In this document: one piece after another, positions 1 to 64,000 of the stretch
Numbering within the stretch: the stretch's first letter is position 1
How the letters are laid out: each line of letters starts with the position of its first letter
Source of the DNA: Mycolicibacterium sp. YH-1
GTDB lineage: Bacteria; Actinomycetota; Actinomycetes; Mycobacteriales; Mycobacteriaceae
Length of the DNA: 64,000 bases
Assembly (NCBI RefSeq): GCF_022557175.1
Contig: NZ_CP092915.1
Span: 3,162,001 to 3,226,000, forward strand
Reading direction: 5' to 3'
Notes under the pieces: generated by a model
Database searches by the model: none
The model's input: the letters and a program-made list of their open reading frames with translations, nothing else
What the model was told of the DNA's origin: nothing
Made by a program: the position numbers and the translations under genes

Positions 1-450
1 GGTCGGTTCGTCGAGCACCAGGACGTCGTGGCCCGCAAGTAGTACTGCGGCCAGAGCCACGCGGCGTCGCTCGCCACCGCTGAGGTTTTTCACCTCACGG
101 TCGAGCGCCACCTCGGCCAGCAGGTTCTCCACCACCGACCTGGTCTCCGCCTCGGCCGCCCAGATGTGGTCGGGCCGGCCGTCGACGATCAGGTCGCGCA
201 CCGTGGCCTCGGGCTTGAAGTCATCGGACTGGTGCAGGTAGCCGACGGACAATCCCGACGTGTGAGTCACCCGGCCCGAGTCAGGCGGTCGAGTCGCCGT
301 CAGGATCTGTAGCAGCGTGGTCTTGCCGTCGCCGTTTCGCCCGACGACACCGATCACCTCGCCCTCGTCGACACCGAGGCTTATGCCGTCGAGCAGGGTG
401 CGCGTCCCGTAACCGACGGTCGCGCGTTCAACGTTGATCAGGTTGGCCAT
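1..450 (-). CDS. ABC-F family ATP-binding protein, N-terminal part (gene continues beyond the window)
   Basis: The first 150 codons of a soluble ATPase read leftward off the window. The start MANLINVERATVGYG is followed by a Walker A motif GRNGDGKTTLL, a signature LSGGERRRVALA and a Walker B with LVLDEPT. No membrane segment is seen, which fits ABC-F proteins that act on the ribosome (translation factors or ribosome protection) rather than transporters. The ATG lies at 448-450 and is divergent from the lipase/synthetase gene, leaving a roughly 125-bp promoter region. The second ATPase domain that would confirm ABC-F is outside the window, so the exact subfamily cannot be assigned. Confidence 0.85.
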   Translation of the reverse strand, partial: MANLINVERATVGYGTRTLLDGISLGVDEGEVIGVVGRNGDGKTTLLQILTATRPPDSGRVTHTSGLSVGYLHQSDDFKPEATVRDLIVDGRPDHIWAAEAETRSVVENLLAEVALDREVKNLSGGERRRVALAAVLLAGHDVLVLDEPT

Positions 451-574
451 TAGGAGCCGATCATATGTGGCTCGGCACGCGCGGCCATCGGCGCGATCCC
501 CGCGGGCCAGAAGTTCGCTGTGCCATGATGACGTCGGCAAACTGCGGGTCGGGGAGCGCGAGAGGGGTGCACAG

Positions 575-3550
575 GTGGTCGACCTTTCGGCATTCACCAG
601 GCCGGTCGGGCGGTTGATGGCAACCGCGCAGAACGGGCTGGAGGTGCTCCGCTACGGCGGCCTGGAGACGGGCGCGGTCCCGTCGCCCTTCCAGATCATC
701 GAGAGCGTCCCCATGTACCGGCTTCGGCGGTACTTCCCGCCCGATTCCCGCCCGGGTGCCAAGCCGGCAGGCCCGCCGGTGCTCATGGTGCACCCGATGA
801 TGATGTCGGCCGACATGTGGGACGTGACGCGTGATGAGGGTGCCGTCGGCATCCTGCACGCCGCCGGCGTCGACCCGTGGGTCATCGACTTCGGCTCGCC
901 CGATCAGGTCGAGGGCGGCATGCAGCGCAACCTCGCCGACCACGTCGTCGCGCTGAGCGAGGCCATCGACACCGTCCGCACTGTCACCGACCGCGACGTC
1001 CACCTCGCCGGGTACTCGCAGGGCGGGATGTTCGCCTACCAGACGGCCGCGTATCGGCGGTCGAAGGACCTGGCCAGCATCGTCGCGTTCGGCTCGCCGG
1101 TCGACACCCTGGCGGCGTTGCCCCTCAACCTGCCCGCCAGCCTCGCCGCGGGCGCGGCGGACTTCATGGCCGACCACGTCTTCAGTCGCATCGACATCCC
1201 AGGCTGGCTGGCCCGCACGGGATTCCAGATGCTCGACCCGATCAAGACCGCGCAGGCGCGCATCGACTTCGTGCGCCAACTGCACGACCGCGAGGCGCTG
1301 CTCTCCCGTGAGCAACAGCGCCGGTTCCTGTCCAACGACGGCTGGATCGCCTGGTCCGGTCCCGCGATCGCGGAGCTGCTCAAGCAGTTCATCGCGCACA
1401 ACCGGATGATGAGCGGCGGCTTCTCGATCCGTGGTGATCTGGTCACGCTGTCCGACATCGACTGCCCGGTGCTCGCGGTGGTCGGTGAGGTCGATGACAT
1501 CGGTCAGCCGGCGTCGGTGCGCGGTATCAAGCGCGCCGCCCCGCAGGCCGACGTCTACGAATACCTGATCCGCGCAGGACATTTCGGTCTGGTGGTCGGC
1601 GGCAAGGCCGCCACCCAGACCTGGCCGACGGTGGCGTCCTGGGTGAAGTGGATATCGGGCGAGGGCGATATGCCCGATCAGGTCGTGCCGATGTCGCTGC
1701 AGCCGGCCGAGACAAACGAGAGTGGTGTGCAGCTGACGTCGCGCGTCGCGCACGTGGGTGCGGCCGCCACCGAGATGACGTTCAGTCTGGCCCGCACCGC
1801 GGCCGACGCATTTGTCGCGGCCAACAAGTCGGCACGCGCACTCGTCGTCGAGACGGCCAGGACGCTGCCGCGACTGGCCCGGCTCGGTCAGATCAACGAC
1901 CACACCCGGATCTCGCTCGGCCGCATCATGAACGAGCAGAGCAGCGCCACACCGAACGGTGAGTTCCTGCTGTTCGACGGCCGCGTGCACACCTACGAGG
2001 CCGTCGACCGTCGCATCAACAACGTCGTGCGCGGTCTCATCGACGTCGGTGTGCGCCAGGGGGCGCACGTCGGGGTCCTGATGGAGACCCGGCCCAGTGC
2101 GCTGGTCGCGATCGCCGCGCTGTCGCGGCTGGGTGCCGTGGCCGTGCTCATGCCGCCCGACGCCGACCTGGAGGAGGCGGCGCGTCTCGGCGGGATATCC
2201 GATGTGATCGCGGATCCGGGCAATCTGGACGCCGCGAGGAAGCTGCCGATCCGCGTGCTGGTCCTCGGCGGCGGTGAGAACCGCGATCTGGATCTGCCCG
2301 AGGACGCCGACGTCGTCGACATGGAGAAGATCGACCCCGACGTCGTCGAACTGCCGGGCTGGTACCGGCCCGACCCCGGTTACGCCAGGGACCTGGCCTA
2401 CGTCGCGTTCGCGCACGTTGGCGGCGAACTCGTGGCGCGTCAGATCACCAACTTCCGCTGGGCACTGTCGGCGATCGGCACCGCGTCCGCGGCCAACCTG
2501 GGCCGTAGCGACACGGTGTACTGCCTGACTCCGCTGCACCACCAATCGGGCCTGCTGGTCAGCCTGGGCGGCGCGGTGGTCGGCGGCACTCGCATCGCCC
2601 TGTCGCGCGGCCTGCGTCCGGACCGCTTCGTGCACGAACTGCGCCAGTACGGCGTCACCGTGGTGTCCTACACGTGGGCGATGCTGCGCGAGGTGGTGGA
2701 CGACCCGTCGTTCTCGGTCAACGGCACGCACCCGGTTCGCCTGTTCATCGGATCGGGCATGCCGACGGGGCTGTGGCGGCGCATCGAGCAGGAGTTCGAA
2801 CCCGCCCACGTCGTGGAGTTCTTCGCGACGACGGACGGTCAGGCCGTGCTGGCGAACGTGTCGGGCGCCAAGATCGGCAGCGAGGGCAGACCGCTGCCCG
2901 GTGCCGGGCGGGTGGAGCTCGCCGCCTACGACGTCGACGACGACCTCATCCTCGAGGACGAGCGCGGTTTCGTGCGGCTGGCGCAGCCCAATGAGGTGGG
3001 CGTGCTCCTCGCGCATCCTCGCGGGCCCGTCGACCCGACGGCCGCGATCAAGCGCGGGGTCTTCGCGCCCGCCGACACCTGGGTGTCCACCGAGTACCTG
3101 TTCCGCCGTGATGACGACGGCGACTTCTGGCTTGTCGACAACCGTGCCACCGTCATCCACACCGACCGGGGGCCGGTGTACAGCGCCACCGTGAACGACA
3201 CGGTGAGCAGGGTGGGCGCGGTCGATCTCTCGGTGACCTACAAGGTCACGGCCGGGGGACGGACGCTGGCCGTGACGGCGCTGACGCTGGCTCCGGGCGG
3301 CAGCGTTCCGAGCGCCGACCTGAACGAGGCGCTGGCCAGTCTTCCCGTCGGCGTGCACCCCGATCTGGTGCACGTTGTGCCCGATATGAAGCTCAGCGCC
3401 TCCTACCGGCCGCTGCTCGCGCCACTGCGGGCGATGGGTGTGCCGAAGCCCGCGCGTAACGCCTGGTACCTCGACTACGAAACAGGTGTGTACAAGCGGC
3501 TCACGACTGCCGTGCGTGCCGAACTGATGGGTGATGGCTCGGCCGACTGA
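575..3550 (+). CDS. Bifunctional alpha/beta-hydrolase (lipase/PHA-synthase-like) and acyl-CoA synthetase-like protein, Rv1683 type
   Basis: A 991-residue fusion. Residues about 1-400 form an alpha/beta hydrolase with nucleophile elbow GYSQGG (Ser148) and a late Asp and His (GEVDDIG, RAGHFG) completing a triad. Residues about 450-991 align with the AMP-binding acyl-CoA synthetase fold. The M. tuberculosis counterpart Rv1683 has been linked to triacylglycerol metabolism. The GTG at 575 is chosen because it follows a purine-rich site (gagagggg, 560-567) and gives the family length; the frame stays open further upstream only by overlapping the divergent ABC-F gene. The synthetase half is odd: the Ser/Thr/Gly-rich P-loop and the C-terminal catalytic Lys motif are not recognisable, so its adenylating activity is doubtful. 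Confidence 0.85.
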   Translation: MVDLSAFTRPVGRLMATAQNGLEVLRYGGLETGAVPSPFQIIESVPMYRLRRYFPPDSRPGAKPAGPPVLMVHPMMMSADMWDVTRDEGAVGILHAAGVDPWVIDFGSPDQVEGGMQRNLADHVVALSEAIDTVRTVTDRDVHLAGYSQGGMFAYQTAAYRRSKDLASIVAFGSPVDTLAALPLNLPASLAAGAADFMADHVFSRIDIPGWLARTGFQMLDPIKTAQARIDFVRQLHDREALLSREQQRRFLSNDGWIAWSGPAIAELLKQFIAHNRMMSGGFSIRGDLVTLSDIDCPVLAVVGEVDDIGQPASVRGIKRAAPQADVYEYLIRAGHFGLVVGGKAATQTWPTVASWVKWISGEGDMPDQVVPMSLQPAETNESGVQLTSRVAHVGAAATEMTFSLARTAADAFVAANKSARALVVETARTLPRLARLGQINDHTRISLGRIMNEQSSATPNGEFLLFDGRVHTYEAVDRRINNVVRGLIDVGVRQGAHVGVLMETRPSALVAIAALSRLGAVAVLMPPDADLEEAARLGGISDVIADPGNLDAARKLPIRVLVLGGGENRDLDLPEDADVVDMEKIDPDVVELPGWYRPDPGYARDLAYVAFAHVGGELVARQITNFRWALSAIGTASAANLGRSDTVYCLTPLHHQSGLLVSLGGAVVGGTRIALSRGLRPDRFVHELRQYGVTVVSYTWAMLREVVDDPSFSVNGTHPVRLFIGSGMPTGLWRRIEQEFEPAHVVEFFATTDGQAVLANVSGAKIGSEGRPLPGAGRVELAAYDVDDDLILEDERGFVRLAQPNEVGVLLAHPRGPVDPTAAIKRGVFAPADTWVSTEYLFRRDDDGDFWLVDNRATVIHTDRGPVYSATVNDTVSRVGAVDLSVTYKVTAGGRTLAVTALTLAPGGSVPSADLNEALASLPVGVHPDLVHVVPDMKLSASYRPLLAPLRAMGVPKPARNAWYLDYETGVYKRLTTAVRAELMGDGSAD

Positions 3551-3638
3551 GGTCGTGCGTCACTCATGTCCCACTGTTAGGCTCCGGCAGACGGCAGATC
3601 GCCGCACGGGTCGGGCCCCGCTCCGCATGGAGGAATTC

Positions 3639-4157
3639 ATGACATCGCAGACCAGCAGGCCGAGCGTGTGGCGGCGTGCCGCTGTCGGCGCGGTTGCAAG
3701 CGGTGCCCTGGTCGCCGGACTGCTCGCGGGTGCGCCCGTCGCGTTCTCGGACCCCGAGGCTCCTGCGGATCCAGCCAGCCCGATCACTCCGGGCCCAGCG
3801 GATCGGGGAAGCCCCATCACTCCCGGCGGATCGGCCGCTGCGGCTGCGGCGCAGCAGGGGGTCAGCGCCGATCAGATGCTGCTCGACATCGCCGCGCAGT
3901 ACGACACGGGCGCCGGTGGCGGCAAGGTGTCCCAGCTGATCCACAGCATCCTCAAGCTTCGGGCGCAGGGCTTCGCCCCGTCCAACGGAAACATCGATGC
4001 GATTCGCGCGGCATTGGACAAGCGCCCGAACCAGGTGCCCCTGCGTGAAGCCCTCGAACAGACCCTCTCCTTCCAGCGCCGCAATCAGCAGCGTGGCATG
4101 GCGGCGGGCAATCAGGGCACACCGTCGATCAACATCAACCAGTCGCCGTTCGGCTGA
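3639..4157 (+). CDS. Small exported protein, Pro/Ala-rich N-terminus
   Basis: A 172-residue protein with a clear Sec signal peptide: basic start (TSRPSVWRRAA), hydrophobic core (VASGALVAGLLAGAP) and a likely cleavage after AFS or ASA-type residues near 36. A Pro/Gly/Ala stretch with the twice-used segment SPITPG follows, then a helical domain of about 100 residues without Cys. The ATG at 3639 has a strong ribosome site GGAGG at 3629-3633; the frame is open further upstream but would hide the signal peptide. It lies 88 bp behind the lipase gene and 11 bp ahead of the Trm112-like gene. The domain resembles small secreted mycobacterial proteins of unknown function, and no specific role can be given. 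Confidence 0.75.
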   Translation: MTSQTSRPSVWRRAAVGAVASGALVAGLLAGAPVAFSDPEAPADPASPITPGPADRGSPITPGGSAAAAAAQQGVSADQMLLDIAAQYDTGAGGGKVSQLIHSILKLRAQGFAPSNGNIDAIRAALDKRPNQVPLREALEQTLSFQRRNQQRGMAAGNQGTPSININQSPFG

Positions 4158-4168
4158 TTCGGAATCCC

Positions 4169-4372
4169 GTGCTCGACTCCCGTTTGCGCGACATCCTGGT
4201 CTGCCCCGAGGACCGTGGTCCTCTGCTGCTCATCGGCGAGGAGCTGCTGTACAACCCGCGGCTGCGCCGTGCGTATCGGATCGAGGGCAACGTCCCGGTT
4301 CTGCTGGTCGACGAGGCCGTCACGATCACCGATGACGCCGAACACCAGCGACTTCTCGACCGCGCCGACTAG
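4169..4372 (+). CDS. Trm112/UPF0434-family small protein (Rv1684 type)
   Basis: A 67-residue protein beginning at GTG 4169 (MLDSRLRDILVCPEDRGPL). The segment ILVCPEDRGPLLL followed by a short beta-rich tail (YRIEGNVPVLL) is the hallmark of the Trm112/YcaR family. The usual second Cys of the first CPxC is replaced by Asp (CPED), so a full zinc knuckle is not present, as in many actinobacterial members. Trm112 proteins activate methyltransferases in eukaryotes and archaea; the bacterial role is not settled. Its stop codon overlaps the convergent tetR gene by 4 bases (4369-4372). Confidence 0.8.
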   Translation: MLDSRLRDILVCPEDRGPLLLIGEELLYNPRLRRAYRIEGNVPVLLVDEAVTITDDAEHQRLLDRAD

Positions 4373-4968
4373 CCGAGACCCGGCAGGTCGCCGGTGAGAT
4401 AGTGCTGCAGATTGGGCGCGATGGTCTCGGCGACCTGTTGCACCGGCAGTGACTTGAATGGCTCCAGCTCCAGGATGTAGCGGGCCATCACGACACCCAC
4501 GAGTTGGGATGCGACGAACTGCACGCGAATCCGACCCGAACCGGGTGGGCTGTCGACACGTCGTCCCACCTCCACGGAGATGACCTCCTGAAGGAACGAC
4601 CGGACCAGGCTGACGTCGTTGCCGGCCAGAAGCGAGCGCAGTGTCGCGATGAAACCCGACCCCAGCTCGGAGTCCCACAGCGGCAGCAGCAGTGACGGCA
4701 ACTTGAGACCGAGTTCGTCGACCGGAGTCTCGCGCATCGGTCCGATGACCTGCATTGGGTCGATCGGAATGTGGATGGCGGCGGCGAACAGTTGCTGCTT
4801 GGTCCCGAAGTAGTGGTGCACCAGCGCGGCGTCGACTCCCGCCGACGACGCGATCGATCTGATCGAGGTCTTGTCGATTCCGTTGCGGGCGAACAACTCC
4901 CGGGCACTGGACAGGATCCGGTCGCGGGTGTCGGACTGCCCGGGCGGTCGTCCGGGGCGTTTGGTCAC
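4369..4968 (-). CDS. TetR-family repressor of the adjacent ABC exporter (Rv1685c type)
   Basis: 199 residues. The N-terminal helix-turn-helix is typical of TetR (RDRILSSARELFARNG, IRSIASSAGVDAALVHHYFG). The GTG at 4968 overlaps the permease stop by 4 bases (GTGA), so it is the last gene of an ATPase-permease-regulator operon and is probably translationally coupled. Longer in-frame extensions run back into the permease gene and are not credible. Two inverted repeats at the head of the operon (6464-6494) are the likely binding sites, which would make the operon autoregulated. The inducer is unknown. Confidence 0.88.
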   Translation of the reverse strand: MTKRPGRPPGQSDTRDRILSSARELFARNGIDKTSIRSIASSAGVDAALVHHYFGTKQQLFAAAIHIPIDPMQVIGPMRETPVDELGLKLPSLLLPLWDSELGSGFIATLRSLLAGNDVSLVRSFLQEVISVEVGRRVDSPPGSGRIRVQFVASQLVGVVMARYILELEPFKSLPVQQVAETIAPNLQHYLTGDLPGLG

Positions 4969-5720
4969 GGGGTCCTTCGGCGAAGCGTCGCCGCGGCGAG
5001 ACACAGCGCCACGACCGCGAAGCCGATCACGATGGCGATGTCGCGGGCCGCGGTGGCGGTCAGATCGGGATGCGCCCCCACCTGCTGGAGCGCCTCCAGT
5101 GCGTAACTGGCCGGCAGCACATTGCTGATCCACTGCAGCCAGTCGGGCAGCAGTGCGCGCGGCACGATGATGCCGCACAGCAGAAGCTGGGGCACCACCA
5201 CCACCGGCATGAACTGGACGGCCTGGAACTCGGTGCGGGCGAACGCGCTGCACAACAGGCCCAGCCCGACCCCGAGTATCGCGTTGATGATGGCGATGAC
5301 GAACACCAGCACGGGGCTGCCCGCGGTGGTCAGGCCGAGCAACCAGAACGCGATCAGGCAGGCCAGCGCCGCCTGCGCGGCCGCCGCGATCGAGAACGCC
5401 GTGCCGTAGCCGGCCAGGAGATCGAGCCGGCGCAGGGGAGTGGTGAGGATCCGTTCCAGCGTCCCGGACACCCGTTCACGCTGCATGGTGATCGACGTGA
5501 TGAGGAACATCACGACGAGCGGGAAGACGCCCAGCATGATCAGGCAGGCGTTGTTGAACGGCGTCGGCATGCCCGGCGGATGTGGCGCGTTCTGAAACAT
5601 GAAGTACATCAACGTGATGACCACACTTGGCACCACCAGGATCATCGCGACACTGCGGTGATCGCCCGCGAGCTGGCGCAGAATACGGCCGGTCGTGGCG
5701 AGGTAGGCGGTCGCGCTCAA
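4965..5720 (-). CDS. ABC-2 type exporter permease (Rv1686c type)
   Basis: A 251-residue integral membrane protein with about six hydrophobic segments, for example AMILVVPSVVITLMYFMF, LIMLGVFPLVVMFLITS and LVFVIAIINAILGVGLGLL. The motif MQRERVSGTLERILTTPL after the second segment is characteristic of ABC-2 permeases of the drug/polyketide/Nod-factor export type. The start is TTG 5720, whose TTGA overlaps the ATPase stop; an AGGCAGG-like site precedes it. It pairs with the ATPase at 5717-6487 to form a half-transporter that would dimerise. The substrate cannot be read from sequence. Confidence 0.87.
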   Translation of the reverse strand: MSATAYLATTGRILRQLAGDHRSVAMILVVPSVVITLMYFMFQNAPHPPGMPTPFNNACLIMLGVFPLVVMFLITSITMQRERVSGTLERILTTPLRRLDLLAGYGTAFSIAAAAQAALACLIAFWLLGLTTAGSPVLVFVIAIINAILGVGLGLLCSAFARTEFQAVQFMPVVVVPQLLLCGIIVPRALLPDWLQWISNVLPASYALEALQQVGAHPDLTATAARDIAIVIGFAVVALCLAAATLRRRTP

Positions 5721-6487
5721 CCTGCCTCGGCGCTCATGGGCTCGGTGCTGTGCCGGATGACCGACAGGAACGCTTCCTCGAGTGACGTGCATTCCGTCTC
5801 CTCCCGCAGTCTCGATGGTGTGGTGTGGGCGAGCAGGCGACCATCCCGCATGAGCAGCAGGTCGTGGCAGTGATCGGCCTCGTCCATGACGTGGCTGGAC
5901 ACCAGCAGCGTCTGGCCCTGCTCGGCCAACAGCTGGAACTGCTCCCACAGTTCGACCCGCAATACTGGGTCCAGTCCGACGGTGGGCTCGTCGAGTACGA
6001 GCAGCTCCGGCTGGGCGACCAGTGCGCAGGCCAGTGACGCCCGGGTGCGTTGTCCGCCGGAGAGGTTGCCGCACAGGGCAGTTCGGTGATCGGTGAGTCC
6101 GACGGTCTCAATCGCGCCGTCGGCGTCGTCCTTGGTCCTCCCGTACAGGGCGGCGAAGTAGCGCACGTTGTCCAGGACCCGCAGGTCGTCGTAGACGGTC
6201 GGGTCCTGGGTGACGTAGCCGACGCGACTGCGGAGTTCGGCCGAACCGGCGGGTAGGCCCAGCACGGTCACGGTGCCCGACTCGACGATCTGGGTACCGA
6301 CGATGCTGCGGAGCAGCGTGGTCTTGCCGCACCCGGAGGGGCCGAGGATGCCGGTGATGGTTCCGCGGGCGATCCGCACCGAGAGGTCGTCGATGGCGGT
6401 CCGCCTGCCGCGCACGACTCGCAGGTGTTCGACCTCGATGGCGGGCCCCGCCGAGGGAGTTAATTCATCTGACGATGAAGTCATCAT
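5717..6487 (-). CDS. ABC exporter ATP-binding subunit (Rv1687c type)
   Basis: 256 residues with a full ATPase set: Walker A GPSGCGKTTLLRS, Q-loop VTQDP, signature LSGGQRTRASLA, Walker B LLVLDEPTVGLDP and switch His in LLVSSHVMDEAD. It is the first gene of the three-gene operon. The ATG at 6487 (a second ATG follows at 6484) is chosen; a GGAGG lies 12 bases upstream, and the start codon falls inside an inverted repeat that is probably the TetR operator. Such ATPases with an ABC-2 permease and TetR usually export drugs or lipids; here this is inference. Confidence 0.88.
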   Translation of the reverse strand: MMTSSSDELTPSAGPAIEVEHLRVVRGRRTAIDDLSVRIARGTITGILGPSGCGKTTLLRSIVGTQIVESGTVTVLGLPAGSAELRSRVGYVTQDPTVYDDLRVLDNVRYFAALYGRTKDDADGAIETVGLTDHRTALCGNLSGGQRTRASLACALVAQPELLVLDEPTVGLDPVLRVELWEQFQLLAEQGQTLLVSSHVMDEADHCHDLLLMRDGRLLAHTTPSRLREETECTSLEEAFLSVIRHSTEPMSAEAG

Positions 6488-6494
6488 GTGATGA
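6464..6494. promoter_or_regulatory. Double inverted repeat overlapping the ABC operon start, candidate TetR operator
   Basis: Two adjacent palindromes are seen: TTCATC-TGAC-GATGAA (6464-6479, perfect) and TCATCA-TG-TGATGA (6481-6494, perfect arms). Both contain the half-site TCATC/GATGA. They cover the start codon of the exporter ATPase and the first few codons, 50-80 bp from the divergent mpg start. TetR repressors bind such short inverted repeats as dimers, and the operon encodes a TetR, so local autorepression is the simplest reading. Confidence 0.6.
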
Positions 6495-6545
6495 AATATC
6501 CTCCCGCGCCGCGGGGATGTCAACGGTGCGGGCAGAATTGCTGCC

Positions 6546-7157
6546 GTGAGTTCAAATGCGCTGGTCACCGACCCGCTCACCGCCGCTCGGCGTCTACTCG
6601 GGGCACGATTGACTGGCCGTGGGGTGTCGGCGGTGATCCTCGAGGTCGAGGCCTATGGCGGACCCCCGGACGGCCCCTGGCCCGATTCCGCGGCGCACTC
6701 CTATCGAGGCTCCCGACCTCGGAGCGCGGTCATGTTCGGGCCCGCGGGCAGGCTCTACGCGTACCGCAGCCATGGAATCCACGTCTGTGCGAACGTGGTG
6801 TGCGGCGCCGACGGGGTGGCGGCCGCCGTGCTGCTGCGCGCCGCCGAGGTGGATGACGGTACGACCGTCGCCGCATCGCGTCGAGGTGCCTCCGTCGTGC
6901 CCGCGGGTCTCGCGCGAGGACCGGGAAATCTGTGCTCTGCGCTCGGAATCACCTTGGCCGACAACGGAATCGATCTCTTCGATGACGCCAGCCCGGTGCG
7001 CTTGACGCTCGGCGACCCGGTGGCGGGTATCGATGGCCCGCGTGTCGGGGTCAGTACGGCCGCCGACCGCCCGTGGCGCTTCTGGGTGAGCGGGCGCGCC
7101 GAGGTCTCCTCCTACCGGCGTAGTCCACGGGCCCCCGCACCGGGGGACAGCGACTGA
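6546..7157 (+). CDS. mpg: 3-methyladenine DNA glycosylase (AAG/Mpg family)
   Basis: 203 residues starting at GTG 6546. It matches the alkyladenine glycosylase family: [25 protein letters not shown] (containing the catalytic Glu), [27 protein letters not shown] and [15 protein letters not shown] (the GPG loop). The enzyme excises alkylated purines in base excision repair. It lies 29 bp upstream of tyrS, the same order as Rv1688-Rv1689, and diverges from the exporter operon. Length and motifs are complete; no clear ribosome-binding site precedes the GTG, so the first codon is the main uncertainty. Confidence 0.92.
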
Positions 7158-7186
7158 CGCCGCCCGGCATACGGGAAGATCGACCC

Positions 7187-8470
7187 ATGGGTAACGACAT
7201 CCTGGGCGAACTGGAATGGCGCGGTCTGATCGCGCAATCGACCGATCGGGATGCATTGGCGGCTGAGCTGGCCAAAGGGCCCCTGACGCTCTACTCGGGA
7301 TTCGACCCGACCGCGCCAAGCCTGCACGCCGGTCACCTGGTGCCACTGCTCACGTTGCGGCGGTTCCAGGCGGCCGGTCACCGGCCGATCGTGCTCGCCG
7401 GCGGCGCGACCGGCATGATCGGCGATCCTCGGGAGACCGGCGAACGGACGCTGAACACGGCGGACACAGTCGCCGACTGGGCCTCGCGCATCCGTGGCCA
7501 GCTGGAACGCTTCGTCGAGTTCGACGAGTCGCCGACCGGCGCGATCGTGGAGAACAACCTGTCCTGGACCGCGGAGCTCTCCGCGATCGAGTTCCTCCGC
7601 GACGTCGGCAAGTACTTCTCGGTCAACGTGATGCTGGATCGCGAGACTGTGCGCCGCCGTCTCGAGGGCGACGGCATGTCCTACACCGAGTTCAGCTACA
7701 TGCTCCTGCAGTCCAACGACTACGTGGAGCTGCACCAGCGCCACGGCTGCGCGTTGCAGATCGGTGGCTCCGACCAGTGGGGGAACATCGTCGCCGGCGC
7801 TCGACTGGTCCGCCAGAAACACGGCGCAACGGTGCACGCGATGACGACGCCGCTGGTCACGGACTCGGAGGGCAAGAAGTTCGGTAAGTCCACCGGTGGC
7901 GGAAACCTGTGGCTGGACCCCGAGATGACCAGCCCTTATGCCTGGTACCAGTACTTCGTCAACACCGCCGACGCCGACGTGGTGCCGTACCTGCGGTGGT
8001 TCACCTTCCTCACGGCCGAGCAGATCGAGGAGCTCGAACGGGCGACCGCCGAGCGCCCGCATGAACGGGCCGCACAACGGCGCCTCGCCCAGGAACTCAC
8101 GACGTTGGTGCACGGGCAGGCGGCCACCGATGCCGTCGAGCACGCCAGCCAGGCGTTATTTGGCCGCGGTGAACTGGGGGAGTTGGACGAGTCGACCCTT
8201 GCGGCCGCCCTGCGGGAGGCCGGCAACGACCAGGTGGCCGAGCTGAAGCCGGGCGGACCCGATGCGATCACCGATCTTCTGGTGGCCACGGGACTGTCGG
8301 CGAGCAAGGGAGCTGCGCGTCGCACGGTCGCCGAGGGCGGTGTCTCGGTCAACAACGTGCGGATCGAAAGCGATGACTGGGTACCGCAGGCATCGGACTT
8401 CCTGCATGGGCGATGGCTCGTGGTCCGCAGGGGCAAGCGGAATATCGCGGGGGTCCAGAGGGTTACATGA
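7187..8470 (+). CDS. tyrS: Tyrosyl-tRNA synthetase
   Basis: 427 residues, class I synthetase. The HIGH-type motif appears as [10 protein letters not shown], the tyrosine pocket as [13 protein letters not shown] and GGSDQWGNI, and the KMSKS loop as [10 protein letters not shown]-terminal S4-like RNA-binding domain ([17 protein letters not shown]) completes the usual bacterial TyrRS. The ATG at 7187 is preceded by gggaag at 7170-7175. The rRNA operon promoter begins 36 bp after the stop codon, the arrangement known for the tyrS-linked rrn operon of rapidly growing mycobacteria. Confidence 0.97.
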
Positions 8471-8506
8471 GTGAAGTTCGGATGAATATCGCCTCTACCA
8501 GGCGAT

Positions 8507-8535
8507 TTGACTCCCAGTTTCCCCTCGCGTAACTT
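8507..8535 (+). promoter_or_regulatory. rrn operon promoter (sigma-A type)
   Basis: TTGACT at 8507-8512, a 17-bp spacer and TAACTT at 8530-8535 form a near-consensus mycobacterial SigA promoter just behind tyrS, about 290 bp before the 16S gene. Transcription would start near 8541-8543. No second promoter of similar quality is seen in the leader. Confidence 0.75.
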
Positions 8536-8633
8536 ATTGCAAGTCAGAGCGACGCGGTGAAAGCCGCAGAGCGCGAGACATTCAAGAGGAAAGCCACTTA
8601 GGTGGGACTACTTCTACGCCCGCACTACAGTAT

Positions 8634-8701
8634 CGCGGCTTTTAGCCGCGGGATTGTTGCGCGGTCAGTGCAGGTCTGTTGTTTGAGAACTCAATAGTGT
8701 G
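8634..8701 (+). promoter_or_regulatory. rRNA leader: boxB-like hairpin, boxA-like element and 16S processing arm
   Basis: A perfect 7-bp hairpin (CGCGGCT, loop TTT, AGCCGCG; 8634-8650) is followed by GTTGTTTGAGAAC (8678-8690), similar to the conserved actinobacterial boxA antitermination element. The next segment CAATAGTGTG (8692-8701) is exactly complementary to CACACTATTG at 10543-10552 behind the 16S gene, so the two can form the RNase III stem that frees pre-16S RNA. The remaining leader to 8832 is T-rich and holds no gene. Confidence 0.6.
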
Positions 8702-8832
8702 TTTGATGGTTTTTGTTTGTTGTTGTTGCACTCTTTTTTCTCGTTTAGGGGTGTGACATTGTTTTTTGCCAGTTTTTACTGGTGTTAGGTCGGACTTGTT
8801 CTGATTGAATTCACCTGTCTTTGGATGGGTTG

Positions 8833-13892
<5,060 letters not shown>

Positions 13893-14048
13893 CACACACC
13901 AACAGAAACCAATTGTTGGAGAAAACGTGTAACACCACTAAGCTCGCGCAACCACAAACCACAGTCAAACAATGTTTGACCACACCCCACCACCAAAACA
14001 CACCACCCACACCATGGGCAGCGTGCAAGGGGCTGAAAAGAAAATAGA

Positions 14049-14163
14049 GTTACGGCGGCCACAGCGGCAGGGAAACGCCCGGTACCATTCCGAACCCGGA
14101 AGCTAAGCCTACCAGCGCCGATGATACTACCCTTTCGGGTGGAAAAGTAGGACACCGCCGAAC
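14049..14163 (+). rRNA. rrf: 5S ribosomal RNA
   Basis: About 115 nt from GTTACGGCGGCCACAGCGG to GGACACCGCCGAAC. The first and last segments (GGCGGC / CCGCCG region) form the closing helix and the central part contains the conserved CCGAACCCGGAAGCTAAG. It is the last gene of the rrn operon, separated from 23S by a spacer of about 156 nt that carries the right 23S processing arm. Confidence 0.95.
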
Positions 14164-14173
14164 ACCCTTTAAA

Positions 14174-14207
14174 GAATCACCCCCCACAATTGCGTGGGGG
14201 GTGATTC
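14174..14207 (+). terminator. rrn operon terminator
   Basis: A perfect 14-bp stem (GAATCACCCCCCAC and GTGGGGGGTGATTC) with a 6-nt loop AATTGC, 10 bases after 5S. It is followed only by the weak TGTATT, so it is a strong hairpin with a poor U-tract, as often seen in mycobacteria. Confidence 0.88.
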
Positions 14208-14310
14208 TGTATTCGCGCCATTGTGTAATTCGAATTCAATGCGAATTACTCAATGCTCGCGTATCGCCATATGACCCGTATCCTTTTGCGGGACGGCAGG
14301 AAGGCAGAAC

Positions 14311-15135
14311 GTGGCCGAGAACAGGCAGGGAGGCGGCGGTGACCGCCGCCCGCAGAACGCTAATCGCGCCGGCGGGCCGCGTCGGCCGTCGGGTGACCGC
14401 CGCAACGCACCGCGTTCGTCGGGGCCCGATCGGGCCAGGCGCCCACAATCCACCGGTGACAATTCCCAGGATCGCTCCGGTCCATTGATTCCGGCCAACG
14501 TCGAGGCCAAGCAACTGGCCCCGGAGATCCGCGGCGAACTCCTGACCCTGGACAAGGCGACCGCTGACTACGTGGCACGCCACCTGGTGGCGGCCGGTGA
14601 CCTGCTGGAAGAGGACCCCGAGGCTGCCCTGGCACATGCTCAGGCCGCCCGCGGTCGTGCCGCGCGCATCGCTGCTGTCCGCGAAGCCGTCGGCATCGCG
14701 GCCTACCACTGTGGTGACTGGGCTCAGGCGCTTGCCGAGCTCCGGGCGGCGCGGCGGATGGGCAGTAAGTCACCGCTGCTGCCGGTGATCGCGGACTGCG
14801 AGCGCGGTGTCGGTCGGCCCGAGAAGGCGATCGAACTGGCCCGTACCGCCGAGGCCGAGCAGCTGGAGGGCGATGACGCCGACGAACTGCGCATCGTCGT
14901 CGCCGGCGCACGCTCGGATCTCGGCCAGCACACACAGGCGCTCGCAACCCTGTCCTCTCCACAACTGGACCCCACCCGCACCGGCCTCACGGCCGCGCGA
15001 CTGTTCTATGCCTACGCCGACACCCTGCTGGCGTTGGACCGGCGGTCGGAGTCGTTGCAGTGGTTCATGAATGCGGCAGCGGCCGACCTCGAAGGGGCCA
15101 CTGACGCCGAAGAGCGCATCACGGAGTTGTCCTGA
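14311..15135 (+). CDS. TPR-like hypothetical protein (Rv1691 type)
   Basis: 274 residues. The first 50 residues are basic, Gly/Arg-rich and probably disordered (RQGGGGDRRPQNANRAGG). The rest is helical with tetratricopeptide-like character, for example ALAHAQAARGRAARIAAVRE and GDWAQALAELRAARRMG. No enzyme motif is seen. GTG 14311 follows caggaagg. It is one base from the phosphatase gene (stop 15133-15135, next start 15137), so the two are co-transcribed. TPR proteins act as scaffolds; the partner is unknown. The Arg-rich tail could touch RNA, which is inference only. Confidence 0.82.
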   Translation: MAENRQGGGGDRRPQNANRAGGPRRPSGDRRNAPRSSGPDRARRPQSTGDNSQDRSGPLIPANVEAKQLAPEIRGELLTLDKATADYVARHLVAAGDLLEEDPEAALAHAQAARGRAARIAAVREAVGIAAYHCGDWAQALAELRAARRMGSKSPLLPVIADCERGVGRPEKAIELARTAEAEQLEGDDADELRIVVAGARSDLGQHTQALATLSSPQLDPTRTGLTAARLFYAYADTLLALDRRSESLQWFMNAAAADLEGATDAEERITELS

Positions 15136-15136
15136 G

Positions 15137-16159
15137 GTGACGACGCTGGCGCAGGCGCATGACTGCCTGCTTCTGGATCTTGACGGCACCGTCTTCCGCG
15201 GCCATGAGGCGACGGAGGGATCGGTCGAGACACTCGCTGCGGTCGAGGCTCGGACGCTGTACGTCACCAACAACGCCTCGCGTGCACCCGCCCAGGTCGC
15301 CGAACACCTGAACTCCCTAGGCTTTACGGCCGATGCTGACGACGTGGTGACCAGCGCCCAGAGCGCGGCACATCTGCTCGCGGCGCAGGTGGCGGCGGGC
15401 TCGAGCGTCCTCGTCATCGGCACCGACTCGTTGGCCGACGAAGTGCGCAACGTCGGCCTGATTCCGGTGCGCACGTGGGATGGCGATGCGGCGGCAGTCG
15501 TCCAGGGTCACTCGCCCGAGACTGGCTGGGCGATTCTCGCCGAGGCCGCACTCGCGATCCGGGCGGGCGCCCTGTGGGTGGCCGCCAATGTGGATCGCAC
15601 GCTGCCGTCCGAGCGTGGTCTGCTGCCCGGCAACGGCTCGATGGTCGCGGCGCTGTGCGCGGCCACTGACCGCCAGCCGCAGGTGGCGGGTAAGCCCCAG
15701 CCGACGCTCATGAATGACGCCCTGGCACGCGGACGGTTCGACTCCCCGTTGGTGGTCGGCGACCGTCTGGACACCGACATCGCGGGAGCGAATGCCGCCG
15801 GCCTGCCCAGCCTTCTGGTGCTGACCGGCGTGAGCACGGCGGCCGAGATGGTCCACGCCGTCCCACAGGAGCGGCCCACCCACCTGGCGCCTGACCTGCG
15901 GTCGCTGCGCGAGCCGGGGGATGGTCTGCGAATCGCCGCCCATCCGGCATGGCAGGTCGAGATCGGGACTGACTCGGTCACTGTCCGTTCGACCGGAGTC
16001 GACCCGCAGGACCCGTTGACCGTTGTCCGGGCCACCGCCAGCGCCGTCTGGAACGCCGGGCGCAACGGTGGGCCGTTGCGCATCGAAGCGGCCGACGACA
16101 TCGCCCGCGAGGCATTGGCGCGCTGGTCGCTGCTGGAGCCGGCCCATCGACTAGCGTGA
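15137..16159 (+). CDS. HAD-superfamily phosphatase (glycerol-3-phosphate phosphatase, Rv1692 type)
   Basis: 340 residues. The HAD catalytic motif I is LLLDLDGTVFRG near the N-terminus, motif II is TNNASR, Lys is in GKPQPTLMNDAL and motif IV is VVGDRLDTDIAGA, the NagD-like subclass. A C-terminal extension of about 80 residues (from DGLRIAAHPAW) is typical of the mycobacterial enzyme, described in M. tuberculosis as a glycerol-3-phosphate phosphatase in phospholipid head-group recycling. The start is GTG 15137, which sits one base behind the previous stop; upstream in-frame codons lie inside the TPR gene. The next small gene overlaps its stop by 4 bases. Confidence 0.88.
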   Translation: MTTLAQAHDCLLLDLDGTVFRGHEATEGSVETLAAVEARTLYVTNNASRAPAQVAEHLNSLGFTADADDVVTSAQSAAHLLAAQVAAGSSVLVIGTDSLADEVRNVGLIPVRTWDGDAAAVVQGHSPETGWAILAEAALAIRAGALWVAANVDRTLPSERGLLPGNGSMVAALCAATDRQPQVAGKPQPTLMNDALARGRFDSPLVVGDRLDTDIAGANAAGLPSLLVLTGVSTAAEMVHAVPQERPTHLAPDLRSLREPGDGLRIAAHPAWQVEIGTDSVTVRSTGVDPQDPLTVVRATASAVWNAGRNGGPLRIEAADDIAREALARWSLLEPAHRLA

Positions 16160-16368
16160 GTGTCGACATGACTACCGACCCCGACCAGATCCGGTTGGAG
16201 ATCGCTGCGTTGCTGTCCGATCTGCCTGCGCCGGATGCTCCCGACTCTGATGTGGAAGCCATCGCGGTGCGCTTGGAGCAGGCGCACGATCTGCTGGTCC
16301 GCGCACTGGAGTCGGTCGAACGCGGTTCGTCGGCTGGGAGTACCGCGGCGCCGGATCACGAACGGTAA
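16156..16368 (+). CDS. Small hypothetical protein (Rv1693 type)
   Basis: 70 residues if read from GTG 16156, whose GTGA overlaps the phosphatase stop; ATG 16168 in the same frame (66 residues) is an equally good start. The sequence is acidic and helical (QIRLEIAALLSDLPAP, VEAIAVRLEQAHDLLVRAL) with no recognisable motif. It is conserved in position between the HAD phosphatase and tlyA in mycobacteria, which supports it as a real gene. The function is unknown. Confidence 0.75.
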   Translation: MSVDMTTDPDQIRLEIAALLSDLPAPDAPDSDVEAIAVRLEQAHDLLVRALESVERGSSAGSTAAPDHER

Positions 16369-16374
16369 ACCGAC

Positions 16375-17181
16375 GTGACACGGCGAGCCCGGGTTGATGC
16401 GGAGCTGGTCAGGCGTGGCCTGGCCAGATCGCGGCAGCAGGCTGCGGAACTGATCGGCGCGGGCCGGGTCCGCATCGACGGTATGCCCGCGGCCAAGCCC
16501 GCGACGGCCGTCTCCCTGGATGCCAGCCTCACCGTCTCCGCCGACGAGCGCAGCTGGGTGTCGCGCGGAGCCCACAAGCTGATCGGTGCGCTCGACGCGT
16601 TCGAGGTCCCCGTCGACGGCCTGCGCTGCCTGGATGCGGGCGCCTCCACCGGCGGATTCACCGAGGTGCTTCTGGACAGGGGCGCAGCCGAGGTGATCGC
16701 GGCGGACGTCGGTTACGGCCAGTTGGCGTGGTCCCTGCGATCGGACGCCCGGGTGACCGTGGTCGAGCGCACCAACGTGCGTACGTTGACCGCCGAGCTG
16801 ATCGGTGGCCCCGTCGACCTCGTCGTGGCCGACCTGTCGTTCATCTCGTTGGCGACGGTGTTACCCGCACTGACGTCATGCGCGTCACAGGACGCCGATA
16901 TCGTTCCCATGGTGAAACCGCAGTTCGAGGTGGGCAAGGAACGCGTGGGCGCGGGCGGTGTCGTCAGTGATCCCGAACTGCGCGTTGACGCTGTCCTGTC
17001 GGTGGCCCACCGCGCCGCCCAACTGGCCTGGCACACCGTCGATGTCACCGCGAGCCCGCTGCCGGGCCCATCGGGCAACGTCGAGTACTTCCTGCGGTTG
17101 CGGGCGCGGACCGCGAATCCGCTGAACGGTCCCGCGCTCGAACAGGCCGTCCGGCGCGCTGTTACGGAGGGCCCGCAGTGA
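16375..17181 (+). CDS. tlyA: 16S/23S rRNA 2'-O-methyltransferase TlyA
   Basis: 268 residues. The N-terminal S4 RNA-binding domain ([21 protein letters not shown]) is linked through [14 protein letters not shown] to an FtsJ/RrmJ-type methyltransferase with SAM motif [20 protein letters not shown] and the catalytic K-D-K-E set (VVADLSF, VKPQFE). TlyA methylates C1409 of 16S and C1920 of 23S rRNA; loss gives capreomycin resistance in mycobacteria. GTG 16375 is 6 bp behind the previous stop and the end overlaps nadK by 4 bases. The gene is intact, so the ribosome should carry the methylation. Confidence 0.95.
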
Positions 17182-18101
17182 GCTGTGATCGGACAGTGCT
17201 GCTGGTGGTTCACACCGGCAGGGATGAGGCCACCGAGACCGCGCGGCGCGTCGAGAAGGTGCTCGGCGACCACGACATCGGCCTGCGCGTACTGGCGGCC
17301 GAGGCCGTTGACCGCGGCTCGCTGCACCTGGCTCCCGATGACATGCGGGCACTCGGCGTCGACATCGATGTCGTCGACGCCGACGAGCGCGCCGCCGAGG
17401 GCTGCGAACTGGTTCTCGTCCTCGGTGGCGATGGAACGTTTCTGCGCGCCGCCGAACTGGCGCGCAACGTCGAGATTCCGGTCCTGGGCGTCAATCTCGG
17501 TCGTATCGGCTTCCTCGCCGAGGCGGAGGCCGAGGCCATCGACTCCGTGCTCGATCACGTCATCAACCGCAGCTACCGCGTCGAGGAGCGGATGACGCTC
17601 GACGTGGCGGTACGCGTCGGAGGGCACATCACACAGCGGGGGTGGGCGCTCAATGAGGCCAGCCTCGAGAAGGGGCCGCGCCTGGGCGTGCTGGGCGTGG
17701 TGCTGGAGGTCGACGGCAGACCCGTCTCGTCGTTCGGCTGCGACGGGGTGCTGGTGTCCACGCCGACGGGGTCGACGGCCTACGCATTCTCGGCGGGCGG
17801 GCCAATCCTGTGGCCCGACCTGGAGTCGATCCTGGTGGTACCCAACAACGCTCACGCTCTGTTCGCGCGTCCCATGGTGACCAGTCCCGATGCGGCCATC
17901 GCCATCGAGATCGAGGCGGGCGGCTACGACGCCATGGTGTTCTGCGACGGTCGCCGCGAGATGGTGGTGCCCGCAGGGGGTCGGCTCGAGGTGACCCGCT
18001 GCGCCGTACCGCTGAAGTGGGTGCGCCTGGACAGTGCGCCGTTCACCGATCGCCTGGTGCGCAAGTTCCGGTTGCCGGTCACGGGTTGGCGTGGGCAATA
18101 G
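17178..18101 (+). CDS. nadK: NAD kinase
   Basis: 307 residues. It contains the NAD kinase signature [15 protein letters not shown] with the catalytic Asp, then [10 protein letters not shown], the Gly-rich second motif [17 protein letters not shown] and the conserved [10 protein letters not shown]. It makes NADP from NAD using ATP or polyphosphate. The GTG at 17178 overlaps the tlyA stop (GTGA), and the stop TAG shares one base with the recN start (TAGTG), so tlyA-nadK-recN are tightly coupled as in M. tuberculosis Rv1694-Rv1696. Confidence 0.95.
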
Positions 18102-19864
18102 TGCTCGCCGAGATTCGGATCGAGGCGCTGGGTGCCATCAGCGCCGCCACCGCGGAGTTCGGCAGTGGCCTGACGGTGCTGACGGGGGAGACGGGCACCG
18201 GTAAGACGATGGTCGTGACCGGTCTGCACCTGCTCGGTGGAGCGCGGGCGGACGCCACTCGGGTGCGCTCGGGATCGTCCCGCGCCGTCGTCGAGGGCCG
18301 TTTCACCACAACCGAACTCGGCTCGACGGTCACCACGCGGATCGATGAGGTGCTGGACTCCTCGGGTGCGGAGCGAGACGACGACGGCAGTGTGATCGCG
18401 GCCAGGTCGGTCAGCCGCGACGGCCCGTCGCGGGCGTATCTGGGCGGACGCAGCGTGCCGGCGAAGTCACTGAGCACGTTCACCACGGAGCTTCTGGCCC
18501 TGCACGGGCAGAACGACCAGTTGCGGCTGATGAAGCCCGAGGAACAGCTCGCGGCGTTGGACCGCTACGTCGACGTGGAGTCGGCCCTGGCCCGCTACCG
18601 CGAGGCGCGGGAGCGGTGGCTGACCGCGCGCCGCGATCTGACCGACCGCAGGCAGCGGGCCCGTGAACTCGCGCAGGAAGCCGACCGGCTGCAGTTCGGG
18701 ATCAATGAGATCGACACCGTCGCACCAGAATCGGGGGAGGACGAGGCACTGGTGGCCGAGATTCGTCGGCTCTCGGAACTGGATGCGCTGCGGGAGGCCG
18801 CACAGGTGGCGCGCGCCGCGCTCTCCGGTCAACTGGGCGACGAAGCCGCCACCGAGCCGACGTCGGCGCTCGACGGAGTGGGCCAGGCCAAGGCCGCACT
18901 CGGCGCGACGGACGACACGTCGTTGCAGGCGCTGTCCGAGCGGCTCGGTGAGGCGCTTGCCGTCATCGGCGATGTGTCGACCGAGCTCGGCGACTACCTG
19001 TCCGAGTTGCCCACCGACGCCAGCACGTTGGAGTCGAAGCTGGCCCGTCAGGGTGAGCTGCGCAACCTCACGCGCAAGTACGCGGCCGATGTCGACGGCG
19101 TCCTGGCGTGGGCCGAGGAGGCGCGCGGGCGACTGGCCCAACTCGACGTGTCGGAGGAGGCGCTGGCGTCTCTGGCGGCGCGTGTCGCCGAGTTCGAGGT
19201 CGCCGTGGTCTCGGCGGCCGCCGTCATCACCAAGGCGCGGACCAAGGCGGCGAAGGCGTTGTCCAAGGCCGTCACCGCGGAGCTCGCGGGTCTGGCCATG
19301 GCGGGCGCCGGATTCGGCATCAGTGTCGCACCGATACCTGCCCGCGCCGACGACTCGGCGCCGATCACCCTGCCCACCGGCGAGACGGTGCACGCCGGGC
19401 ATGACGGCGTCGACGCCGTCGAGTTCGGGTTCACGCCGCACTCCGGAAGTGACGTGCTGCCGCTGGCCAAGAGCGCATCCGGCGGCGAGCTGTCGCGGGT
19501 GATGCTCGCGCTGGAGGTCGTCCTCGCCGCGTCGGCCGAGGGCACCACGATGGTTTTCGACGAGGTCGACGCTGGGGTCGGCGGCCGCGCCGCGGTCCAG
19601 ATCGGCCGCCGTCTGGCCCGGCTGGCGCGCACCCATCAGGTCATCGTGGTGACCCACCTGCCTCAGGTCGCGGCGTACGCCGACGTCCACCTCGTCGTCG
19701 ACAGCGCCAACGGGAGCGGCAAGTCGAGCGAGGTGCGCAACCTCGATGACGACGCGCGCGTCGCTGAGCTGGCCCGGATGCTCGCGGGCCTCGGCGAATC
19801 CGACAGCGGGCGGGCCCACGCGCGGGAGCTGCTGGAGGCGGCCCGACAGGAGGCATCGTCATGA
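18101..19864 (+). CDS. recN: DNA repair protein RecN
   Basis: 587 residues, SMC-like. The N-terminal Walker A is LTGETGTGKTMVV, a long coiled-coil middle holds many Glu/Arg/Ala heptads (YREARERWLTARRDL, ELAQEADRLQFGINEID), and the C-terminus has the ABC signature SGGELSRVMLALEV, Walker B TMVFDEVDAGVGG and the RecN-typical VTHLPQVAAYAD. RecN acts in double-strand break repair. The start is GTG 18101, giving the M. tuberculosis length; the long upstream open frame lies inside nadK. No tight-binding site is visible because the start overlaps the previous stop. Confidence 0.95.
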   Translation: MLAEIRIEALGAISAATAEFGSGLTVLTGETGTGKTMVVTGLHLLGGARADATRVRSGSSRAVVEGRFTTTELGSTVTTRIDEVLDSSGAERDDDGSVIAARSVSRDGPSRAYLGGRSVPAKSLSTFTTELLALHGQNDQLRLMKPEEQLAALDRYVDVESALARYREARERWLTARRDLTDRRQRARELAQEADRLQFGINEIDTVAPESGEDEALVAEIRRLSELDALREAAQVARAALSGQLGDEAATEPTSALDGVGQAKAALGATDDTSLQALSERLGEALAVIGDVSTELGDYLSELPTDASTLESKLARQGELRNLTRKYAADVDGVLAWAEEARGRLAQLDVSEEALASLAARVAEFEVAVVSAAAVITKARTKAAKALSKAVTAELAGLAMAGAGFGISVAPIPARADDSAPITLPTGETVHAGHDGVDAVEFGFTPHSGSDVLPLAKSASGGELSRVMLALEVVLAASAEGTTMVFDEVDAGVGGRAAVQIGRRLARLARTHQVIVVTHLPQVAAYADVHLVVDSANGSGKSSEVRNLDDDARVAELARMLAGLGESDSGRAHARELLEAARQEASS

Positions 19865-19970
19865 AACGGCATCCGACCCGTGTTACGGATGTGACAAAAC
19901 ATAACTTCTGAGGCGGGTGTTACGGCGCGCCTCCACCTTCACTTGAGGGTTGGCCGACAGAATCGGCGTC

Positions 19971-21155
19971 ATGAAGATGTCAGCGCTGCTCTCACGTAAC
20001 GCCGGCCCACGGCCGGGTGTCACAGGAACCGCCCGCGTCGACCGCGACATCGATCGACTTCTCCGACGCGTGGGCCCCGGCGACATCGTGGTGATCGACG
20101 CGCTGGACCTCGACCGCATCACCGCCGACGCCCTCGTCGAGGCTCAGGTGGCAGCGGTGGTCAACGCGTCGCCGTCCATCTCTGGCCGCTACCCGAACCT
20201 CGGCCCCGAGGTGCTGGTCGCCAACGGCGTGACGTTGATCGACGAGACCGGCGACGAGGTGTTCAAGAAGGTCAAGGACGGCGCACGCGTACGCCTGCAC
20301 AACGGCGGCGTGTACGCGGGGGATCGCCGCATCGCGCTCGGCCACGAGCGGACCGACCTCGAGATCCACGACCTGATGATCGAGGCGAAGACCGGCCTGG
20401 TCGCCCATCTGGAGGCCTTCGCGGGCAACACCATCGAGTTCATCCGCAGCGAGAGCCCGCTGCTGATTGACGGTATGGGCATTCCCGACATCGACGTCGA
20501 CGTCCGGGGCAGGCACGTCGTCGTGGTCGCCGAGGGGCCCGCCGCCGCTGTCGATCTCAAGGCCCTCAAGCCCTTCATCAAGGAGTACCAACCGGTCCTG
20601 GTCGGGGTCGGGATGGGTGCCGACGTGCTGCGAAAGGCCGGCTACCGGCCCGCGCTCATCGTGGGGGACCCCGGTGTCATGAGCGTTGAGGTGCTTCGTT
20701 CGGGCGCTCAGGTGGTGCTGCCCGCTGACGCCGACGGGCACGCCAAGGGCCTCGAGCGCATCCAGGACCTCGGCGTCGGCGCCATGACGTTCCCCGCCGC
20801 CGGTTCGGCCGCGGACCTGGCGCTGCTGCTGTGCGATCACCACGGCGCATCGCTCATCGTGACCGCGGGTCACACCGCCAACATCGAGGACTTCTTCGAT
20901 CGCTCACGGCAGCAGAGCAATCCGTCGACGTTCCTCACCCGCCTCAAGGTCGGGGAGAAGCTGGTCGACGCCAAGGCCGTCGCCACGCTGTACCGCAGCC
21001 GAATCTCCGGTGGAGCCATCGCGCTTCTTGTCCTCGCGATGCTGGTGGCCGTCGTCGTCGCGCTGTGGGTGTCGCGCACGGATGCCGCGGTACTGCAGTG
21101 GGTCTCGGAGTACTGGAATCAGTTCTCGCTCTGGGTCCAGGGCTGGGTCACCTAG
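19971..21155 (+). CDS. steA: Septation/cell-separation protein SteA (Rv1697 type)
   Basis: 394 residues from ATG 19971 (ATG 19977 is possible). The N-terminal two thirds resemble a thiamine-pyrophosphokinase-like nucleotide-binding fold (GPGDIVVIDALDLDRITADAL, ALIVGDPGVMS), and the C-terminus ends in one membrane helix (GAIALLVLAMLVAVVVALWV) and a short tail. In Corynebacterium SteA forms a complex with SteB that controls RipA-dependent cell separation. About 105 bp of intergenic sequence separates it from recN. The next gene starts 11 bp after its stop, matching a steA-steB pair. Confidence 0.85.
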   Translation: MKMSALLSRNAGPRPGVTGTARVDRDIDRLLRRVGPGDIVVIDALDLDRITADALVEAQVAAVVNASPSISGRYPNLGPEVLVANGVTLIDETGDEVFKKVKDGARVRLHNGGVYAGDRRIALGHERTDLEIHDLMIEAKTGLVAHLEAFAGNTIEFIRSESPLLIDGMGIPDIDVDVRGRHVVVVAEGPAAAVDLKALKPFIKEYQPVLVGVGMGADVLRKAGYRPALIVGDPGVMSVEVLRSGAQVVLPADADGHAKGLERIQDLGVGAMTFPAAGSAADLALLLCDHHGASLIVTAGHTANIEDFFDRSRQQSNPSTFLTRLKVGEKLVDAKAVATLYRSRISGGAIALLVLAMLVAVVVALWVSRTDAAVLQWVSEYWNQFSLWVQGWVT

Positions 21156-21166
21156 AGGAGTCTGGC

Positions 21167-22099
21167 TTGATTTCCCTTCGCACGCATGCGATCTCCCTTG
21201 CCGCGGTCTTCCTGGCGTTAGCCATTGGGGTGATGCTCGGTTCGGGCCTGTTGTCCAACACCCTGTTATCGGGTCTGCGCGACGACAAGCACGAACTGCA
21301 GAACCAGATCAACGGCCTCACCGATGAGAAGAACGCGCTCAACGAGAGGCTGAACGCGGCAGGCGAGTTCGATGCGCAGATGTCGCCGCGGATCCTGCGT
21401 GACGCGCTGAAGGGCAAGTCGGTCATCGTGTTCCGCACGCCCGATGCCGCCGACGATGACGTCGACTCGGTGGCGCGCTACGTCGGCACCGCCGGCGGCA
21501 CCGTGGCCGGCACCATCGCGCTGACTCAGGAGTTCGTCGACGCCAACTCGGCGGAGAAACTGCTCTCGGTGGTGAACTCGCCGATCGTGCCCGCCGGGCG
21601 CCAGCTGACCACCTCGCTGGTCGACCAGGGCTCCCAAGCCGGGGACCTGCTGGGCATCGCGCTGCTGCGCGGCAAGGACCCCGCCGTGGATGACGCGCAG
21701 CGTGACACCGTTCTGGCCACACTGCGCGACACCGGCTTCCTGTCGTACGGCGATCAGCGGATCGGTGTCGCCGACACCGCACTGATCGTGACCGGTGGAA
21801 ACCCCGGGGACACCGCGGGCAATCAGGGCGCCACCGTGGCGCGCCTCGCTGCCGGTCTCGCACCGCATGGCACCGGAACCGTCGTCGCGGGCCGCGCCGG
21901 CTCGGCCACCGGCACCGCCGCCGTCGCGGTGATCAGGTCCGACTCCGGTCTCAACGACGCGGTCAGCACCGTCGACGACGTCGACGCGCAGTCGGGCCGG
22001 ATCACGACGGTGCTGGGGCTGGCCGACCTGGCCATCGGAGGCCAGCCCGGCCAGTACGGCGTCGGGCAGGGCGCCACCGCGGTGACCATCCCGCAGTAA
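21167..22099 (+). CDS. SteB / MctB-type envelope protein (Rv1698 type)
   Basis: 310 residues starting at TTG 21167, six bases after a strong GAGGAG (21155-21160). A single N-terminal membrane segment (AISLAAVFLALAIGVMLGSG) is followed by a coiled coil (LRDDKHELQNQINGLTDEKN) and a periplasmic domain. Rv1698 has been described as MctB, involved in copper homeostasis and outer-membrane permeability, and as SteB, partner of SteA; the coiled coil and the pairing here favour the SteB role. The longer upstream frame lies within steA and is not used. Confidence 0.85.
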   Translation: MISLRTHAISLAAVFLALAIGVMLGSGLLSNTLLSGLRDDKHELQNQINGLTDEKNALNERLNAAGEFDAQMSPRILRDALKGKSVIVFRTPDAADDDVDSVARYVGTAGGTVAGTIALTQEFVDANSAEKLLSVVNSPIVPAGRQLTTSLVDQGSQAGDLLGIALLRGKDPAVDDAQRDTVLATLRDTGFLSYGDQRIGVADTALIVTGGNPGDTAGNQGATVARLAAGLAPHGTGTVVAGRAGSATGTAAVAVIRSDSGLNDAVSTVDDVDAQSGRITTVLGLADLAIGGQPGQYGVGQGATAVTIPQ

Positions 22100-22150
22100 C
22101 GTCGCGGCCGCCTCGGCGCGTCAGCACCAGGTTGTCGGAGTCGGTGTTAG

Positions 22151-24643
<2,493 letters not shown>

Positions 24644-24647
<4 letters not shown>

Positions 24648-25627
24648 CCACGCTCCGCTCCGCTGATGTCTCGGGGAGCGGAGCTCCTGGCGGTGGCGCA
24701 CTCGACGGCCAGCTGCAGGGTTATGTCGACCACCTGACCATCGAACGCGGTGTGGCCGCGAACACGCTGAGCTCGTACCGGCGCGACCTGCGCCGGTACT
24801 CCGAGCACCTGGTCTCGCGCGGTATCACCGACCTGCGCGATGTCACCGAGACCGATGTCAGCGAGTTCCTGGTGGCGTTGCGCAAGGGGGACCCCGACGC
24901 TGGTACGCCCGCCCTGTCGGCTGTCTCCGCGGCTCGCGCGTTGATCGCCGTGCGGGGGCTGCACCGATTCGCCGCGGCCGAGGGCGTCACCGACCTCGAT
25001 GTCGCCCGTGCGGTCAAACCGCCGACACCGAGCCGCCGGCTGCCGAAGAGCCTCACCGTCGACGAGGTGCTGGCACTGCTGGACGGAGCCGGTGGGGACG
25101 CCGAGACCGACGGCCCGCTGACCCTGCGCAACCGGGCCCTGCTGGAGGTCCTGTACTCCACCGGCGCCCGCATCTCGGAGGCTGTTGGTCTCGACGTCGA
25201 CGACGTCGACGTGCACTCCCGGTCCGTCCTGCTCCGCGGCAAGGGTGGCAAGCAGCGTCTGGTGCCCATCGGCAGACCCGCCGTCAACGCGCTCGACGTC
25301 TACCTGGTGCGCGGGCGGCCCGATCTGGCGCGCCGGGGCAGGGGCACACCCGGCATATTCCTCAACGCCCGCGGAGGGCGGCTCTCACGACAGAGCGCCT
25401 GGCAGGTGCTGCAGGACGCGGCGGAGCGGTCGGGCATCGGGTCTGCGGTGTCACCCCACACGCTGCGGCACTCGTTCGCGACTCATCTGCTCGAGGGCGG
25501 CGCCGACGTGCGGGTGGTTCAGGAGCTCCTCGGCCATGCGTCGGTGACGACCACGCAGATCTACACCCTGGTGACCGTCAGCGCGCTACGCGAGGTCTGG
25601 GCCGGCGCGCATCCACGCGCGCGGTAG
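24644..25627 (+). CDS. xerD: Site-specific tyrosine recombinase XerD
   Basis: 327 residues. The N-terminal SAM-like core-binding domain ([20 protein letters not shown]) is followed by the catalytic domain with the Arg of [13 protein letters not shown], Lys of [36 protein letters not shown] and the Tyr nucleophile in that last segment. This is the chromosome-dimer recombinase, distinct from the broken island integrase at 34.6-35.3 kb. Its place next to parA and scpAB is conserved. The N-terminus is about 15 residues longer than in M. tuberculosis, starting at ATG 24644. Confidence 0.93.
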
Positions 25628-25652
25628 TGGGGCTGCGCGGTAGGGGGCCGGG

Positions 25653-26411
25653 TCAGGTCGGCTCGCCCAGGTAGTCCGACTCGAGGACGAGGTCGGGCAA
25701 CAGGGTCTGGTACTCGACGTGCGTCTTGTGCTCGACGGTGTGCCAGCGCTTGTCCTGCTCCTCCTCCATGTAGGCGCGGTAGCGCGGGGCGCCGGGGATG
25801 CGGACGTTGTCGGCGACCACGACAGAGCCCGGGTGCAGCCAGCCGCGGTCCAGGATGCTCTCGAGATCGGTCAGGTAGGCGCTCTTCTCGTGATCGATGA
25901 ACAGGAAGTCCAGCGACCCCGCGGTGAACCCCAGGGCGTCGAGGGCATCGAGGGTCTTGCCGCCGTCGGTGAGGGTGCCGACGACACAGGTGATCCGGTC
26001 GTCGAGGTCGGCGTGTGCCCAGATCCGACGGGCAATGGCGGCGTTGGCCGCGGAGAACTCGACCGAGTAAACCCTGGCAGTGGGCGCCGCGCGGGCGATG
26101 CGCATCGCGCTGTAGCCGCAGTATGTGCCGAGTTCCAGGGCCTGCGCCGGGGCGGCTCGTCGCACGGCGGCGTCGAGGATGATGCCCTTCTCGTCGCCGA
26201 TGTTCATCAGCATGGACTGTTCCCGGGCGAATTCGTCGATGGTCTCGAGAACGTGGTCGACGTCACCGCCGCGGGCGTGGGCCTCGACATAGGCCGCGGC
26301 CGCCTCTTCTCGGCCGTCACCGATCTGACCTGTTCGGATGAACTCCGGCATGCCCAGCGCCATGCGCACCAGCGACCACCGAAGGAAGGGCAGGCGCTGT
26401 TTCCAGCTCAT
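25653..26411 (-). CDS. SAM-dependent O-methyltransferase (catechol O-methyltransferase type, Rv1703c)
   Basis: 252 residues. The SAM-binding motif is ALELGTYCGYSAMRIARAAP, followed by VYSVEFSAANAAIARRI and the metal/catechol loop LDFLFIDHEKSAYLTDL, where the Asp-His pair matches catechol O-methyltransferases. A GAGGAG lies immediately before ATG 26411, closer than ideal. It is convergent with xerD and divergent from parA. It would methylate a small diphenol or similar acceptor; the true substrate in mycobacteria is unknown. Confidence 0.85.
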   Translation of the reverse strand: MSWKQRLPFLRWSLVRMALGMPEFIRTGQIGDGREEAAAAYVEAHARGGDVDHVLETIDEFAREQSMLMNIGDEKGIILDAAVRRAAPAQALELGTYCGYSAMRIARAAPTARVYSVEFSAANAAIARRIWAHADLDDRITCVVGTLTDGGKTLDALDALGFTAGSLDFLFIDHEKSAYLTDLESILDRGWLHPGSVVVADNVRIPGAPRYRAYMEEEQDKRWHTVEHKTHVEYQTLLPDLVLESDYLGEPT

Positions 26412-26474
26412 CTCCTCAGCCTAGGCCAGCGGGTCTGCAGTCCAGGGCGTTCTTGTCCCGTTAAGCTTTCCAGG

Positions 26475-26522
26475 ATGTTCGCCACGCCGGAGGGTTGTCT
26501 GACCAGGGGCGGTCTCTCATGA
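26475..26522 (+). CDS. Candidate leaderless 15-codon upstream ORF coupled to parA
   Basis: A TAAGCT at 26462-26467 fits a mycobacterial -10 box, and an ATG begins 7 bases later at 26475, exactly where a leaderless transcript would start. The frame encodes 15 residues (MFATPEGCLTRGGLS) and ends with TGA at 26520-26522, overlapping the ATG of parA by ATGA. This is an inference from spacing and overlap; no homology supports the peptide itself. Confidence 0.35.
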   Translation: MFATPEGCLTRGGLS

Positions 26523-27382
26523 CCGACGATGGTGGCACCGCCGACGGCATGAACCTGACCGGACGGCCGCCGCGGGTAATCCCCGAGCCCAAGCCCCGGA
26601 GCACGCACGGACCGGCCCAGGTCATCGCCATGTGCAACCAGAAGGGCGGCGTCGGCAAGACCACGTCGACGATCAACCTCGGCGCCAGCCTGGCCGAATA
26701 CGGCCGCCGGGTGCTGTTGGTCGACCTCGACCCGCAGGGCGCCCTGTCCGCGGGTCTGGGCGTACCGCACTACGAGCTCGCGCACACCGTGCACAACCTG
26801 CTGGTCGAGCCCCGGGTGTCGATCGACGACGTGCTGATCAGCACGCGGGTCAAGGGCCTCGACCTGGTGCCCAGCAATATCGACCTGTCCGCCGCCGAGA
26901 TCCAGCTGGTCAACGAGGTGGGCCGGGAGCAGTCACTGCACCGCGCGCTGTATCCGGTGCTGGACCGCTATGACTACGTTCTGATCGACTGCCAGCCCTC
27001 GCTCGGACTGCTCACGGTCAACGGATTGACGTGCGCGGACGGTGTGATCATCCCCACCGAGTGCGAGTACTTCTCGCTGCGCGGGCTGGCGCTGCTGACC
27101 GACACCGTGGCCAAGGTGCGTGACCGGCTCAACCCCAAGCTCGACATCAGCGGCATCCTGGTCACCCGCTACGACCCGCGCACCGTCAACGCGCGTGAGG
27201 TGATGGCGCGCGTGGTGCAGCAGTTCGGCGATCTGGTCTTCGACACCGTGATCACCAGGACGGTCCGTTTTCCCGAGACCAGCGTCGCCGGTGAGCCGAT
27301 CACGACGTGGGCGCCGAAATCAGGTGGCGCCCAAGCGTATCGGGCACTGGCACGTGAGGTCATCGACCGGTTCGGCGCGTGA
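26519..27382 (+). CDS. ParA/Soj-family chromosome-partitioning ATPase (Rv1708 type)
   Basis: 287 residues from ATG 26519. The deviant Walker A is CNQKGGVGKTTSTINLGASL with the signature first Lys; Walker A' is LLVDLDPQGALS, and Walker B includes YDYVLIDCQPSLGLLT. The gene heads an operon with scpA and scpB (GTGA and ATGA overlaps), so it may cooperate with condensin in segregation; it is not the oriC-proximal parA. TTG 26495 is an alternative start but would lie with no spacing behind GGAGGG. A short ORF overlaps its start. Confidence 0.9.
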   Translation: MTDDGGTADGMNLTGRPPRVIPEPKPRSTHGPAQVIAMCNQKGGVGKTTSTINLGASLAEYGRRVLLVDLDPQGALSAGLGVPHYELAHTVHNLLVEPRVSIDDVLISTRVKGLDLVPSNIDLSAAEIQLVNEVGREQSLHRALYPVLDRYDYVLIDCQPSLGLLTVNGLTCADGVIIPTECEYFSLRGLALLTDTVAKVRDRLNPKLDISGILVTRYDPRTVNAREVMARVVQQFGDLVFDTVITRTVRFPETSVAGEPITTWAPKSGGAQAYRALAREVIDRFGA

Positions 27383-28209
27383 CCACCGACACCACAGCCG
27401 CGAGTTCGGAAGAAGCACCGCAGGCAGGGTTCCAGGTTCACCTGAGCAACTTCGACGGACCGTTCGACCTTCTGCTGCAGCTGATCTTCGCGCACCGCCT
27501 CGACGTGACCGAGGTCGCCCTGCATCAGGTCACCGATGACTTCATCTCCTACACCAAGGAGATCGGGCGCCTGCTCGAACTCGACGAGACCACCGCGTTC
27601 CTCGTCGTCGCGGCCACTCTGCTCGACCTCAAGGCCGCCCGGTTGCTGCCCGCCGGTGACGTGCACGACGAGGAGGACCTGGCCCTGCTCGAGGTGCGTG
27701 ACCTGCTGTTCGCCCGGCTGCTGCAGTACCGGGCGTTCAAGCATGTCGCGGTGATGTTCGCCGAACTCGAGGCGGCCGCGCTGCGCAGCTACCCGCGTGC
27801 GGTCTCGCTGGAGGACCGGTACTCCGATCTGCTGCCCGAGGTGATGCTGGGTGTGGACGCCGAGAGCTTCGCGCACATCGCGGCCACCGCCTTCTCGCCG
27901 CGCCCGGTTCCGACGGTCGGCACCGACCACCTGCACATTCAGGCGGTGTCGGTACCGGAGCAGGCCCGGCACATCCTGAGCCTGCTGGAACAGCGCGGTA
28001 TCGGCCAGTGGGCGTCGTTCACCGACCTGGTGGCCGACTGCACCGGCGGAATCGAGATCGTCGGGCGCTTCCTGGCGCTGCTCGAATTGTTCCGTGCCCG
28101 GGCGGTAGCATTCGACCAGGCAGAACCGCTTGGAGTGCTACAGGTTTCGTGGACCGGCGACCGGCCGACCAACGAACACCTGGCCGCCGCGGTGGAAGAA
28201 GACTCATGA
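27379..28209 (+). CDS. scpA: Segregation and condensation protein ScpA (kleisin)
   Basis: 276 residues. The family opening FQVHLSNFDGPFDLLLQLI is present, followed by HRLDVTEVALHQVTDDFI and the winged-helix C-terminus (VSWTGDRP). ScpA bridges the SMC head domains. GTG 27379 overlaps the parA stop (GTGA), and the end overlaps scpB by ATGA. Length and motifs are normal. Confidence 0.93.
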   Translation: MTTDTTAASSEEAPQAGFQVHLSNFDGPFDLLLQLIFAHRLDVTEVALHQVTDDFISYTKEIGRLLELDETTAFLVVAATLLDLKAARLLPAGDVHDEEDLALLEVRDLLFARLLQYRAFKHVAVMFAELEAAALRSYPRAVSLEDRYSDLLPEVMLGVDAESFAHIAATAFSPRPVPTVGTDHLHIQAVSVPEQARHILSLLEQRGIGQWASFTDLVADCTGGIEIVGRFLALLELFRARAVAFDQAEPLGVLQVSWTGDRPTNEHLAAAVEEDS

Positions 28210-29012
28210 CAGACGATATCGACCGGCTCAATGGGGCCCTGAACACCGCTGAAGACGAACCCGGTGACGCAGTTGAAGGGGCGGCTGAAGACGCCGCTGA
28301 GGACGCCACGACCGAGCTGGGCGACGACGACGTAGATGTCATCGGCGACGTCGCGGAGACCCCGGAACTCGAGGACGTCGAACTCGATGACGACGAGCTC
28401 GGTGCTGTGCTGGAGGCGCTGCTGCTGGTGGTGGACACCCCGGTGCCCGCCGACGCGTTGGCCACGGCGATCGATCAGCCGGCCTATCGGGTGGCGGCCA
28501 AGCTGACGGTGATGGCCGCCGAGCTCGCCGCCCGCGACAGCGGGATCGACCTGCGCGAGGCCGGGGGAGGGTGGCGCATGTACACCCGGTCCCGATACGC
28601 GCCGTATGTCGAACGGCTACTGCTCGACGGCACGCGGTCGAAGCTGACCCGCGCGGCACTCGAGACACTGGCGGTGGTGGCCTATCGCCAGCCCGTCACC
28701 CGGGCGCGCGTGAGTGCGGTGCGTGGCGTCAACGTCGACGCGGTGATGCGCACGCTGCTGGCCCGCGGGTTGATCACCGAGGCAGGCACGGACCCCGACT
28801 CGGGAGCCGCCGCGTTCGCGACCACAGAGTTGTTCCTGGAGCGGCTCGGGCTGTCGTCACTGACCGACCTGCCCGATATCGCGCCTCTGCTACCGGACGT
28901 CGACGTCATCGACGACATCACCGAAACCCTCGGTGACGAACCCAGATTCGTCAAGCTCGGCGGTGCTGCAGTGAGCGAGCAGCCGTTGTCCTTCGACGTG
29001 GACAAGGACTGA
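28206..29012 (+). CDS. scpB: Segregation and condensation protein ScpB
   Basis: 268 residues. The tandem winged-helix core begins at LGAVLEALLLVVDTPVPADALA and contains RSKLTRAALETLAVVAYRQPVTRARVSAVRGVN, of which TLAVVAYRQP is the family hallmark. The N-terminal 60 residues are a very acidic tail (repeats such as EGAAEDAAEDAT, ELGDDDVDVIGD), probably disordered, longer than in most ScpB. It dimerises and binds ScpA. rluB follows after one base. Confidence 0.92.
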   Translation: MTDDIDRLNGALNTAEDEPGDAVEGAAEDAAEDATTELGDDDVDVIGDVAETPELEDVELDDDELGAVLEALLLVVDTPVPADALATAIDQPAYRVAAKLTVMAAELAARDSGIDLREAGGGWRMYTRSRYAPYVERLLLDGTRSKLTRAALETLAVVAYRQPVTRARVSAVRGVNVDAVMRTLLARGLITEAGTDPDSGAAAFATTELFLERLGLSSLTDLPDIAPLLPDVDVIDDITETLGDEPRFVKLGGAAVSEQPLSFDVDKD

Positions 29013-29013
29013 A

Positions 29014-29760
29014 ATGAACGAGGAAACAGAGGGCGTCCGCCTTCAGAAGGTGCTGTCGCAGGCCGGCGTTGCGTCGCGACGAGTGGCCGAACGGATGATC
29101 ATGGACGGCCGCGTCTCGGTCGACGATCGGATCGTGACCGAGATGGGTACACGTGTCGACCCTGACAACTCGGTGATCCGTGTGGACGGCGCGCGCATCA
29201 AGATCGACGACACGATGGTGTACCTGGCGATCAACAAAGAGCGCGGCATGCACTCGACGATGTCGGACGATCAGGGGCGGGCGTGTGTCGGCGACCTCAT
29301 CGAGCACCGAATTCGCGGCAACAAGAAGCTCTTTCACGTGGGACGCCTCGACGCCGACACCGCGGGACTGCTGATCCTGACCAATGACGGCGAGCTGGCC
29401 CACCGCCTCATGCACCCGTCCTACGAGGTGCCCAAGACCTACCTGGCGACGCTCAACGGCACCGTGCCGCGCGGCATTGGCAAGAGGCTCAAGGACGGAA
29501 TCGAGTTGGACGACGGCCCCATCAAGGTCGACGACTTCGCGATGGTGGACACCGTGCCAGGGAAGTCGCTGGTGAAGGTGACTCTGCACGAGGGTCGCAA
29601 GCGCCTCGTCCGGCGGATGTTCGCCGCCGTCGGGTTCCCGGTGTACGAGTTGGTCCGCACCGACATCGGCTCGGTCGCGCTCGGCGAGCAGCGGCCGGGC
29701 AGTATCCGGGTGCTGACCAGCAAGGAAGTCGGCGAACTGTACAAGGCGGTAGGAATGTGA
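29014..29760 (+). CDS. 23S rRNA pseudouridine synthase, RluB/RsuA family (Rv1711 type)
   Basis: 248 residues. The N-terminal S4 domain ([20 protein letters not shown]) precedes the synthase domain, with catalytic Asp in [19 protein letters not shown] and the RsuA/RluB motif [12 protein letters not shown]. It converts a uridine in 23S rRNA helix 90-92 to pseudouridine by family analogy. The ATG at 29014 lies 1 bp from scpB; its stop overlaps cmk (GTGA). Complete and ordinary in length. Confidence 0.9.
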
Positions 29761-30443
29761 GTGGCTCTGTGACGATCGCCGTCGACGGGCCGGCTGGTAC
29801 CGGAAAGTCCTCGGTGTCAAGAGGTTTGGCGCGTGCGCTGCAGGCGCGTTACCTCGACACGGGTTCGATGTACCGGATCGTGACGCTGGCGGTGCTGCGC
29901 AAGGGGATCGACCTGGCCGACGCCAACGCGATCGGGGCGCTGGCCGCCGAGGCTGATCTGGCGGTCGGCTTCGATCCCGACGAGGACCGCTCCTACCTTG
30001 CCGGTGAGGACGTCTCGATGGAGATCCGCGGCGACGCGGTGACCAAGGCGGTGTCGGCGGTCTCCGCGGTGCCCGCCGTGCGCACGCGGCTCGTGCAGCG
30101 TCAACGCGAGCTTGCCGACGGCCCGGGCAGCGTCGTGGTCGAGGGCCGCGACATCGGCACGGTGGTCCTGCCGGATGCCGACGTGAAGATCTTCCTGACC
30201 GCGTCGGCGGAGGAGCGTGCACGCCGGCGCAACGATCAGAACGTCGCCGCGGGTCTGCCCGGCGACTACGACGCCGTGCTCGCCGACGTGCAGCGCCGCG
30301 ATCACCTGGACTCCACCCGCGCGGTCTCCCCGCTGCGGGCTGCCGACGACGCGATCGTCGTCGATTCCAGCGATATGACCCAACACGAGGTGGTCGCACA
30401 TCTGCTCGACCTCGTTGAACAACGCGCAGGGGTTCGTCCGTGA
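29757..30443 (+). CDS. cmk: Cytidylate kinase
   Basis: 228 residues. P-loop [26 protein letters not shown], the CMP-binding [16 protein letters not shown] and [18 protein letters not shown], and the lid ERARRRNDQ are all present. It phosphorylates CMP and dCMP, salvaging nucleotides from RNA turnover. GTG 29757 overlaps the rluB stop; GTG 29769 is a possible internal start. It is followed by der, as in Rv1712-Rv1713. Confidence 0.94.
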
Positions 30444-30468
30444 CCGCTTGCGCGAAGAGAAGGCACAA

Positions 30469-31884
30469 ATGAGTGACGACATCGACGGCACCTGGTCCGA
30501 CGAGACCGACTGGGAGGTCGGCACCGAGGACCTCGTAGCCGATCTCGACGAGGACCTGGCCCCGCCACCGGTGGTGGCGGTGGTCGGCCGCCCGAACGTG
30601 GGCAAGTCCACCCTGGTGAACCGCATCCTCGGCCGCCGCGAGGCGGTGGTCCAGGACATCCCGGGCGTCACCCGCGACCGCGTGTCCTACGACGCGAACT
30701 GGCTCGGTCGCCGGTTCGTCGTGCAGGACACCGGCGGCTGGGAGCCCGACGCGAAGGGTCTGCAGCAGCTGGTGGCCGAGCAGGCCACCGTCGCGATGCG
30801 GACCGCCGACGCCATCATCCTGGTGGTCGACGCGGTGGTGGGTGCGACGGCAGCCGACGAGGCCGCGGCCAAACGGCTGCAGCGCTCCGGCAAGCCGGTG
30901 TTCCTGGCGGCCAACAAGGTCGACAGCGAGCGCGTCGAGTCCGAGGCGGCGGCACTGTGGTCGCTCGGGCTGGGCCAGCCGTACTCCGTCAGCGCGGTGC
31001 ACGGCCGGGGCGTCGCCGATCTGCTCGACGTCGTGCTCGAGGCGCTGCCGCAGACCTCCGAGCTGCCCGCGGGCGGTGTGGGACCGCGCCGCGTCGCCCT
31101 GGTCGGCAAGCCGAACGTCGGCAAGAGCTCGCTGCTGAATCGGCTCGCCGGTGACGACCGCTCCGTGGTGCACGATGTCGCGGGCACGACGGTCGACCCG
31201 GTGGACTCGCTGATCGAACTCGACGGCAAGATGTGGCGGTTCATCGATACGGCGGGTCTGCGACGCAAGGTCGGGCAGGCCAGCGGGCACGAGTTCTACG
31301 CCTCCGTGCGGACCCGCGGCGCGATTGACGCCGCCGAGGTCGTCGTCGTGCTGATCGACTCGTCGCTGCCGCTGACCGAGCAGGATCAGCGCATCCTGTC
31401 CATGGTCATCGAGGCGGGGCGGGCGTTGGTGCTGGCGTTCAATAAGGCCGACCTCGTCGACGAGGAGCGCCGATACGAGGTGGACAAGGAGATCGAGCGC
31501 GAGCTCGGTCAGGTGCAGTGGGCGCAGCGGGTGAACATCTCGGCCAAGACCGCCCGCGGTGTGCACCGGTTGGTGCCGGCCATCGAGAGCGCGCTCGAGT
31601 CGTGGGACAAGCGCATCTCCACGGGCCGCTTGAACACTCTGATCAAAGAGATCGTGGCGGCGACGCCGCCGCCGGTGCGCGGTGGCAAGCAGCCCAAGAT
31701 CCTGTTCGCCACCCAGGCGACGTCGCGCCCGCCGACATTCGTGCTGTTCACGTCGGGCTTCCTCGAGGCCGGTTACCGCCGGTTCCTGGAGCGTCGACTG
31801 CGCGAGACGTTCGGGTTCGACGGCAGCCCGGTCCGGATCAACGTCCGGGTCCGCGAGAAGCGTGGCGCGCCGAAGCGGAAGTAG
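30469..31884 (+). CDS. der: Ribosome-assembly GTPase Der (EngA)
   Basis: 471 residues with two tandem G domains: first [21 protein letters not shown] and ANKVD; second [24 protein letters not shown] and FNKADL. A C-terminal KH-like domain ([30 protein letters not shown]) completes the family. Der is needed for 50S assembly. ATG 30469 is preceded by gaagagaagg and gives the mycobacterial length with an acidic N-terminal tail; a TTG start further upstream lies inside cmk. Confidence 0.95.
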
Positions 31885-31963
31885 CGGTTGGGGCATGGGA
31901 ATGTGCAGGTCGCGCTGGCGTTGAGTATGGTTAGCCGACCGCATAGACGAGGCAGGAGTGGTG

Positions 31964-32074
31964 ATGGCTGAACGGGCCTTCCGTACCGCCCCGTCTTCGG
32001 CGTACGCGTTGGAGCCGTTCTGGCCTTCGCGTCGGTTCATCGCTTTCGACGAATGGTGTTGTGCGCGCAGCTGA
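31964..32074 (+). CDS. Small ORF with Cys-Cys near its end, upstream of a TauE/SafE transporter gene
   Basis: A 36-codon frame with a good ribosome site (AGGAG 31954-31958, 5-base spacing) and ATG 31964. It ends ...FDEWCCARS, so two consecutive Cys codons (TGT TGT) fall four codons before the stop. A TATGGT at 31926-31931 could be the -10 box of a long-leader transcript. A 7-bp hairpin (32094-32116) lies between it and the transporter start. Polycysteine short ORFs that sense cysteine supply are known in mycobacteria upstream of sulfur genes; this one resembles them but has only two Cys and is not leaderless. Confidence 0.5.
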   Translation: MAERAFRTAPSSAYALEPFWPSRRFIAFDEWCCARS

Positions 32075-32093
32075 TTCGCGCCCATGACCACCA

Positions 32094-32116
32094 TGGCCGC
32101 CGCTTGACTGCGGCCA
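32094..32116 (+). promoter_or_regulatory. Hairpin between the Cys-Cys small ORF and the transporter
   Basis: TGGCCGC (32094-32100) and GCGGCCA (32110-32116) pair perfectly around a 9-nt loop. There is no T-run, so it is not an ordinary terminator. It sits 20 bases after the small ORF and 22 before the transporter ATG, where it could control access to the start. Confidence 0.4.
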
Positions 32117-32138
32117 CCTGTCGAAAGCAGCCGAACCC

Positions 32139-33083
32139 ATGCGTTCGCTCATAATCTTCACCTTCGTCGGCATCGGGGCCCAGCTCGTCGATGGTGCGCT
32201 CGGCATGGCGTTCGGCGTCACCGCCTCGACGCTGCTGGTGCTCAGTGGTGTCGCGTCAGCGCAGGCCAGCGCCGCGGTTCACCTCGCCGAGGTGGGCACC
32301 ACCTTCGCCTCCGGTCTGTCGCACTGGAAGTTCAAGAACATCGACTGGACCATCGTGCTCAAGCTCGGTGTGCCCGGAGCCGTCGGCGCGTTCGTCGGCG
32401 CCACGGTGCTGTCGTCGCTGTCCACCGAGGACGCCGCCCCGCTCATGGCCGCGATCCTGCTGGGCATCGGCGTCTACGTGCTGCTGCGGTTCTCGCTGCG
32501 CACAGCGCCGGTCGTCAAGGTCGGAGCGACCAAGCACGGGGCGAAGTTCCTGGCCCCGCTGGGCCTGTTCGGCGGTTTCATTGACGCCTCCGGTGGCGGT
32601 GGTTGGGGACCGGTCACCACCAGCACCCTGCTGTCGAGCGGCAAGACCGCGCCGCGGACCGTCATCGGCTCGGTGAGCGCGTCGGAGTTCCTGGTCGCGC
32701 TGTCGGCGTCGCTGGGCTTCTTGGTCGGGTTGCGTGAGGAGTTCTTCGACAACCTGCTCGTGGTGCTGGGGCTGGCACTCGGTGGCGTCATCGCGGCGCC
32801 GTTCGCGGCGTGGTTGGTCAGCCGCGTCAGCCCGGCGCTGCTCGGCACCGCGGTGGGCGGCGTCATCGTGCTGACCAACTCGCAGAAGCTGATCAAGTAC
32901 TTCGGGATCCACTCACCGGTGTCGACGCTGATCTACGCGACGATCGTCGTCGCGTGGGCGTCGCTGTTGTACGTGGCGTGGAAGGTCTCGAAGGCACCCG
33001 AGTTCGTGCCCGAGGAGCTTGAGGTCGCAGTCGAGGCCGATGAGGTAGCACAGCCGACCGAGGCGGCGGACGACGCTCGCTGA
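32139..33083 (+). CDS. TauE/SafE-family sulfite/anion exporter-like permease
   Basis: 314 residues with about eight membrane segments. The family pattern is seen in both halves: FTFVGIGAQLVDGALGMAFG near the start, and the repeat GLFGGFIDASGGGGWGP in the second half. The tail is acidic (EELEVAVEADEVAQPTEAADD) and cytoplasmic. TauE/SafE proteins move sulfite, sulfoacetate and similar anions. ATG 32139 has no strong ribosome site, in keeping with control by the small ORF upstream. The paralogue follows 34 bp downstream. Confidence 0.82.
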   Translation: MRSLIIFTFVGIGAQLVDGALGMAFGVTASTLLVLSGVASAQASAAVHLAEVGTTFASGLSHWKFKNIDWTIVLKLGVPGAVGAFVGATVLSSLSTEDAAPLMAAILLGIGVYVLLRFSLRTAPVVKVGATKHGAKFLAPLGLFGGFIDASGGGGWGPVTTSTLLSSGKTAPRTVIGSVSASEFLVALSASLGFLVGLREEFFDNLLVVLGLALGGVIAAPFAAWLVSRVSPALLGTAVGGVIVLTNSQKLIKYFGIHSPVSTLIYATIVVAWASLLYVAWKVSKAPEFVPEELEVAVEADEVAQPTEAADDAR

Positions 33084-33117
33084 CGGCGGCCGCGGGAGCA
33101 CCCACTAACGTACGGGC

Positions 33118-33900
33118 GTGCCTGTCGTCGACATGATCCTGATCGCCCTCGCGGGGGTCGGGGCCGGAGCCATCAACGCATTGGTCGGATCGGGAACGCT
33201 GATCACCTTTCCCACGCTGGTTACACTGGGCTATCCGCCGGTGACCGCGACGATGTCGAATGCGGTCGGGCTGGTCGCGGGCGGCGTCTCCGGCACCTGG
33301 GGTTATCGCCGCGAGCTGCGAGGCCAGTGGGACCGGCTGCGTTGGCAGATCCCGGCCTCGCTGATCGGCGCGGGATTCGGTGCGTGGCTGCTGCTGCACC
33401 TACCCGAGCGGGTGTTCGTCGCCGTGGTGCCCGTGCTGCTCATCGGTGCGCTGGCGCTGGTGATCCTGGGCCCGCGAATCCAGGCATGGGCACGGCAGCG
33501 AGCCGAGGACGCCGGACGGTCGGTCGATCACGTGTCGACCGGGCGGATGGTCGCGCTGGTGGCCGGGACGCTGGCGGTCGGGGTCTACGGCGGGTACTTC
33601 ACCGCGGCGCAGGGCATTCTGCTGATCGGGGTCATGGGCGCGCTGCTGCCCGAGGACATGCAGCGGATGAACGCGGCGAAGAACCTGCTGTCGCTGCTCG
33701 TCAACATCGTCGCGGCCGTGGCCTACACACTGGTGGCCTTCGACCGGATCAGTTGGGCCGCTGCGGGACTGATCGCCGTGGGGTCGCTCATCGGTGGGTT
33801 CCTCGGCGCGCACTACGGGCGACGGCTGTCGCCGAACGTGCTGCGCGCGGTGATCGTCGTCGTCGGATTGATCGGGCTAGTCCGCCTGCTGATGGTGTAG
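33118..33900 (+). CDS. Second TauE/SafE-family permease
   Basis: 260 residues, about eight membrane helices, family motif ALAGVGAGAINALVGSGTLITFP near the start and its echo GVYGGYFTAAQGILLIGV in the second half. It is shorter than and only distantly similar to its neighbour, so they are not a recent duplication. GTG 33118 is used; ATG 33133 would remove five residues. Probably co-transcribed with the first permease. The substrate is not known. Confidence 0.8.
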   Translation: MPVVDMILIALAGVGAGAINALVGSGTLITFPTLVTLGYPPVTATMSNAVGLVAGGVSGTWGYRRELRGQWDRLRWQIPASLIGAGFGAWLLLHLPERVFVAVVPVLLIGALALVILGPRIQAWARQRAEDAGRSVDHVSTGRMVALVAGTLAVGVYGGYFTAAQGILLIGVMGALLPEDMQRMNAAKNLLSLLVNIVAAVAYTLVAFDRISWAAAGLIAVGSLIGGFLGAHYGRRLSPNVLRAVIVVVGLIGLVRLLMV

Positions 33901-33955
33901 CCGAGGGGGTAGCACCGCCTACCACACCGGTCACACGGCGCGACGCCCGAGGCGG

Positions 33956-33986
33956 TTGGGATTGTGGGGCATGGCTGCGGTAACAT
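33956..33986 (+). promoter_or_regulatory. Candidate promoter of tRNA-Pro
   Basis: TTGGGA at 33956-33961 and TAACAT at 33981-33986, with a 19-bp spacer, lie 33 bp before the tRNA. The -10 box is good; the -35 box is moderate. The intergenic region holds no other recognisable element. Confidence 0.45.
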
Positions 33987-34019
33987 TTCGCCTTGCTGCC
34001 GGCGATCCCGGCAGCGCCG

Positions 34020-34094
<75 letters not shown>

Positions 34095-34100
34095 GCGGAA

Positions 34101-34139
34101 ACAAAGGCCAGGACCGGCGTAAGCCGGCCTGGCCTTTGT
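34101..34139 (+). terminator. Element-borne terminator-like hairpin behind tRNA-Pro
   Basis: A 12-bp stem (ACAAAGGCCAGG with CCTGGCCTTTGT) topped by CCGGC-GTAA-GCCGG, 7 bases after the tRNA. There is no T-run. It lies inside the island, so it takes the place of the tRNA's own terminator, now displaced to 41840-41870. Confidence 0.65.
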
Positions 34140-34205
34140 GCTGCGGCGGGCGGCAAGGATGCCGGGAGCCGCAGCGTCCGGCGCGTCAGCGGCGGTCGCG
34201 CCGGC

Positions 34206-34270
34206 GGTTCCTGTCAGCCCGACAGAGAGTTAGCAGTTCAACGGCGGTTTCGGAGAAATCCGGGGCCGCC
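34206..34270 (+). repeat. Left copy of a degenerate 65-bp block found at both island ends
   Basis: Begins GGTTCCTGTCAGCCCGAC, of which the last 14 bases equal the tRNA-Pro 3' end, and continues with AGAG..AGCAGT..GGCGGTTTCGGAGA. A similar block with scattered differences lies at 41891-41957. It is a second, older pair of tRNA-tail scars outside the perfect repeats' immediate context. Confidence 0.6.
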
Positions 34271-34291
34271 GTTCTTGCGTTTCGGACCCCG

Positions 34292-34333
34292 CGTGCGCCA
34301 ACCCGTACGCCAACCAGAAGCCGTACGACAACA
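34292..34333 (+). repeat. Three 12-bp repeats, candidate integrase arm-type sites
   Basis: CGTGCGCCAACC (34292-34303), CGTACGCCAACC (34304-34315) and CGTACGACAACA (34322-34333) lie in the same orientation, about 200 bp inside the left end. The exact second version recurs at 41672-41683, about 105 bp inside the right end. Repeats near both ends in this size range are what lambda- and L5-type integrases use as arm sites. The rest of 34140-34420 shows no gene. Confidence 0.5.
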
Positions 34334-34420
34334 CCCACCCCTGTAAACGAGGGCACGACCGCGCCCCAGAAGAAGCGAGGGGTGAAATCCACTCCTCACT
34401 AAGTTGCAAGGGCGACACCC

Positions 34421-34579
34421 ATGGCTACAAGCTGGCGCTACATCGGCCAAGGTCTGGTTCGGGTTCGGGTTCGGATCGACGACGGCGACGAGTTCACCGT
34501 CCACCACAGTCAGTGGAACGATCCGGAGTCCCGCCGCATCATTCTGGATACCGAGCGCGACAACCGCCGCGACGAATAG
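34421..34579 (+). CDS. Small hypothetical island ORF (52 residues)
   Basis: ATG 34421 follows caaggg (34408-34412) at 8 bases. The protein MATSWRYIGQGLVRVRVRID... continues acidic/basic to the stop at 34577-34579, with residues DDGDEFTVHHSQWNDPESRR in the middle. No domain is recognised. Its place next to the attachment site and convergent with the integrase remnant would suit an accessory recombination protein, but nothing in the sequence proves this. Confidence 0.4.
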   Translation: MATSWRYIGQGLVRVRVRIDDGDEFTVHHSQWNDPESRRIILDTERDNRRDE

Positions 34580-34588
34580 CGGCCGCTA

Positions 34589-35320
34589 CTACAACCCGAG
34601 GCGACCCGCCAGGCCGTCAACTGCGGCCCTGGCGGTGTCGTCGCTCGTGTGCCCGTACACGTCGCCGGTGATCGCGATCGACGAGTGCCCGAGCAGATCG
34701 GCGACGGCCTTGATGTGCACGCCTGCCTCAAGCCAGTCCACCGCCGCAGAGTGACGCAGCGTGTGCACGCCGACACCCGCAACGCCCGCCACCTTCGCAG
34801 CAACCTCAATCACGCGGAGCAGATTGCGAGGGTCAACGGGACCGCCGAACTCGGTGGTGAACACCAGACCCCGAGTCGGTCCATTGATTCCCGGCGCGCA
34901 GCCGCTCGGCCTTCTGCTCGGTCCGGTGCTTGCGCAACATCGCCACGACGGCAGGCGGTATCGGCACCGCGCGCCGAGAGCGCGCCGTCTTCGGCTCTGT
35001 GATCGTCAGCGCATGGTTCACCCGAGCGATCGTCGCCGCGACCTTCAACGTCTTGGCGTCGAGGTCAACTCGATCCCATCGCAGCGCCAACGCTTCGCCC
35101 TTACGCAGCCCGCTCGACGCAATCAACACCAGGGCCGGGTGATAACGGGACGCCTGCGCGGCGGTGAGGACCGCAGCGACAGCGTCAGCGTCCAGGTGCC
35201 TGGCCTCGGTGCGTTCGACCCCTGGACGCTTTCACCAGCGCGGCGGGATTGCGTGCCAGCAGCCCGTCACGCACCGCGCCGTCGAGCCCGGCGCGCAACT
35301 GCCACACCGGGTTTGGGGGT
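34589..35320 (-). pseudogene. Tyrosine integrase remnant, frameshifted and N-terminally truncated
   Basis: Three consecutive segments in different frames read as one phage integrase: LRAGLDGAVRDGLLARNPAA (35.3-35.22 kb); GLRKGEALALRWDRVDLD with the catalytic Arg (35.2-34.88 kb); and TEFGGPVDPRNLLRV...HTLRHSAAVDWLEAG, LLGHSSIAITGDVYGHT with the R-H-Y residues (34.86-34.59 kb). The breaks are explained by one extra A in a GAAAG run near 35230 and one extra G in a GGGG run near 34872. The N-terminal arm-binding domain is missing upstream of about 35320. Both shifts lie in homopolymers, so a sequencing error must be excluded, but the missing N-terminus argues for true decay. Confidence 0.8.
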
Positions 35321-35427
35321 GGGGGTGCCACTCCAACCTTGATCGACCGGCCCCCCAATGGGCATAGCGTCACGGATTTTGCGCATCGCATCGTGAAAAC
35401 CCACACCGGAAGGAGGCTCAGACTCCC

Positions 35428-35760
35428 ATGGCATCCCGAATCTCTGCCGGTAAGCGCCTTGTCCGCACGTTGAATAAGTCGCTGCGCGACGGCACCGAAT
35501 GGACCGAAACCGAGCTCTTAACGCTGGATCTGATCGAGGCGGCCGCCGATCGGATGGCGGTGCTCAAGGCTCTGTTTGTGGCTGAGGTCTCGAAGCCGAC
35601 GCGGTCGACGAGACGGATCACGGAGGTGTCGGCGGAGATCCGGCAGACCGAGGCGAGCATTCAGAAGTGGATCGCGGTGCTTGACCCGTACATGCAGAAG
35701 CAGCCGAGGTCTCGTCAGCATCAGCAGGCCGCGTGGTCGCGGTGGCATGGCGCGTCTTAA
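35428..35760 (+). CDS. Phage-type small protein (possible small-terminase relative)
   Basis: 110 residues. ATG 35428 lies 11 bases behind a strong AAGGAGG (35410-35416). The sequence is helical and charged: ELLTLDLIEAAADRMAVLKA, then TRRITEVSAEIRQTEASIQK and a basic tail KQPRSRQHQQAAWSRWHGAS. The layout (helical body, Arg/Gln/His-rich tail) resembles small proteins that sit next to terminase genes in actinobacterial prophages, but no terminase large subunit is present. It overlaps the next gene by 14 bases. The function is unassigned. Confidence 0.6.
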   Translation: MASRISAGKRLVRTLNKSLRDGTEWTETELLTLDLIEAAADRMAVLKALFVAEVSKPTRSTRRITEVSAEIRQTEASIQKWIAVLDPYMQKQPRSRQHQQAAWSRWHGAS

Positions 35761-36007
35761 GTCCCGCGCTGTAGAGGCGGGTTTACGAGAGTTCCTGCTT
35801 GAGAAGGCGATTGCCTTTCGGGAGTTGTGTGGGCAGACACCGGAGATGTACGCCGAGCTGTTAACACCGGTCGATGCGCTTATCGGTGATGAGCCGTACC
35901 GGCTGTATCGGTGGGAGCTGCCCGACGATCATCCCGAGCGTGCTGCTGACGGCCCGAATGATGGTTTGGTGCTCACCGCCGACGACAAGCTGAGGCCCGG
36001 CGAATGA
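35747..36007 (+). CDS. Small hypothetical island protein (86 residues)
   Basis: Starts at ATG 35747 inside the end of the preceding gene. The N-terminus is basic (MARLKSRAVEAGLREFLLEK) and the rest acidic (YRWELPDDHPERAADGPNDG). The overlap suggests translational coupling as a two-gene unit. No domain is recognised, and it has no signal peptide or membrane helix. Confidence 0.55.
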   Translation: MARLKSRAVEAGLREFLLEKAIAFRELCGQTPEMYAELLTPVDALIGDEPYRLYRWELPDDHPERAADGPNDGLVLTADDKLRPGE

Positions 36008-36040
36008 AGCCCTGCCGCGCGCACCAGCGTGTAGGCACGG

Positions 36041-37180
36041 TCAGCTGCCACTGTTGGCGGCTAGCCAAGCGGATAGAACGGCCTGGGCGAGTTCGTCGTC
36101 AGTGAGTTGCAATTCGCGGCCGCGCTGTTGGACGTCCTCTAACAGTTGGGGATCGACCTTGCCGGGGATCTTGGTCGGGGGGCCGGAGGGCTGTCGTGTA
36201 GACGGTGGGACTATTAGTTCGTCGCGGGGGAATAGGTCAATCAGGGACATCATTTGCTCGGCGGTGATGTGCATGGGTTTTCCGCGCTCAACCCACTTCA
36301 AGATCTTCACGGCTGCCGATTCTTTGCACACACCCTTGTTGTGGACGAAATCATTTCTGATGAGACGGATGTCGCCGAAGAAATCGTTCAGCACGTCGTT
36401 GCTGCGGACTTTCGTTTCCGCTTGTCGGTCAAAGCATTTGGCGATGCGGCCTCGGAATTGTTCCTCCCACAACGAGTATGCGTAGCTGAACCACTGTGCG
36501 TAGGAGACGGCCTGCACTTCGGGGTAACTCTCGACGGTTTTCGGTCTGGCCGCTGCCACCATAATCACAGCGCCGCCGTTTATCGCGGACACAAGATCCT
36601 GCATGTGTACGCGGCCGGGGCCGCCCGTCTCTGCGTAGTCGAGTGTCTTCACGTCGAAGTAATGACCCACGTCGGTCGGCAAATACCCTTGCAGAAACCG
36701 CTGGTGTGGTCCTTCCCACCCGGCGACCTTTTGGATCAGGACGTTGTGTGAGGTCAGTGTGACGACGAGAGAGATGAGGAACGCTCGCTCCAACTCGCCG
36801 ATGATCTCGTCGATCGAATCGTCTGCTGCCATCTGAACTTCCAGTAGGGGTAAGGCATTTTCGATGGAATTGATGAGGGTTCGTAGGGTTTCGTCGAACC
36901 CGTCCCCGAACGAGAGATCGCGCACGGCCTGCGCTACGGGGTCGAGGGTCTTCGCCAAGTGGGTTTCGCCGCCGAGGTTTTGGCTCTGGAGAGTGAGTTT
37001 GATTTGGTCGCGTGCCGTACTCGTCATGACTTCTCTGTCGCGTTCGCCGATGACTCGTACGCCCTGCTGATGTTTCGCGGCTTCCGCGAATGCGGCAAAA
37101 GATTCTTCGGCCGACTGGAGTATCGCCAACTGCTCGCGAAGGACTCCGAGCCAACGCTTGCTGCGACTCTGTTTGTACAT
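36041..37180 (-). CDS. Large island protein with HEPN-type R-x4-H motif, candidate ribonuclease
   Basis: 379 residues. ATG 37180 is preceded by gagggg at 8 bases. The protein is helical and soluble. Near residues 240-300 a segment reads YAQWFSYAYSLWEEQFRGR then FFGDIRLIRNDFVHNKG; R275-N-D-F-V-H280 matches the R-x4-6-H catalytic signature of HEPN ribonucleases, preceded by the expected helix. The C-terminus ends in a charged helix (LTDDELAQAVLSAWLAA). HEPN proteins are common in anti-phage and toxin systems. Base composition is visibly lower in G+C than the flanking chromosome, pointing to transfer. The rest of the protein (residues 1-230) is not recognised. Confidence 0.7.
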   Translation of the reverse strand: MYKQSRSKRWLGVLREQLAILQSAEESFAAFAEAAKHQQGVRVIGERDREVMTSTARDQIKLTLQSQNLGGETHLAKTLDPVAQAVRDLSFGDGFDETLRTLINSIENALPLLEVQMAADDSIDEIIGELERAFLISLVVTLTSHNVLIQKVAGWEGPHQRFLQGYLPTDVGHYFDVKTLDYAETGGPGRVHMQDLVSAINGGAVIMVAAARPKTVESYPEVQAVSYAQWFSYAYSLWEEQFRGRIAKCFDRQAETKVRSNDVLNDFFGDIRLIRNDFVHNKGVCKESAAVKILKWVERGKPMHITAEQMMSLIDLFPRDELIVPPSTRQPSGPPTKIPGKVDPQLLEDVQQRGRELQLTDDELAQAVLSAWLAANSGS

Positions 37181-37226
37181 GGGCTAACCCCTCGGCGACG
37201 ATGGCTGGTGTTTCCGCATTGCGTGT

Positions 37227-37853
37227 CTACTCCTCTGCCCGTATCCCAGGTGGCAGCGGCGATCCCGATGGCCGCTCGCTAGGGGCCAGCGTCCAGTCAC
37301 CGTGCACAACCGATACGCCGTGTCGTTTAGGGCCGAATGTCCTTTTGCGGTCGATGAATCGGACGATGGGTCGTGCGCGCGTTGATTTGCCGAGGTGCCC
37401 CTCAAGGCCCAGCGGCCCGACCCGATACACGAATTGCTTGCTGTGGTTCCGGCCAAGTACCACCGGCTGGAATTCGTCACCATCGTCTGGCCCGATGATC
37501 TTTTTCTGGACGCCGGGAGAAATGTCGGTGACCGTCACGGTGAGCGTCGGGTCTACAGCGTTGCCCGCGACGAAAATGCTGTCGCCGCGCTCGGGGGCAC
37601 GGTCGAATTCCCATTCAAGCGAAACCAGCGTCGTCTCGACGTCGCCGGTATTGGAGATGGTCACTTGCGCCTCCCAGCCAAGGAACGTACGGCCGGACCC
37701 GTCGTGATGCCACCTCGAGGCCCCGGCGACCCGGTCGTCTTCGAACACGACGTTCGGGCGATTCCACCAGTTGGCTTTGATCTGCCAGCCGAGAGCCCAT
37801 CCACCCATCACGGCGGCGATGGTGGAGACAACGTTGGCGTAGACATCGCTCAT
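37227..37853 (-). CDS. Membrane-anchored island protein of unknown function
   Basis: 208 residues from ATG 37853. One N-terminal membrane helix (VVSTIAAVMGGWALGWQI) is followed by a beta-rich domain with segments FLGWEAQVTISNTGDVETTL and VDPTLTVTVTDISPGVQKK. It lies 46 bp upstream of the HEPN-candidate gene on the same strand and may be co-transcribed. A membrane partner beside a HEPN protein would fit a sensor/effector arrangement, but this is inference. No named domain can be assigned. Confidence 0.65.
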   Translation of the reverse strand: MSDVYANVVSTIAAVMGGWALGWQIKANWWNRPNVVFEDDRVAGASRWHHDGSGRTFLGWEAQVTISNTGDVETTLVSLEWEFDRAPERGDSIFVAGNAVDPTLTVTVTDISPGVQKKIIGPDDGDEFQPVVLGRNHSKQFVYRVGPLGLEGHLGKSTRARPIVRFIDRKRTFGPKRHGVSVVHGDWTLAPSERPSGSPLPPGIRAEE

Positions 37854-37925
37854 AGCTGAGAAACAATAGCGACGGCACGCCCTGAATGGACCGGGGTGCA
37901 CAGCAATTCTTGCCCGAACTGACCT

Positions 37926-38132
37926 TCAGATGCGCTCGGCGTAAACGCTGTCGATAGACAGACCAGAGGCTCGCATTCGTAGCTGGCCGTCGACGTGGCG
38001 GCGTGCTGCGGCCTCGGTGTAGTGGGACTGCCGCAGTTCGTTCGGTTTCCCGTTCCGCGTTTCGGTCCATTCGACGCGGTAAAGTGCGGTGCTCCGGGTC
38101 AGCGCTACCCGCGTCACGCACTTGACGATCAC
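37926..38132 (-). CDS. Small hypothetical island protein (68 residues)
   Basis: Starts at GTG 38132: MIVKCVTRVALTRSTALYRV, then a basic middle (WTETRNGKPNELRQSHYTEA). It could be a small DNA- or protein-binding factor. It is divergent from the helicase gene, whose -10 box lies within 80 bp, and codirectional with the membrane protein. The ribosome site is weak, and only coding-like composition and length support it. Confidence 0.5.
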   Translation of the reverse strand: MIVKCVTRVALTRSTALYRVEWTETRNGKPNELRQSHYTEAAARRHVDGQLRMRASGLSIDSVYAERI

Positions 38133-38204
38133 CAGCGCACTTTAGACGCAGGCACCGACTCACCGACAACACGAAATCAGCAGCTTGACGTCGGCCGCCA
38201 CCCC

Positions 38205-38210
38205 TAATCT
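38205..38210 (+). promoter_or_regulatory. -10 box for a leaderless nuclease-helicase mRNA
   Basis: TAATCT lies 7 bases before GTG 38218, the spacing at which a mycobacterial transcript starts on the first base of the start codon. No ribosome-binding site is present before the GTG, as expected for a leaderless gene. A TTGACG at 38185-38190 is too close (14-bp spacer) to be a good -35 box. Confidence 0.55.
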
Positions 38211-38217
38211 GATTTCT

Positions 38218-41200
38218 GTGACACAGCTTGGCGATCTATTGGCTCGGTTGGATGCCGACCCATATCGGCGAGGCAAGCAGTTCGAACACATTTGTAAGTG
38301 GTTTCTGACCCACGATCCCGTCTACGCGCATGAGCTTCGCCAGGTATGGCTGTGGGATGAGTGGCCTGCTAGGTGGGGCATAGACGCAGGAATTGACCTT
38401 GTAGCCGAGGACCGCAACGGACACCTGTGGGCGATCCAGGCCAAGGCGTACGACCCTGCCTGCAGGATCACCAAGCGGGATGTGAACAAGTTCCTCGCCG
38501 AGTCTGGCCGAGCACTTTTCACGTACCGCATGTTGATCGCCACGACCAACCTCATCGACCGCATCGGCGAGCGCACGATCCAGGATCAAGAGAAGCGGGT
38601 CACCTTCTTCCGGCTCAACGACCTCCAGGCCGCTGACGTGGACTGGCCTGCATCACCGATGGCACTGCGTACCGCGCGACCGCGCAAACCCGCCCGCCCA
38701 CACGACTACCAGCGCGAGGCGATCAAGAAGGTGGTCAAGCGCTTCGAGTCGGCGGATCGCGGACAACTCATCATGGCGTGCGGGACGGGCAAGACCCTGA
38801 CGGCGCAGTTCATCCGCGAGAAGCTGGCCGCCGATCGGACCCTTGTCTTGGTCCCGTCCCTGTCGCTGTTGAAGCAGACGCTGAACGTGTGGCGGGCTAA
38901 TAGTGCTACCGAGTTCGCCTCCCTGCCAGTCTGTTCCGACGATACGGTCGCGCGGGACGACGATGATGTCGCGGTGTCGCACACTAGCGACCTCGGTGTG
39001 CCTGTGACCACCGACCCCGTCGAGATAGCGGCGTTCCTGCGGCAACGGTCAGGACCACGGGTGGTGTTCGCCACCTATCAGTCCTCACCGCAGATCGCCG
39101 AGGCGTTCCTGCTGAGTCGGGTGCCCGCCTTCGACCTGGTCATCGCCGATGAGGCGCATCGCTGCGCCGGTCCTGTCTCCTCGGACTTCGCCACCATTCT
39201 CGACCCCCAGGTGATCAAGGCGCGCCGCCGATTGTTCATGACCGCCACTCCGCGCTACTTCACCGGCCGGGTCGTGCGGGAAGCTGAAGAGGCCGAGTTT
39301 GAGGTCGCCTCGATGGACAACGAGGCGGCGTTCGGTCCGGTGTTCCACCGGCTCGGGTTCGCCGAGGCGATCGAGCTTAAGCGGCTCACCGACTACCAGG
39401 TAGCCGTGGTGGGCGTCGACGATGCCACCTATCGCGACTGGGCGGAGCGGGGCCGGTTCGTGACCATGGATGGCACCGAGGTGACCGATGCCCGCACGCT
39501 TGCCGGACAGATCGGGCTGGCAAAAGCCATGCGTAAGTACGATCTTCGTCGCACTATCTCGTTCCATTCGCGGGTCAAGCGGGCGCGGGAGTTTGCCGTA
39601 TCCATTCCTGAGGTGATTGCGTGGATGCCTGCCCGTCAACGCCCTAAGGGGGCGCTGTGGGCTACACACGCATCGGGTGAAATGCCCGCCGGTGATCGAT
39701 ATGTACTGCTCCAACATCTTGCCCGCCTTGACGAGAGCGAGCGCGGCCTGCTGACCAATGCGCGCTGCCTGGCCGAGGGGGTCGACGTTCCCACCCTCGA
39801 CGGCGTGGCCTTCATCGACCCGCGCCGCTCTGAGGTCGACATTGTGCAGGCCGTCGGGCGCGCCATCCGGCTCGCACCCGACAAGACCGTCGGCACCATC
39901 GTCATCCCAGTGTTCATCGACACCAACGAAGACCCCGAGACCGCCCTCGACGGCTCGGCGTTCAAGCCGGTGTGGGACGTCATCAAGGCGCTGCGCTCAC
40001 ACGACGATGAGCTTGGTAAGCAACTCGACGAACTCAGACGGCAGGTGGGCCGGCTGGGCCAACGCGGACGGCCACGAATTCCCCCCAAGATTCACTTCGA
40101 TCTCCCCGCGAGGGTGGGAGCCGACTTCGCCCGCGCCTTCGACGCGCGACTCGTGGAGCAGACCACCGCGTCGTGGGAGTTCTGGTACGGGCTGCTGGAG
40201 CGGTACGTAGGAGAGAACGGGACCGCGTGGGTGCGTGGCACGGAGATGTACGAGGGTTACCGGCTCGGGCAATGGGTGCTCGTCCAGCGGACCAAGTGGA
40301 AAACACTCCCCGAGGACCGGAAGGTCCGTCTCCTGGCCATTCCGGGCTGGATAACTGATGTCCGTGAATTCCAATGGGAAGAAGGCTTTTCGCATCTTGT
40401 GCAATACGTCGCACAGGAAGGCGATGCCCATGTCCACGACGAATGGGTAGCCGAGGATGGGTACCGCCTGGGTAAGTGGGTGGGGAAGCAGCGGAGCAAA
40501 TGGGACAAGCTCACCGACGGGCAGCGAAAGCGTCTGTCGGAGCTCCCCGGTTGGACGCAGGATGCGATAACCGCCCGCTGGGAGACCGGCTACCGATTGC
40601 TTCAGCAGTACGCAGCCGAGACAGGCGACGCGAACCCTCCACAGGATTACGTGGTGGAGGGGTTCAATCTCGGCATCTGGGTCCGCACTCAGCGGGCGCG
40701 GTGGGAGTTCTTGTCCGAGGAAAGGCAGGAGCTGCTTCGTCAGATTGACGGCTGGATGGTGGACCTGCTGGGTGAGAAGTGGGACCGGACATGCCGCATG
40801 TTGGAAAAGTACGCGGACGAGAACGGTACTTCGGCGGCGAAGCAGACGCTGCTGATCGACGGTGTTCCCGTGGGTCGGTGGGTCAGTAAACAGCGCGACC
40901 GTTGGGACTTGCTGACAGATGAACAGCGCGCCCGGCTCAAGAAACTCCCGGGATGGACTCTCGACGCTCGAGGGGTTTGGTGGGAGGAGGCGTACCAGAG
41001 GCTCCATGAGTACGTCGGTCAACACGGAAGCGTCCCGCGGGGGAAGCTTGTCTACAAAGGGTTCCGTCTTGGAGCATGGATCATTAATCAGAAGAGCCGT
41101 TGGGACACGCTCACACCCGAACGCCAACAGCGTCTTTCAATGCTTGCGGGCTGGACTCTCGAAGCCCATCAAGACCGATGGGAGGACGGCATCCAGCGCC

Positions 41201-41583
41201 TTGAGGACTACGCAAAAGCCAACGGAACTGCGCGGCTTCCGAATAGGAAATACATCCACAACGGGTTCAAACTCGGCGGCTGGGCGGACAGGCAAAGGGA
41301 CAATTGGGAGAACCTCAGCGAAGACCGCAGATCACGCTTAGACGCTCTGCCGGGCTGGGTCCCGAACGTCAAGCAGGCGCAGTGGGACGAGGGGTACGAG
41401 TACCTACTGAAGTACATCGAGCAGAACGGCGACGCGGCAGTCCCGACAGGAACTGTGTTCGACGGTTACAAGCTGGGTCAGTGGGTCACGGTTCAGCGAA
41501 CCATGTTTCGACGGGGAGCTATTAAGCCGGAGCGCCGCGCGACGCTCGGGAGGCTGCCCGGTTGGGTATGGAAGGCGAGGTAG
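38218..41583 (+). CDS. Mrr-like nuclease / DEAH helicase fusion with seven helicase-associated (HA) repeats
   Basis: 1121 residues. (1) Residues about 1-150: restriction-endonuclease-like fold with GIDLVAED...WAIQAKAY, i.e. Asp followed by the Q-x-K of Mrr-type PD-(D/E)xK nucleases. (2) Residues about 165-600: superfamily-2 helicase with Walker A MACGTGKT (Lys192), DEAH at 311-314 (VIADEAHRC), TATP (FMTATPRYF) and motif VI QAVGRAIRLAP. (3) Residues 653-1121: seven repeats of about 67 residues, each with a leading W(E/D), a central LG.W...QR..W and a closing LPGW-like end, matching the helicase-associated domain. GTG 38218 is chosen because of the leaderless promoter spacing. It probably unwinds and cuts foreign DNA; this is inference from the domains and island setting. 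Confidence 0.88.
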   Translation: MTQLGDLLARLDADPYRRGKQFEHICKWFLTHDPVYAHELRQVWLWDEWPARWGIDAGIDLVAEDRNGHLWAIQAKAYDPACRITKRDVNKFLAESGRALFTYRMLIATTNLIDRIGERTIQDQEKRVTFFRLNDLQAADVDWPASPMALRTARPRKPARPHDYQREAIKKVVKRFESADRGQLIMACGTGKTLTAQFIREKLAADRTLVLVPSLSLLKQTLNVWRANSATEFASLPVCSDDTVARDDDDVAVSHTSDLGVPVTTDPVEIAAFLRQRSGPRVVFATYQSSPQIAEAFLLSRVPAFDLVIADEAHRCAGPVSSDFATILDPQVIKARRRLFMTATPRYFTGRVVREAEEAEFEVASMDNEAAFGPVFHRLGFAEAIELKRLTDYQVAVVGVDDATYRDWAERGRFVTMDGTEVTDARTLAGQIGLAKAMRKYDLRRTISFHSRVKRAREFAVSIPEVIAWMPARQRPKGALWATHASGEMPAGDRYVLLQHLARLDESERGLLTNARCLAEGVDVPTLDGVAFIDPRRSEVDIVQAVGRAIRLAPDKTVGTIVIPVFIDTNEDPETALDGSAFKPVWDVIKALRSHDDELGKQLDELRRQVGRLGQRGRPRIPPKIHFDLPARVGADFARAFDARLVEQTTASWEFWYGLLERYVGENGTAWVRGTEMYEGYRLGQWVLVQRTKWKTLPEDRKVRLLAIPGWITDVREFQWEEGFSHLVQYVAQEGDAHVHDEWVAEDGYRLGKWVGKQRSKWDKLTDGQRKRLSELPGWTQDAITARWETGYRLLQQYAAETGDANPPQDYVVEGFNLGIWVRTQRARWEFLSEERQELLRQIDGWMVDLLGEKWDRTCRMLEKYADENGTSAAKQTLLIDGVPVGRWVSKQRDRWDLLTDEQRARLKKLPGWTLDARGVWWEEAYQRLHEYVGQHGSVPRGKLVYKGFRLGAWIINQKSRWDTLTPERQQRLSMLAGWTLEAHQDRWEDGIQRLEDYAKANGTARLPNRKYIHNGFKLGGWADRQRDNWENLSEDRRSRLDALPGWVPNVKQAQWDEGYEYLLKYIEQNGDAAVPTGTVFDGYKLGQWVTVQRTMFRRGAIKPERRATLGRLPGWVWKAR

Positions 41584-41671
41584 GACGGCAGCCCTCGCAA
41601 TTCCAGAATGTCCGGGGATCTTCTGGTACTAAAAATCGAGACTTCCGACCAAAGTCCGCGCGGCCCCCTGC

Positions 41672-41683
41672 CGTACGCCAACC
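41672..41683 (+). repeat. Right-end copy of the 12-bp candidate integrase arm site
   Basis: CGTACGCCAACC, identical to 34304-34315, including the following AG. The surrounding 41584-41787 holds no recognisable gene. Confidence 0.5.
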
Positions 41684-41787
41684 AGCGAGAAAACGGGGGC
41701 ATTCGGGGCTGTTCGCCGACGTTGACAAAACGCTCTGACCTGCAACAGGCGGATACTGACGAACGCCCGCGTACCTGGTTCGCATAT

Positions 41788-41830
41788 CTGGGGGTCAAGT
41801 GGTCGCAGGTTCAAATCCTGTCAGCCCGAC
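41788..41830 (+). repeat. attR: 43-bp direct repeat of the tRNA-Pro 3' part
   Basis: Identical to 34052-34094. The bases before it (CGCATAT) differ from the tRNA, so this is only the 3' part, not a second tRNA gene. Confidence 0.92.
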
Positions 41831-41839
41831 AATGAAAGA

Positions 41840-41870
41840 AACTCGCCGGCGAAGCCGAGCGAGTTTTTTT
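41840..41870 (+). terminator. Original tRNA-Pro terminator, displaced by the island
   Basis: AACTCGC-CGGC-GAA-GCCG-A-GCGAGTT forms an 11-bp stem with one bulged A, followed by a run of T's. It directly follows attR, so before integration it would have stood 9 bases behind the tRNA gene. Confidence 0.85.
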
Positions 41871-41890
41871 ATGTCCGGGGACACGATGCC

Positions 41891-41957
41891 GGTTCCTGTC
41901 AGCCGGACCAGAGTTTCAGCAGTGCACAGGCGGTTTCGGAGAGATTTCGGAGCTGCC
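41891..41957 (+). repeat. Right copy of the degenerate 65-bp end block
   Basis: GGTTCCTGTCAGCCGGAC, then AGAG..AGCAGT..GGCGGTTTCGGAGA, resembles 34206-34270. It lies outside attR, so the duplication predates or accompanies the present island. The stretch 41958-42015 shows nothing else recognisable. Confidence 0.55.
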
Positions 41958-42015
41958 TCTTTCGTCTCTGAGTGAGCTTGGATAGCAGCGACAGGTCACA
42001 GGTCAGTCATCCGGG

Positions 42016-42245
42016 TCAGTCAACGGCGACGCTCTCGACTGAGTCCAGGTTGACAGCAGACCGGCGCGGGATCGGATCGCCACCGGGTTCGAGCAGGACC
42101 TCGCTGGCGAGGCTGCGGATTGTCGTCGTGCACGGCGCAACTATCGCGCGATCGCCGCGTCGCGCGAGAGAAACACGACTGGGCGTCGACCGATCTCGAC
42201 CAATTCGCACCACCACACCTCCCCGCGGACCGGAAGTGGGCTCAC
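42016..42245 (-). pseudogene. MazF-type toxin remnant
   Basis: Starts at GTG 42245, overlapping the antitoxin stop (GTGA). The first frame reads RGEVWWCELVEIGRRPVVFL and on to SRDAAIAR, a normal MazF N-terminus, then meets TAG. The continuation, RAIVAPCTTTIRSLASEVLL and PRRSAVNLDSVESV, is in another frame and ends early at 42016, before the last helix of MazF. Both an internal small deletion and loss of the C-terminus are needed to explain it, so no active RNase is made. Confidence 0.82.
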
Positions 42246-42478
42246 GAAGCGGCCGCTGCCTGTCGAAACGACGCGAGGTCGCCCCATTCGTCTGGCTCAT
42301 CGAGCGGGTGCTTGTCGTACGCGGCGTAGCTCGCGTCCACCTCGGCGGAGCGGTGACGAGCAAGCAACGCTTCGAGGGCCTCGTCGATGAGGGCGGCGTC
42401 GGTGGCTCCCGAGCGCACTTTCCGGGCACCCGCAAGCAGCTCGGCGTCTACGGTCGTGCTCAGCCGTGCTCTACTCAT
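42242..42478 (-). CDS. MazE-type antitoxin, partner toxin broken
   Basis: 78 residues. The N-terminus [19 protein letters not shown] is ribbon-helix-helix-like and the C-terminus is acidic ([20 protein letters not shown]), where MazE wraps the toxin. The gene looks intact although the following mazF is a pseudogene, so it is an orphan antitoxin. It starts at ATG 42478. It could still repress its own promoter or neutralise a related toxin elsewhere; neither can be judged from the window. Confidence 0.82.
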
Positions 42479-42522
42479 GCCATAAGTGTGCCACGCAGGG
42501 CCCTGGGCGCGCGGCCATCAGT

Positions 42523-42546
42523 CAGGCAGCGGTGTTCCGCTGCCTG
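42523..42546. terminator. Hairpin behind the frd operon
   Basis: Perfect 10-bp stem CAGGCAGCGG and CCGCTGCCTG with loop TGTT, 6 bases after the frdD stop. No T-run follows on the minus strand, so termination is plausible but unproven. Confidence 0.5.
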
Positions 42547-42551
42547 CACCC

Positions 42552-42917
42552 TCAGGCGATGAGCAACACCCACACCGCAGCTGCGGATACCACGACCGCC
42601 GTTCCGTAGCTGCACACCGCGATCACCCGGTCGAACCGGCCAAGTTGCAGCCCGTGCTCGATCGTGAACCGGATGCGGTGTGCGAAGTGGAACAGGGCGA
42701 GCACACACACGCCGAACAGCACCAGTTTGGTGAACGGATTCCGGACGACCGCCAATAGATGGGCATGGTCCGGAGCGCCGAGCCACCCGAGTGGAAACGC
42801 CACCCCGAACAGGAACAGTAGGACGGGCAGGACGAGTGCGGCCACCATGCCGCCGCCGCTGAACAGCAGCCACAGGAACGGCTCGGCCGACCGTTGATGC
42901 CGTGCGGATGTGCTCAT
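42552..42917 (-). CDS. frdD: Fumarate reductase membrane anchor subunit D
   Basis: 121 residues with three membrane segments (FLWLLFSGGGMVAALVLPVL, FTKLVLFGVCVLALFHFAHR, VIAVCSYGTAVVVSAAAVWV). The His in LFHFAHRIRFTIEHG fits quinone/anchor sites of FrdD. It overlaps frdC by ATGA. Its sequence corresponds closely to M. tuberculosis Rv1555. Together with FrdC it binds the catalytic dimer to the membrane and passes electrons from menaquinol. Confidence 0.9.
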   Translation of the reverse strand: MSTSARHQRSAEPFLWLLFSGGGMVAALVLPVLLFLFGVAFPLGWLGAPDHAHLLAVVRNPFTKLVLFGVCVLALFHFAHRIRFTIEHGLQLGRFDRVIAVCSYGTAVVVSAAAVWVLLIA

Positions 42918-43306
42918 GACAGGACCACCCAGGCCAGCACCGCCGAGACGACCACCCATGCCGCGTAGTGCGCCGCAAGGATCGCGCGAGCGGGTACACG
43001 GCGTCCCCGAATGTGGGGCACGATCGCACGCGGCGCCGAACCGAACCAGGTAACCGCGTGCAGCAGAAGGAAAATCAGTGCGATGACGTTGAGCGAGACC
43101 ACAAGCGGATTGGCACTCCAGTCCAGGAACCGAAGGTAGGAATCCCGTCCGGCGCCAACCGCATGCACCAGCAGCAACAGATACACAACAGACCAGGCCA
43201 CGAAGACACAACTGATCTCGCGAAGCATGAACAGCAGGTACGACCGCCGCTTCGCCCACCAGAACCTGGCGATCGGCTGACGATACGCGCGCGCCGGCGT
43301 GGTCAT
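42914..43306 (-). CDS. frdC: Fumarate reductase membrane anchor subunit C
   Basis: 130 residues, three membrane helices, with the FrdC sequence [38 protein letters not shown] and [15 protein letters not shown], close to M. tuberculosis Rv1554. ATG 43306 overlaps the frdB stop (ATGA) and the end overlaps frdD, giving tight coupling of the anchor subunits. Confidence 0.93.
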
Positions 43307-44046
43307 CGCGCGCTCCTCGGGAACAGCAACTCCTTCACCGATTGTGTTGCCGCGGTGAGCTTGTAGCGCTGTATGGCGCCGGCCGGATCGACTCCCTTTG
43401 GGCAGGCCGTCGAGCATTCGCCCACCAGGGTGCACGCCCAGGCGCCGTGGTCCGCCGCGAGCACGTCCCGCCGGTCCGCCGCGCCCTCATCGCGCGAGTC
43501 CAGGTTGTAACGCTGGCCCAGCGCGATCGCCGCCGGACCGAGGAAGTCGGGGTCAAGGGCGTACACCGGGCATGCCGAGTAGCACAGCATGCAGTTGATG
43601 CACATGCTGAACTTCTTGTACTCATCGAGTTCGGCTGGGGTCTGGAGGTATTCGCCGTCCTCGACGGACAGCTCGTCCTCGCGGATGATCCACGGCTTGA
43701 CGGTCGGCAGCTTGGCGATGAAGTCGCTGATGTCGACGACGAGATCGCGGATCACCGGGAAGTTTCGCATCGGCTCGACTCGCACGGGTCCGGGTAGGTA
43801 ATCCACGAGGAAGGTCGCGCACGCCAACTTCGGGTCGCCGTTGATCGTCATGCCACAGCTGCCGCAGATGCCCATCCGGCACGACCACCGGAAGGTCAGC
43901 GTCCCGTCGAGCTGATCCTTGATGTAGTTCAGGCCGTCCAGGATCGCCCACTCGCGGGTGACGGGCACGTCGTAGGCCTGCACGACCGGCTCGGACTCGA
44001 TCTCCGGCCGATACCTGGAGACCTCCATGACGATTCGCTGCGCCAT
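43303..44046 (-). CDS. frdB: Fumarate reductase iron-sulfur subunit
   Basis: 247 residues. The [2Fe-2S] site is [20 protein letters not shown] followed by Cys; the [4Fe-4S] site is [12 protein letters not shown]; the [3Fe-4S] site is [14 protein letters not shown]. All three clusters needed for the electron path are intact. ATG 44046 is taken, 8 bases from GGAGG; the adjoining GTG 44049 would add one residue. It lies 29 bp behind frdA. Confidence 0.95.
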
Positions 44047-44075
44047 CACTCCACCTCCCGTCGCCTCGCTCGCCC

Positions 44076-45815
44076 CTACCTCCCGTAGACACGCTCGCCC
44101 GGAGGCCAGCGCGTGATCGTCACCGGAAGGTAGTCGACGCGCGCGGCTCCGTCGGACTCTCGATGAATCAACGTGTGTGCCAAGAAGCGCTCGTCGTTGC
44201 GCTTGGGGAAGTCTGTGCGTTGGTGCGCACCGCGCGATTCTTCTCGGCGCAAGGCGGATTCGACGATGGTCTGCGCGATGTCGAGCATCCCCGACAACTC
44301 GAGCAGCCCCGTCAGCTCCGTGTTGAACGTGTGGCTGTGATCCTCGATCCCGACTCTCGCGAAGCGCTCCTGCAGCACCCGGATCTGCTCGACCGCCTTT
44401 GTCAATGTGGGTCCATCACGGTAGATCCCGGCGGCCGTCTCCAACGTGGCCTGCATGTCCGCCCGGATGTCGGCGATTCGGTCGTCCCCATCGACATGGC
44501 GGCTGAGCTGACGTTCCAGTCGCCGCGTCTCGGTGCGTGCCTGCGCCTGAACTGAAGGTGAGGTGCCGCGGGCGGTCGTCGCGTACTCCGCGGCGGCGCG
44601 GCCGGCTCGGGCACCGAACACCAGCAGCTCCGGCAGCGAGTTCGAGCCCAACCGGTTGGCGCCGTTGATGCTGACGCATGCCGTCTCGCCTGCGGCGTAG
44701 AGCCCGGGAAACGTTGTGGCGCCGTCGATATCGGTGTGAACGCCACCCATCATGTAGTGCACCACGGGTCGCACGGGGACCAGCTCGGTCACCGGGTCGA
44801 TGTGCTGGTAGTCGCGGCACAGCTCACGCACGAACGGCAGTCGTGTGTTGATCAGGTCGGCGCCCAGGTGCCGTAGGTCGAGGTAGACGACGGGTCCGTA
44901 CGGCGTCTCGACCGTCCTTCCCTTCTCCTGCTCGTGCACGAACGCCTGGGACAGCCGGTCCCGGGGTCCCAGCTCCATACTGCGCAGCTTCGGCTCGGGA
45001 GTGGGCTCGCCGAGGTCGTAGTCCTGCAGGTAGCGGTAGCCGTCCTTGTTCAGCAGCCAGCCACCCTCCGCGCGCGTCGCCTCGGTGATCAGGATTCCGG
45101 TGAACGGCAGCCCGGTGGGGTGGTACTGGACGAACTCCATGTCCTTCAGCGGTGCGCCCGCCCGGAACGCCAGGGCCATTCCGTCGCCGGTCTTGATGCT
45201 GGCGTTGGTGGTGAACGGAAACACGCGCCCACATCCGCCGGTGCACACGATCACGGCGTCGGCGAGGATCGTCTCGATGCGCCCGGTCGCCAGCTCGATG
45301 GCGACAACACCGCATACCCTGCCGTCGTCGACGAGCAAGGTCGTCGCGAACCACTCGTCGTAACGGACGATGTCCGGGTAGGCGAGAACGCGCTGAAACA
45401 GCGTGTGCAGCAGGTGAAATCCGGTCTTGTCGGCGGCGAACCACGTGCGCAGCTTCTTCATGCCGCCGAACGCGCGAACGGCAATGCGGCCGTCCGGCTT
45501 ACGGCTCCACGGACAGCCCCAATGCTCCAGCTGCAACAACTCCCGAGGCGCCTCGGCCACGAAGGCCTCGACCGCGTCTTGGTCGCACAGCCAGTCACCC
45601 CCGGACACGGTGTCGTAGGCGTGCTCGTCGAGGCTGTCGTCCTCGCCCGCCACGCCGGCGGCGCCGCCCTCGGCCGACACGGTGTGGCTGCGCATCGGGT
45701 ACACCTTGGAGACGATCGCCACGCTCAGGAGCGGGTTCGTCTCGGCGATCGCGATCGCCGCGCGCAGCCCCGCACCGCCCCCGCCGATCACCACTATGTT
45801 GTGTGACGCCGTCAT
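44076..45815 (-). CDS. frdA: Fumarate reductase flavoprotein subunit
   Basis: 579 residues. Dinucleotide motif [18 protein letters not shown], covalent-FAD site [11 protein letters not shown] (His44), substrate-site residues in [11 protein letters not shown] and the active-site Arg/His region [13 protein letters not shown], then ANRLGSNSL. Length and order (A-B-C-D) match M. tuberculosis Rv1552-Rv1555. FrdABCD reduces fumarate with menaquinol, or runs as a succinate dehydrogenase, under low oxygen. A small Cys/His protein gene lies 9 bp upstream. Confidence 0.95.
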
Positions 45816-45824
45816 CGCGGTCGC

Positions 45825-46067
45825 TCACGCCTCGAACGTCTCGTGTTCGCCGGTGCGCTCGTCCTTCAGGACTTTGCCGTCATGTCGCGTGGTCCGAAAG
45901 CGCGTGGTTCCGTCGTGGTACACATGCCGGATCTCGCGGCAGCCGCAGGCGTACTTGAGGTCGTCGTATTTGAAGCCGTCATCATCACCCTCGACGTGGT
46001 GATCACCATCTACCGTGCGCCCGCAGGGCGCCTTCTGCTTCGTGAAGTGCGTCAATGTTGTATCCAT
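45825..46067 (-). CDS. Small Cys/His-rich protein, first gene of the frd operon
   Basis: 80 residues from ATG 46067, with a strong GGAGGAGG about 7 bases upstream. It is hydrophilic, with Cys15 (QKAPCGRTVDGDHH) and Cys41/Cys43 (YACGCREIRHVYHDG) surrounded by many His and Asp, which suggests metal binding. It is the first frame after the CRP-type palindrome and runs straight into frdA, so it is part of the operon. The classic M. tuberculosis frdABCD set does not include it. It may assist cluster or flavin insertion, which is inference. Confidence 0.75.
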   Translation of the reverse strand: MDTTLTHFTKQKAPCGRTVDGDHHVEGDDDGFKYDDLKYACGCREIRHVYHDGTTRFRTTRHDGKVLKDERTGEHETFEA

Positions 46068-46094
46068 CGGCCCGCCTCCTCCGATGTCAGGCGA

Positions 46095-46108
46095 GTGATC
46101 TAGATCAC
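46095..46108. promoter_or_regulatory. CRP/FNR-type palindrome upstream of the frd operon
   Basis: GTGATCTAGATCAC is a perfect 14-bp palindrome with the GTGA-N6-TCAC core of mycobacterial CRP (Rv3676) sites. It ends 27 bases before the start codon of the first frd-operon gene. That position is too close for ordinary class II activation of a short leader, so it may repress, or activate a promoter that begins further downstream. Confidence 0.7.
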
Positions 46109-46158
46109 GTCACCAGGATATGCCTGCAGAAGGCTTCCGCGCGAGACCGTGCAAGCGC

Positions 46159-47127
46159 TCACGGCACCAGTAACAGCTTGCCCACCGACTTGCGGTTCTC
46201 CATGTCGGCGTGGGCTTGTGCCGCATCGGCCAGGGGATACTCGCCGAAGATCTGGACCTTGAGCTTCCCGTCGGCGATCCAGTCGAAGAGCTGTGCGGTG
46301 TGAGCGCGAAGGAGGGCAGGAGTGGCGATGTGGTCGCCGAACACCGCGTAGCCGATCTTGATGCTCCTCGGCAGGCTCATGATGTCGATCGGACCGGGTC
46401 CGCCGAGCACCGGGCCATACCAGCAGAACGTGCCGGATCGGCGGAGCACGTCGAGTGATCCCTGGAATGTCGAGGGTCCGGAGCCGTCATAGACGACGTG
46501 CACGCCTTCGCCCCCGGTGAGCCGTAGTGCCTCCTGCGCGAACCGGCCCTCACTGTCGACGATCACGTGGTCGGCTCCGGCCTCCTTGGCCGCGGAAACC
46601 TTGGCCTCCGAGGAGACGCGGCCGATGACGTGGCCGCCGCGCAGCTTGATGATCTGGGTCAGCAGCAGGCCCAGGCCCCCGGCGGCGGCGTGGACGAACG
46701 CGGTGTCACCGGGCTGCACCGGGTAGAAGTCGGTCGCGAAGTGGCTTGCGGTGAGGCCCTGCATCATCACCGAAGCGGCCACACGGTCATCGATCGCGTC
46801 GGGGATCGGCACCAGCGACGTCGCCGGAATCGCGATCCGCTCGGCGTAGCTTCCCGGCGCGTACACCCAGGCCACCCGCTGGCCGATGGAGATGTCCTCG
46901 ACGCCCTCGCCCAAGGCCAGGACGCGCCCGGCACCCTCAACGCCGAGGATCTTCGGATCGGGGACTTCGGTCCACGCCATGCCCTGTCGCACACCGATGT
47001 CCATGAAGTTCACGCCCGCGTGGGCGATCTCCACCAGTGCCTCGCCAGGACCCGGCGTGGGATCGGGACCCTCGACGTACTCCAGCACTTCCCGGCCGCC
47101 GGCGCCGTTCATCGTCACTGCCTTCAT
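46159..47127 (-). CDS. NADPH:quinone oxidoreductase (zinc-independent MDR family)
   Basis: 322 residues. The N-terminal GroES-like domain (PGPGEALVEIAHAGVNFMDI, LGVEGAGRVLALGEGVED) is followed by the Rossmann domain with AAAGGLGLLLTQIIKLRGGHV and the family segment VVYDGSGPSTFQGSLDVLRRSG. No catalytic-zinc Cys is present, as expected for quinone oxidoreductases. It is the second gene behind a TetR regulator, 50 bp apart, with its own operator-like element 18 bp before ATG 47127. Substrate is probably a quinone or enal. Confidence 0.88.
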   Translation of the reverse strand: MKAVTMNGAGGREVLEYVEGPDPTPGPGEALVEIAHAGVNFMDIGVRQGMAWTEVPDPKILGVEGAGRVLALGEGVEDISIGQRVAWVYAPGSYAERIAIPATSLVPIPDAIDDRVAASVMMQGLTASHFATDFYPVQPGDTAFVHAAAGGLGLLLTQIIKLRGGHVIGRVSSEAKVSAAKEAGADHVIVDSEGRFAQEALRLTGGEGVHVVYDGSGPSTFQGSLDVLRRSGTFCWYGPVLGGPGPIDIMSLPRSIKIGYAVFGDHIATPALLRAHTAQLFDWIADGKLKVQIFGEYPLADAAQAHADMENRKSVGKLLLVP

Positions 47128-47144
47128 CGATCTACTCCTATTTA

Positions 47145-47158
47145 GAATGAATATTCAA
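47145..47158 (-). promoter_or_regulatory. Operator-like element in front of the quinone oxidoreductase
   Basis: GAATGAATATTCAA includes the 10-bp palindrome TGAATATTCA. It matches 47766-47779 (GAATGATCGTTCAA) at 11 of 14 bases; both lie about 20 bp ahead of a start codon on the minus strand. Confidence 0.55.
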
Positions 47159-47177
47159 TAATGTGAGGAAGTTAGGG

Positions 47178-47744
47178 CTATCGGATCGCCCGCAACGTCA
47201 TCGTGGCCATCTCGGTCAGGGCGGTGGGATCCGCGCCGCCGCGGCCAGCGACGCGGATGCCGGAGATGTTGCCGACGAGGAACCCGACGGCGACGTCGGG
47301 ATCGATGTCGACGGCGATGTCGCCCTCCCGCTGTGCGTCGCGAATCCGTCCCGCGACGGCGGCGTGCAAACCGGCCGCCAGGGCGTCGTTGATCTCGGCG
47401 AGATCGGGCCGCGATGCGCCGAACTCACAGATCGAGCCGACGCCAAGACACGGCTGATCGGCTGTTTCGACCACTCTGCGCAACATCGCCTCGATACCGT
47501 CGATGGCACGTGGGCCACTTCTTAGGGCATCGAGGTGGGCAGCGCACTCGCCCATCCCGTACCGCCGGACCGCCGAGCAGTACAGCTGCCACTTGTCACC
47601 GAAGGTCGCGTAGAGGCTCTGCCGTCCGATCCCCATCGCCGCCACCAGCATCTGGGCGGAACTGCCCTCGAACCCATGCTCGCGAAAGACGCCAATCGCG
47701 GCGTCAAGCGCGTTGTCCGCGTCGAACTGACGAGTTCTGGCCAT
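47178..47744 (-). CDS. TetR-family regulator, AcrR/NemR-like
   Basis: 188 residues. The HTH segment is ALDAAIGVFREHGFEGSS, then MLVAAMGIGRQSLYATFGDK. The ligand domain contains Cys in ETADQPCLGVGSICEFGA, which could sense electrophiles or quinones as in related NemR/QacR-type repressors. It sits directly ahead of the quinone oxidoreductase and shares an operator-like element with it, so it probably represses both. The start is ATG 47744. Confidence 0.85.
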   Translation of the reverse strand: MARTRQFDADNALDAAIGVFREHGFEGSSAQMLVAAMGIGRQSLYATFGDKWQLYCSAVRRYGMGECAAHLDALRSGPRAIDGIEAMLRRVVETADQPCLGVGSICEFGASRPDLAEINDALAAGLHAAVAGRIRDAQREGDIAVDIDPDVAVGFLVGNISGIRVAGRGGADPTALTEMATMTLRAIR

Positions 47745-47765
47745 GGGTCAACCATAGACTTGTTG

Positions 47766-47779
47766 GAATGATCGTTCAA
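47766..47779 (-). promoter_or_regulatory. Operator-like element in front of the TetR gene
   Basis: GAATGATCGTTCAA, an imperfect palindrome 22 bp upstream of the regulator's start codon, matching the element before the quinone oxidoreductase. Confidence 0.5.
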
Positions 47780-47841
47780 GTATGTTGGCGACACGTCATG
47801 TCAGACGGTGGCAGGTTCTGATCGCGACAGCCGACCAGAGT

Positions 47842-48519
47842 TCAGTTCGACGGCGCTGGGTTCATCGACCCGATGAAGTAGGTCTCTTTGCCGGTCGGAT
47901 ACCCGCCGCCGTTGGTGGCGATGTGCACGTGGTCGAAGTGGTTGGCCGTCTCATTGCCGTAGTTCTCGGTCCAACTCGGCGCGCCGATGCCGGGGTAGAA
48001 GCCCTGCCGCCAGATCACGTGGAGCACGCCCCAGCGCTCCGCATTGGCCAGCGCCAACCCGGCGATCTGGTTGCCGAGCTCGATACCCGCCTCGGAGTGG
48101 TAGTTCGGGATCATCACATCGATCGCCAACCCGTTGGGATGCCACTTCAAGGGGTCCTGCCGGGCCCCGCCGATCGTGGTGATCTCAGGAAACAACACGC
48201 TGATGGCGCGGGCCACCCAGATGGTCTTGACCTGCAGGCCCTGCTCCGGCGTGATGCCTGCGGGTAGCGCGAACTGGAAGTCCCAGGCTGCCGACGGCGT
48301 GCTCGCCGCCATCAACTCCGCCTTCGCGGGGCTGGCGATGTCGGGGGCGCCGGGCGCTGCCGATCCCGGGTCTGTTGGCGCCACCGCCGCAGTCTCATCG
48401 CAGCAGGGCGCCGATGTGTTCTGGGCGTAGACCATGGCTGCGGCCAGCACGACAGAGGCCGCGAGCGCGAATGCGCGGCCTCGTCCGTTGGCTAACGGTT
48501 TGCTGCCCACGAGCAGCAC
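47842..48519 (-). CDS. Secreted LAS-type metallopeptidase-like protein, copy 1
   Basis: 225 residues. An N-terminal signal/anchor segment (GRAFALAASVVLAAAMVYAQ) is followed by a variable linker and a domain with WHPNGLAIDVMIPN and NHFDHVHIATNGGGYPTG. The H-x(6)-D and H-x-H pattern is that of D-Ala-D-Ala carboxypeptidase/LAS zinc enzymes. It would act outside the membrane, perhaps on peptidoglycan peptides. The start GTG 48519 is tentative (GTG 48510 possible). The neighbour upstream is a paralogue. Confidence 0.8.
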   Translation of the reverse strand: MLLVGSKPLANGRGRAFALAASVVLAAAMVYAQNTSAPCCDETAAVAPTDPGSAAPGAPDIASPAKAELMAASTPSAAWDFQFALPAGITPEQGLQVKTIWVARAISVLFPEITTIGGARQDPLKWHPNGLAIDVMIPNYHSEAGIELGNQIAGLALANAERWGVLHVIWRQGFYPGIGAPSWTENYGNETANHFDHVHIATNGGGYPTGKETYFIGSMNPAPSN

Positions 48520-48562
48520 TTTACTGGCACGTCAGACGCGTGTGGCCTAAAGCGGCCGAGAC

Positions 48563-49183
48563 TCAGCGCAAGTAGGTTTCGGTGCCTGTCGGGTACCCGC
48601 CGCCGTTGGTGGCGATGTGCACGTGGTCGAAGTGGTTCTGGGTGTCCGAGCCGCGGCTGCTCATCTGACGCGGAGCGCGGCCGGGACCGTAGGAGGTCTG
48701 CCGCCAGAGCGCGTGGTTCAGGCCGAATCGCTCCGCATTCTCGAGGACGAACGCGACGATGCGGTCACCGAGGGCCTTACCCTCGGCCGAGCGATAGTTC
48801 GGGATCATCACGTCGATCGCGAGACCGTTCGGATGCCATCGCATGGAGTCCTGCCGTACCCCACCGATGTTGAGGATCTCAGGGAACATCCCGCTGACCG
48901 CGCGGGCCGCCAGGATGGTTTCGACCTGGAGACCCTTCTCGGGTGCGACACCGGGGGGCAACACATGCCGGACCACCAGACGGGCCGCTGGTGGGGTTGC
49001 CTGGATCGGCGGGGGCGGTGTCACGAGCTCCACGGCACTGGGAGCCGTTTCCTCGGTGCTCGCAGCGACTGTGTTCGTAGCGGTGTCGGCGCCTGTGGCG
49101 AGCAATGTGGCGGCCGGGACGATTACCGCTGCCACGGCTACCTGACAGCGGCGCCGGGCGTTGGTTAACCTGTGCCTTCTCAC
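48563..49183 (-). CDS. Secreted LAS-type metallopeptidase-like protein, copy 2
   Basis: 206 residues. Basic N-terminus and hydrophobic core (CQVAVAAVIVPAATLLATG), Pro-rich linker (TPPPPIQATPPAARLV), then a domain sharing PEKGLQVETILAARAVSGMF, WHPNGLAIDVMIPNYRS and HFDHVHIATNGGGYPTGTET with copy 1. Zn ligands are conserved in both. The linkers differ while the catalytic parts match closely, indicating a tandem duplication. It starts at GTG 49183. About 290 bp upstream (49184-49474) hold no recognisable gene. Confidence 0.8.
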   Translation of the reverse strand: MRRHRLTNARRRCQVAVAAVIVPAATLLATGADTATNTVAASTEETAPSAVELVTPPPPIQATPPAARLVVRHVLPPGVAPEKGLQVETILAARAVSGMFPEILNIGGVRQDSMRWHPNGLAIDVMIPNYRSAEGKALGDRIVAFVLENAERFGLNHALWRQTSYGPGRAPRQMSSRGSDTQNHFDHVHIATNGGGYPTGTETYLR

Positions 49184-49474
49184 CGCGGGGACCCTACCGG
49201 CGGGTCTACGGGGAAAAGCAAATCGTCGCTACATATCTGGTGTGGTGTGAAAATATCGCGCGCAGCGGCCATTTCGCGCTAGTCGCGACAGCGCGACTCT
49301 GAAATGTGCTGTGATTCAGCATCTTTCGAATGCGTGAAACCAGTCGCTGACTTTTTGGGTGCGTATGCGGGTGGGAGAGAACACATCACACTGACTTGGT
49401 CAGTGTGAGCAACGCCGCATGTTGACACTCTTGACCAATTGTCTCGGCAGTGCCTATGGAAGTGGGCGCTTGGG

Positions 49475-50839
49475 TCAGGCGACCGCCACCGCTTCGCGCG
49501 CCATCACCTCTTTGGCGGCGCGCTCGCCGGAGCGGACGGCGCCGTCGATGAATCCGTACATCACAGCCGAGCTCTCGGTGCCGGCCCAGTGGATGCGGCC
49601 ACAGGGTTCGCGCAGGGCGGGCCCGAACTCGGTGAGCACACCCGGTGGGGTGTGGGCGATCATCCCGCCGCCCGAGTAGCGCTCGATCGCCCAGTTCTGC
49701 TCGACGTAGTCAATAGGCGTCAGGGCCCTATCGCCGAACCGCTCGGCGACGGCCTCGAGCACCACTTTCTTGCGCTCGGCCTCGGTGAGCTGTCCGATCT
49801 GGCGTGCGACGGGCCCCTCAGTGATGACGGTCAGCACTCCGGGGCTACCGGTGTCGGTGCAGGAGTCGATGGTGAGGTTCGCCGGTGACCCCGGTGCGAA
49901 GGACTGGCCCGACAGTCCATCGGCACGCCAGAACGGCGCGTCGTAGACCAGAGCGATCTTGTACACCGCGCCCGTGGGCATCCGCTGGTGCAGAAACGAT
50001 CGATCCACCGGCAGCATCGGGTCGTAGAGGATGTGGCTGGCGATCGAGATCGGCACCGTCACGATGACCCGACGCGCGCGCACCACCATGTCCTCGGCGT
50101 GCACCGTGACTCCATCGGCGTCCTGAGCGATGCTGTGGACCGGTTTCGACAGATGGATCGCGTCGCCGAGCTCGGCCGCGACCGCCCGATGAATGGCACC
50201 CATGCCGCCGACTGGCCGGGCGTCCTCGGCGGCGTCCTTGACCCCCAACACGAAGCCCGGCCCACCGGACGACGCCATTTGGTACAGCACGAACAGCAGC
50301 GACACCTCCGAGGCCGCCGAGGTGTACAGCCCGGAGATGGAGGATTCCAGCAGTTCATGGGCGGCCTTTGACAGGGTGTTCCGGTCCAGCCACGCCGCCC
50401 AGCTCAGCCGATCCCACTTGTGCGCCTTGGGCGCCTCCCACGGGGCGTGCACCGGAATCGACTTGCACATCTGGGTCAGTTCGAGAAAGACCGTGCCGAT
50501 ATTGGCGACGGCCCACGGGCTCATCGACAGCGGAATGGTGCCCTTGTATCTGTACTTCTTGCCGTCGACGAACATCATGGCCTCGCCGTCGGCGTACTGC
50601 TTGTAGCTCGGCACCCCGAACTCGTTCATGAGCGCGTAGATGGCGGCCTGTCCCGGTCCGATCCAGGCGCCGCCCCGATCGATCCACGCCCCGTTGTCGC
50701 GGACCTCGGTGAAGGTGCGGCCACCGACGCGATCGCGGGCCTCCAGCAACGCGACCGAATGGCCCGCCTGTTTCAGGCGCAGCGCGGCGGTCAATCCGGC
50801 GAATCCAGCTCCCACTACGCAAAGGTCCACGTCGACCAT
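49475..50839 (-). CDS. Flavin amine oxidase (monoamine oxidase type)
   Basis: 454 residues. FAD motif CVVGAGFAGLTAALRLKQAG then LLEARDRVGGRTFTEV and GGAWIGPGQ; C-terminal FAD segment IHWAGTESSAVMYGFIDGAV. The GGMGAIHRAVA loop and the C-terminal aromatic region fit monoamine/polyamine oxidases. It oxidises an amine to an aldehyde with H2O2 release. ATG 50839 has gggg upstream. It stands alone between the metallopeptidases and a DUF2510 protein; the stretch 50840-51062 shows no gene. The substrate is unknown. Confidence 0.9.
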   Translation of the reverse strand: MVDVDLCVVGAGFAGLTAALRLKQAGHSVALLEARDRVGGRTFTEVRDNGAWIDRGGAWIGPGQAAIYALMNEFGVPSYKQYADGEAMMFVDGKKYRYKGTIPLSMSPWAVANIGTVFLELTQMCKSIPVHAPWEAPKAHKWDRLSWAAWLDRNTLSKAAHELLESSISGLYTSAASEVSLLFVLYQMASSGGPGFVLGVKDAAEDARPVGGMGAIHRAVAAELGDAIHLSKPVHSIAQDADGVTVHAEDMVVRARRVIVTVPISIASHILYDPMLPVDRSFLHQRMPTGAVYKIALVYDAPFWRADGLSGQSFAPGSPANLTIDSCTDTGSPGVLTVITEGPVARQIGQLTEAERKKVVLEAVAERFGDRALTPIDYVEQNWAIERYSGGGMIAHTPPGVLTEFGPALREPCGRIHWAGTESSAVMYGFIDGAVRSGERAAKEVMAREAVAVA

Positions 50840-51062
50840 GAGCTAACCCCATTGGTTGTCTGCGCGCGGCCGCCCCCGGCCGGGCACAGTGTTGCTCGCG
50901 CCCGCGAATCAAGCCGGGCGAAATACATGTCCAGCTAATACGCGTACTCGGAGCTGTTGTGGATGTCAATAACGCGGGTGCCACCCGATTGCGCCGGCAA
51001 GCAGTCAGCGGCGGGATGTCCGACAGGTCTCGCGCCAGGCAGGCGTCGTCATACCGACCTCA

Positions 51063-51605
51063 TCACTCGCAGGCGACGCCGTCGCCGTCCCTGTCCAGAC
51101 CTGAGCGATAGCCGGGTTCGCCGACATAGAGGGGTGCCGCGCCAGCGGCACGCGCTGCCGCGCAACTTCCGTAGTAGGCGCTCGACGGGATCTGAGGCAC
51201 CAGCGGAACGATGGATGGCGGTGCTTCCGGCGCGGGAGGCAGTGGTTCGGACTCTGGGGCCGGTGGTTCGAAGAAGGGAACGGGAGGAGCCGCCGCTGTG
51301 ACGGTAACTGTCGAAATCGCCGGCGGAAACGTCTCCGTCACCGTCGTCGGCGAGGCCGTCACCGTCATCGTCTTCGTCACGGTCGCTGCCGTTGGCGTGG
51401 CGTTATCGCTGCCAGAACCCATGTTGCCGAGAGCGATTGCCAGGAGCGCTGCGCCGCCGACACCGCCGGCGATGAGCAGTCGACGTTTGTCGGTCGGCGG
51501 TTTGGGTGGTGGTGATCCCCATTCGTGACCGTTCCAATACATCTGCCCTGCTATGCCGCTCGGGTCTGGGTACCAGCCAGGCGTGGGTGATGGTTGTTTG
51601 GTCAC
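51063..51605 (-). CDS. Membrane protein with DUF2510 N-terminus and excalibur C-terminus
   Basis: 180 residues. The start TPGWYPDPSG...YWNGHEW is the DUF2510 signature. A membrane helix follows (LLIAGGVGGAALLAIALG), then a Thr/Val-rich and Pro-rich linker (TVTKTMTVTASPTTVTE, PFFEPPAPESEPLPPAPEA), and the C-terminus SAYYGSCAAARAAG...GYRSGLDRDGDGVACE is an excalibur calcium-binding domain with the D-x-D-x-D-G core and paired Cys. It would place a Ca-binding module in the cell wall on a flexible stalk. Divergent from the permease operon; no enzymatic role seen. Confidence 0.85.
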   Translation of the reverse strand: MTKQPSPTPGWYPDPSGIAGQMYWNGHEWGSPPPKPPTDKRRLLIAGGVGGAALLAIALGNMGSGSDNATPTAATVTKTMTVTASPTTVTETFPPAISTVTVTAAAPPVPFFEPPAPESEPLPPAPEAPPSIVPLVPQIPSSAYYGSCAAARAAGAAPLYVGEPGYRSGLDRDGDGVACE

Positions 51606-51792
51606 GGCGTCCCCCCGGGCAATTCTGCTGCGGTTGCCACGACCGGTGATCTCCGGCCAACGTCGCTGGTAGGCGTGGATGTCACCCGGATCACCGACGT
51701 CGATTCTGACGCAATCGCAAATTTCAGGACGAATGTACTCCTCCGGTCAATTACTGTTCGTGCACTACCCGCCACGGAAGGTCGGTTGTCAC

Positions 51793-53244
51793 ATGACGGC
51801 AGAGAACGTGGCGGACCCCGCTACCGCGCACGAACAGAGTCAGGGGAGTGGCTCCGAGCCGGAGCTGAAGCGAACTCTGGGCTCGTTTCAGGTGTTTGCG
51901 ATCTCGTTCGCGTTCATCTCGGTGGCCGTCGGCATCTTCGCGACGTATGACGATGTGCTTGTCAGCGCGGGTCCGGTGGGGATCTGGCTGTGGATCGCCG
52001 CCGCGGTCGGGCAGGGTCTGGTGGCGCTGGTGGTGGCGCAGTTCGCGGCCCGCATCGCGTTGAGCGGCTCGTCCTATCAATGGGCTTCGCGACTGGCGAG
52101 CCCCAGGATCGGCTGGCTGTTCGGCTGGTTGACATTCTGGTACCTCGCCATCGCCGTGGTGGCGCTCGACAATGCGCTGGCCAGCCAGGCGCTCATGCCG
52201 CTGCTCGGCATGGCCGAGGACGAGGGCTCGGCCCGGCTGATCACCGTGGCGATCATGATCGTTCAGGCCGCGTTGGTCATCGCCTCCACGCGGCTGCTCG
52301 GCATGATCACCTCCGGCGCGGTCGGTGTTGAGCTGGCCATCGTCGTGGTGTTGGTGATCGGTCTGGCGGCCGTCATGGTGTTCACCGGCAGCGGCGACGT
52401 CGACAATCTCACCTCCCGCGGCATCACCGCCGATTCGCCCGACTACTTCGCCATCGGCGGCGGGTTGATGGCCGGAATGATCATGGGCCTCACCACACTT
52501 GTCGGCTTCGACTCCGCGGCCAATCTCGCCGAGGAGGCCAAGGACCCCTTCCGCAGTGTTCCGCGCGCGATCGTGGCATCGGTGGTCGCGGCGGGCGTGC
52601 TCGGGCTGGTGTTCCTGATCGCTCTCACCGTCGCGATCAAGGACGTCACCGCGGTGAGCACCGGCGGTTCACCGGTGGCCGCGATCATCCGGAGCCAACT
52701 CGGCCCCGTCGCGGAGCGAATCCTGCTGGCAGGACTGGTGTTCGCGATGTTCGGTGCCGGGATGGTGGTGATGGCCGCCTGCTCGCGGCAGGTGTTCGCC
52801 ATGGCGCGTGACGAGCGCTTCCCCGCGCACGCCCTGATGCGACGGGTCAACCCGCGCACGCAGACCCCGGTGCCGGCGACCATCCTGATCCTGGCCGTGG
52901 GGATCGTCCTGATGCTCGCACTGCCCGGTGAGGCACTGCTGCAGCTCATCATCGGATCGACCATCCTGCCCGCACTTATCTACGGCGCGATCGTCATCCT
53001 CTACCTGGTGGTGCGTAAACGCCTGGAGCACAAGGAGGGTGGCTTCAGCCTCGGGCGCTTCGAACTGCCGGTCGCCGTCGCGGCGATGATCTGGGTGGCG
53101 TTCGTGCTCTTTGTGCTCGTCACCCCCGAGGCCGCGTTCGTGCCCGTCCTCATAGTGCTTGGCCTTATCCTCGCCGGCGGCGTCTACTTCGCCACGATGC
53201 TGGTGTTCCACCGCGAGGTGCTTGACGCCGAGGCCACCGAATGA
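51793..53244 (+). CDS. APC-superfamily amino acid/amine permease
   Basis: 483 residues and about 12 membrane helices. After a polar start, LGSFQVFAISFAFISVAVG opens the APC fold; GSSYQWASRLASPRIGWLFG and MGLTTLVGFDSAANLAEEAKDP are the family substrate-path motifs. ATG 51793 (MTAENVADP) lies 11 bases after ggaagg; the open frame extends upstream but without a site. It overlaps the BBE oxidase gene by ATGA, suggesting import of a substrate used by that oxidase. Likely cargo is an amino acid, polyamine or amine. Confidence 0.88.
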   Translation: MTAENVADPATAHEQSQGSGSEPELKRTLGSFQVFAISFAFISVAVGIFATYDDVLVSAGPVGIWLWIAAAVGQGLVALVVAQFAARIALSGSSYQWASRLASPRIGWLFGWLTFWYLAIAVVALDNALASQALMPLLGMAEDEGSARLITVAIMIVQAALVIASTRLLGMITSGAVGVELAIVVVLVIGLAAVMVFTGSGDVDNLTSRGITADSPDYFAIGGGLMAGMIMGLTTLVGFDSAANLAEEAKDPFRSVPRAIVASVVAAGVLGLVFLIALTVAIKDVTAVSTGGSPVAAIIRSQLGPVAERILLAGLVFAMFGAGMVVMAACSRQVFAMARDERFPAHALMRRVNPRTQTPVPATILILAVGIVLMLALPGEALLQLIIGSTILPALIYGAIVILYLVVRKRLEHKEGGFSLGRFELPVAVAAMIWVAFVLFVLVTPEAAFVPVLIVLGLILAGGVYFATMLVFHREVLDAEATE

Positions 53245-54638
53245 CCTCGGCCACTGCACGACCGGCCGGGTTGACCGGCCGAGTCGTGTGTCCGGCCGAC
53301 TCCGAGTACCCGACGGCAAGCGCCGGCTGGAACCTGCTCTTCACCCACGAACCGATGGTGATCGTGTTCGCCCAGGAGACGCGCGATGTGGTCAACGCCC
53401 TCACGTGGGCGCGGCAGAACGGTGCCCAGGTTCGGGTGCGGAGCGGTCGACACTGCCTCGAGGGCTGGTCCAACGTCGACAACGGGATCGTGATCGACGT
53501 CAGCGAGATGAAGTCGGCATCGATCGACCTGGTCTCGAACACGGCGACAGTCGGCGCGGGGCTCAACCAGTTGGAGGCCGTGACCGAACTCGGCAGGGCC
53601 GGCGTCGCGGCGCCGACCGGGACCGAGGGGACCGTCGGACTGGTCGGCGCGACGCTCGGCGGCGGCTTCGGGCTGCTCACCCGCAGCTTCGGCATGGCCT
53701 GTGACAACCTCCTGGCGGCGGAGGTAGTCATCGCGTCGAACGGCGGTGGTGCCACAGCGATCACCGTCGACGAGACCGAGAACGCCGACCTCTTGTGGGC
53801 GCTGCGCGGAGCAGGAAACGGCAACTTCGGGATCGTCACGTCTCTGACCTACAGGACTCGTCCACTGTCGCAGACCGTTTACGTCACCGCGACATGGCCA
53901 GGCCTGGACGACCTCTCGCAGATCTTCGACGCGTGGCAGCGCTGCGCCCCTCACGTTGACGACCGCCTCACCAGCCAGCTCGAGATCCACCGCGAGGAGA
54001 TCGCGTTGATCGCCGTTCTCGCATCCGGGTCGCAGGACGAGGCGATGCGGCTGCTGGCGCCGATCCTGTCAGTGGGCAGTCCCGTGGTGTCATCGACGAG
54101 CGCCAGCTGGGCCGACACCTACGCGGGTTTCCAGGTCCCGACCCTCCAGGAGCCCGCGAACTGGAAGTTCCTCTCGCAGTTCATCAGTGACCCGTTCCCG
54201 GCTGCCGCGATCGACCTGGTCGCCTGGTTCATGTCGAGGGCCCCGACGCCGGACTGCAACTACTTCGCCAACGCCCTCGGGGGAGCCGTCACGGGTAGTG
54301 AGCCCTCCGGCGGCGCGGCGTTCGCGCACCGCGACGCGCTCTTCTACGCCGAGCCCGGCGCCGGCTGGGGCACCCGTGGTGGATTACCGGCGACGGCCGA
54401 CCCACTGACCGCGACGTGCCAGTCCTGGATCGACGAGTTCGGAGAGGCGTTGCGGCCCTTCGTGAGTGGCGCCTACGTGAACGTGCCGAATGTCGGCACG
54501 GCGGACTGGGGAAGCGCCTACTGGGGATCCAACCTCGACCGCCTCCGCACGATCAAGGCGACGTACGACCCGCACAACGTGTTCAGCTTCGAGCAGAGCA
54601 TTCCCCCCGCCCCGCCACCGGAGGACAGGGACACGTGA
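53241..54638 (+). CDS. FAD-linked oxidase, BBE/vanillyl-alcohol oxidase family
   Basis: 465 residues. The FAD domain contains VRVRSGRHCLEGW, where His71 is the expected 8-alpha-histidyl attachment residue; the usual second Cys of bicovalent enzymes is replaced in GTEGTVGLVGATLGGGFG, so attachment is probably single. The C-terminus YWGSNLDRLRTIKATYDPHNVFSFEQS is the BBE tail. The gene overlaps the permease before it and the DUF4239 gene after it. It oxidises a sugar, alcohol or amine; the substrate is not shown. Confidence 0.88.
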   Translation: MTSATARPAGLTGRVVCPADSEYPTASAGWNLLFTHEPMVIVFAQETRDVVNALTWARQNGAQVRVRSGRHCLEGWSNVDNGIVIDVSEMKSASIDLVSNTATVGAGLNQLEAVTELGRAGVAAPTGTEGTVGLVGATLGGGFGLLTRSFGMACDNLLAAEVVIASNGGGATAITVDETENADLLWALRGAGNGNFGIVTSLTYRTRPLSQTVYVTATWPGLDDLSQIFDAWQRCAPHVDDRLTSQLEIHREEIALIAVLASGSQDEAMRLLAPILSVGSPVVSSTSASWADTYAGFQVPTLQEPANWKFLSQFISDPFPAAAIDLVAWFMSRAPTPDCNYFANALGGAVTGSEPSGGAAFAHRDALFYAEPGAGWGTRGGLPATADPLTATCQSWIDEFGEALRPFVSGAYVNVPNVGTADWGSAYWGSNLDRLRTIKATYDPHNVFSFEQSIPPAPPPEDRDT

Positions 54639-55426
54639 GCCGATGGATCGTGACCCACATCCCCGCCGGGCTGCTGCTCGTCGGCCTGATCGTCGTCGTG
54701 GCCGGCGGAGCGATGCTCGCCCAGATGTACCTGCGGCGCCGGTTCCCGGTGCTCACGCAGGACGGGCACAACGACGTCACCAAGTTCACCTACGGCTTCA
54801 TCGGATTCGTCTACGCGTTCTTCATCGGCTTCGTGGTGTCCTCGATGTGGGGTCAGGTCAGCACCGCAGATCTCAATGCACGCGCCGAGGGCGCCGCGGC
54901 GGCACAGATGGCCAGGGACTCGGTCGTATTCGACACCGCAGACCGCGATCGCCTCCGGCAGAGTCTTCTGGACTACGAGCGGGCCGCCGTGGACGAGTGG
55001 ACCCGAGCGGGTGAGGTTCGCTCGCGTGAGGCCGACAATGCGCTGGCCCGCCTCTACGCCGCCTATGGCCAGGTCAAGGCCACGACCGACACCCGACAGA
55101 AGATGCTCGCGACGTCGTTTGCGAACCTGGACAAGGTCAGTCAGGCGCGGACCGTGCGAGTGCTCACGGCCCGCGATGACACCGGACCGCCCTGGCCGCT
55201 GTGGGTGGTGATCTTCCTGACGAGCGCGATGGTGGTCGGCACTGTCGTCATCTACGGCGTCGAACGACCCGTGCTGCATTACCCGATGGTGGCCATCGTC
55301 GGCACGATCGTCGCCGCCAATCTCTTTCTCGTACTGGAACTGTCCCATCCGTACGTCGGGGCGATCTCGACCTCCTCAGACCCGCTGCAGGAAGTGGAAT
55401 GGGTGCTGTCCCAACCCGTTACGTAA
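54635..55426 (+). CDS. DUF4239 (bestrophin-like) membrane protein
   Basis: 263 residues. Helix 1 (IPAGLLLVGLIVVVAGGAML), helix 2 (FGFIGFVYAFFIGFVVSSMW-like), a long soluble middle with ERAAVDEWTRAGEVRSREAD, then two C-terminal helices (PLWVVIFLTSAMVVGTVVIYG, MVAIVGTIVAANLFLVLEL). This layout is the DUF4239 family, thought to form channels. GTG 54635 overlaps the BBE stop (GTGA), making a three-gene unit permease-oxidase-channel. Convergent with the deoR gene 16 bp away. The function is unknown. Confidence 0.82.
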   Translation: MSRWIVTHIPAGLLLVGLIVVVAGGAMLAQMYLRRRFPVLTQDGHNDVTKFTYGFIGFVYAFFIGFVVSSMWGQVSTADLNARAEGAAAAQMARDSVVFDTADRDRLRQSLLDYERAAVDEWTRAGEVRSREADNALARLYAAYGQVKATTDTRQKMLATSFANLDKVSQARTVRVLTARDDTGPPWPLWVVIFLTSAMVVGTVVIYGVERPVLHYPMVAIVGTIVAANLFLVLELSHPYVGAISTSSDPLQEVEWVLSQPVT

Positions 55427-55442
55427 CGGCCTGGACCAGCGG

Positions 55443-56216
55443 CTAGACCTGGATCACCTCGACGTCAGCGGCGCGCAGGCGCTCCTGCCATTCGGGGCCC
55501 ACCTGATTGGTCACCAGCACGTCGACGTCTGACCAGTCGATGGATCCGGCGCGGGAGCGCTGCCCGACCTTGTTGCCGTCCGCGAGCACCACGACCCGGC
55601 GTCCCTGTCGAGCCATCGCCGCCGCGACCTCCGCGTCGAGGAGGCTGTTGTAGCGCGGCCCGAGCTCGAGATCGATTCCGTCGCAGCCGAGGAACGTCGT
55701 GTCCACGGTGATCTGAGACAGTGCCGCGGTGGCCAGAGGGCCGCTGGTGCCGAACGAGGATGCCCGCAACGCCCCGCCGATCACGACCACCTCGATGGCC
55801 GAGACGCTGGCCAAGCGCTCCCCGAGGTTGAGCGCAGATGTCGCCACCCACAACGGTTTTGCCTGCGAGACCAACTCCTCGGCCAGCGCGAGGGTCGTGC
55901 TGCCATCGTTGAGCAGCAGCGATGCCGGCGGATCGATCAACTTGGACGCCGCCAGCGCGATGGCGCCCTTCTCACGCGCGTTTCGCTTGCGCCGAAGCTC
56001 GAAGGCCTCGTCCAGCGTGCTGGAGGACGTCGTCAGCGACGCGCCCCCTCGGACGCGCCTGACCAATCCACGCTTCTCCAGTGCCGCCAGATCACGGCGA
56101 ATCGTCGGGGCGCTGGCACCGGTTGCACGCTGCATGTCGTCAATGGAGGCGAACTGTTGGCGCGAGATCAGGTCCAGTAGGTGCGCGGTGCGCTCCTCGG
56201 CGTGTTGGTCGGGCAC
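55443..56216 (-). CDS. DeoR/GlpR-family regulator of the adjacent kinase operon
   Basis: 257 residues. The N-terminal HTH (ASIDDMQRATGASAPTIRRDLAALEKRGL, with RRDL as hallmark) is followed by the DeoR sensor domain: LLNDGSTTLALAEEL, LVVIGGALR-like VVVIGGALRASSFGT and DTTFLGCDGIDLELG, the sugar-phosphate site. It is divergent from the kinase gene across about 110 bp that hold an inverted repeat and several GATC-containing half-sites. It probably represses until a phosphorylated substrate is bound. The start is GTG 56216. Confidence 0.88.
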   Translation of the reverse strand: MPDQHAEERTAHLLDLISRQQFASIDDMQRATGASAPTIRRDLAALEKRGLVRRVRGGASLTTSSSTLDEAFELRRKRNAREKGAIALAASKLIDPPASLLLNDGSTTLALAEELVSQAKPLWVATSALNLGERLASVSAIEVVVIGGALRASSFGTSGPLATAALSQITVDTTFLGCDGIDLELGPRYNSLLDAEVAAAMARQGRRVVVLADGNKVGQRSRAGSIDWSDVDVLVTNQVGPEWQERLRAADVEVIQV

Positions 56217-56229
56217 AGATGCACTCTAC

Positions 56230-56261
56230 TGATGATCACTAACGATCAGTATCGATCATCA
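56230..56261. promoter_or_regulatory. Inverted repeat between deoR-type gene and kinase operon
   Basis: TGATGATC (56230-56237) and GATCATCA (56254-56261) form perfect arms with a 16-bp spacer. More GATC half-sites follow at 56274-56277, 56289-56292 and 56298-56301. The density of GATC in the divergent region fits a multi-site DeoR/GlpR operator. Confidence 0.6.
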
Positions 56262-56326
56262 AGTTGTCAGATATGATCGGTTGTGATTCGATCGTGTGAT
56301 CGTCGTCTCGATTGGGAGGTTCACGA

Positions 56327-57874
56327 ATGGTGGCGCATCAAACGCCGGTCCGCGTGTGGGCGGGTGTCGACCAGGGCACCACGAGTACCCGGACCAATCT
56401 GTACGACGACTCCGGTACCTGTGTCGCGTCCGCTCGGCGCCAGTCACTCACCAGGCACCCGCGCCCCGGCTGGGATGAGCAGGACGGCAATGCCCTCCTC
56501 GCCGCCATCGAGGACACCGTCCGCGAAGCCGTCGCATCTGTGCCGGGTGCCGAACTGGCGGGCATCGGTCTTGCCAATCAGGGCGAATCGATCATCGCGT
56601 TCGACCGACGCACTGGCGAACCGCTCTCACCGGCCATCCTGTGGTCCGACCGTCGCGCCGGCGCGATTGTCGACAGCGTGCGGGCGACGCCCTCGGCGGC
56701 ACGGATCGAGGACGTCACCGGGTTGCGGCTGGACCCGTACTACTCCGCGGCCCGGATCGCATGGGCACTGCAGCACCTCCCGGAAGTGGCCGCCGCGGCG
56801 GCGTCCGGGACCCTGGCCATCGGCACACTCGATACGTTCTTCATCCATCGCCTGGCGGGAGGGGCGTACCTGACCGATCCGTCCACCGCCAGCCGGACCC
56901 AACTGATGGCGTTGGACGATCTGCGTTTCGACCCAGCGACCGCGGCCGCCTTCGGAATCGACATCGACCTGTTGCCCGCCATCGTTGACACCGTCCTGCC
57001 CGAACCGCTGCCGACAACGCTGGGAGCGCCGCTGTACGCCAGCGCGGCCGACCAGCTGGCGGCACTGGCCGCTCTCGGCGCCATCGCGCCGGGTGACACC
57101 AAGATCACCTATGGCACAGGCTGTTTCATCGACACCAACGTCGGTGCCCAACCCCGACGCCCGGGCCATGGCCTCATGCCGACCTACGGGTGGACAGTGT
57201 CCGGTGAGCCCAAGGCATGGGCGATCGAGGGCGGTGTCTTCAGCGCCGCGACCGCCATCGACTGGCTCGTCAGCCTCGGCCTCGCGCAGGACGCCTCGCA
57301 GGTCACAGCACTGGCGGCCGCCGCTGCGGCGGTGTCGAACCACGACCTGCGCATGCAACACCCGCTCTTCCTGCCGAGCTTCACCGGAATCGGTGCGCCG
57401 TGGTGGCGACCCGAGGCCGCCGGCGTGCTGGCGTGCCTGCGCGCCTCCACCACCCGGGAAGACCTGGCGTTCGCCGTCGTCGACGGGATCGCGCACCGTG
57501 TCACCGACGTCGTCGACTCCATCGATGCCGAACTCGGCGCAGCGGCGGTGCTACGCGCCGACGGTGGATTGAGCGCAAACAAGGCGCTCATGCAGCGCCA
57601 GGCCGACCTCTGCGGACGCCCCATCGCCATCGCCGATCACCACGACAACACCGCGGCAGGGGTGGCGGGCCTGGCTGCCATCGGCGCCGGCGAACTGGAT
57701 CTGGCCGGACTTGCCGCACGTGCCAAGTTCACCTGCACCGTCGAACCCACACTGCCCGAGAGCCAACGGAATCTCGAGCGAGCCAGGTGGCGTGAGTTCG
57801 TCGAGGCGACTCCCGCGCTAGAGCCGCCCGCGCTGACAACTGCCGCCCAACGGCGGTCCGAGGAACGGATTTGA
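56327..57874 (+). CDS. FGGY-family kinase, glycerol-kinase-like with altered substrate residue
   Basis: 515 residues. Phosphate motif GVDQGTTSTRTNLYD, then GLANQGESII, AILWSDRR, LDPYYSAARIAW and ASAADQLAAL, aligning with glycerol kinase. The glycerol contacts Glu (in QGES), Trp (ILWSDRR), Tyr and Asp are kept, but the Arg of the classical QRET is Gly86 here, so the substrate may not be plain glycerol. ATG 56327 lies 7 bases after GGGAGG. It shares one base with the next gene, a GlpA-like dehydrogenase. Confidence 0.85.
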   Translation: MVAHQTPVRVWAGVDQGTTSTRTNLYDDSGTCVASARRQSLTRHPRPGWDEQDGNALLAAIEDTVREAVASVPGAELAGIGLANQGESIIAFDRRTGEPLSPAILWSDRRAGAIVDSVRATPSAARIEDVTGLRLDPYYSAARIAWALQHLPEVAAAAASGTLAIGTLDTFFIHRLAGGAYLTDPSTASRTQLMALDDLRFDPATAAAFGIDIDLLPAIVDTVLPEPLPTTLGAPLYASAADQLAALAALGAIAPGDTKITYGTGCFIDTNVGAQPRRPGHGLMPTYGWTVSGEPKAWAIEGGVFSAATAIDWLVSLGLAQDASQVTALAAAAAAVSNHDLRMQHPLFLPSFTGIGAPWWRPEAAGVLACLRASTTREDLAFAVVDGIAHRVTDVVDSIDAELGAAAVLRADGGLSANKALMQRQADLCGRPIAIADHHDNTAAGVAGLAAIGAGELDLAGLAARAKFTCTVEPTLPESQRNLERARWREFVEATPALEPPALTTAAQRRSEERI

Positions 57875-59328
57875 TGAGCACACAGCATTACGACATCGCG
57901 GTCATCGGCGCGGGTGTGATCGGGGCGGCGATCGCCGCTGAACTGTCCCGTCACGACGTGCGTGTGGTCTGGTTCGAAGCCGCGCATGACGTCGCCGAGG
58001 GTGCCAGCAAGGCCAACTCGGCCATCGCGTGCACCGGCTACGACATGCCCGCGGGAAACCTGGAATCACAACTGATTCGTGAGTCCAATCCCGACTGGGA
58101 GAACCTCTGCCGCGCACTGGATGTACCGTTCCGCCGCATCGGCGCGCTATCGCTGGCCTTCGATGACGACGACGCGCAGTCGCTGCAACAGCTCGCGGCC
58201 CAGGCGGCCGATATCGGAGTTCACGCCGAACTTCTGTCCGGGGCGGCACTGCGTCGGGAGGCCAAGACGGCCGCACCCACCGCAGTGCAGGCGCTCCATG
58301 TGCCCGCGGAGGGCATCATCGATCCGATCAGGCTGACCATCGGGCTGGCCAAACTCGCGGTGTCCAACGGCGTGGACCTGCGTCGCTGCGCGCCGGTCAC
58401 CGGCTTCTGGCACCACGAGTCCGGTGAGATCAGCCACGTCGTCACCCCGGGCGGGGCGGTATCGGTCGGCGCGGTCGTCAACGCCGCAGGCGTCAACGCC
58501 GACCACATCACCGACGCCGCGGATGCCGAGCCGTTCACGATGTGGCCGCGCAAGGGCCAGTTCCTGCTGCTCGACCGCGCGGTGGGACACCTCGTCCCGA
58601 AGATCATGTCGACCGCACCCACACCGCACACCCGCGGGATCTACGCGGTTCCGACCACCAACCGGACGGTCCTGGTCGGTCCCACCGCGGTTGACGGACT
58701 GGACCGCGCCGACAAGACGACCGACGCCGATACCCTCGACTCCGTCTGGGCACGCGCCCAGCGACTGCTCCCGGACATCAGCCGCCGCTACGTCACCAAG
58801 GCGTTCTCCGGCCTGCGCCCGGCCAGCGATACGACCTACCGTCTCGAGGTCTCGCTGAAGGTGCCCAACCTGGTGCACGCCAACGGAATACGCTCGACCG
58901 GCGTGTCGTCCGCGCCGGCGGTGGCGCGGTACGTCGCCGACCTCGTCGACCGCAACATCATCGAACTCACTCCCAGGCCGGACGTCAAGACGGCCATCGA
59001 CGCCCTGCCCCGGCTGGCCGAAACCACCACCGATGACGCGGCCATCGGCTTCGTCGCTCGCCCGTGCGCCGCGCCCGACGAGCACCCGATGGTCGTGTGC
59101 GCCTGCGAGCACGTCACCGCCGCGGAGATCGCCGCCGAATGTCGCGGCCCGGTGCCCGCCACCTCACTCGACGGGATCCGCAAGCGGACACGTGCGATGG
59201 CGGGGCGGTGTCAGGGCGCGTACTGCTCGGTCGGCGTCAGCTTCATCCTCTCGGCGTCCACCGGCGAACAACCGGGGCAGATCCGCCAGGGCGAACCGGA
59301 GTCTCAGTGGCAGGCCGACACGAAATGA
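57874..59328 (+). CDS. GlpA-like FAD dehydrogenase with C-terminal BFD [2Fe-2S] domain
   Basis: 484 residues. FAD motif IAVIGAGVIGAAIAAELSRH opens a DAO/glycerol-3-phosphate-dehydrogenase domain (GASKANSAIACTGYDMP, VNAAGVNADHI, RPASDTTY). The last 90 residues hold MVVCACEHVTAAEIAAEC and AGRCQGAYCSVG, the C-x-C...C-x4-C pattern of BFD iron-sulfur domains, as in GlpA of GlpABC. ATG 57874 overlaps the kinase stop by one base. It would oxidise the phosphorylated product of the kinase and pass electrons to the next oxidoreductase. Confidence 0.87.
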   Translation: MSTQHYDIAVIGAGVIGAAIAAELSRHDVRVVWFEAAHDVAEGASKANSAIACTGYDMPAGNLESQLIRESNPDWENLCRALDVPFRRIGALSLAFDDDDAQSLQQLAAQAADIGVHAELLSGAALRREAKTAAPTAVQALHVPAEGIIDPIRLTIGLAKLAVSNGVDLRRCAPVTGFWHHESGEISHVVTPGGAVSVGAVVNAAGVNADHITDAADAEPFTMWPRKGQFLLLDRAVGHLVPKIMSTAPTPHTRGIYAVPTTNRTVLVGPTAVDGLDRADKTTDADTLDSVWARAQRLLPDISRRYVTKAFSGLRPASDTTYRLEVSLKVPNLVHANGIRSTGVSSAPAVARYVADLVDRNIIELTPRPDVKTAIDALPRLAETTTDDAAIGFVARPCAAPDEHPMVVCACEHVTAAEIAAECRGPVPATSLDGIRKRTRAMAGRCQGAYCSVGVSFILSASTGEQPGQIRQGEPESQWQADTK

Positions 59329-60119
59329 CAAGAGCGCATATCGCCATAGCCGGTTCCGGATTGGCCGGCCTGCACAGTGCAGTCACCCTCAGCGCCTCCG
59401 CCGACGTGACCGTCTATGAGCGGCTTCCCGTTCCGGGCGGCGAGCACTGGGAGGATGTCGAGCACCGCCGTCTCGTCCGCCAGGCCATCACCAACGGTGT
59501 CCGGTTCTGTGCGGGCACCCAGGTGATCCGCTGGGAGGGTGATCGACTGCTCGCGGTCGGCGAGCGGGGCGGCATCGCGCCCGCCGACGCACTCGTCGTC
59601 GCCACCGGGCACCGGCCATCGACGCGGTCTGAACTCGGCATCAACGGAGACAGGTGTGCCGGCGTCCTGCCGGCCACATTGGCCCTGCATCTGCTCAAAC
59701 AACAAGTCCACCTTGGCGACAACGTGATCATCGCCGGCACGTCGCACTGGTCGGCCGAATGCGCGACCGAGTTGAACTCGGGTCCGTCGCCGGCGGCTTC
59801 GGTCGTGTCGATCGGTGTGGGCGCCCGGATCTCGGCAACGCATGGCATGCCCAGGATCGCCGGTGTGACAGTCGAGTCCGAGACCGAGAGTCGACACCTC
59901 ACCTGCAACTGTTTGATCCTCGGTGCGGCTCCGGTGCCGTATCGCAACATCGACGGCGCGATCCTCGACGACGCACCGGTCGTGTTCGCGCAGCGCCTCA
60001 CCGATGAGCACGAGCCCGCAGGCCGGATCGGAATACGGTCCGCGCATCAAGCCCTCGCGCTAGCCGGCCACCAGTTGCCCCATGTTCCAGTCACTCCCAG
60101 GATCGGACTACCCCAATGA
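59325..60119 (+). CDS. FAD/NAD(P)-dependent oxidoreductase, GlpB/HcnB-like partner
   Basis: 264 residues. FAD motif IAIAGSGLAGLHSAVTLS, then DALVVATGHRPSTRSELG. It is shorter than stand-alone pyridine-nucleotide oxidoreductases, as seen for the partner subunits of GlpA/HcnC-type dehydrogenases. ATG 59325 overlaps the previous stop (ATGA), and its own stop overlaps the next small gene in the same way, so it is made as part of a complex. Residues VIIAGTSHWSAECATEL mark the NAD-binding part. Confidence 0.82.
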   Translation: MTRAHIAIAGSGLAGLHSAVTLSASADVTVYERLPVPGGEHWEDVEHRRLVRQAITNGVRFCAGTQVIRWEGDRLLAVGERGGIAPADALVVATGHRPSTRSELGINGDRCAGVLPATLALHLLKQQVHLGDNVIIAGTSHWSAECATELNSGPSPAASVVSIGVGARISATHGMPRIAGVTVESETESRHLTCNCLILGAAPVPYRNIDGAILDDAPVVFAQRLTDEHEPAGRIGIRSAHQALALAGHQLPHVPVTPRIGLPQ

Positions 60120-60346
60120 AAGTGACATCGCCCGTCGGCGAGTTCCCCTACACCTTCGAACGAATCCGGCTCGAGGGATCACACCTGATCGCCGAAGGAC
60201 GAATGGGCACCTGGCCGGCACGGATCGAGGTCGGCGTCAGCGACATACCGCCGCCCGTCCGGATCGGCGTACTCGCCGCGGCGGTCGGTGCGCTGCTCAC
60301 TGCGGTCATCGGACGCCGACGGAAAAACAAGCCCCGCAACGTTTAA
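60116..60346 (+). CDS. Small single-pass membrane protein of the kinase-dehydrogenase operon
   Basis: 76 residues: a polar 48-residue start (FPYTFERIRLEGSHLIAEGR) followed by one hydrophobic helix (IGVLAAAVGALLTAVIG) and a basic end RRRKNKPRNV, giving an N-out or membrane-anchor topology. It has no Cys, so it is not the DUF1667-type protein found in related operons. It overlaps the preceding gene by ATGA. It may anchor the dehydrogenase complex to the membrane; no homologue is recognised. Confidence 0.7.
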   Translation: MKVTSPVGEFPYTFERIRLEGSHLIAEGRMGTWPARIEVGVSDIPPPVRIGVLAAAVGALLTAVIGRRRKNKPRNV

Positions 60347-60388
60347 CAGCCCCACCCACCATTCAACGCTCGGAAGGAAGAACCGCCC

Positions 60389-61648
60389 ATGGCCCAACTC
60401 GGCAATGCCGTCATCTATCTCATGATGGCGTTCGTACTCATCGGTGCGTGCGCACTGGCATTCCGTGGTGATCGGGGGATAGGACGCGAGTTCAAGGAGG
60501 GGTTGTACGCCCTGGGACCGCTGTTCGTCCCCGTCGCCGGCATCATGGCCGGCCTTCCCTACCTGGCCTGGCTCGTCGAGCACGTGCTCGGAAAGCTGTA
60601 CGAGCCGTTCGGCGCGGATGCGGCGATGGCGGCGACCACGCTGATCGCCACCGACATGGGGGGCTATCAGCTCGCCGAGCGGACCGCCGACTCCCACGGT
60701 GTGTGGATGACGGCGACCATCACCGGATTCCTGGCTGGTGCGACGATCTCGTACATCATCCCGGTCGGTCTGGCGATCCTCAACGTCCGTGACCACAAGT
60801 ACTTCGCCCTGGGGATCATGAGCGGCATCCTCACCATTCCGATCGGCGTCATCGTGACCATGGGCATTCTGCTGGCCACGGGTACGCCCCTGCGCCCTGA
60901 CGTCGCCACCGATGGCCCGTCGACAGCCACCCTCGACGGGTTCTCGTTCTGGGACGTCCTGATCAACCTGTTGCCGGTGATGCTCGTGACCGTCGCCATC
61001 GCGATCGGCCTCTACTTCTTCACCCGGGCGATGGTCACCGGATTCATCTGGTTCGGTAGGGGTCTCAACGCCGCGATCTATCTGGTCCTGGCGGTCGCGA
61101 TCGTCGAGCATGTCACCGGCTTCTTCAGCTCAACGTTCAGCTGGTGGGGCTTTGAGCCGATCATCGTTGCGGCCGAGGGGCAGATGGCTCCGCTGGAAGT
61201 GGTCGGCAACATCGCGATCGTGCTCGCCGGTGCGTTTCCGTTGGTCTACGCGATCCGAACCTACGCAGACAAGCCGCTGACCGCGGTCGGCAAGCGGCTG
61301 GGCATCAGCACAGAGGGCACGACCGGGCTGCTCGCCGCGACCACCAACATGCTGGCCGCCTTCCACTTGATCAAGGACATGCCGGCGAAGGACAAGGTTC
61401 TCGTCGTCGCATTCGGGACCACGTGTTCGGCCCTGATCGGTGACCACCTCGCGTTCACGGCCAACTTCCAGCCCAACCTGATCGGGCCGCTGATGATCGG
61501 CAAGATCGTCGCCGGCGTCACCGCGATGTTGCTCGCGGTGTGGATCGCGGTTCCCACGGCGCAGCGCATCGAACGTGAACGCGCACAAGAGGAAGCAGAG
61601 GACGCCGAGGTTCTCGACGGTGACGTGGACGAGGTCACGCTGACATAG
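60389..61648 (+). CDS. EutH-family transporter
   Basis: 419 residues and about 10 membrane helices. The family motifs include GREFKEGLYALGPLFVPVAG, YEPFGADAAMAATTLIATDM followed by GGYQLAE, and FLAGATISYIIPVGLAIL. EutH is the ethanolamine transporter of eut operons. Here it follows a GlpK-like kinase and GlpA-like dehydrogenase, with no ethanolamine ammonia-lyase in the window. ATG 60389 has ggaaggaag upstream. The C-terminus is acidic (EEAEDAEVLDGDVDEVT). It probably imports the operon's substrate. Confidence 0.87.
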   Translation: MAQLGNAVIYLMMAFVLIGACALAFRGDRGIGREFKEGLYALGPLFVPVAGIMAGLPYLAWLVEHVLGKLYEPFGADAAMAATTLIATDMGGYQLAERTADSHGVWMTATITGFLAGATISYIIPVGLAILNVRDHKYFALGIMSGILTIPIGVIVTMGILLATGTPLRPDVATDGPSTATLDGFSFWDVLINLLPVMLVTVAIAIGLYFFTRAMVTGFIWFGRGLNAAIYLVLAVAIVEHVTGFFSSTFSWWGFEPIIVAAEGQMAPLEVVGNIAIVLAGAFPLVYAIRTYADKPLTAVGKRLGISTEGTTGLLAATTNMLAAFHLIKDMPAKDKVLVVAFGTTCSALIGDHLAFTANFQPNLIGPLMIGKIVAGVTAMLLAVWIAVPTAQRIERERAQEEAEDAEVLDGDVDEVTLT

Positions 61649-61696
61649 TTTGTCGGCATCGCAGCGGGTGCGGGTCGAGGCGGCTAGGTTTCGTTC

Positions 61697-62365
61697 ATGC
61701 CAACCGACATCACCGTGCGCGGATCCTTCTCGGCGTTTGAACCCCCCGAGAGGGCGACGGTCCACACATCGATCGCCTACGAGGGCCCCGCGATGGATTC
61801 GGTCTTCGAGCGGGTCGCACGCGACCTGGAGGCCGTGAAGGCGTCGATCGTCCCACTCATGGACGGAAGTCGCGGTGAGGTCACCTGGTGGTCGGCCGAG
61901 CAGCTGCACACCTGGTCGAATCGCCCGTGGAACAACGAGGGCAAGCAACTGCCGCTCGTCCACCACGCCAGTGTCGGTGTGGAGGCGAAGTTCCGCGACT
62001 TCAGCGCGCTGTCGCGGTGGATCGGCGAGCACATCGCCAGCATCGAGGGATTTCGCGTCGAACGCATCGACTGGGCGCTGACGTCGACGCGTCGAGACGA
62101 GCTGCTCAAGGACGCTCGGACCGCGGCCGTCGTCGACGCCGTCACACGTGCACAGCAGTACGCCGATGCGCTCGGATTTGGTGCGATACGTCCGGTCGCC
62201 ATCGCCGACGCCGGGATGCTCGGCGTCGAACCCCGGCCCCCGGGTGGTCCCGCTGGTGGATACCTTCGGGCCAGTGCGATGTCCGCCCCGGGCACGACCG
62301 TCGAATTCGCGCCAGAGGACATCGAGATCTCAGCGTCGGTGGATGCGCGGTTCGCGGCCGGGTAG
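61697..62365 (+). CDS. SIMPL-domain (DUF541) protein
   Basis: 222 residues. The opening DITVRGSFSAFEPPERATVH and the final FAPEDIEISASVDARF are the SIMPL pattern, with a duplicated alpha/beta core between. No signal peptide is present, unlike many family members, so it may be cytoplasmic. The start is ATG 61697, 48 bp behind eutH, and it is convergent with arsR. SIMPL proteins have been tied to stress resistance and kinase-associated signalling; the role here is unknown. Confidence 0.8.
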   Translation: MPTDITVRGSFSAFEPPERATVHTSIAYEGPAMDSVFERVARDLEAVKASIVPLMDGSRGEVTWWSAEQLHTWSNRPWNNEGKQLPLVHHASVGVEAKFRDFSALSRWIGEHIASIEGFRVERIDWALTSTRRDELLKDARTAAVVDAVTRAQQYADALGFGAIRPVAIADAGMLGVEPRPPGGPAGGYLRASAMSAPGTTVEFAPEDIEISASVDARFAAG

Positions 62366-62386
62366 CGGCCGAGAAATGCGCCGGAC

Positions 62387-62746
62387 CTAGGTGCAGCAGT
62401 TGGGGTCCAGCACGGTGCACAGCGCCACGACTGCGTCGCGGTGAGCCCGGTGGTAGACGTTCATGCCGCGCCGGTCGGAGTCGACAAGGCCGGCCCGCCG
62501 GAGCTGGGCGAGGTGATGGCTGACGGTGGACTCCGTAAGGCCGAGCGCCGCCGCGAGGTCGCCGCTGTTCTCCTCTCCCGCTGAGGAACTGAAGAGATAG
62601 GACATGATCTTCACCCGCGCCGGATCGGCGAGCGCCTTGAGCCGCAACGCGACCTCGAGCGCATCCTCGTCACTCATGGGACCTGCCGCCACGGGCGCGC
62701 AGCAGACCGGAGCGGACATGTCGATGGTCGGCAGAGCCTTGGGCAT
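62387..62746 (-). CDS. arsR: ArsR/SmtB-family arsenic-responsive repressor
   Basis: 119 residues. The winged HTH is RLKALADPARVKIMSYLFSS, then DLAAALGLTESTVSHHLAQL. Cys pairs at the N-terminus (APVCCAP) and C-terminus (LDPNCCT) can bind As(III), the arrangement of ArsR proteins with C-terminal cysteines. It starts at ATG 62746, divergent from arsI/cadI. A TTGA-N6-TCAA element (62768-62781) lies in the gap. Confidence 0.9.
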   Translation of the reverse strand: MPKALPTIDMSAPVCCAPVAAGPMSDEDALEVALRLKALADPARVKIMSYLFSSSAGEENSGDLAAALGLTESTVSHHLAQLRRAGLVDSDRRGMNVYHRAHRDAVVALCTVLDPNCCT

Positions 62747-62767
62747 TCCTTGATGATGCCATGAAGA

Positions 62768-62781
62768 TTGACATATATCAA
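62768..62781. promoter_or_regulatory. Candidate ArsR operator
   Basis: TTGACATATATCAA has inverted TTGA/TCAA arms around an AT-rich centre, 22 bp from the arsR start and 65 bp from arsI. ArsR/SmtB repressors bind this kind of 12-2-12 or shorter palindrome. Confidence 0.6.
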
Positions 62782-62845
62782 AAAGGTGGCATGCTGGCCG
62801 TGGCGCGCTACTTCGATATAAGTCGCACAGGTAGGAAGGCTCACC

Positions 62846-63319
62846 ATGTCCCGGATGCAACTCGCCCTCAATGTTGATGACCTTGATGCGGCGATCACGT
62901 TCTACACCAAGCTCTTCAACACCCCGCCCGCCAAGGTCAAGGAGGGCTACGCGAACTTCGCGGTCGCCGAGCCGCCGCTGAAACTGGTGCTGCTGGAGAA
63001 CCCCGGCAAGGGCGGCACGATCAACCACCTCGGTGTCGAGGTGGAGTCCAGCGAGACCGTGCACGCGGAGATCGCCCGGCTCACCGGCGAGGGGCTGTTC
63101 ACCGACGAGGAGATCGGCACCACGTGCTGCTTCGCCACGCAGGACAAGGTCTGGGTCACCGGGCCCGCCGGGGAGAAGTGGGAGGTCTACACCGTGCTCG
63201 CCGACTCCGACACCTTCGGCACCAGTCCCGAACACGCGAATGGCGGAACTGCTGAGGGCGGTGTCTGCTGCGGGGGTTCGGCTGCGGAAGCGGTGAAGCC
63301 GAGCAATGCCTGCTGCTGA
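62846..63319 (+). CDS. ArsI/CadI-family VOC metalloprotein
   Basis: 157 residues. VOC-fold start MQLALNVDDLDAAITFYTKL, metal His in INHLGVEVESSE, a vicinal Cys pair in GTTCCFATQDKVWV and a Cys-rich tail (GGVCCGGSAAEA, NACC). This is the ArsI (C-As lyase) / CadI (cadmium-induced) family; the arsR and acr3 neighbours favour arsenic. ATG 62846 follows aggaagg at 8 bases. It degrades methylated or aromatic trivalent arsenicals by family analogy, or sequesters metal. Confidence 0.88.
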   Translation: MSRMQLALNVDDLDAAITFYTKLFNTPPAKVKEGYANFAVAEPPLKLVLLENPGKGGTINHLGVEVESSETVHAEIARLTGEGLFTDEEIGTTCCFATQDKVWVTGPAGEKWEVYTVLADSDTFGTSPEHANGGTAEGGVCCGGSAAEAVKPSNACC

Positions 63320-63329
63320 CACTCCCGGC

Positions 63330-64000
63330 ATGACCACCCCGGTAGAGGCCGGCCACCCCGCTGTGGTCGAGAGGCTGTCGCTGCTCGACCGATTCCTGCC
63401 GGTGTGGATCGGCCTGGCGATGGTCGTCGGCCTGCTGCTGGGGCGACAGATCCCGGGATTGAACACCGCGCTGGATCGCGTTCAGATCGACGGCATCTCG
63501 CTGCCGATCGCGCTGGGCCTGTTGATCATGATGTACCCGGTCCTGGCCAAGGTTCGCTACGACCGACTCGACACCGTCACCGGCGACCGCAGGCTCCTGA
63601 TCAGCTCGCTGATCCTGAACTGGGTGCTCGGCCCCGCGCTGATGTTCGCGTTGGCCTGGCTGTTGCTGCCGGACCTACCCGAGTACCGCACCGGGCTGAT
63701 CATCGTGGGCCTGGCCAGATGCATTGCCATGGTGATCATCTGGAACGACCTCGCCTGCGGCGACAGGGAGGCGGCGGCGGTCCTCGTCGCGCTGAACTCG
63801 ATCTTCCAGGTCCTCATGTTCGCGCTGCTCGGCTGGTTCTACCTCTCGGTGCTGCCCGGGTGGCTCGGCCTGGAGCAGACCACCATCAGCACGTCACCAT
63901 GGCAGATCGCCAAGTCGGTGCTGATCTTCCTGGGGATTCCGTTGGTGGCGGGCTACCTGTCACGGCGGGTGGGGGAGAGGGTCAAGGGGCGCCCCTGGTA
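63330..64000 (+). CDS. acr3: ACR3-family arsenite efflux permease (3' end outside the window)
   Basis: The first 223 codons of the ACR3 transporter. Helices include FLPVWIGLAMVVGLLLG and GISLPIALGLLIMMYPVLAK; the segment IIVGLARCIAMVIIWNDLA carries the conserved Cys needed for arsenite transport. ATG 63330 is 10 bp after the arsI stop. ACR3 exports As(OH)3 using the proton gradient. The gene runs off the right end, so an arsC reductase may follow. Confidence 0.9.
   Translation, partial: MTTPVEAGHPAVVERLSLLDRFLPVWIGLAMVVGLLLGRQIPGLNTALDRVQIDGISLPIALGLLIMMYPVLAKVRYDRLDTVTGDRRLLISSLILNWVLGPALMFALAWLLLPDLPEYRTGLIIVGLARCIAMVIIWNDLACGDREAAAVLVALNSIFQVLMFALLGWFYLSVLPGWLGLEQTTISTSPWQIAKSVLIFLGIPLVAGYLSRRVGERVKGRPW

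Follow-up and report, generated by a model that had tools for sequence, protein, structure and literature searches.

The gene at 38218..41583 (forward strand) of the window, the 64,000-nucleotide stretch of Mycolicibacterium sp. YH-1 DNA that was analysed, encodes a nuclease, an SF2 translocase and a tandem array of helicase-associated (HA) repeats in one chain, raising the question of what the array does for the engine, that is, the nuclease and motor to which it is attached. The gene was delineated from the ORF list, Pfam and an alignment of relatives. The ORF list gives 38185-41583, which encodes 1132 residues from a TTG codon; the GTG at 38218, the start used in the original prediction, is residue 12 of that form and yields 1121 residues, and it fits better as the start, being where a consensus of 48 relatives sets in. 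Residue numbers follow the 1132-residue form, in which the originally named Lys192 is K203.

Pfam matches and invariant motif residues support the predicted union of an Mrr-type nuclease, an SF2 helicase and HA repeats in a single protein. An Mrr_cat_2 nuclease domain (residues 43–155, 38311..38649, E 8.8e-33) with the residues D71...Q85-x-K87 is followed by the two halves of an SF2 motor, each delimited by Pfam, the LlaBIII match and the alignment: a ResIII/DEAD half (residues 172–357, 38698..39255, E 2.3e-21), which includes K203 and the DEAH residues 322–325, and a Helicase_C half (residues 491–563, 39655..39873, E 1.4e-6), all on the forward strand. In a 48-sequence alignment (A1), the nuclease residues D71, Q85 and K87 and the motor residues G202 K203 T204, D322 E323 A324 H325, T353 A354 T355 P356, Q555 and R559 are invariant; G202 K203 T204 is the Walker A motif.

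The engine is homologous to that of the Type ISP restriction enzymes. By phmmer, residues 28–618 match LlaBIII (4xqk, E 1.2e-96) and residues 167–618 match LlaGI (5ffj, E 2.4e-72), and LlaBIII was also the top Foldseek match of the full predicted model (E 1.7e-28), although the two superpose loosely (query-based TM 0.42; rmsd 26 across 1009 columns). In the AF2 model, residues 11–160 have pLDDT values of 74–89 per ten-residue block, and the motor part is poor (41–67 per block, residues 321 to 660). The N-terminus aligns with LlaBIII by sequence and lies within this top structural match, so its assignment as a nuclease stands. As in LlaBIII and LlaGI, an Mrr nuclease precedes an SF2 helicase-like ATPase, the translocase, in a single chain. 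The Type ISP architecture further includes a methyltransferase (MTase) and a target-recognition domain in the same chain, as described in the available text of PMC4666363. By contrast, no MTase family matches the window protein in Pfam at E ≤ 1; its LlaBIII match stops at residue 618, and seven HA repeats, from residue 664, occupy the place where the MTase and target-recognition domain would sit.

The HA profile (PF03457) matched the protein at 6.3e-88 in seven stretches above the Pfam cut-off, and the seven matches over the cut-off in the whole genome all lie inside this ORF. The repeats start at residues 664, 731, 799, 866, 933, 999 and 1067 (spacings 67, 68, 67, 67, 66 and 68). They are 66–68 residues each, in keeping with the tandem repeats of about 67 residues first predicted, and 33–44% identical pairwise; when the protein was shuffled 1000 times, no shuffled version reached E ≤ 10 against a profile built from the seven repeats. 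With the residues at repeat column 22 and, after the point, columns 33, 36, 37 and 40 given in brackets, repeats 1 to 7 occupy 40174..40374 (G.QLVT), 40375..40578 (D.KGKS), 40579..40779 (Q.IRTA), 40780..40980 (Q.RSKD), 40981..41178 (G.AINS), 41179..41382 (N.GDRD) and 41383..41580 (T.QTVT), all on the forward strand. The suggestion that seven copies are unusual did not hold. Seven is ordinary, even low: among the 120 closest proteins listed (query included), all of which carry HA repeats, 102 have more than seven, the counts ranging from 4 to 15 (4 repeats in 1 protein, 6 in 3, 7 in 14, 8 in 33, 9 in 25, 10 in 22, 11 in 1, 12 in 6, 13 in 2, 14 in 10 and 15 in 3), and copy number was dropped as a point of interest. 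The nuclease domain, too, was recovered in all 120 with a profile. Relatives are very common: one search, with just 7991 candidates scored, returned at least 4845 related proteins at E ≤ 1e-5; annotation names of relatives include “DEAD/DEAH box helicase” and “Helicase associated domain protein”.

Five repeat columns, 22, 33, 36, 37 and 40, stand out: look-alike repeats within an array differ most at these positions, yet orthologous arrays preserve them. In a first set, 30 proteins supplied 120 within-array pairs (repeats 70–93% identical), which were compared with 2348 orthologous pairs. Columns 37, 36, 22, 40 and 33 had an excess mismatch of 0.54, 0.53, 0.52, 0.52 and 0.40, the top of 62 columns. 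For each of the five the bootstrap 95% interval lay above 0.28, and the mean of ten control columns of our own choosing was −0.05. When one sister pair was taken per protein (30 pairs), columns 37, 36, 33 and 40 stayed highest and column 22 merely equalled control column 10. Columns 33, 36, 37 and 40 had been picked from the first set, and column 22 emerged in the later sister-repeat comparison; because the columns were chosen on the first set, a second set is their sole test. This set, 119 proteins found with a distant relative, a Pseudomonas plasmid protein, consists of relatives rather than unrelated data. The same five columns were the top five mismatched in its 414 within-array pairs, column 40 (0.58) being barely ahead of column 23 (0.56). 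Columns 41 and 42 also showed an excess in the first set, but the second gave a small one for 41 and none for 42, and neither column belongs to the candidate code. Among near-identical repeats, conservation of the code columns only moderately exceeds that of other variable columns; the contrast becomes clear when sister repeats are treated apart from orthologous arrays. The repeats thus have what marks a modular array, few positions that are diversified in sister repeats and kept in orthologous arrays.

Columns 33, 36, 37 and 40 fall on one predicted helix (helix 2) and their i, i+3, i+4, i+7 spacing would place all four on one exposed face. Acidic residues account for 2–5% at these columns versus 38–44% at helix-1 columns 10, 13 and 14, and low acidity is also found elsewhere, at columns 25 and 41 (7% and 2%). 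The variable positions are nearly acid-free and mostly polar or small, and Q38-R39 between them is near-invariant. Helix 2 has what we take to be a homeodomain-like look, to which Foldseek gave no support. The array model returned no Foldseek match at E ≤ 0.001, so base reading draws no support from a known DNA-binding fold. The HA-like structure 2kta is uninformative on DNA for these repeats.

When an array family was defined by two adjacent repeats at ≥70%, 145 proteins gave 44 families, 29 of them single. Among pairs with engine identities of ≥85%, which share proteins and are non-independent, 109 of 248 belong to different array families. Such exchange is rarer in the closest engines: different families were found in 4 of 37 pairs at ≥90% and, in a separate sharing count in which a repeat was called shared at ≥60% identity, 0 of 16 pairs with engines at ≥95% shared 15% or less of their repeats. 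The window protein (P0001) and P0066 are 90–100% identical in all seven 50-residue blocks of the first 350 residues, with most array blocks just 32–46% identical; P0001 and P0006 have an array in common, with only 52–76% identity over the first 350 residues. Likewise, the engine blocks of P0061 and P0110 are 88–100% identical over 600 residues with no ordered shared repeat at ≥60%, and P0031 and P0046 have engine blocks of 44–70%, save one of 82%, and array blocks of 69–92% from residue 850. The five-repeat L090 array seems to share repeats with many proteins in the ≥60% count, probably because its repeats lie near the consensus. These comparisons suggest that arrays and engines have been exchanged between proteins, which, with the five-column pattern, points to modular DNA reading.

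The window protein is reasonably likely to be a single-chain restriction-like enzyme, in which a Type ISP-kind Mrr nuclease and SF2 translocase are steered by the HA array. The array would direct the engine in place of an MTase and target-recognition domain. Each repeat would offer helix 2 (LG-x33-W-V-x36-x37-Q-R-x40) to DNA, residues 33, 36, 37 and 40 and the loop residue 22 would make the choice of bases, and the order of the repeats would spell a composite target. Binding to the target may then load the motor, whose translocation would lead the nuclease to cut mobile DNA as it enters, and specificity could shift as arrays are swapped or recombined between engines. We tentatively put forward a wider reading, quite possible though somewhat short of probable: HA repeats may constitute a natural modular code, about one repeat per short base-pair stretch, read mainly through residues 22, 33, 36, 37 and 40, and swappable arrays of 4–15 repeats on Type ISP-like nuclease-translocases may give bacteria a protein-encoded immunity to defined mobile DNA, the targets being too long to need self-methylation. 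The extended DNA- or RNA-binding arm of the original prediction thus gains indirect support, from the column signature and the acidity, as a modular and exchangeable reader; RNA binding is the part left unsupported. A Type ISP enzyme cleaves after translocating and colliding from head-to-head sites that are unmodified. The available text of PMC4666363 states that a Type ISP double-strand break requires two head-to-head sites. A long unique target would rarely be present twice, implying either another mode of cleavage or sites that are short or loose.

A composite target long enough to be absent from the host would explain why no cognate MTase was found. The adenine-MTase families PF02384, PF01555 and PF07669 have no match in the host genome. 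Three m5C methyltransferase genes lie ≥2.4 Mb from the gene, and these distant genes might still provide methyl-based self-marking. Around the relatives, 22 related loci contributed 148 flanking genes, and no MTase family in Pfam matched two or more of these, among the best 25 of 112 families, listed down to single matches, so that a once-only MTase could be hidden. The 148 were drawn from 163 genes (52564 residues); the other 15 belong to L010 (all five of its genes), L071, L073 and L079 (one each), L080 (two), L089 (three) and L090 (two). An HA-only ORF, L079:8124-8999, is among these 15. A motif script found no MTase-like motif pair in 442 simple-rule ORFs from 28 loci (three of which duplicate others), a null that weighs little because the script had no positive control. 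Modification-dependent enzymes occur among Mrr-type nucleases, and this, together with a protein that has no MTase domain and relatives that have no recurrent MTase beside them, would suit a Type IV-like modification- or structure-dependent nuclease, which would recognise foreign DNA from modified bases, DNA ends or replication structures and for which the array would give affinity with little sequence choice. We regard such an enzyme as unlikely, however, since a non-specific binder offers no reason for orthologs to keep the very residues that sister repeats change, nor for the exchange of whole arrays on similar engines.

The setting of the gene bears on another alternative. The gene lies within a 7.7-kb chromosomal island at about 3.2 Mb of a 7267399-base (7.27-Mb) contig, of which the window covers 3162001-3226000, far from the ends. 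The presumed target of the island is a tRNA-Pro(GGG) gene (34020..34094, forward strand, ARAGORN). A repeat search found a 43-nt direct repeat, with its left copy, the presumed attachment site, in the 3′ part of the tRNA (34052..34094) and its right copy about 200 bases past the stop of the gene (41788..41830), both on the forward strand. On the reverse strand, a broken tyrosine integrase (34589..35129) consists of two ORF pieces (34589-34864 and 34833-35129) that, in a search of integrase PHROGs, match phrog_1 with E values of 9.3e-18 and 7e-17. Matches at E ≤ 1e-150 occur in 34 of 396 same-genus genomes, the window’s own included, and several matches in related genomes carry a stop; G009 and G056 each have one such match that ranks with the strongest. 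Plasmid records with relatives number 778, of which 391 are from Streptomyces, and most genes flanking relatives belong to mobile elements, with defence-like matches scattered among them. The plasmid records and the integrated island would fit a housekeeping helicase of the TtrA kind that helps its own element to transfer or replicate, with the array reading the element’s own sites. The available text of PMC8743542 describes TtrA, found on the linear replicons of actinobacteria, as a putative DEAD-box helicase, and that of PMC3424136 names ttrA merely a putative helicase gene. TtrA of Streptomyces linear replicons is telomere-proximal, near a linear-replicon end and transcribed inwards, whereas the window gene sits in a tRNA-Pro island with a broken integrase, distant from either contig end, and the nuclease-domain match in every one of the 120 closest proteins listed also argues against this role, which we consider distinctly unlikely.

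It is improbable that the ligand of the variable HA face is RNA or a protein, such as phage proteins that vary, with attack on DNA following the sensing: diversifying surfaces arise in protein recognition too and the array matched no DNA-binding fold, but variable positions with almost no acidic residues, mostly polar or small, around an all but constant Q38-R39 speak against it, as does an array that sits where Type ISP enzymes have their DNA-recognition part.

Should the five columns prove to be a recognition code, natural DNA-reading arrays in this family would probably number in the thousands, already joined to a motor and in many cases to a nuclease as well. They would form another class of modular DNA-reading repeat to set next to zinc fingers and TALE-like repeats, and would reveal a restriction strategy in which target length, instead of methylation, prevents self-damage. 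The array pattern thus hints that nature has a little-known toolkit for recognising DNA programmably. A literature search of partial coverage (HA repeats or domains, PF03457) found no paper on HA-array function, and the term “HA repeat” is absent from the available main text of PMC11417379, which screens DNA-binding repeat proteins. Like the window protein, the HA helicases in Pfam (among them Pseudomonas and Streptomyces plasmid proteins) combine a helicase with tandem HA repeats, and those of the second set have the same five variable columns; unlike the window protein, most of the latter have no recognisable Mrr domain (present in 36 of 119 by a purpose-made profile and in about 44 of 119 by a hand count of Pfam matches). 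Zinc-finger and TALE-type arrays are modular DNA-binding arrays. HA repeats differ from them in having about 67 residues and a sequence of their own, and no DNA complex or code was found for them; they share with both a conserved repeat frame, few diversifying positions, varying array length and the exchange of modules.

The open reading frame that had been predicted to start at 38218 is real and encodes 1132 amino acids when read from TTG 38185 to the stop codon at 41581-41583; GTG 38218 is the likelier start, because the consensus of 48 relatives begins there. The predicted Mrr-type nuclease, DEAH helicase and seven HA repeats were borne out by Pfam, which places (numbering of the 1132-residue form) Mrr_cat_2 at residues 43-155, ResIII/DEAD at 172-357, Helicase_C at 491-563 and HA in seven stretches. 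Residues that are invariant across a 48-sequence alignment comprise D71...Q85-x-K87 of the nuclease, those of the Walker A, DEAH and TATP motifs, and Q555/R559. Spacing between the seven repeats is 66-68 residues, and they share 33-44% identity. Their profile gave no match at E ≤ 10 to any of 1000 shuffles of the protein, and a search of the whole 7.27-Mb assembly returned seven HA matches, all in this gene, with none in 14 control genomes.

The original prediction also held that seven HA copies are unusual, a view that the relatives contradict. In a large protein set, 4845 of the 7991 candidates scored reached E ≤ 1e-5. The nuclease-domain profile matches all 120 listed relatives (query included), which carry 4-15 HA repeats: fewer than seven in 4, seven in 14 and more in 102. 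The 119 proteins of a second set, gathered by searching with a Pseudomonas plasmid protein that shares 32% identity with the window protein, carry 5-13 each. Seven copies are thus ordinary and the wrong reason for interest; the notable part is the evolution of the array. By a profile made here, 83 of the 119 second-set proteins (P0121-P0239) are HA helicases without the nuclease; at least 60 residues precede Walker A in 65 of these and fewer in 18. In such proteins the same motor and array may carry different effector domains.

The nuclease-motor part, or engine, is Type ISP-like as judged from alignment and a predicted fold. Residues 28-618 match the Type ISP restriction enzyme LlaBIII (E 1.2e-96) and residues 167-618 match LlaGI (E 2.4e-72), both ranking above the three other solved sequences matched. 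Foldseek with an AF2 model, in which the motor part is of low confidence, also placed LlaBIII top (E 1.7e-28); the two superpose only loosely (query TM 0.42; rmsd 26 over 1009 columns). In PADLOC the protein scores best against a Type IIG restriction enzyme-methyltransferase model, the alignment spanning just positions 21-645 of its 1646. Published Type ISP enzymes have a motor followed by coupler, methyltransferase and recognition domain (PMC4666363); in the window protein, by contrast, the HA array takes that place, and Pfam finds no methyltransferase family in it at E ≤ 1.

Nor is a partner methylase visible elsewhere. The families N6_Mtase, N6_N4_Mtase and Eco57I, which are present in 13, 11 and 11 of 14 control genomes, respectively, match nothing in the host genome. 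The m5C methyltransferase genes of the host number three, from four matches of which two share a frame, and lie at least 2.4 Mb from the window protein gene. Of the 163 listed genes that flank relatives at 22 loci, 148 were scanned; no methyltransferase family hit more than one of them, in contrast to resolvases (6), integrases (5) and genes of the IS21 type (3). PADLOC matches there were scattered (best 25 of 88 families): mad1 four times, DrmD three times, and DRT reverse transcriptases, SduA and candidate systems singly. A rival reading is that the protein senses base modification or structure.

A 43-nt direct repeat around the stretch that holds the gene, one copy of it within tRNA-Pro, together with a broken integrase and lower G + C, makes it likely that the gene was carried in as cargo by an element that integrated and has since decayed. 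The left repeat (34052-34094) is the 3' part of the tRNA gene and the right one (41788-41830) follows at a spacing of 7736 bases, the window protein gene being the last sizeable gene between them. The tyrosine integrase lies in pieces just within the left end, and G + C is 58-66% in 1-kb windows from about 35.5 to 42 kb vs 64-71% outside. Imperfect direct repeats, D1 and D3 (34194-34259 and 41879-41945), beside both ends may have been left by an earlier or a second insertion. Two adjoining island proteins, of 379 residues (36041-37180, minus strand) and 224 residues (37227-37901, minus), have no match in Pfam, PADLOC, NCBIfam or PHROG, and blastp at E ≤ 1e-3 linked neither to any of the 442 genes called near relatives. 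The former contains RNDFVH, in agreement with R-x4-H, a motif of HEPN RNases; the latter has, by eye, an apparent N-terminal membrane helix. A VapB-like antitoxin frame lies at 42242-42478 (minus; PF09957, E 1.1e-4, just below the cut-off). Adjoining the island are genes for fumarate reductase/succinate dehydrogenase D, C, Fe-S subunit and flavoprotein (42552-45815, minus). At 434-3550 (plus) lies a 1038-residue protein with an acyl-CoA synthetase match (NF005898, 1831.8 bits) and a class III PHA-synthase-like N-terminal part.

Matches at E ≤ 1e-150 occur in 34 of 396 genomes of the genus (the window's own listed among them); an order-wide sample yields 7 of 397, all in one genus of 85. Relatives lie on 778 plasmid records, and a transfer role like that of TtrA, a putative helicase of Streptomyces linear replicons, is another rival reading. 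In a phage collection only two records match, in the engine part: OR848216.1 and OR846882.1, short and labelled Listeria phages, encode a nuclease-motor relative 34.5% identical over residues 29-616.

Across 1332 repeats of 145 proteins, entropy is highest at columns 33, 40, 37, 22 and 36 of the aligned repeat. Drift was separated from diversification by comparing sister repeats within one array (120 pairs, 30 proteins) with orthologous repeats (2348 pairs, neighbouring repeats matching too), both at 70-93% identity. The outcome is code-like: sister pairs differ 72-82% of the time at columns 37, 36, 22, 40 and 33, vs 21-33% for orthologous pairs, an excess of 0.40-0.54 that tops all 62 columns (bootstrap intervals above 0.28), while ten hand-chosen control columns average -0.05. 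When each protein contributes a single sister pair (30 in all), columns 37, 36, 33 and 40 stay top (0.67-0.80) and column 22 equals control column 10 (both 0.63). In the second set the same five are most mismatched among 414 sister pairs from 48 proteins (0.58-0.72; column 23 next at 0.56, controls 0.16-0.36); among 185 orthologous pairs they mismatch at 0.22-0.33 vs 0.30-0.46 for controls. In an AF2 array model (mean pLDDT 87), columns 33, 36, 37 and 40 fall on the second helix of every repeat, with 22 before it; being spaced i, i+3, i+4, i+7, they are therefore predicted to share one helix face. Acidic residues make up 2-5% at these four columns vs 38-44% at helix-1 columns 10, 13 and 14, and are also scarce at columns 25 (7%) and 41 (2%). 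The only solved HA-like domain found was PDB 2kta; a further rival reading is that the variable face binds protein or RNA.

Sequence comparisons indicate that arrays and engines are exchanged between relatives. The relative P0066 has an engine 87% identical to that of the window protein and four unrelated repeats; the array of the window protein is instead shared with P0006, whose first 350 residues are only 52-76% identical to it per 50-residue block. The engines of P0061 and P0110 are 88-100% identical per block over the first 600 residues and their arrays have no ordered shared repeat at ≥60% identity; P0031 and P0046 have engine blocks at 44-70% (one at 82) and array blocks at 69-92% from residue 850 on. 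When an array family is taken to need a run of two neighbouring repeats in common at ≥70%, the 145 proteins form 44 families, 29 of them single. Protein pairs fall in different families in 455 of 721 cases at engine identity ≥80%, 109 of 248 at ≥85%, 22 of 84 at ≥88% and 4 of 37 at ≥90%, counts in which pairs have proteins in common and so are not independent events; by a looser shared-repeat count, the array is lost in none of 16 pairs at ≥95%. At locus L079 (G031), an HA-only frame (8124-8999, minus; 291 residues, four HA), possibly a detached array piece, lies directly behind a 10-HA gene. Locus L088 (G697) has adjacent same-strand nuclease-helicase-HA genes (6669-9887 and 9811-13740; 6 and 9 HA), with engines 68-100% identical per 50-residue block over the first 600 residues, arrays 34-54% identical per block and different codes.

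Beyond homology and this evolutionary signature, the mechanism is inferred. Most likely, the array would dock on a composite sequence, after which the motor would translocate and the nuclease cut, in the manner of Type ISP enzymes. A target read by several modules may be missing from the host, and no methylase would be needed. Type ISP cleavage happens where two head-to-head enzymes meet (PMC4666363). A long unique site would offer no second enzyme, which is the main difficulty; cleavage may need a roadblock, shorter sites instead, or a protein pair; two adjacent genes with different arrays occur at L088, one of 20 stretches retrieved. The window protein joins a restriction-like engine to a swappable, code-like reader, an arrangement of which we found no printed description in a literature of which coverage was partial. 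The exchange of arrays and engines resembles the swapping of target-recognition domains in restriction systems.
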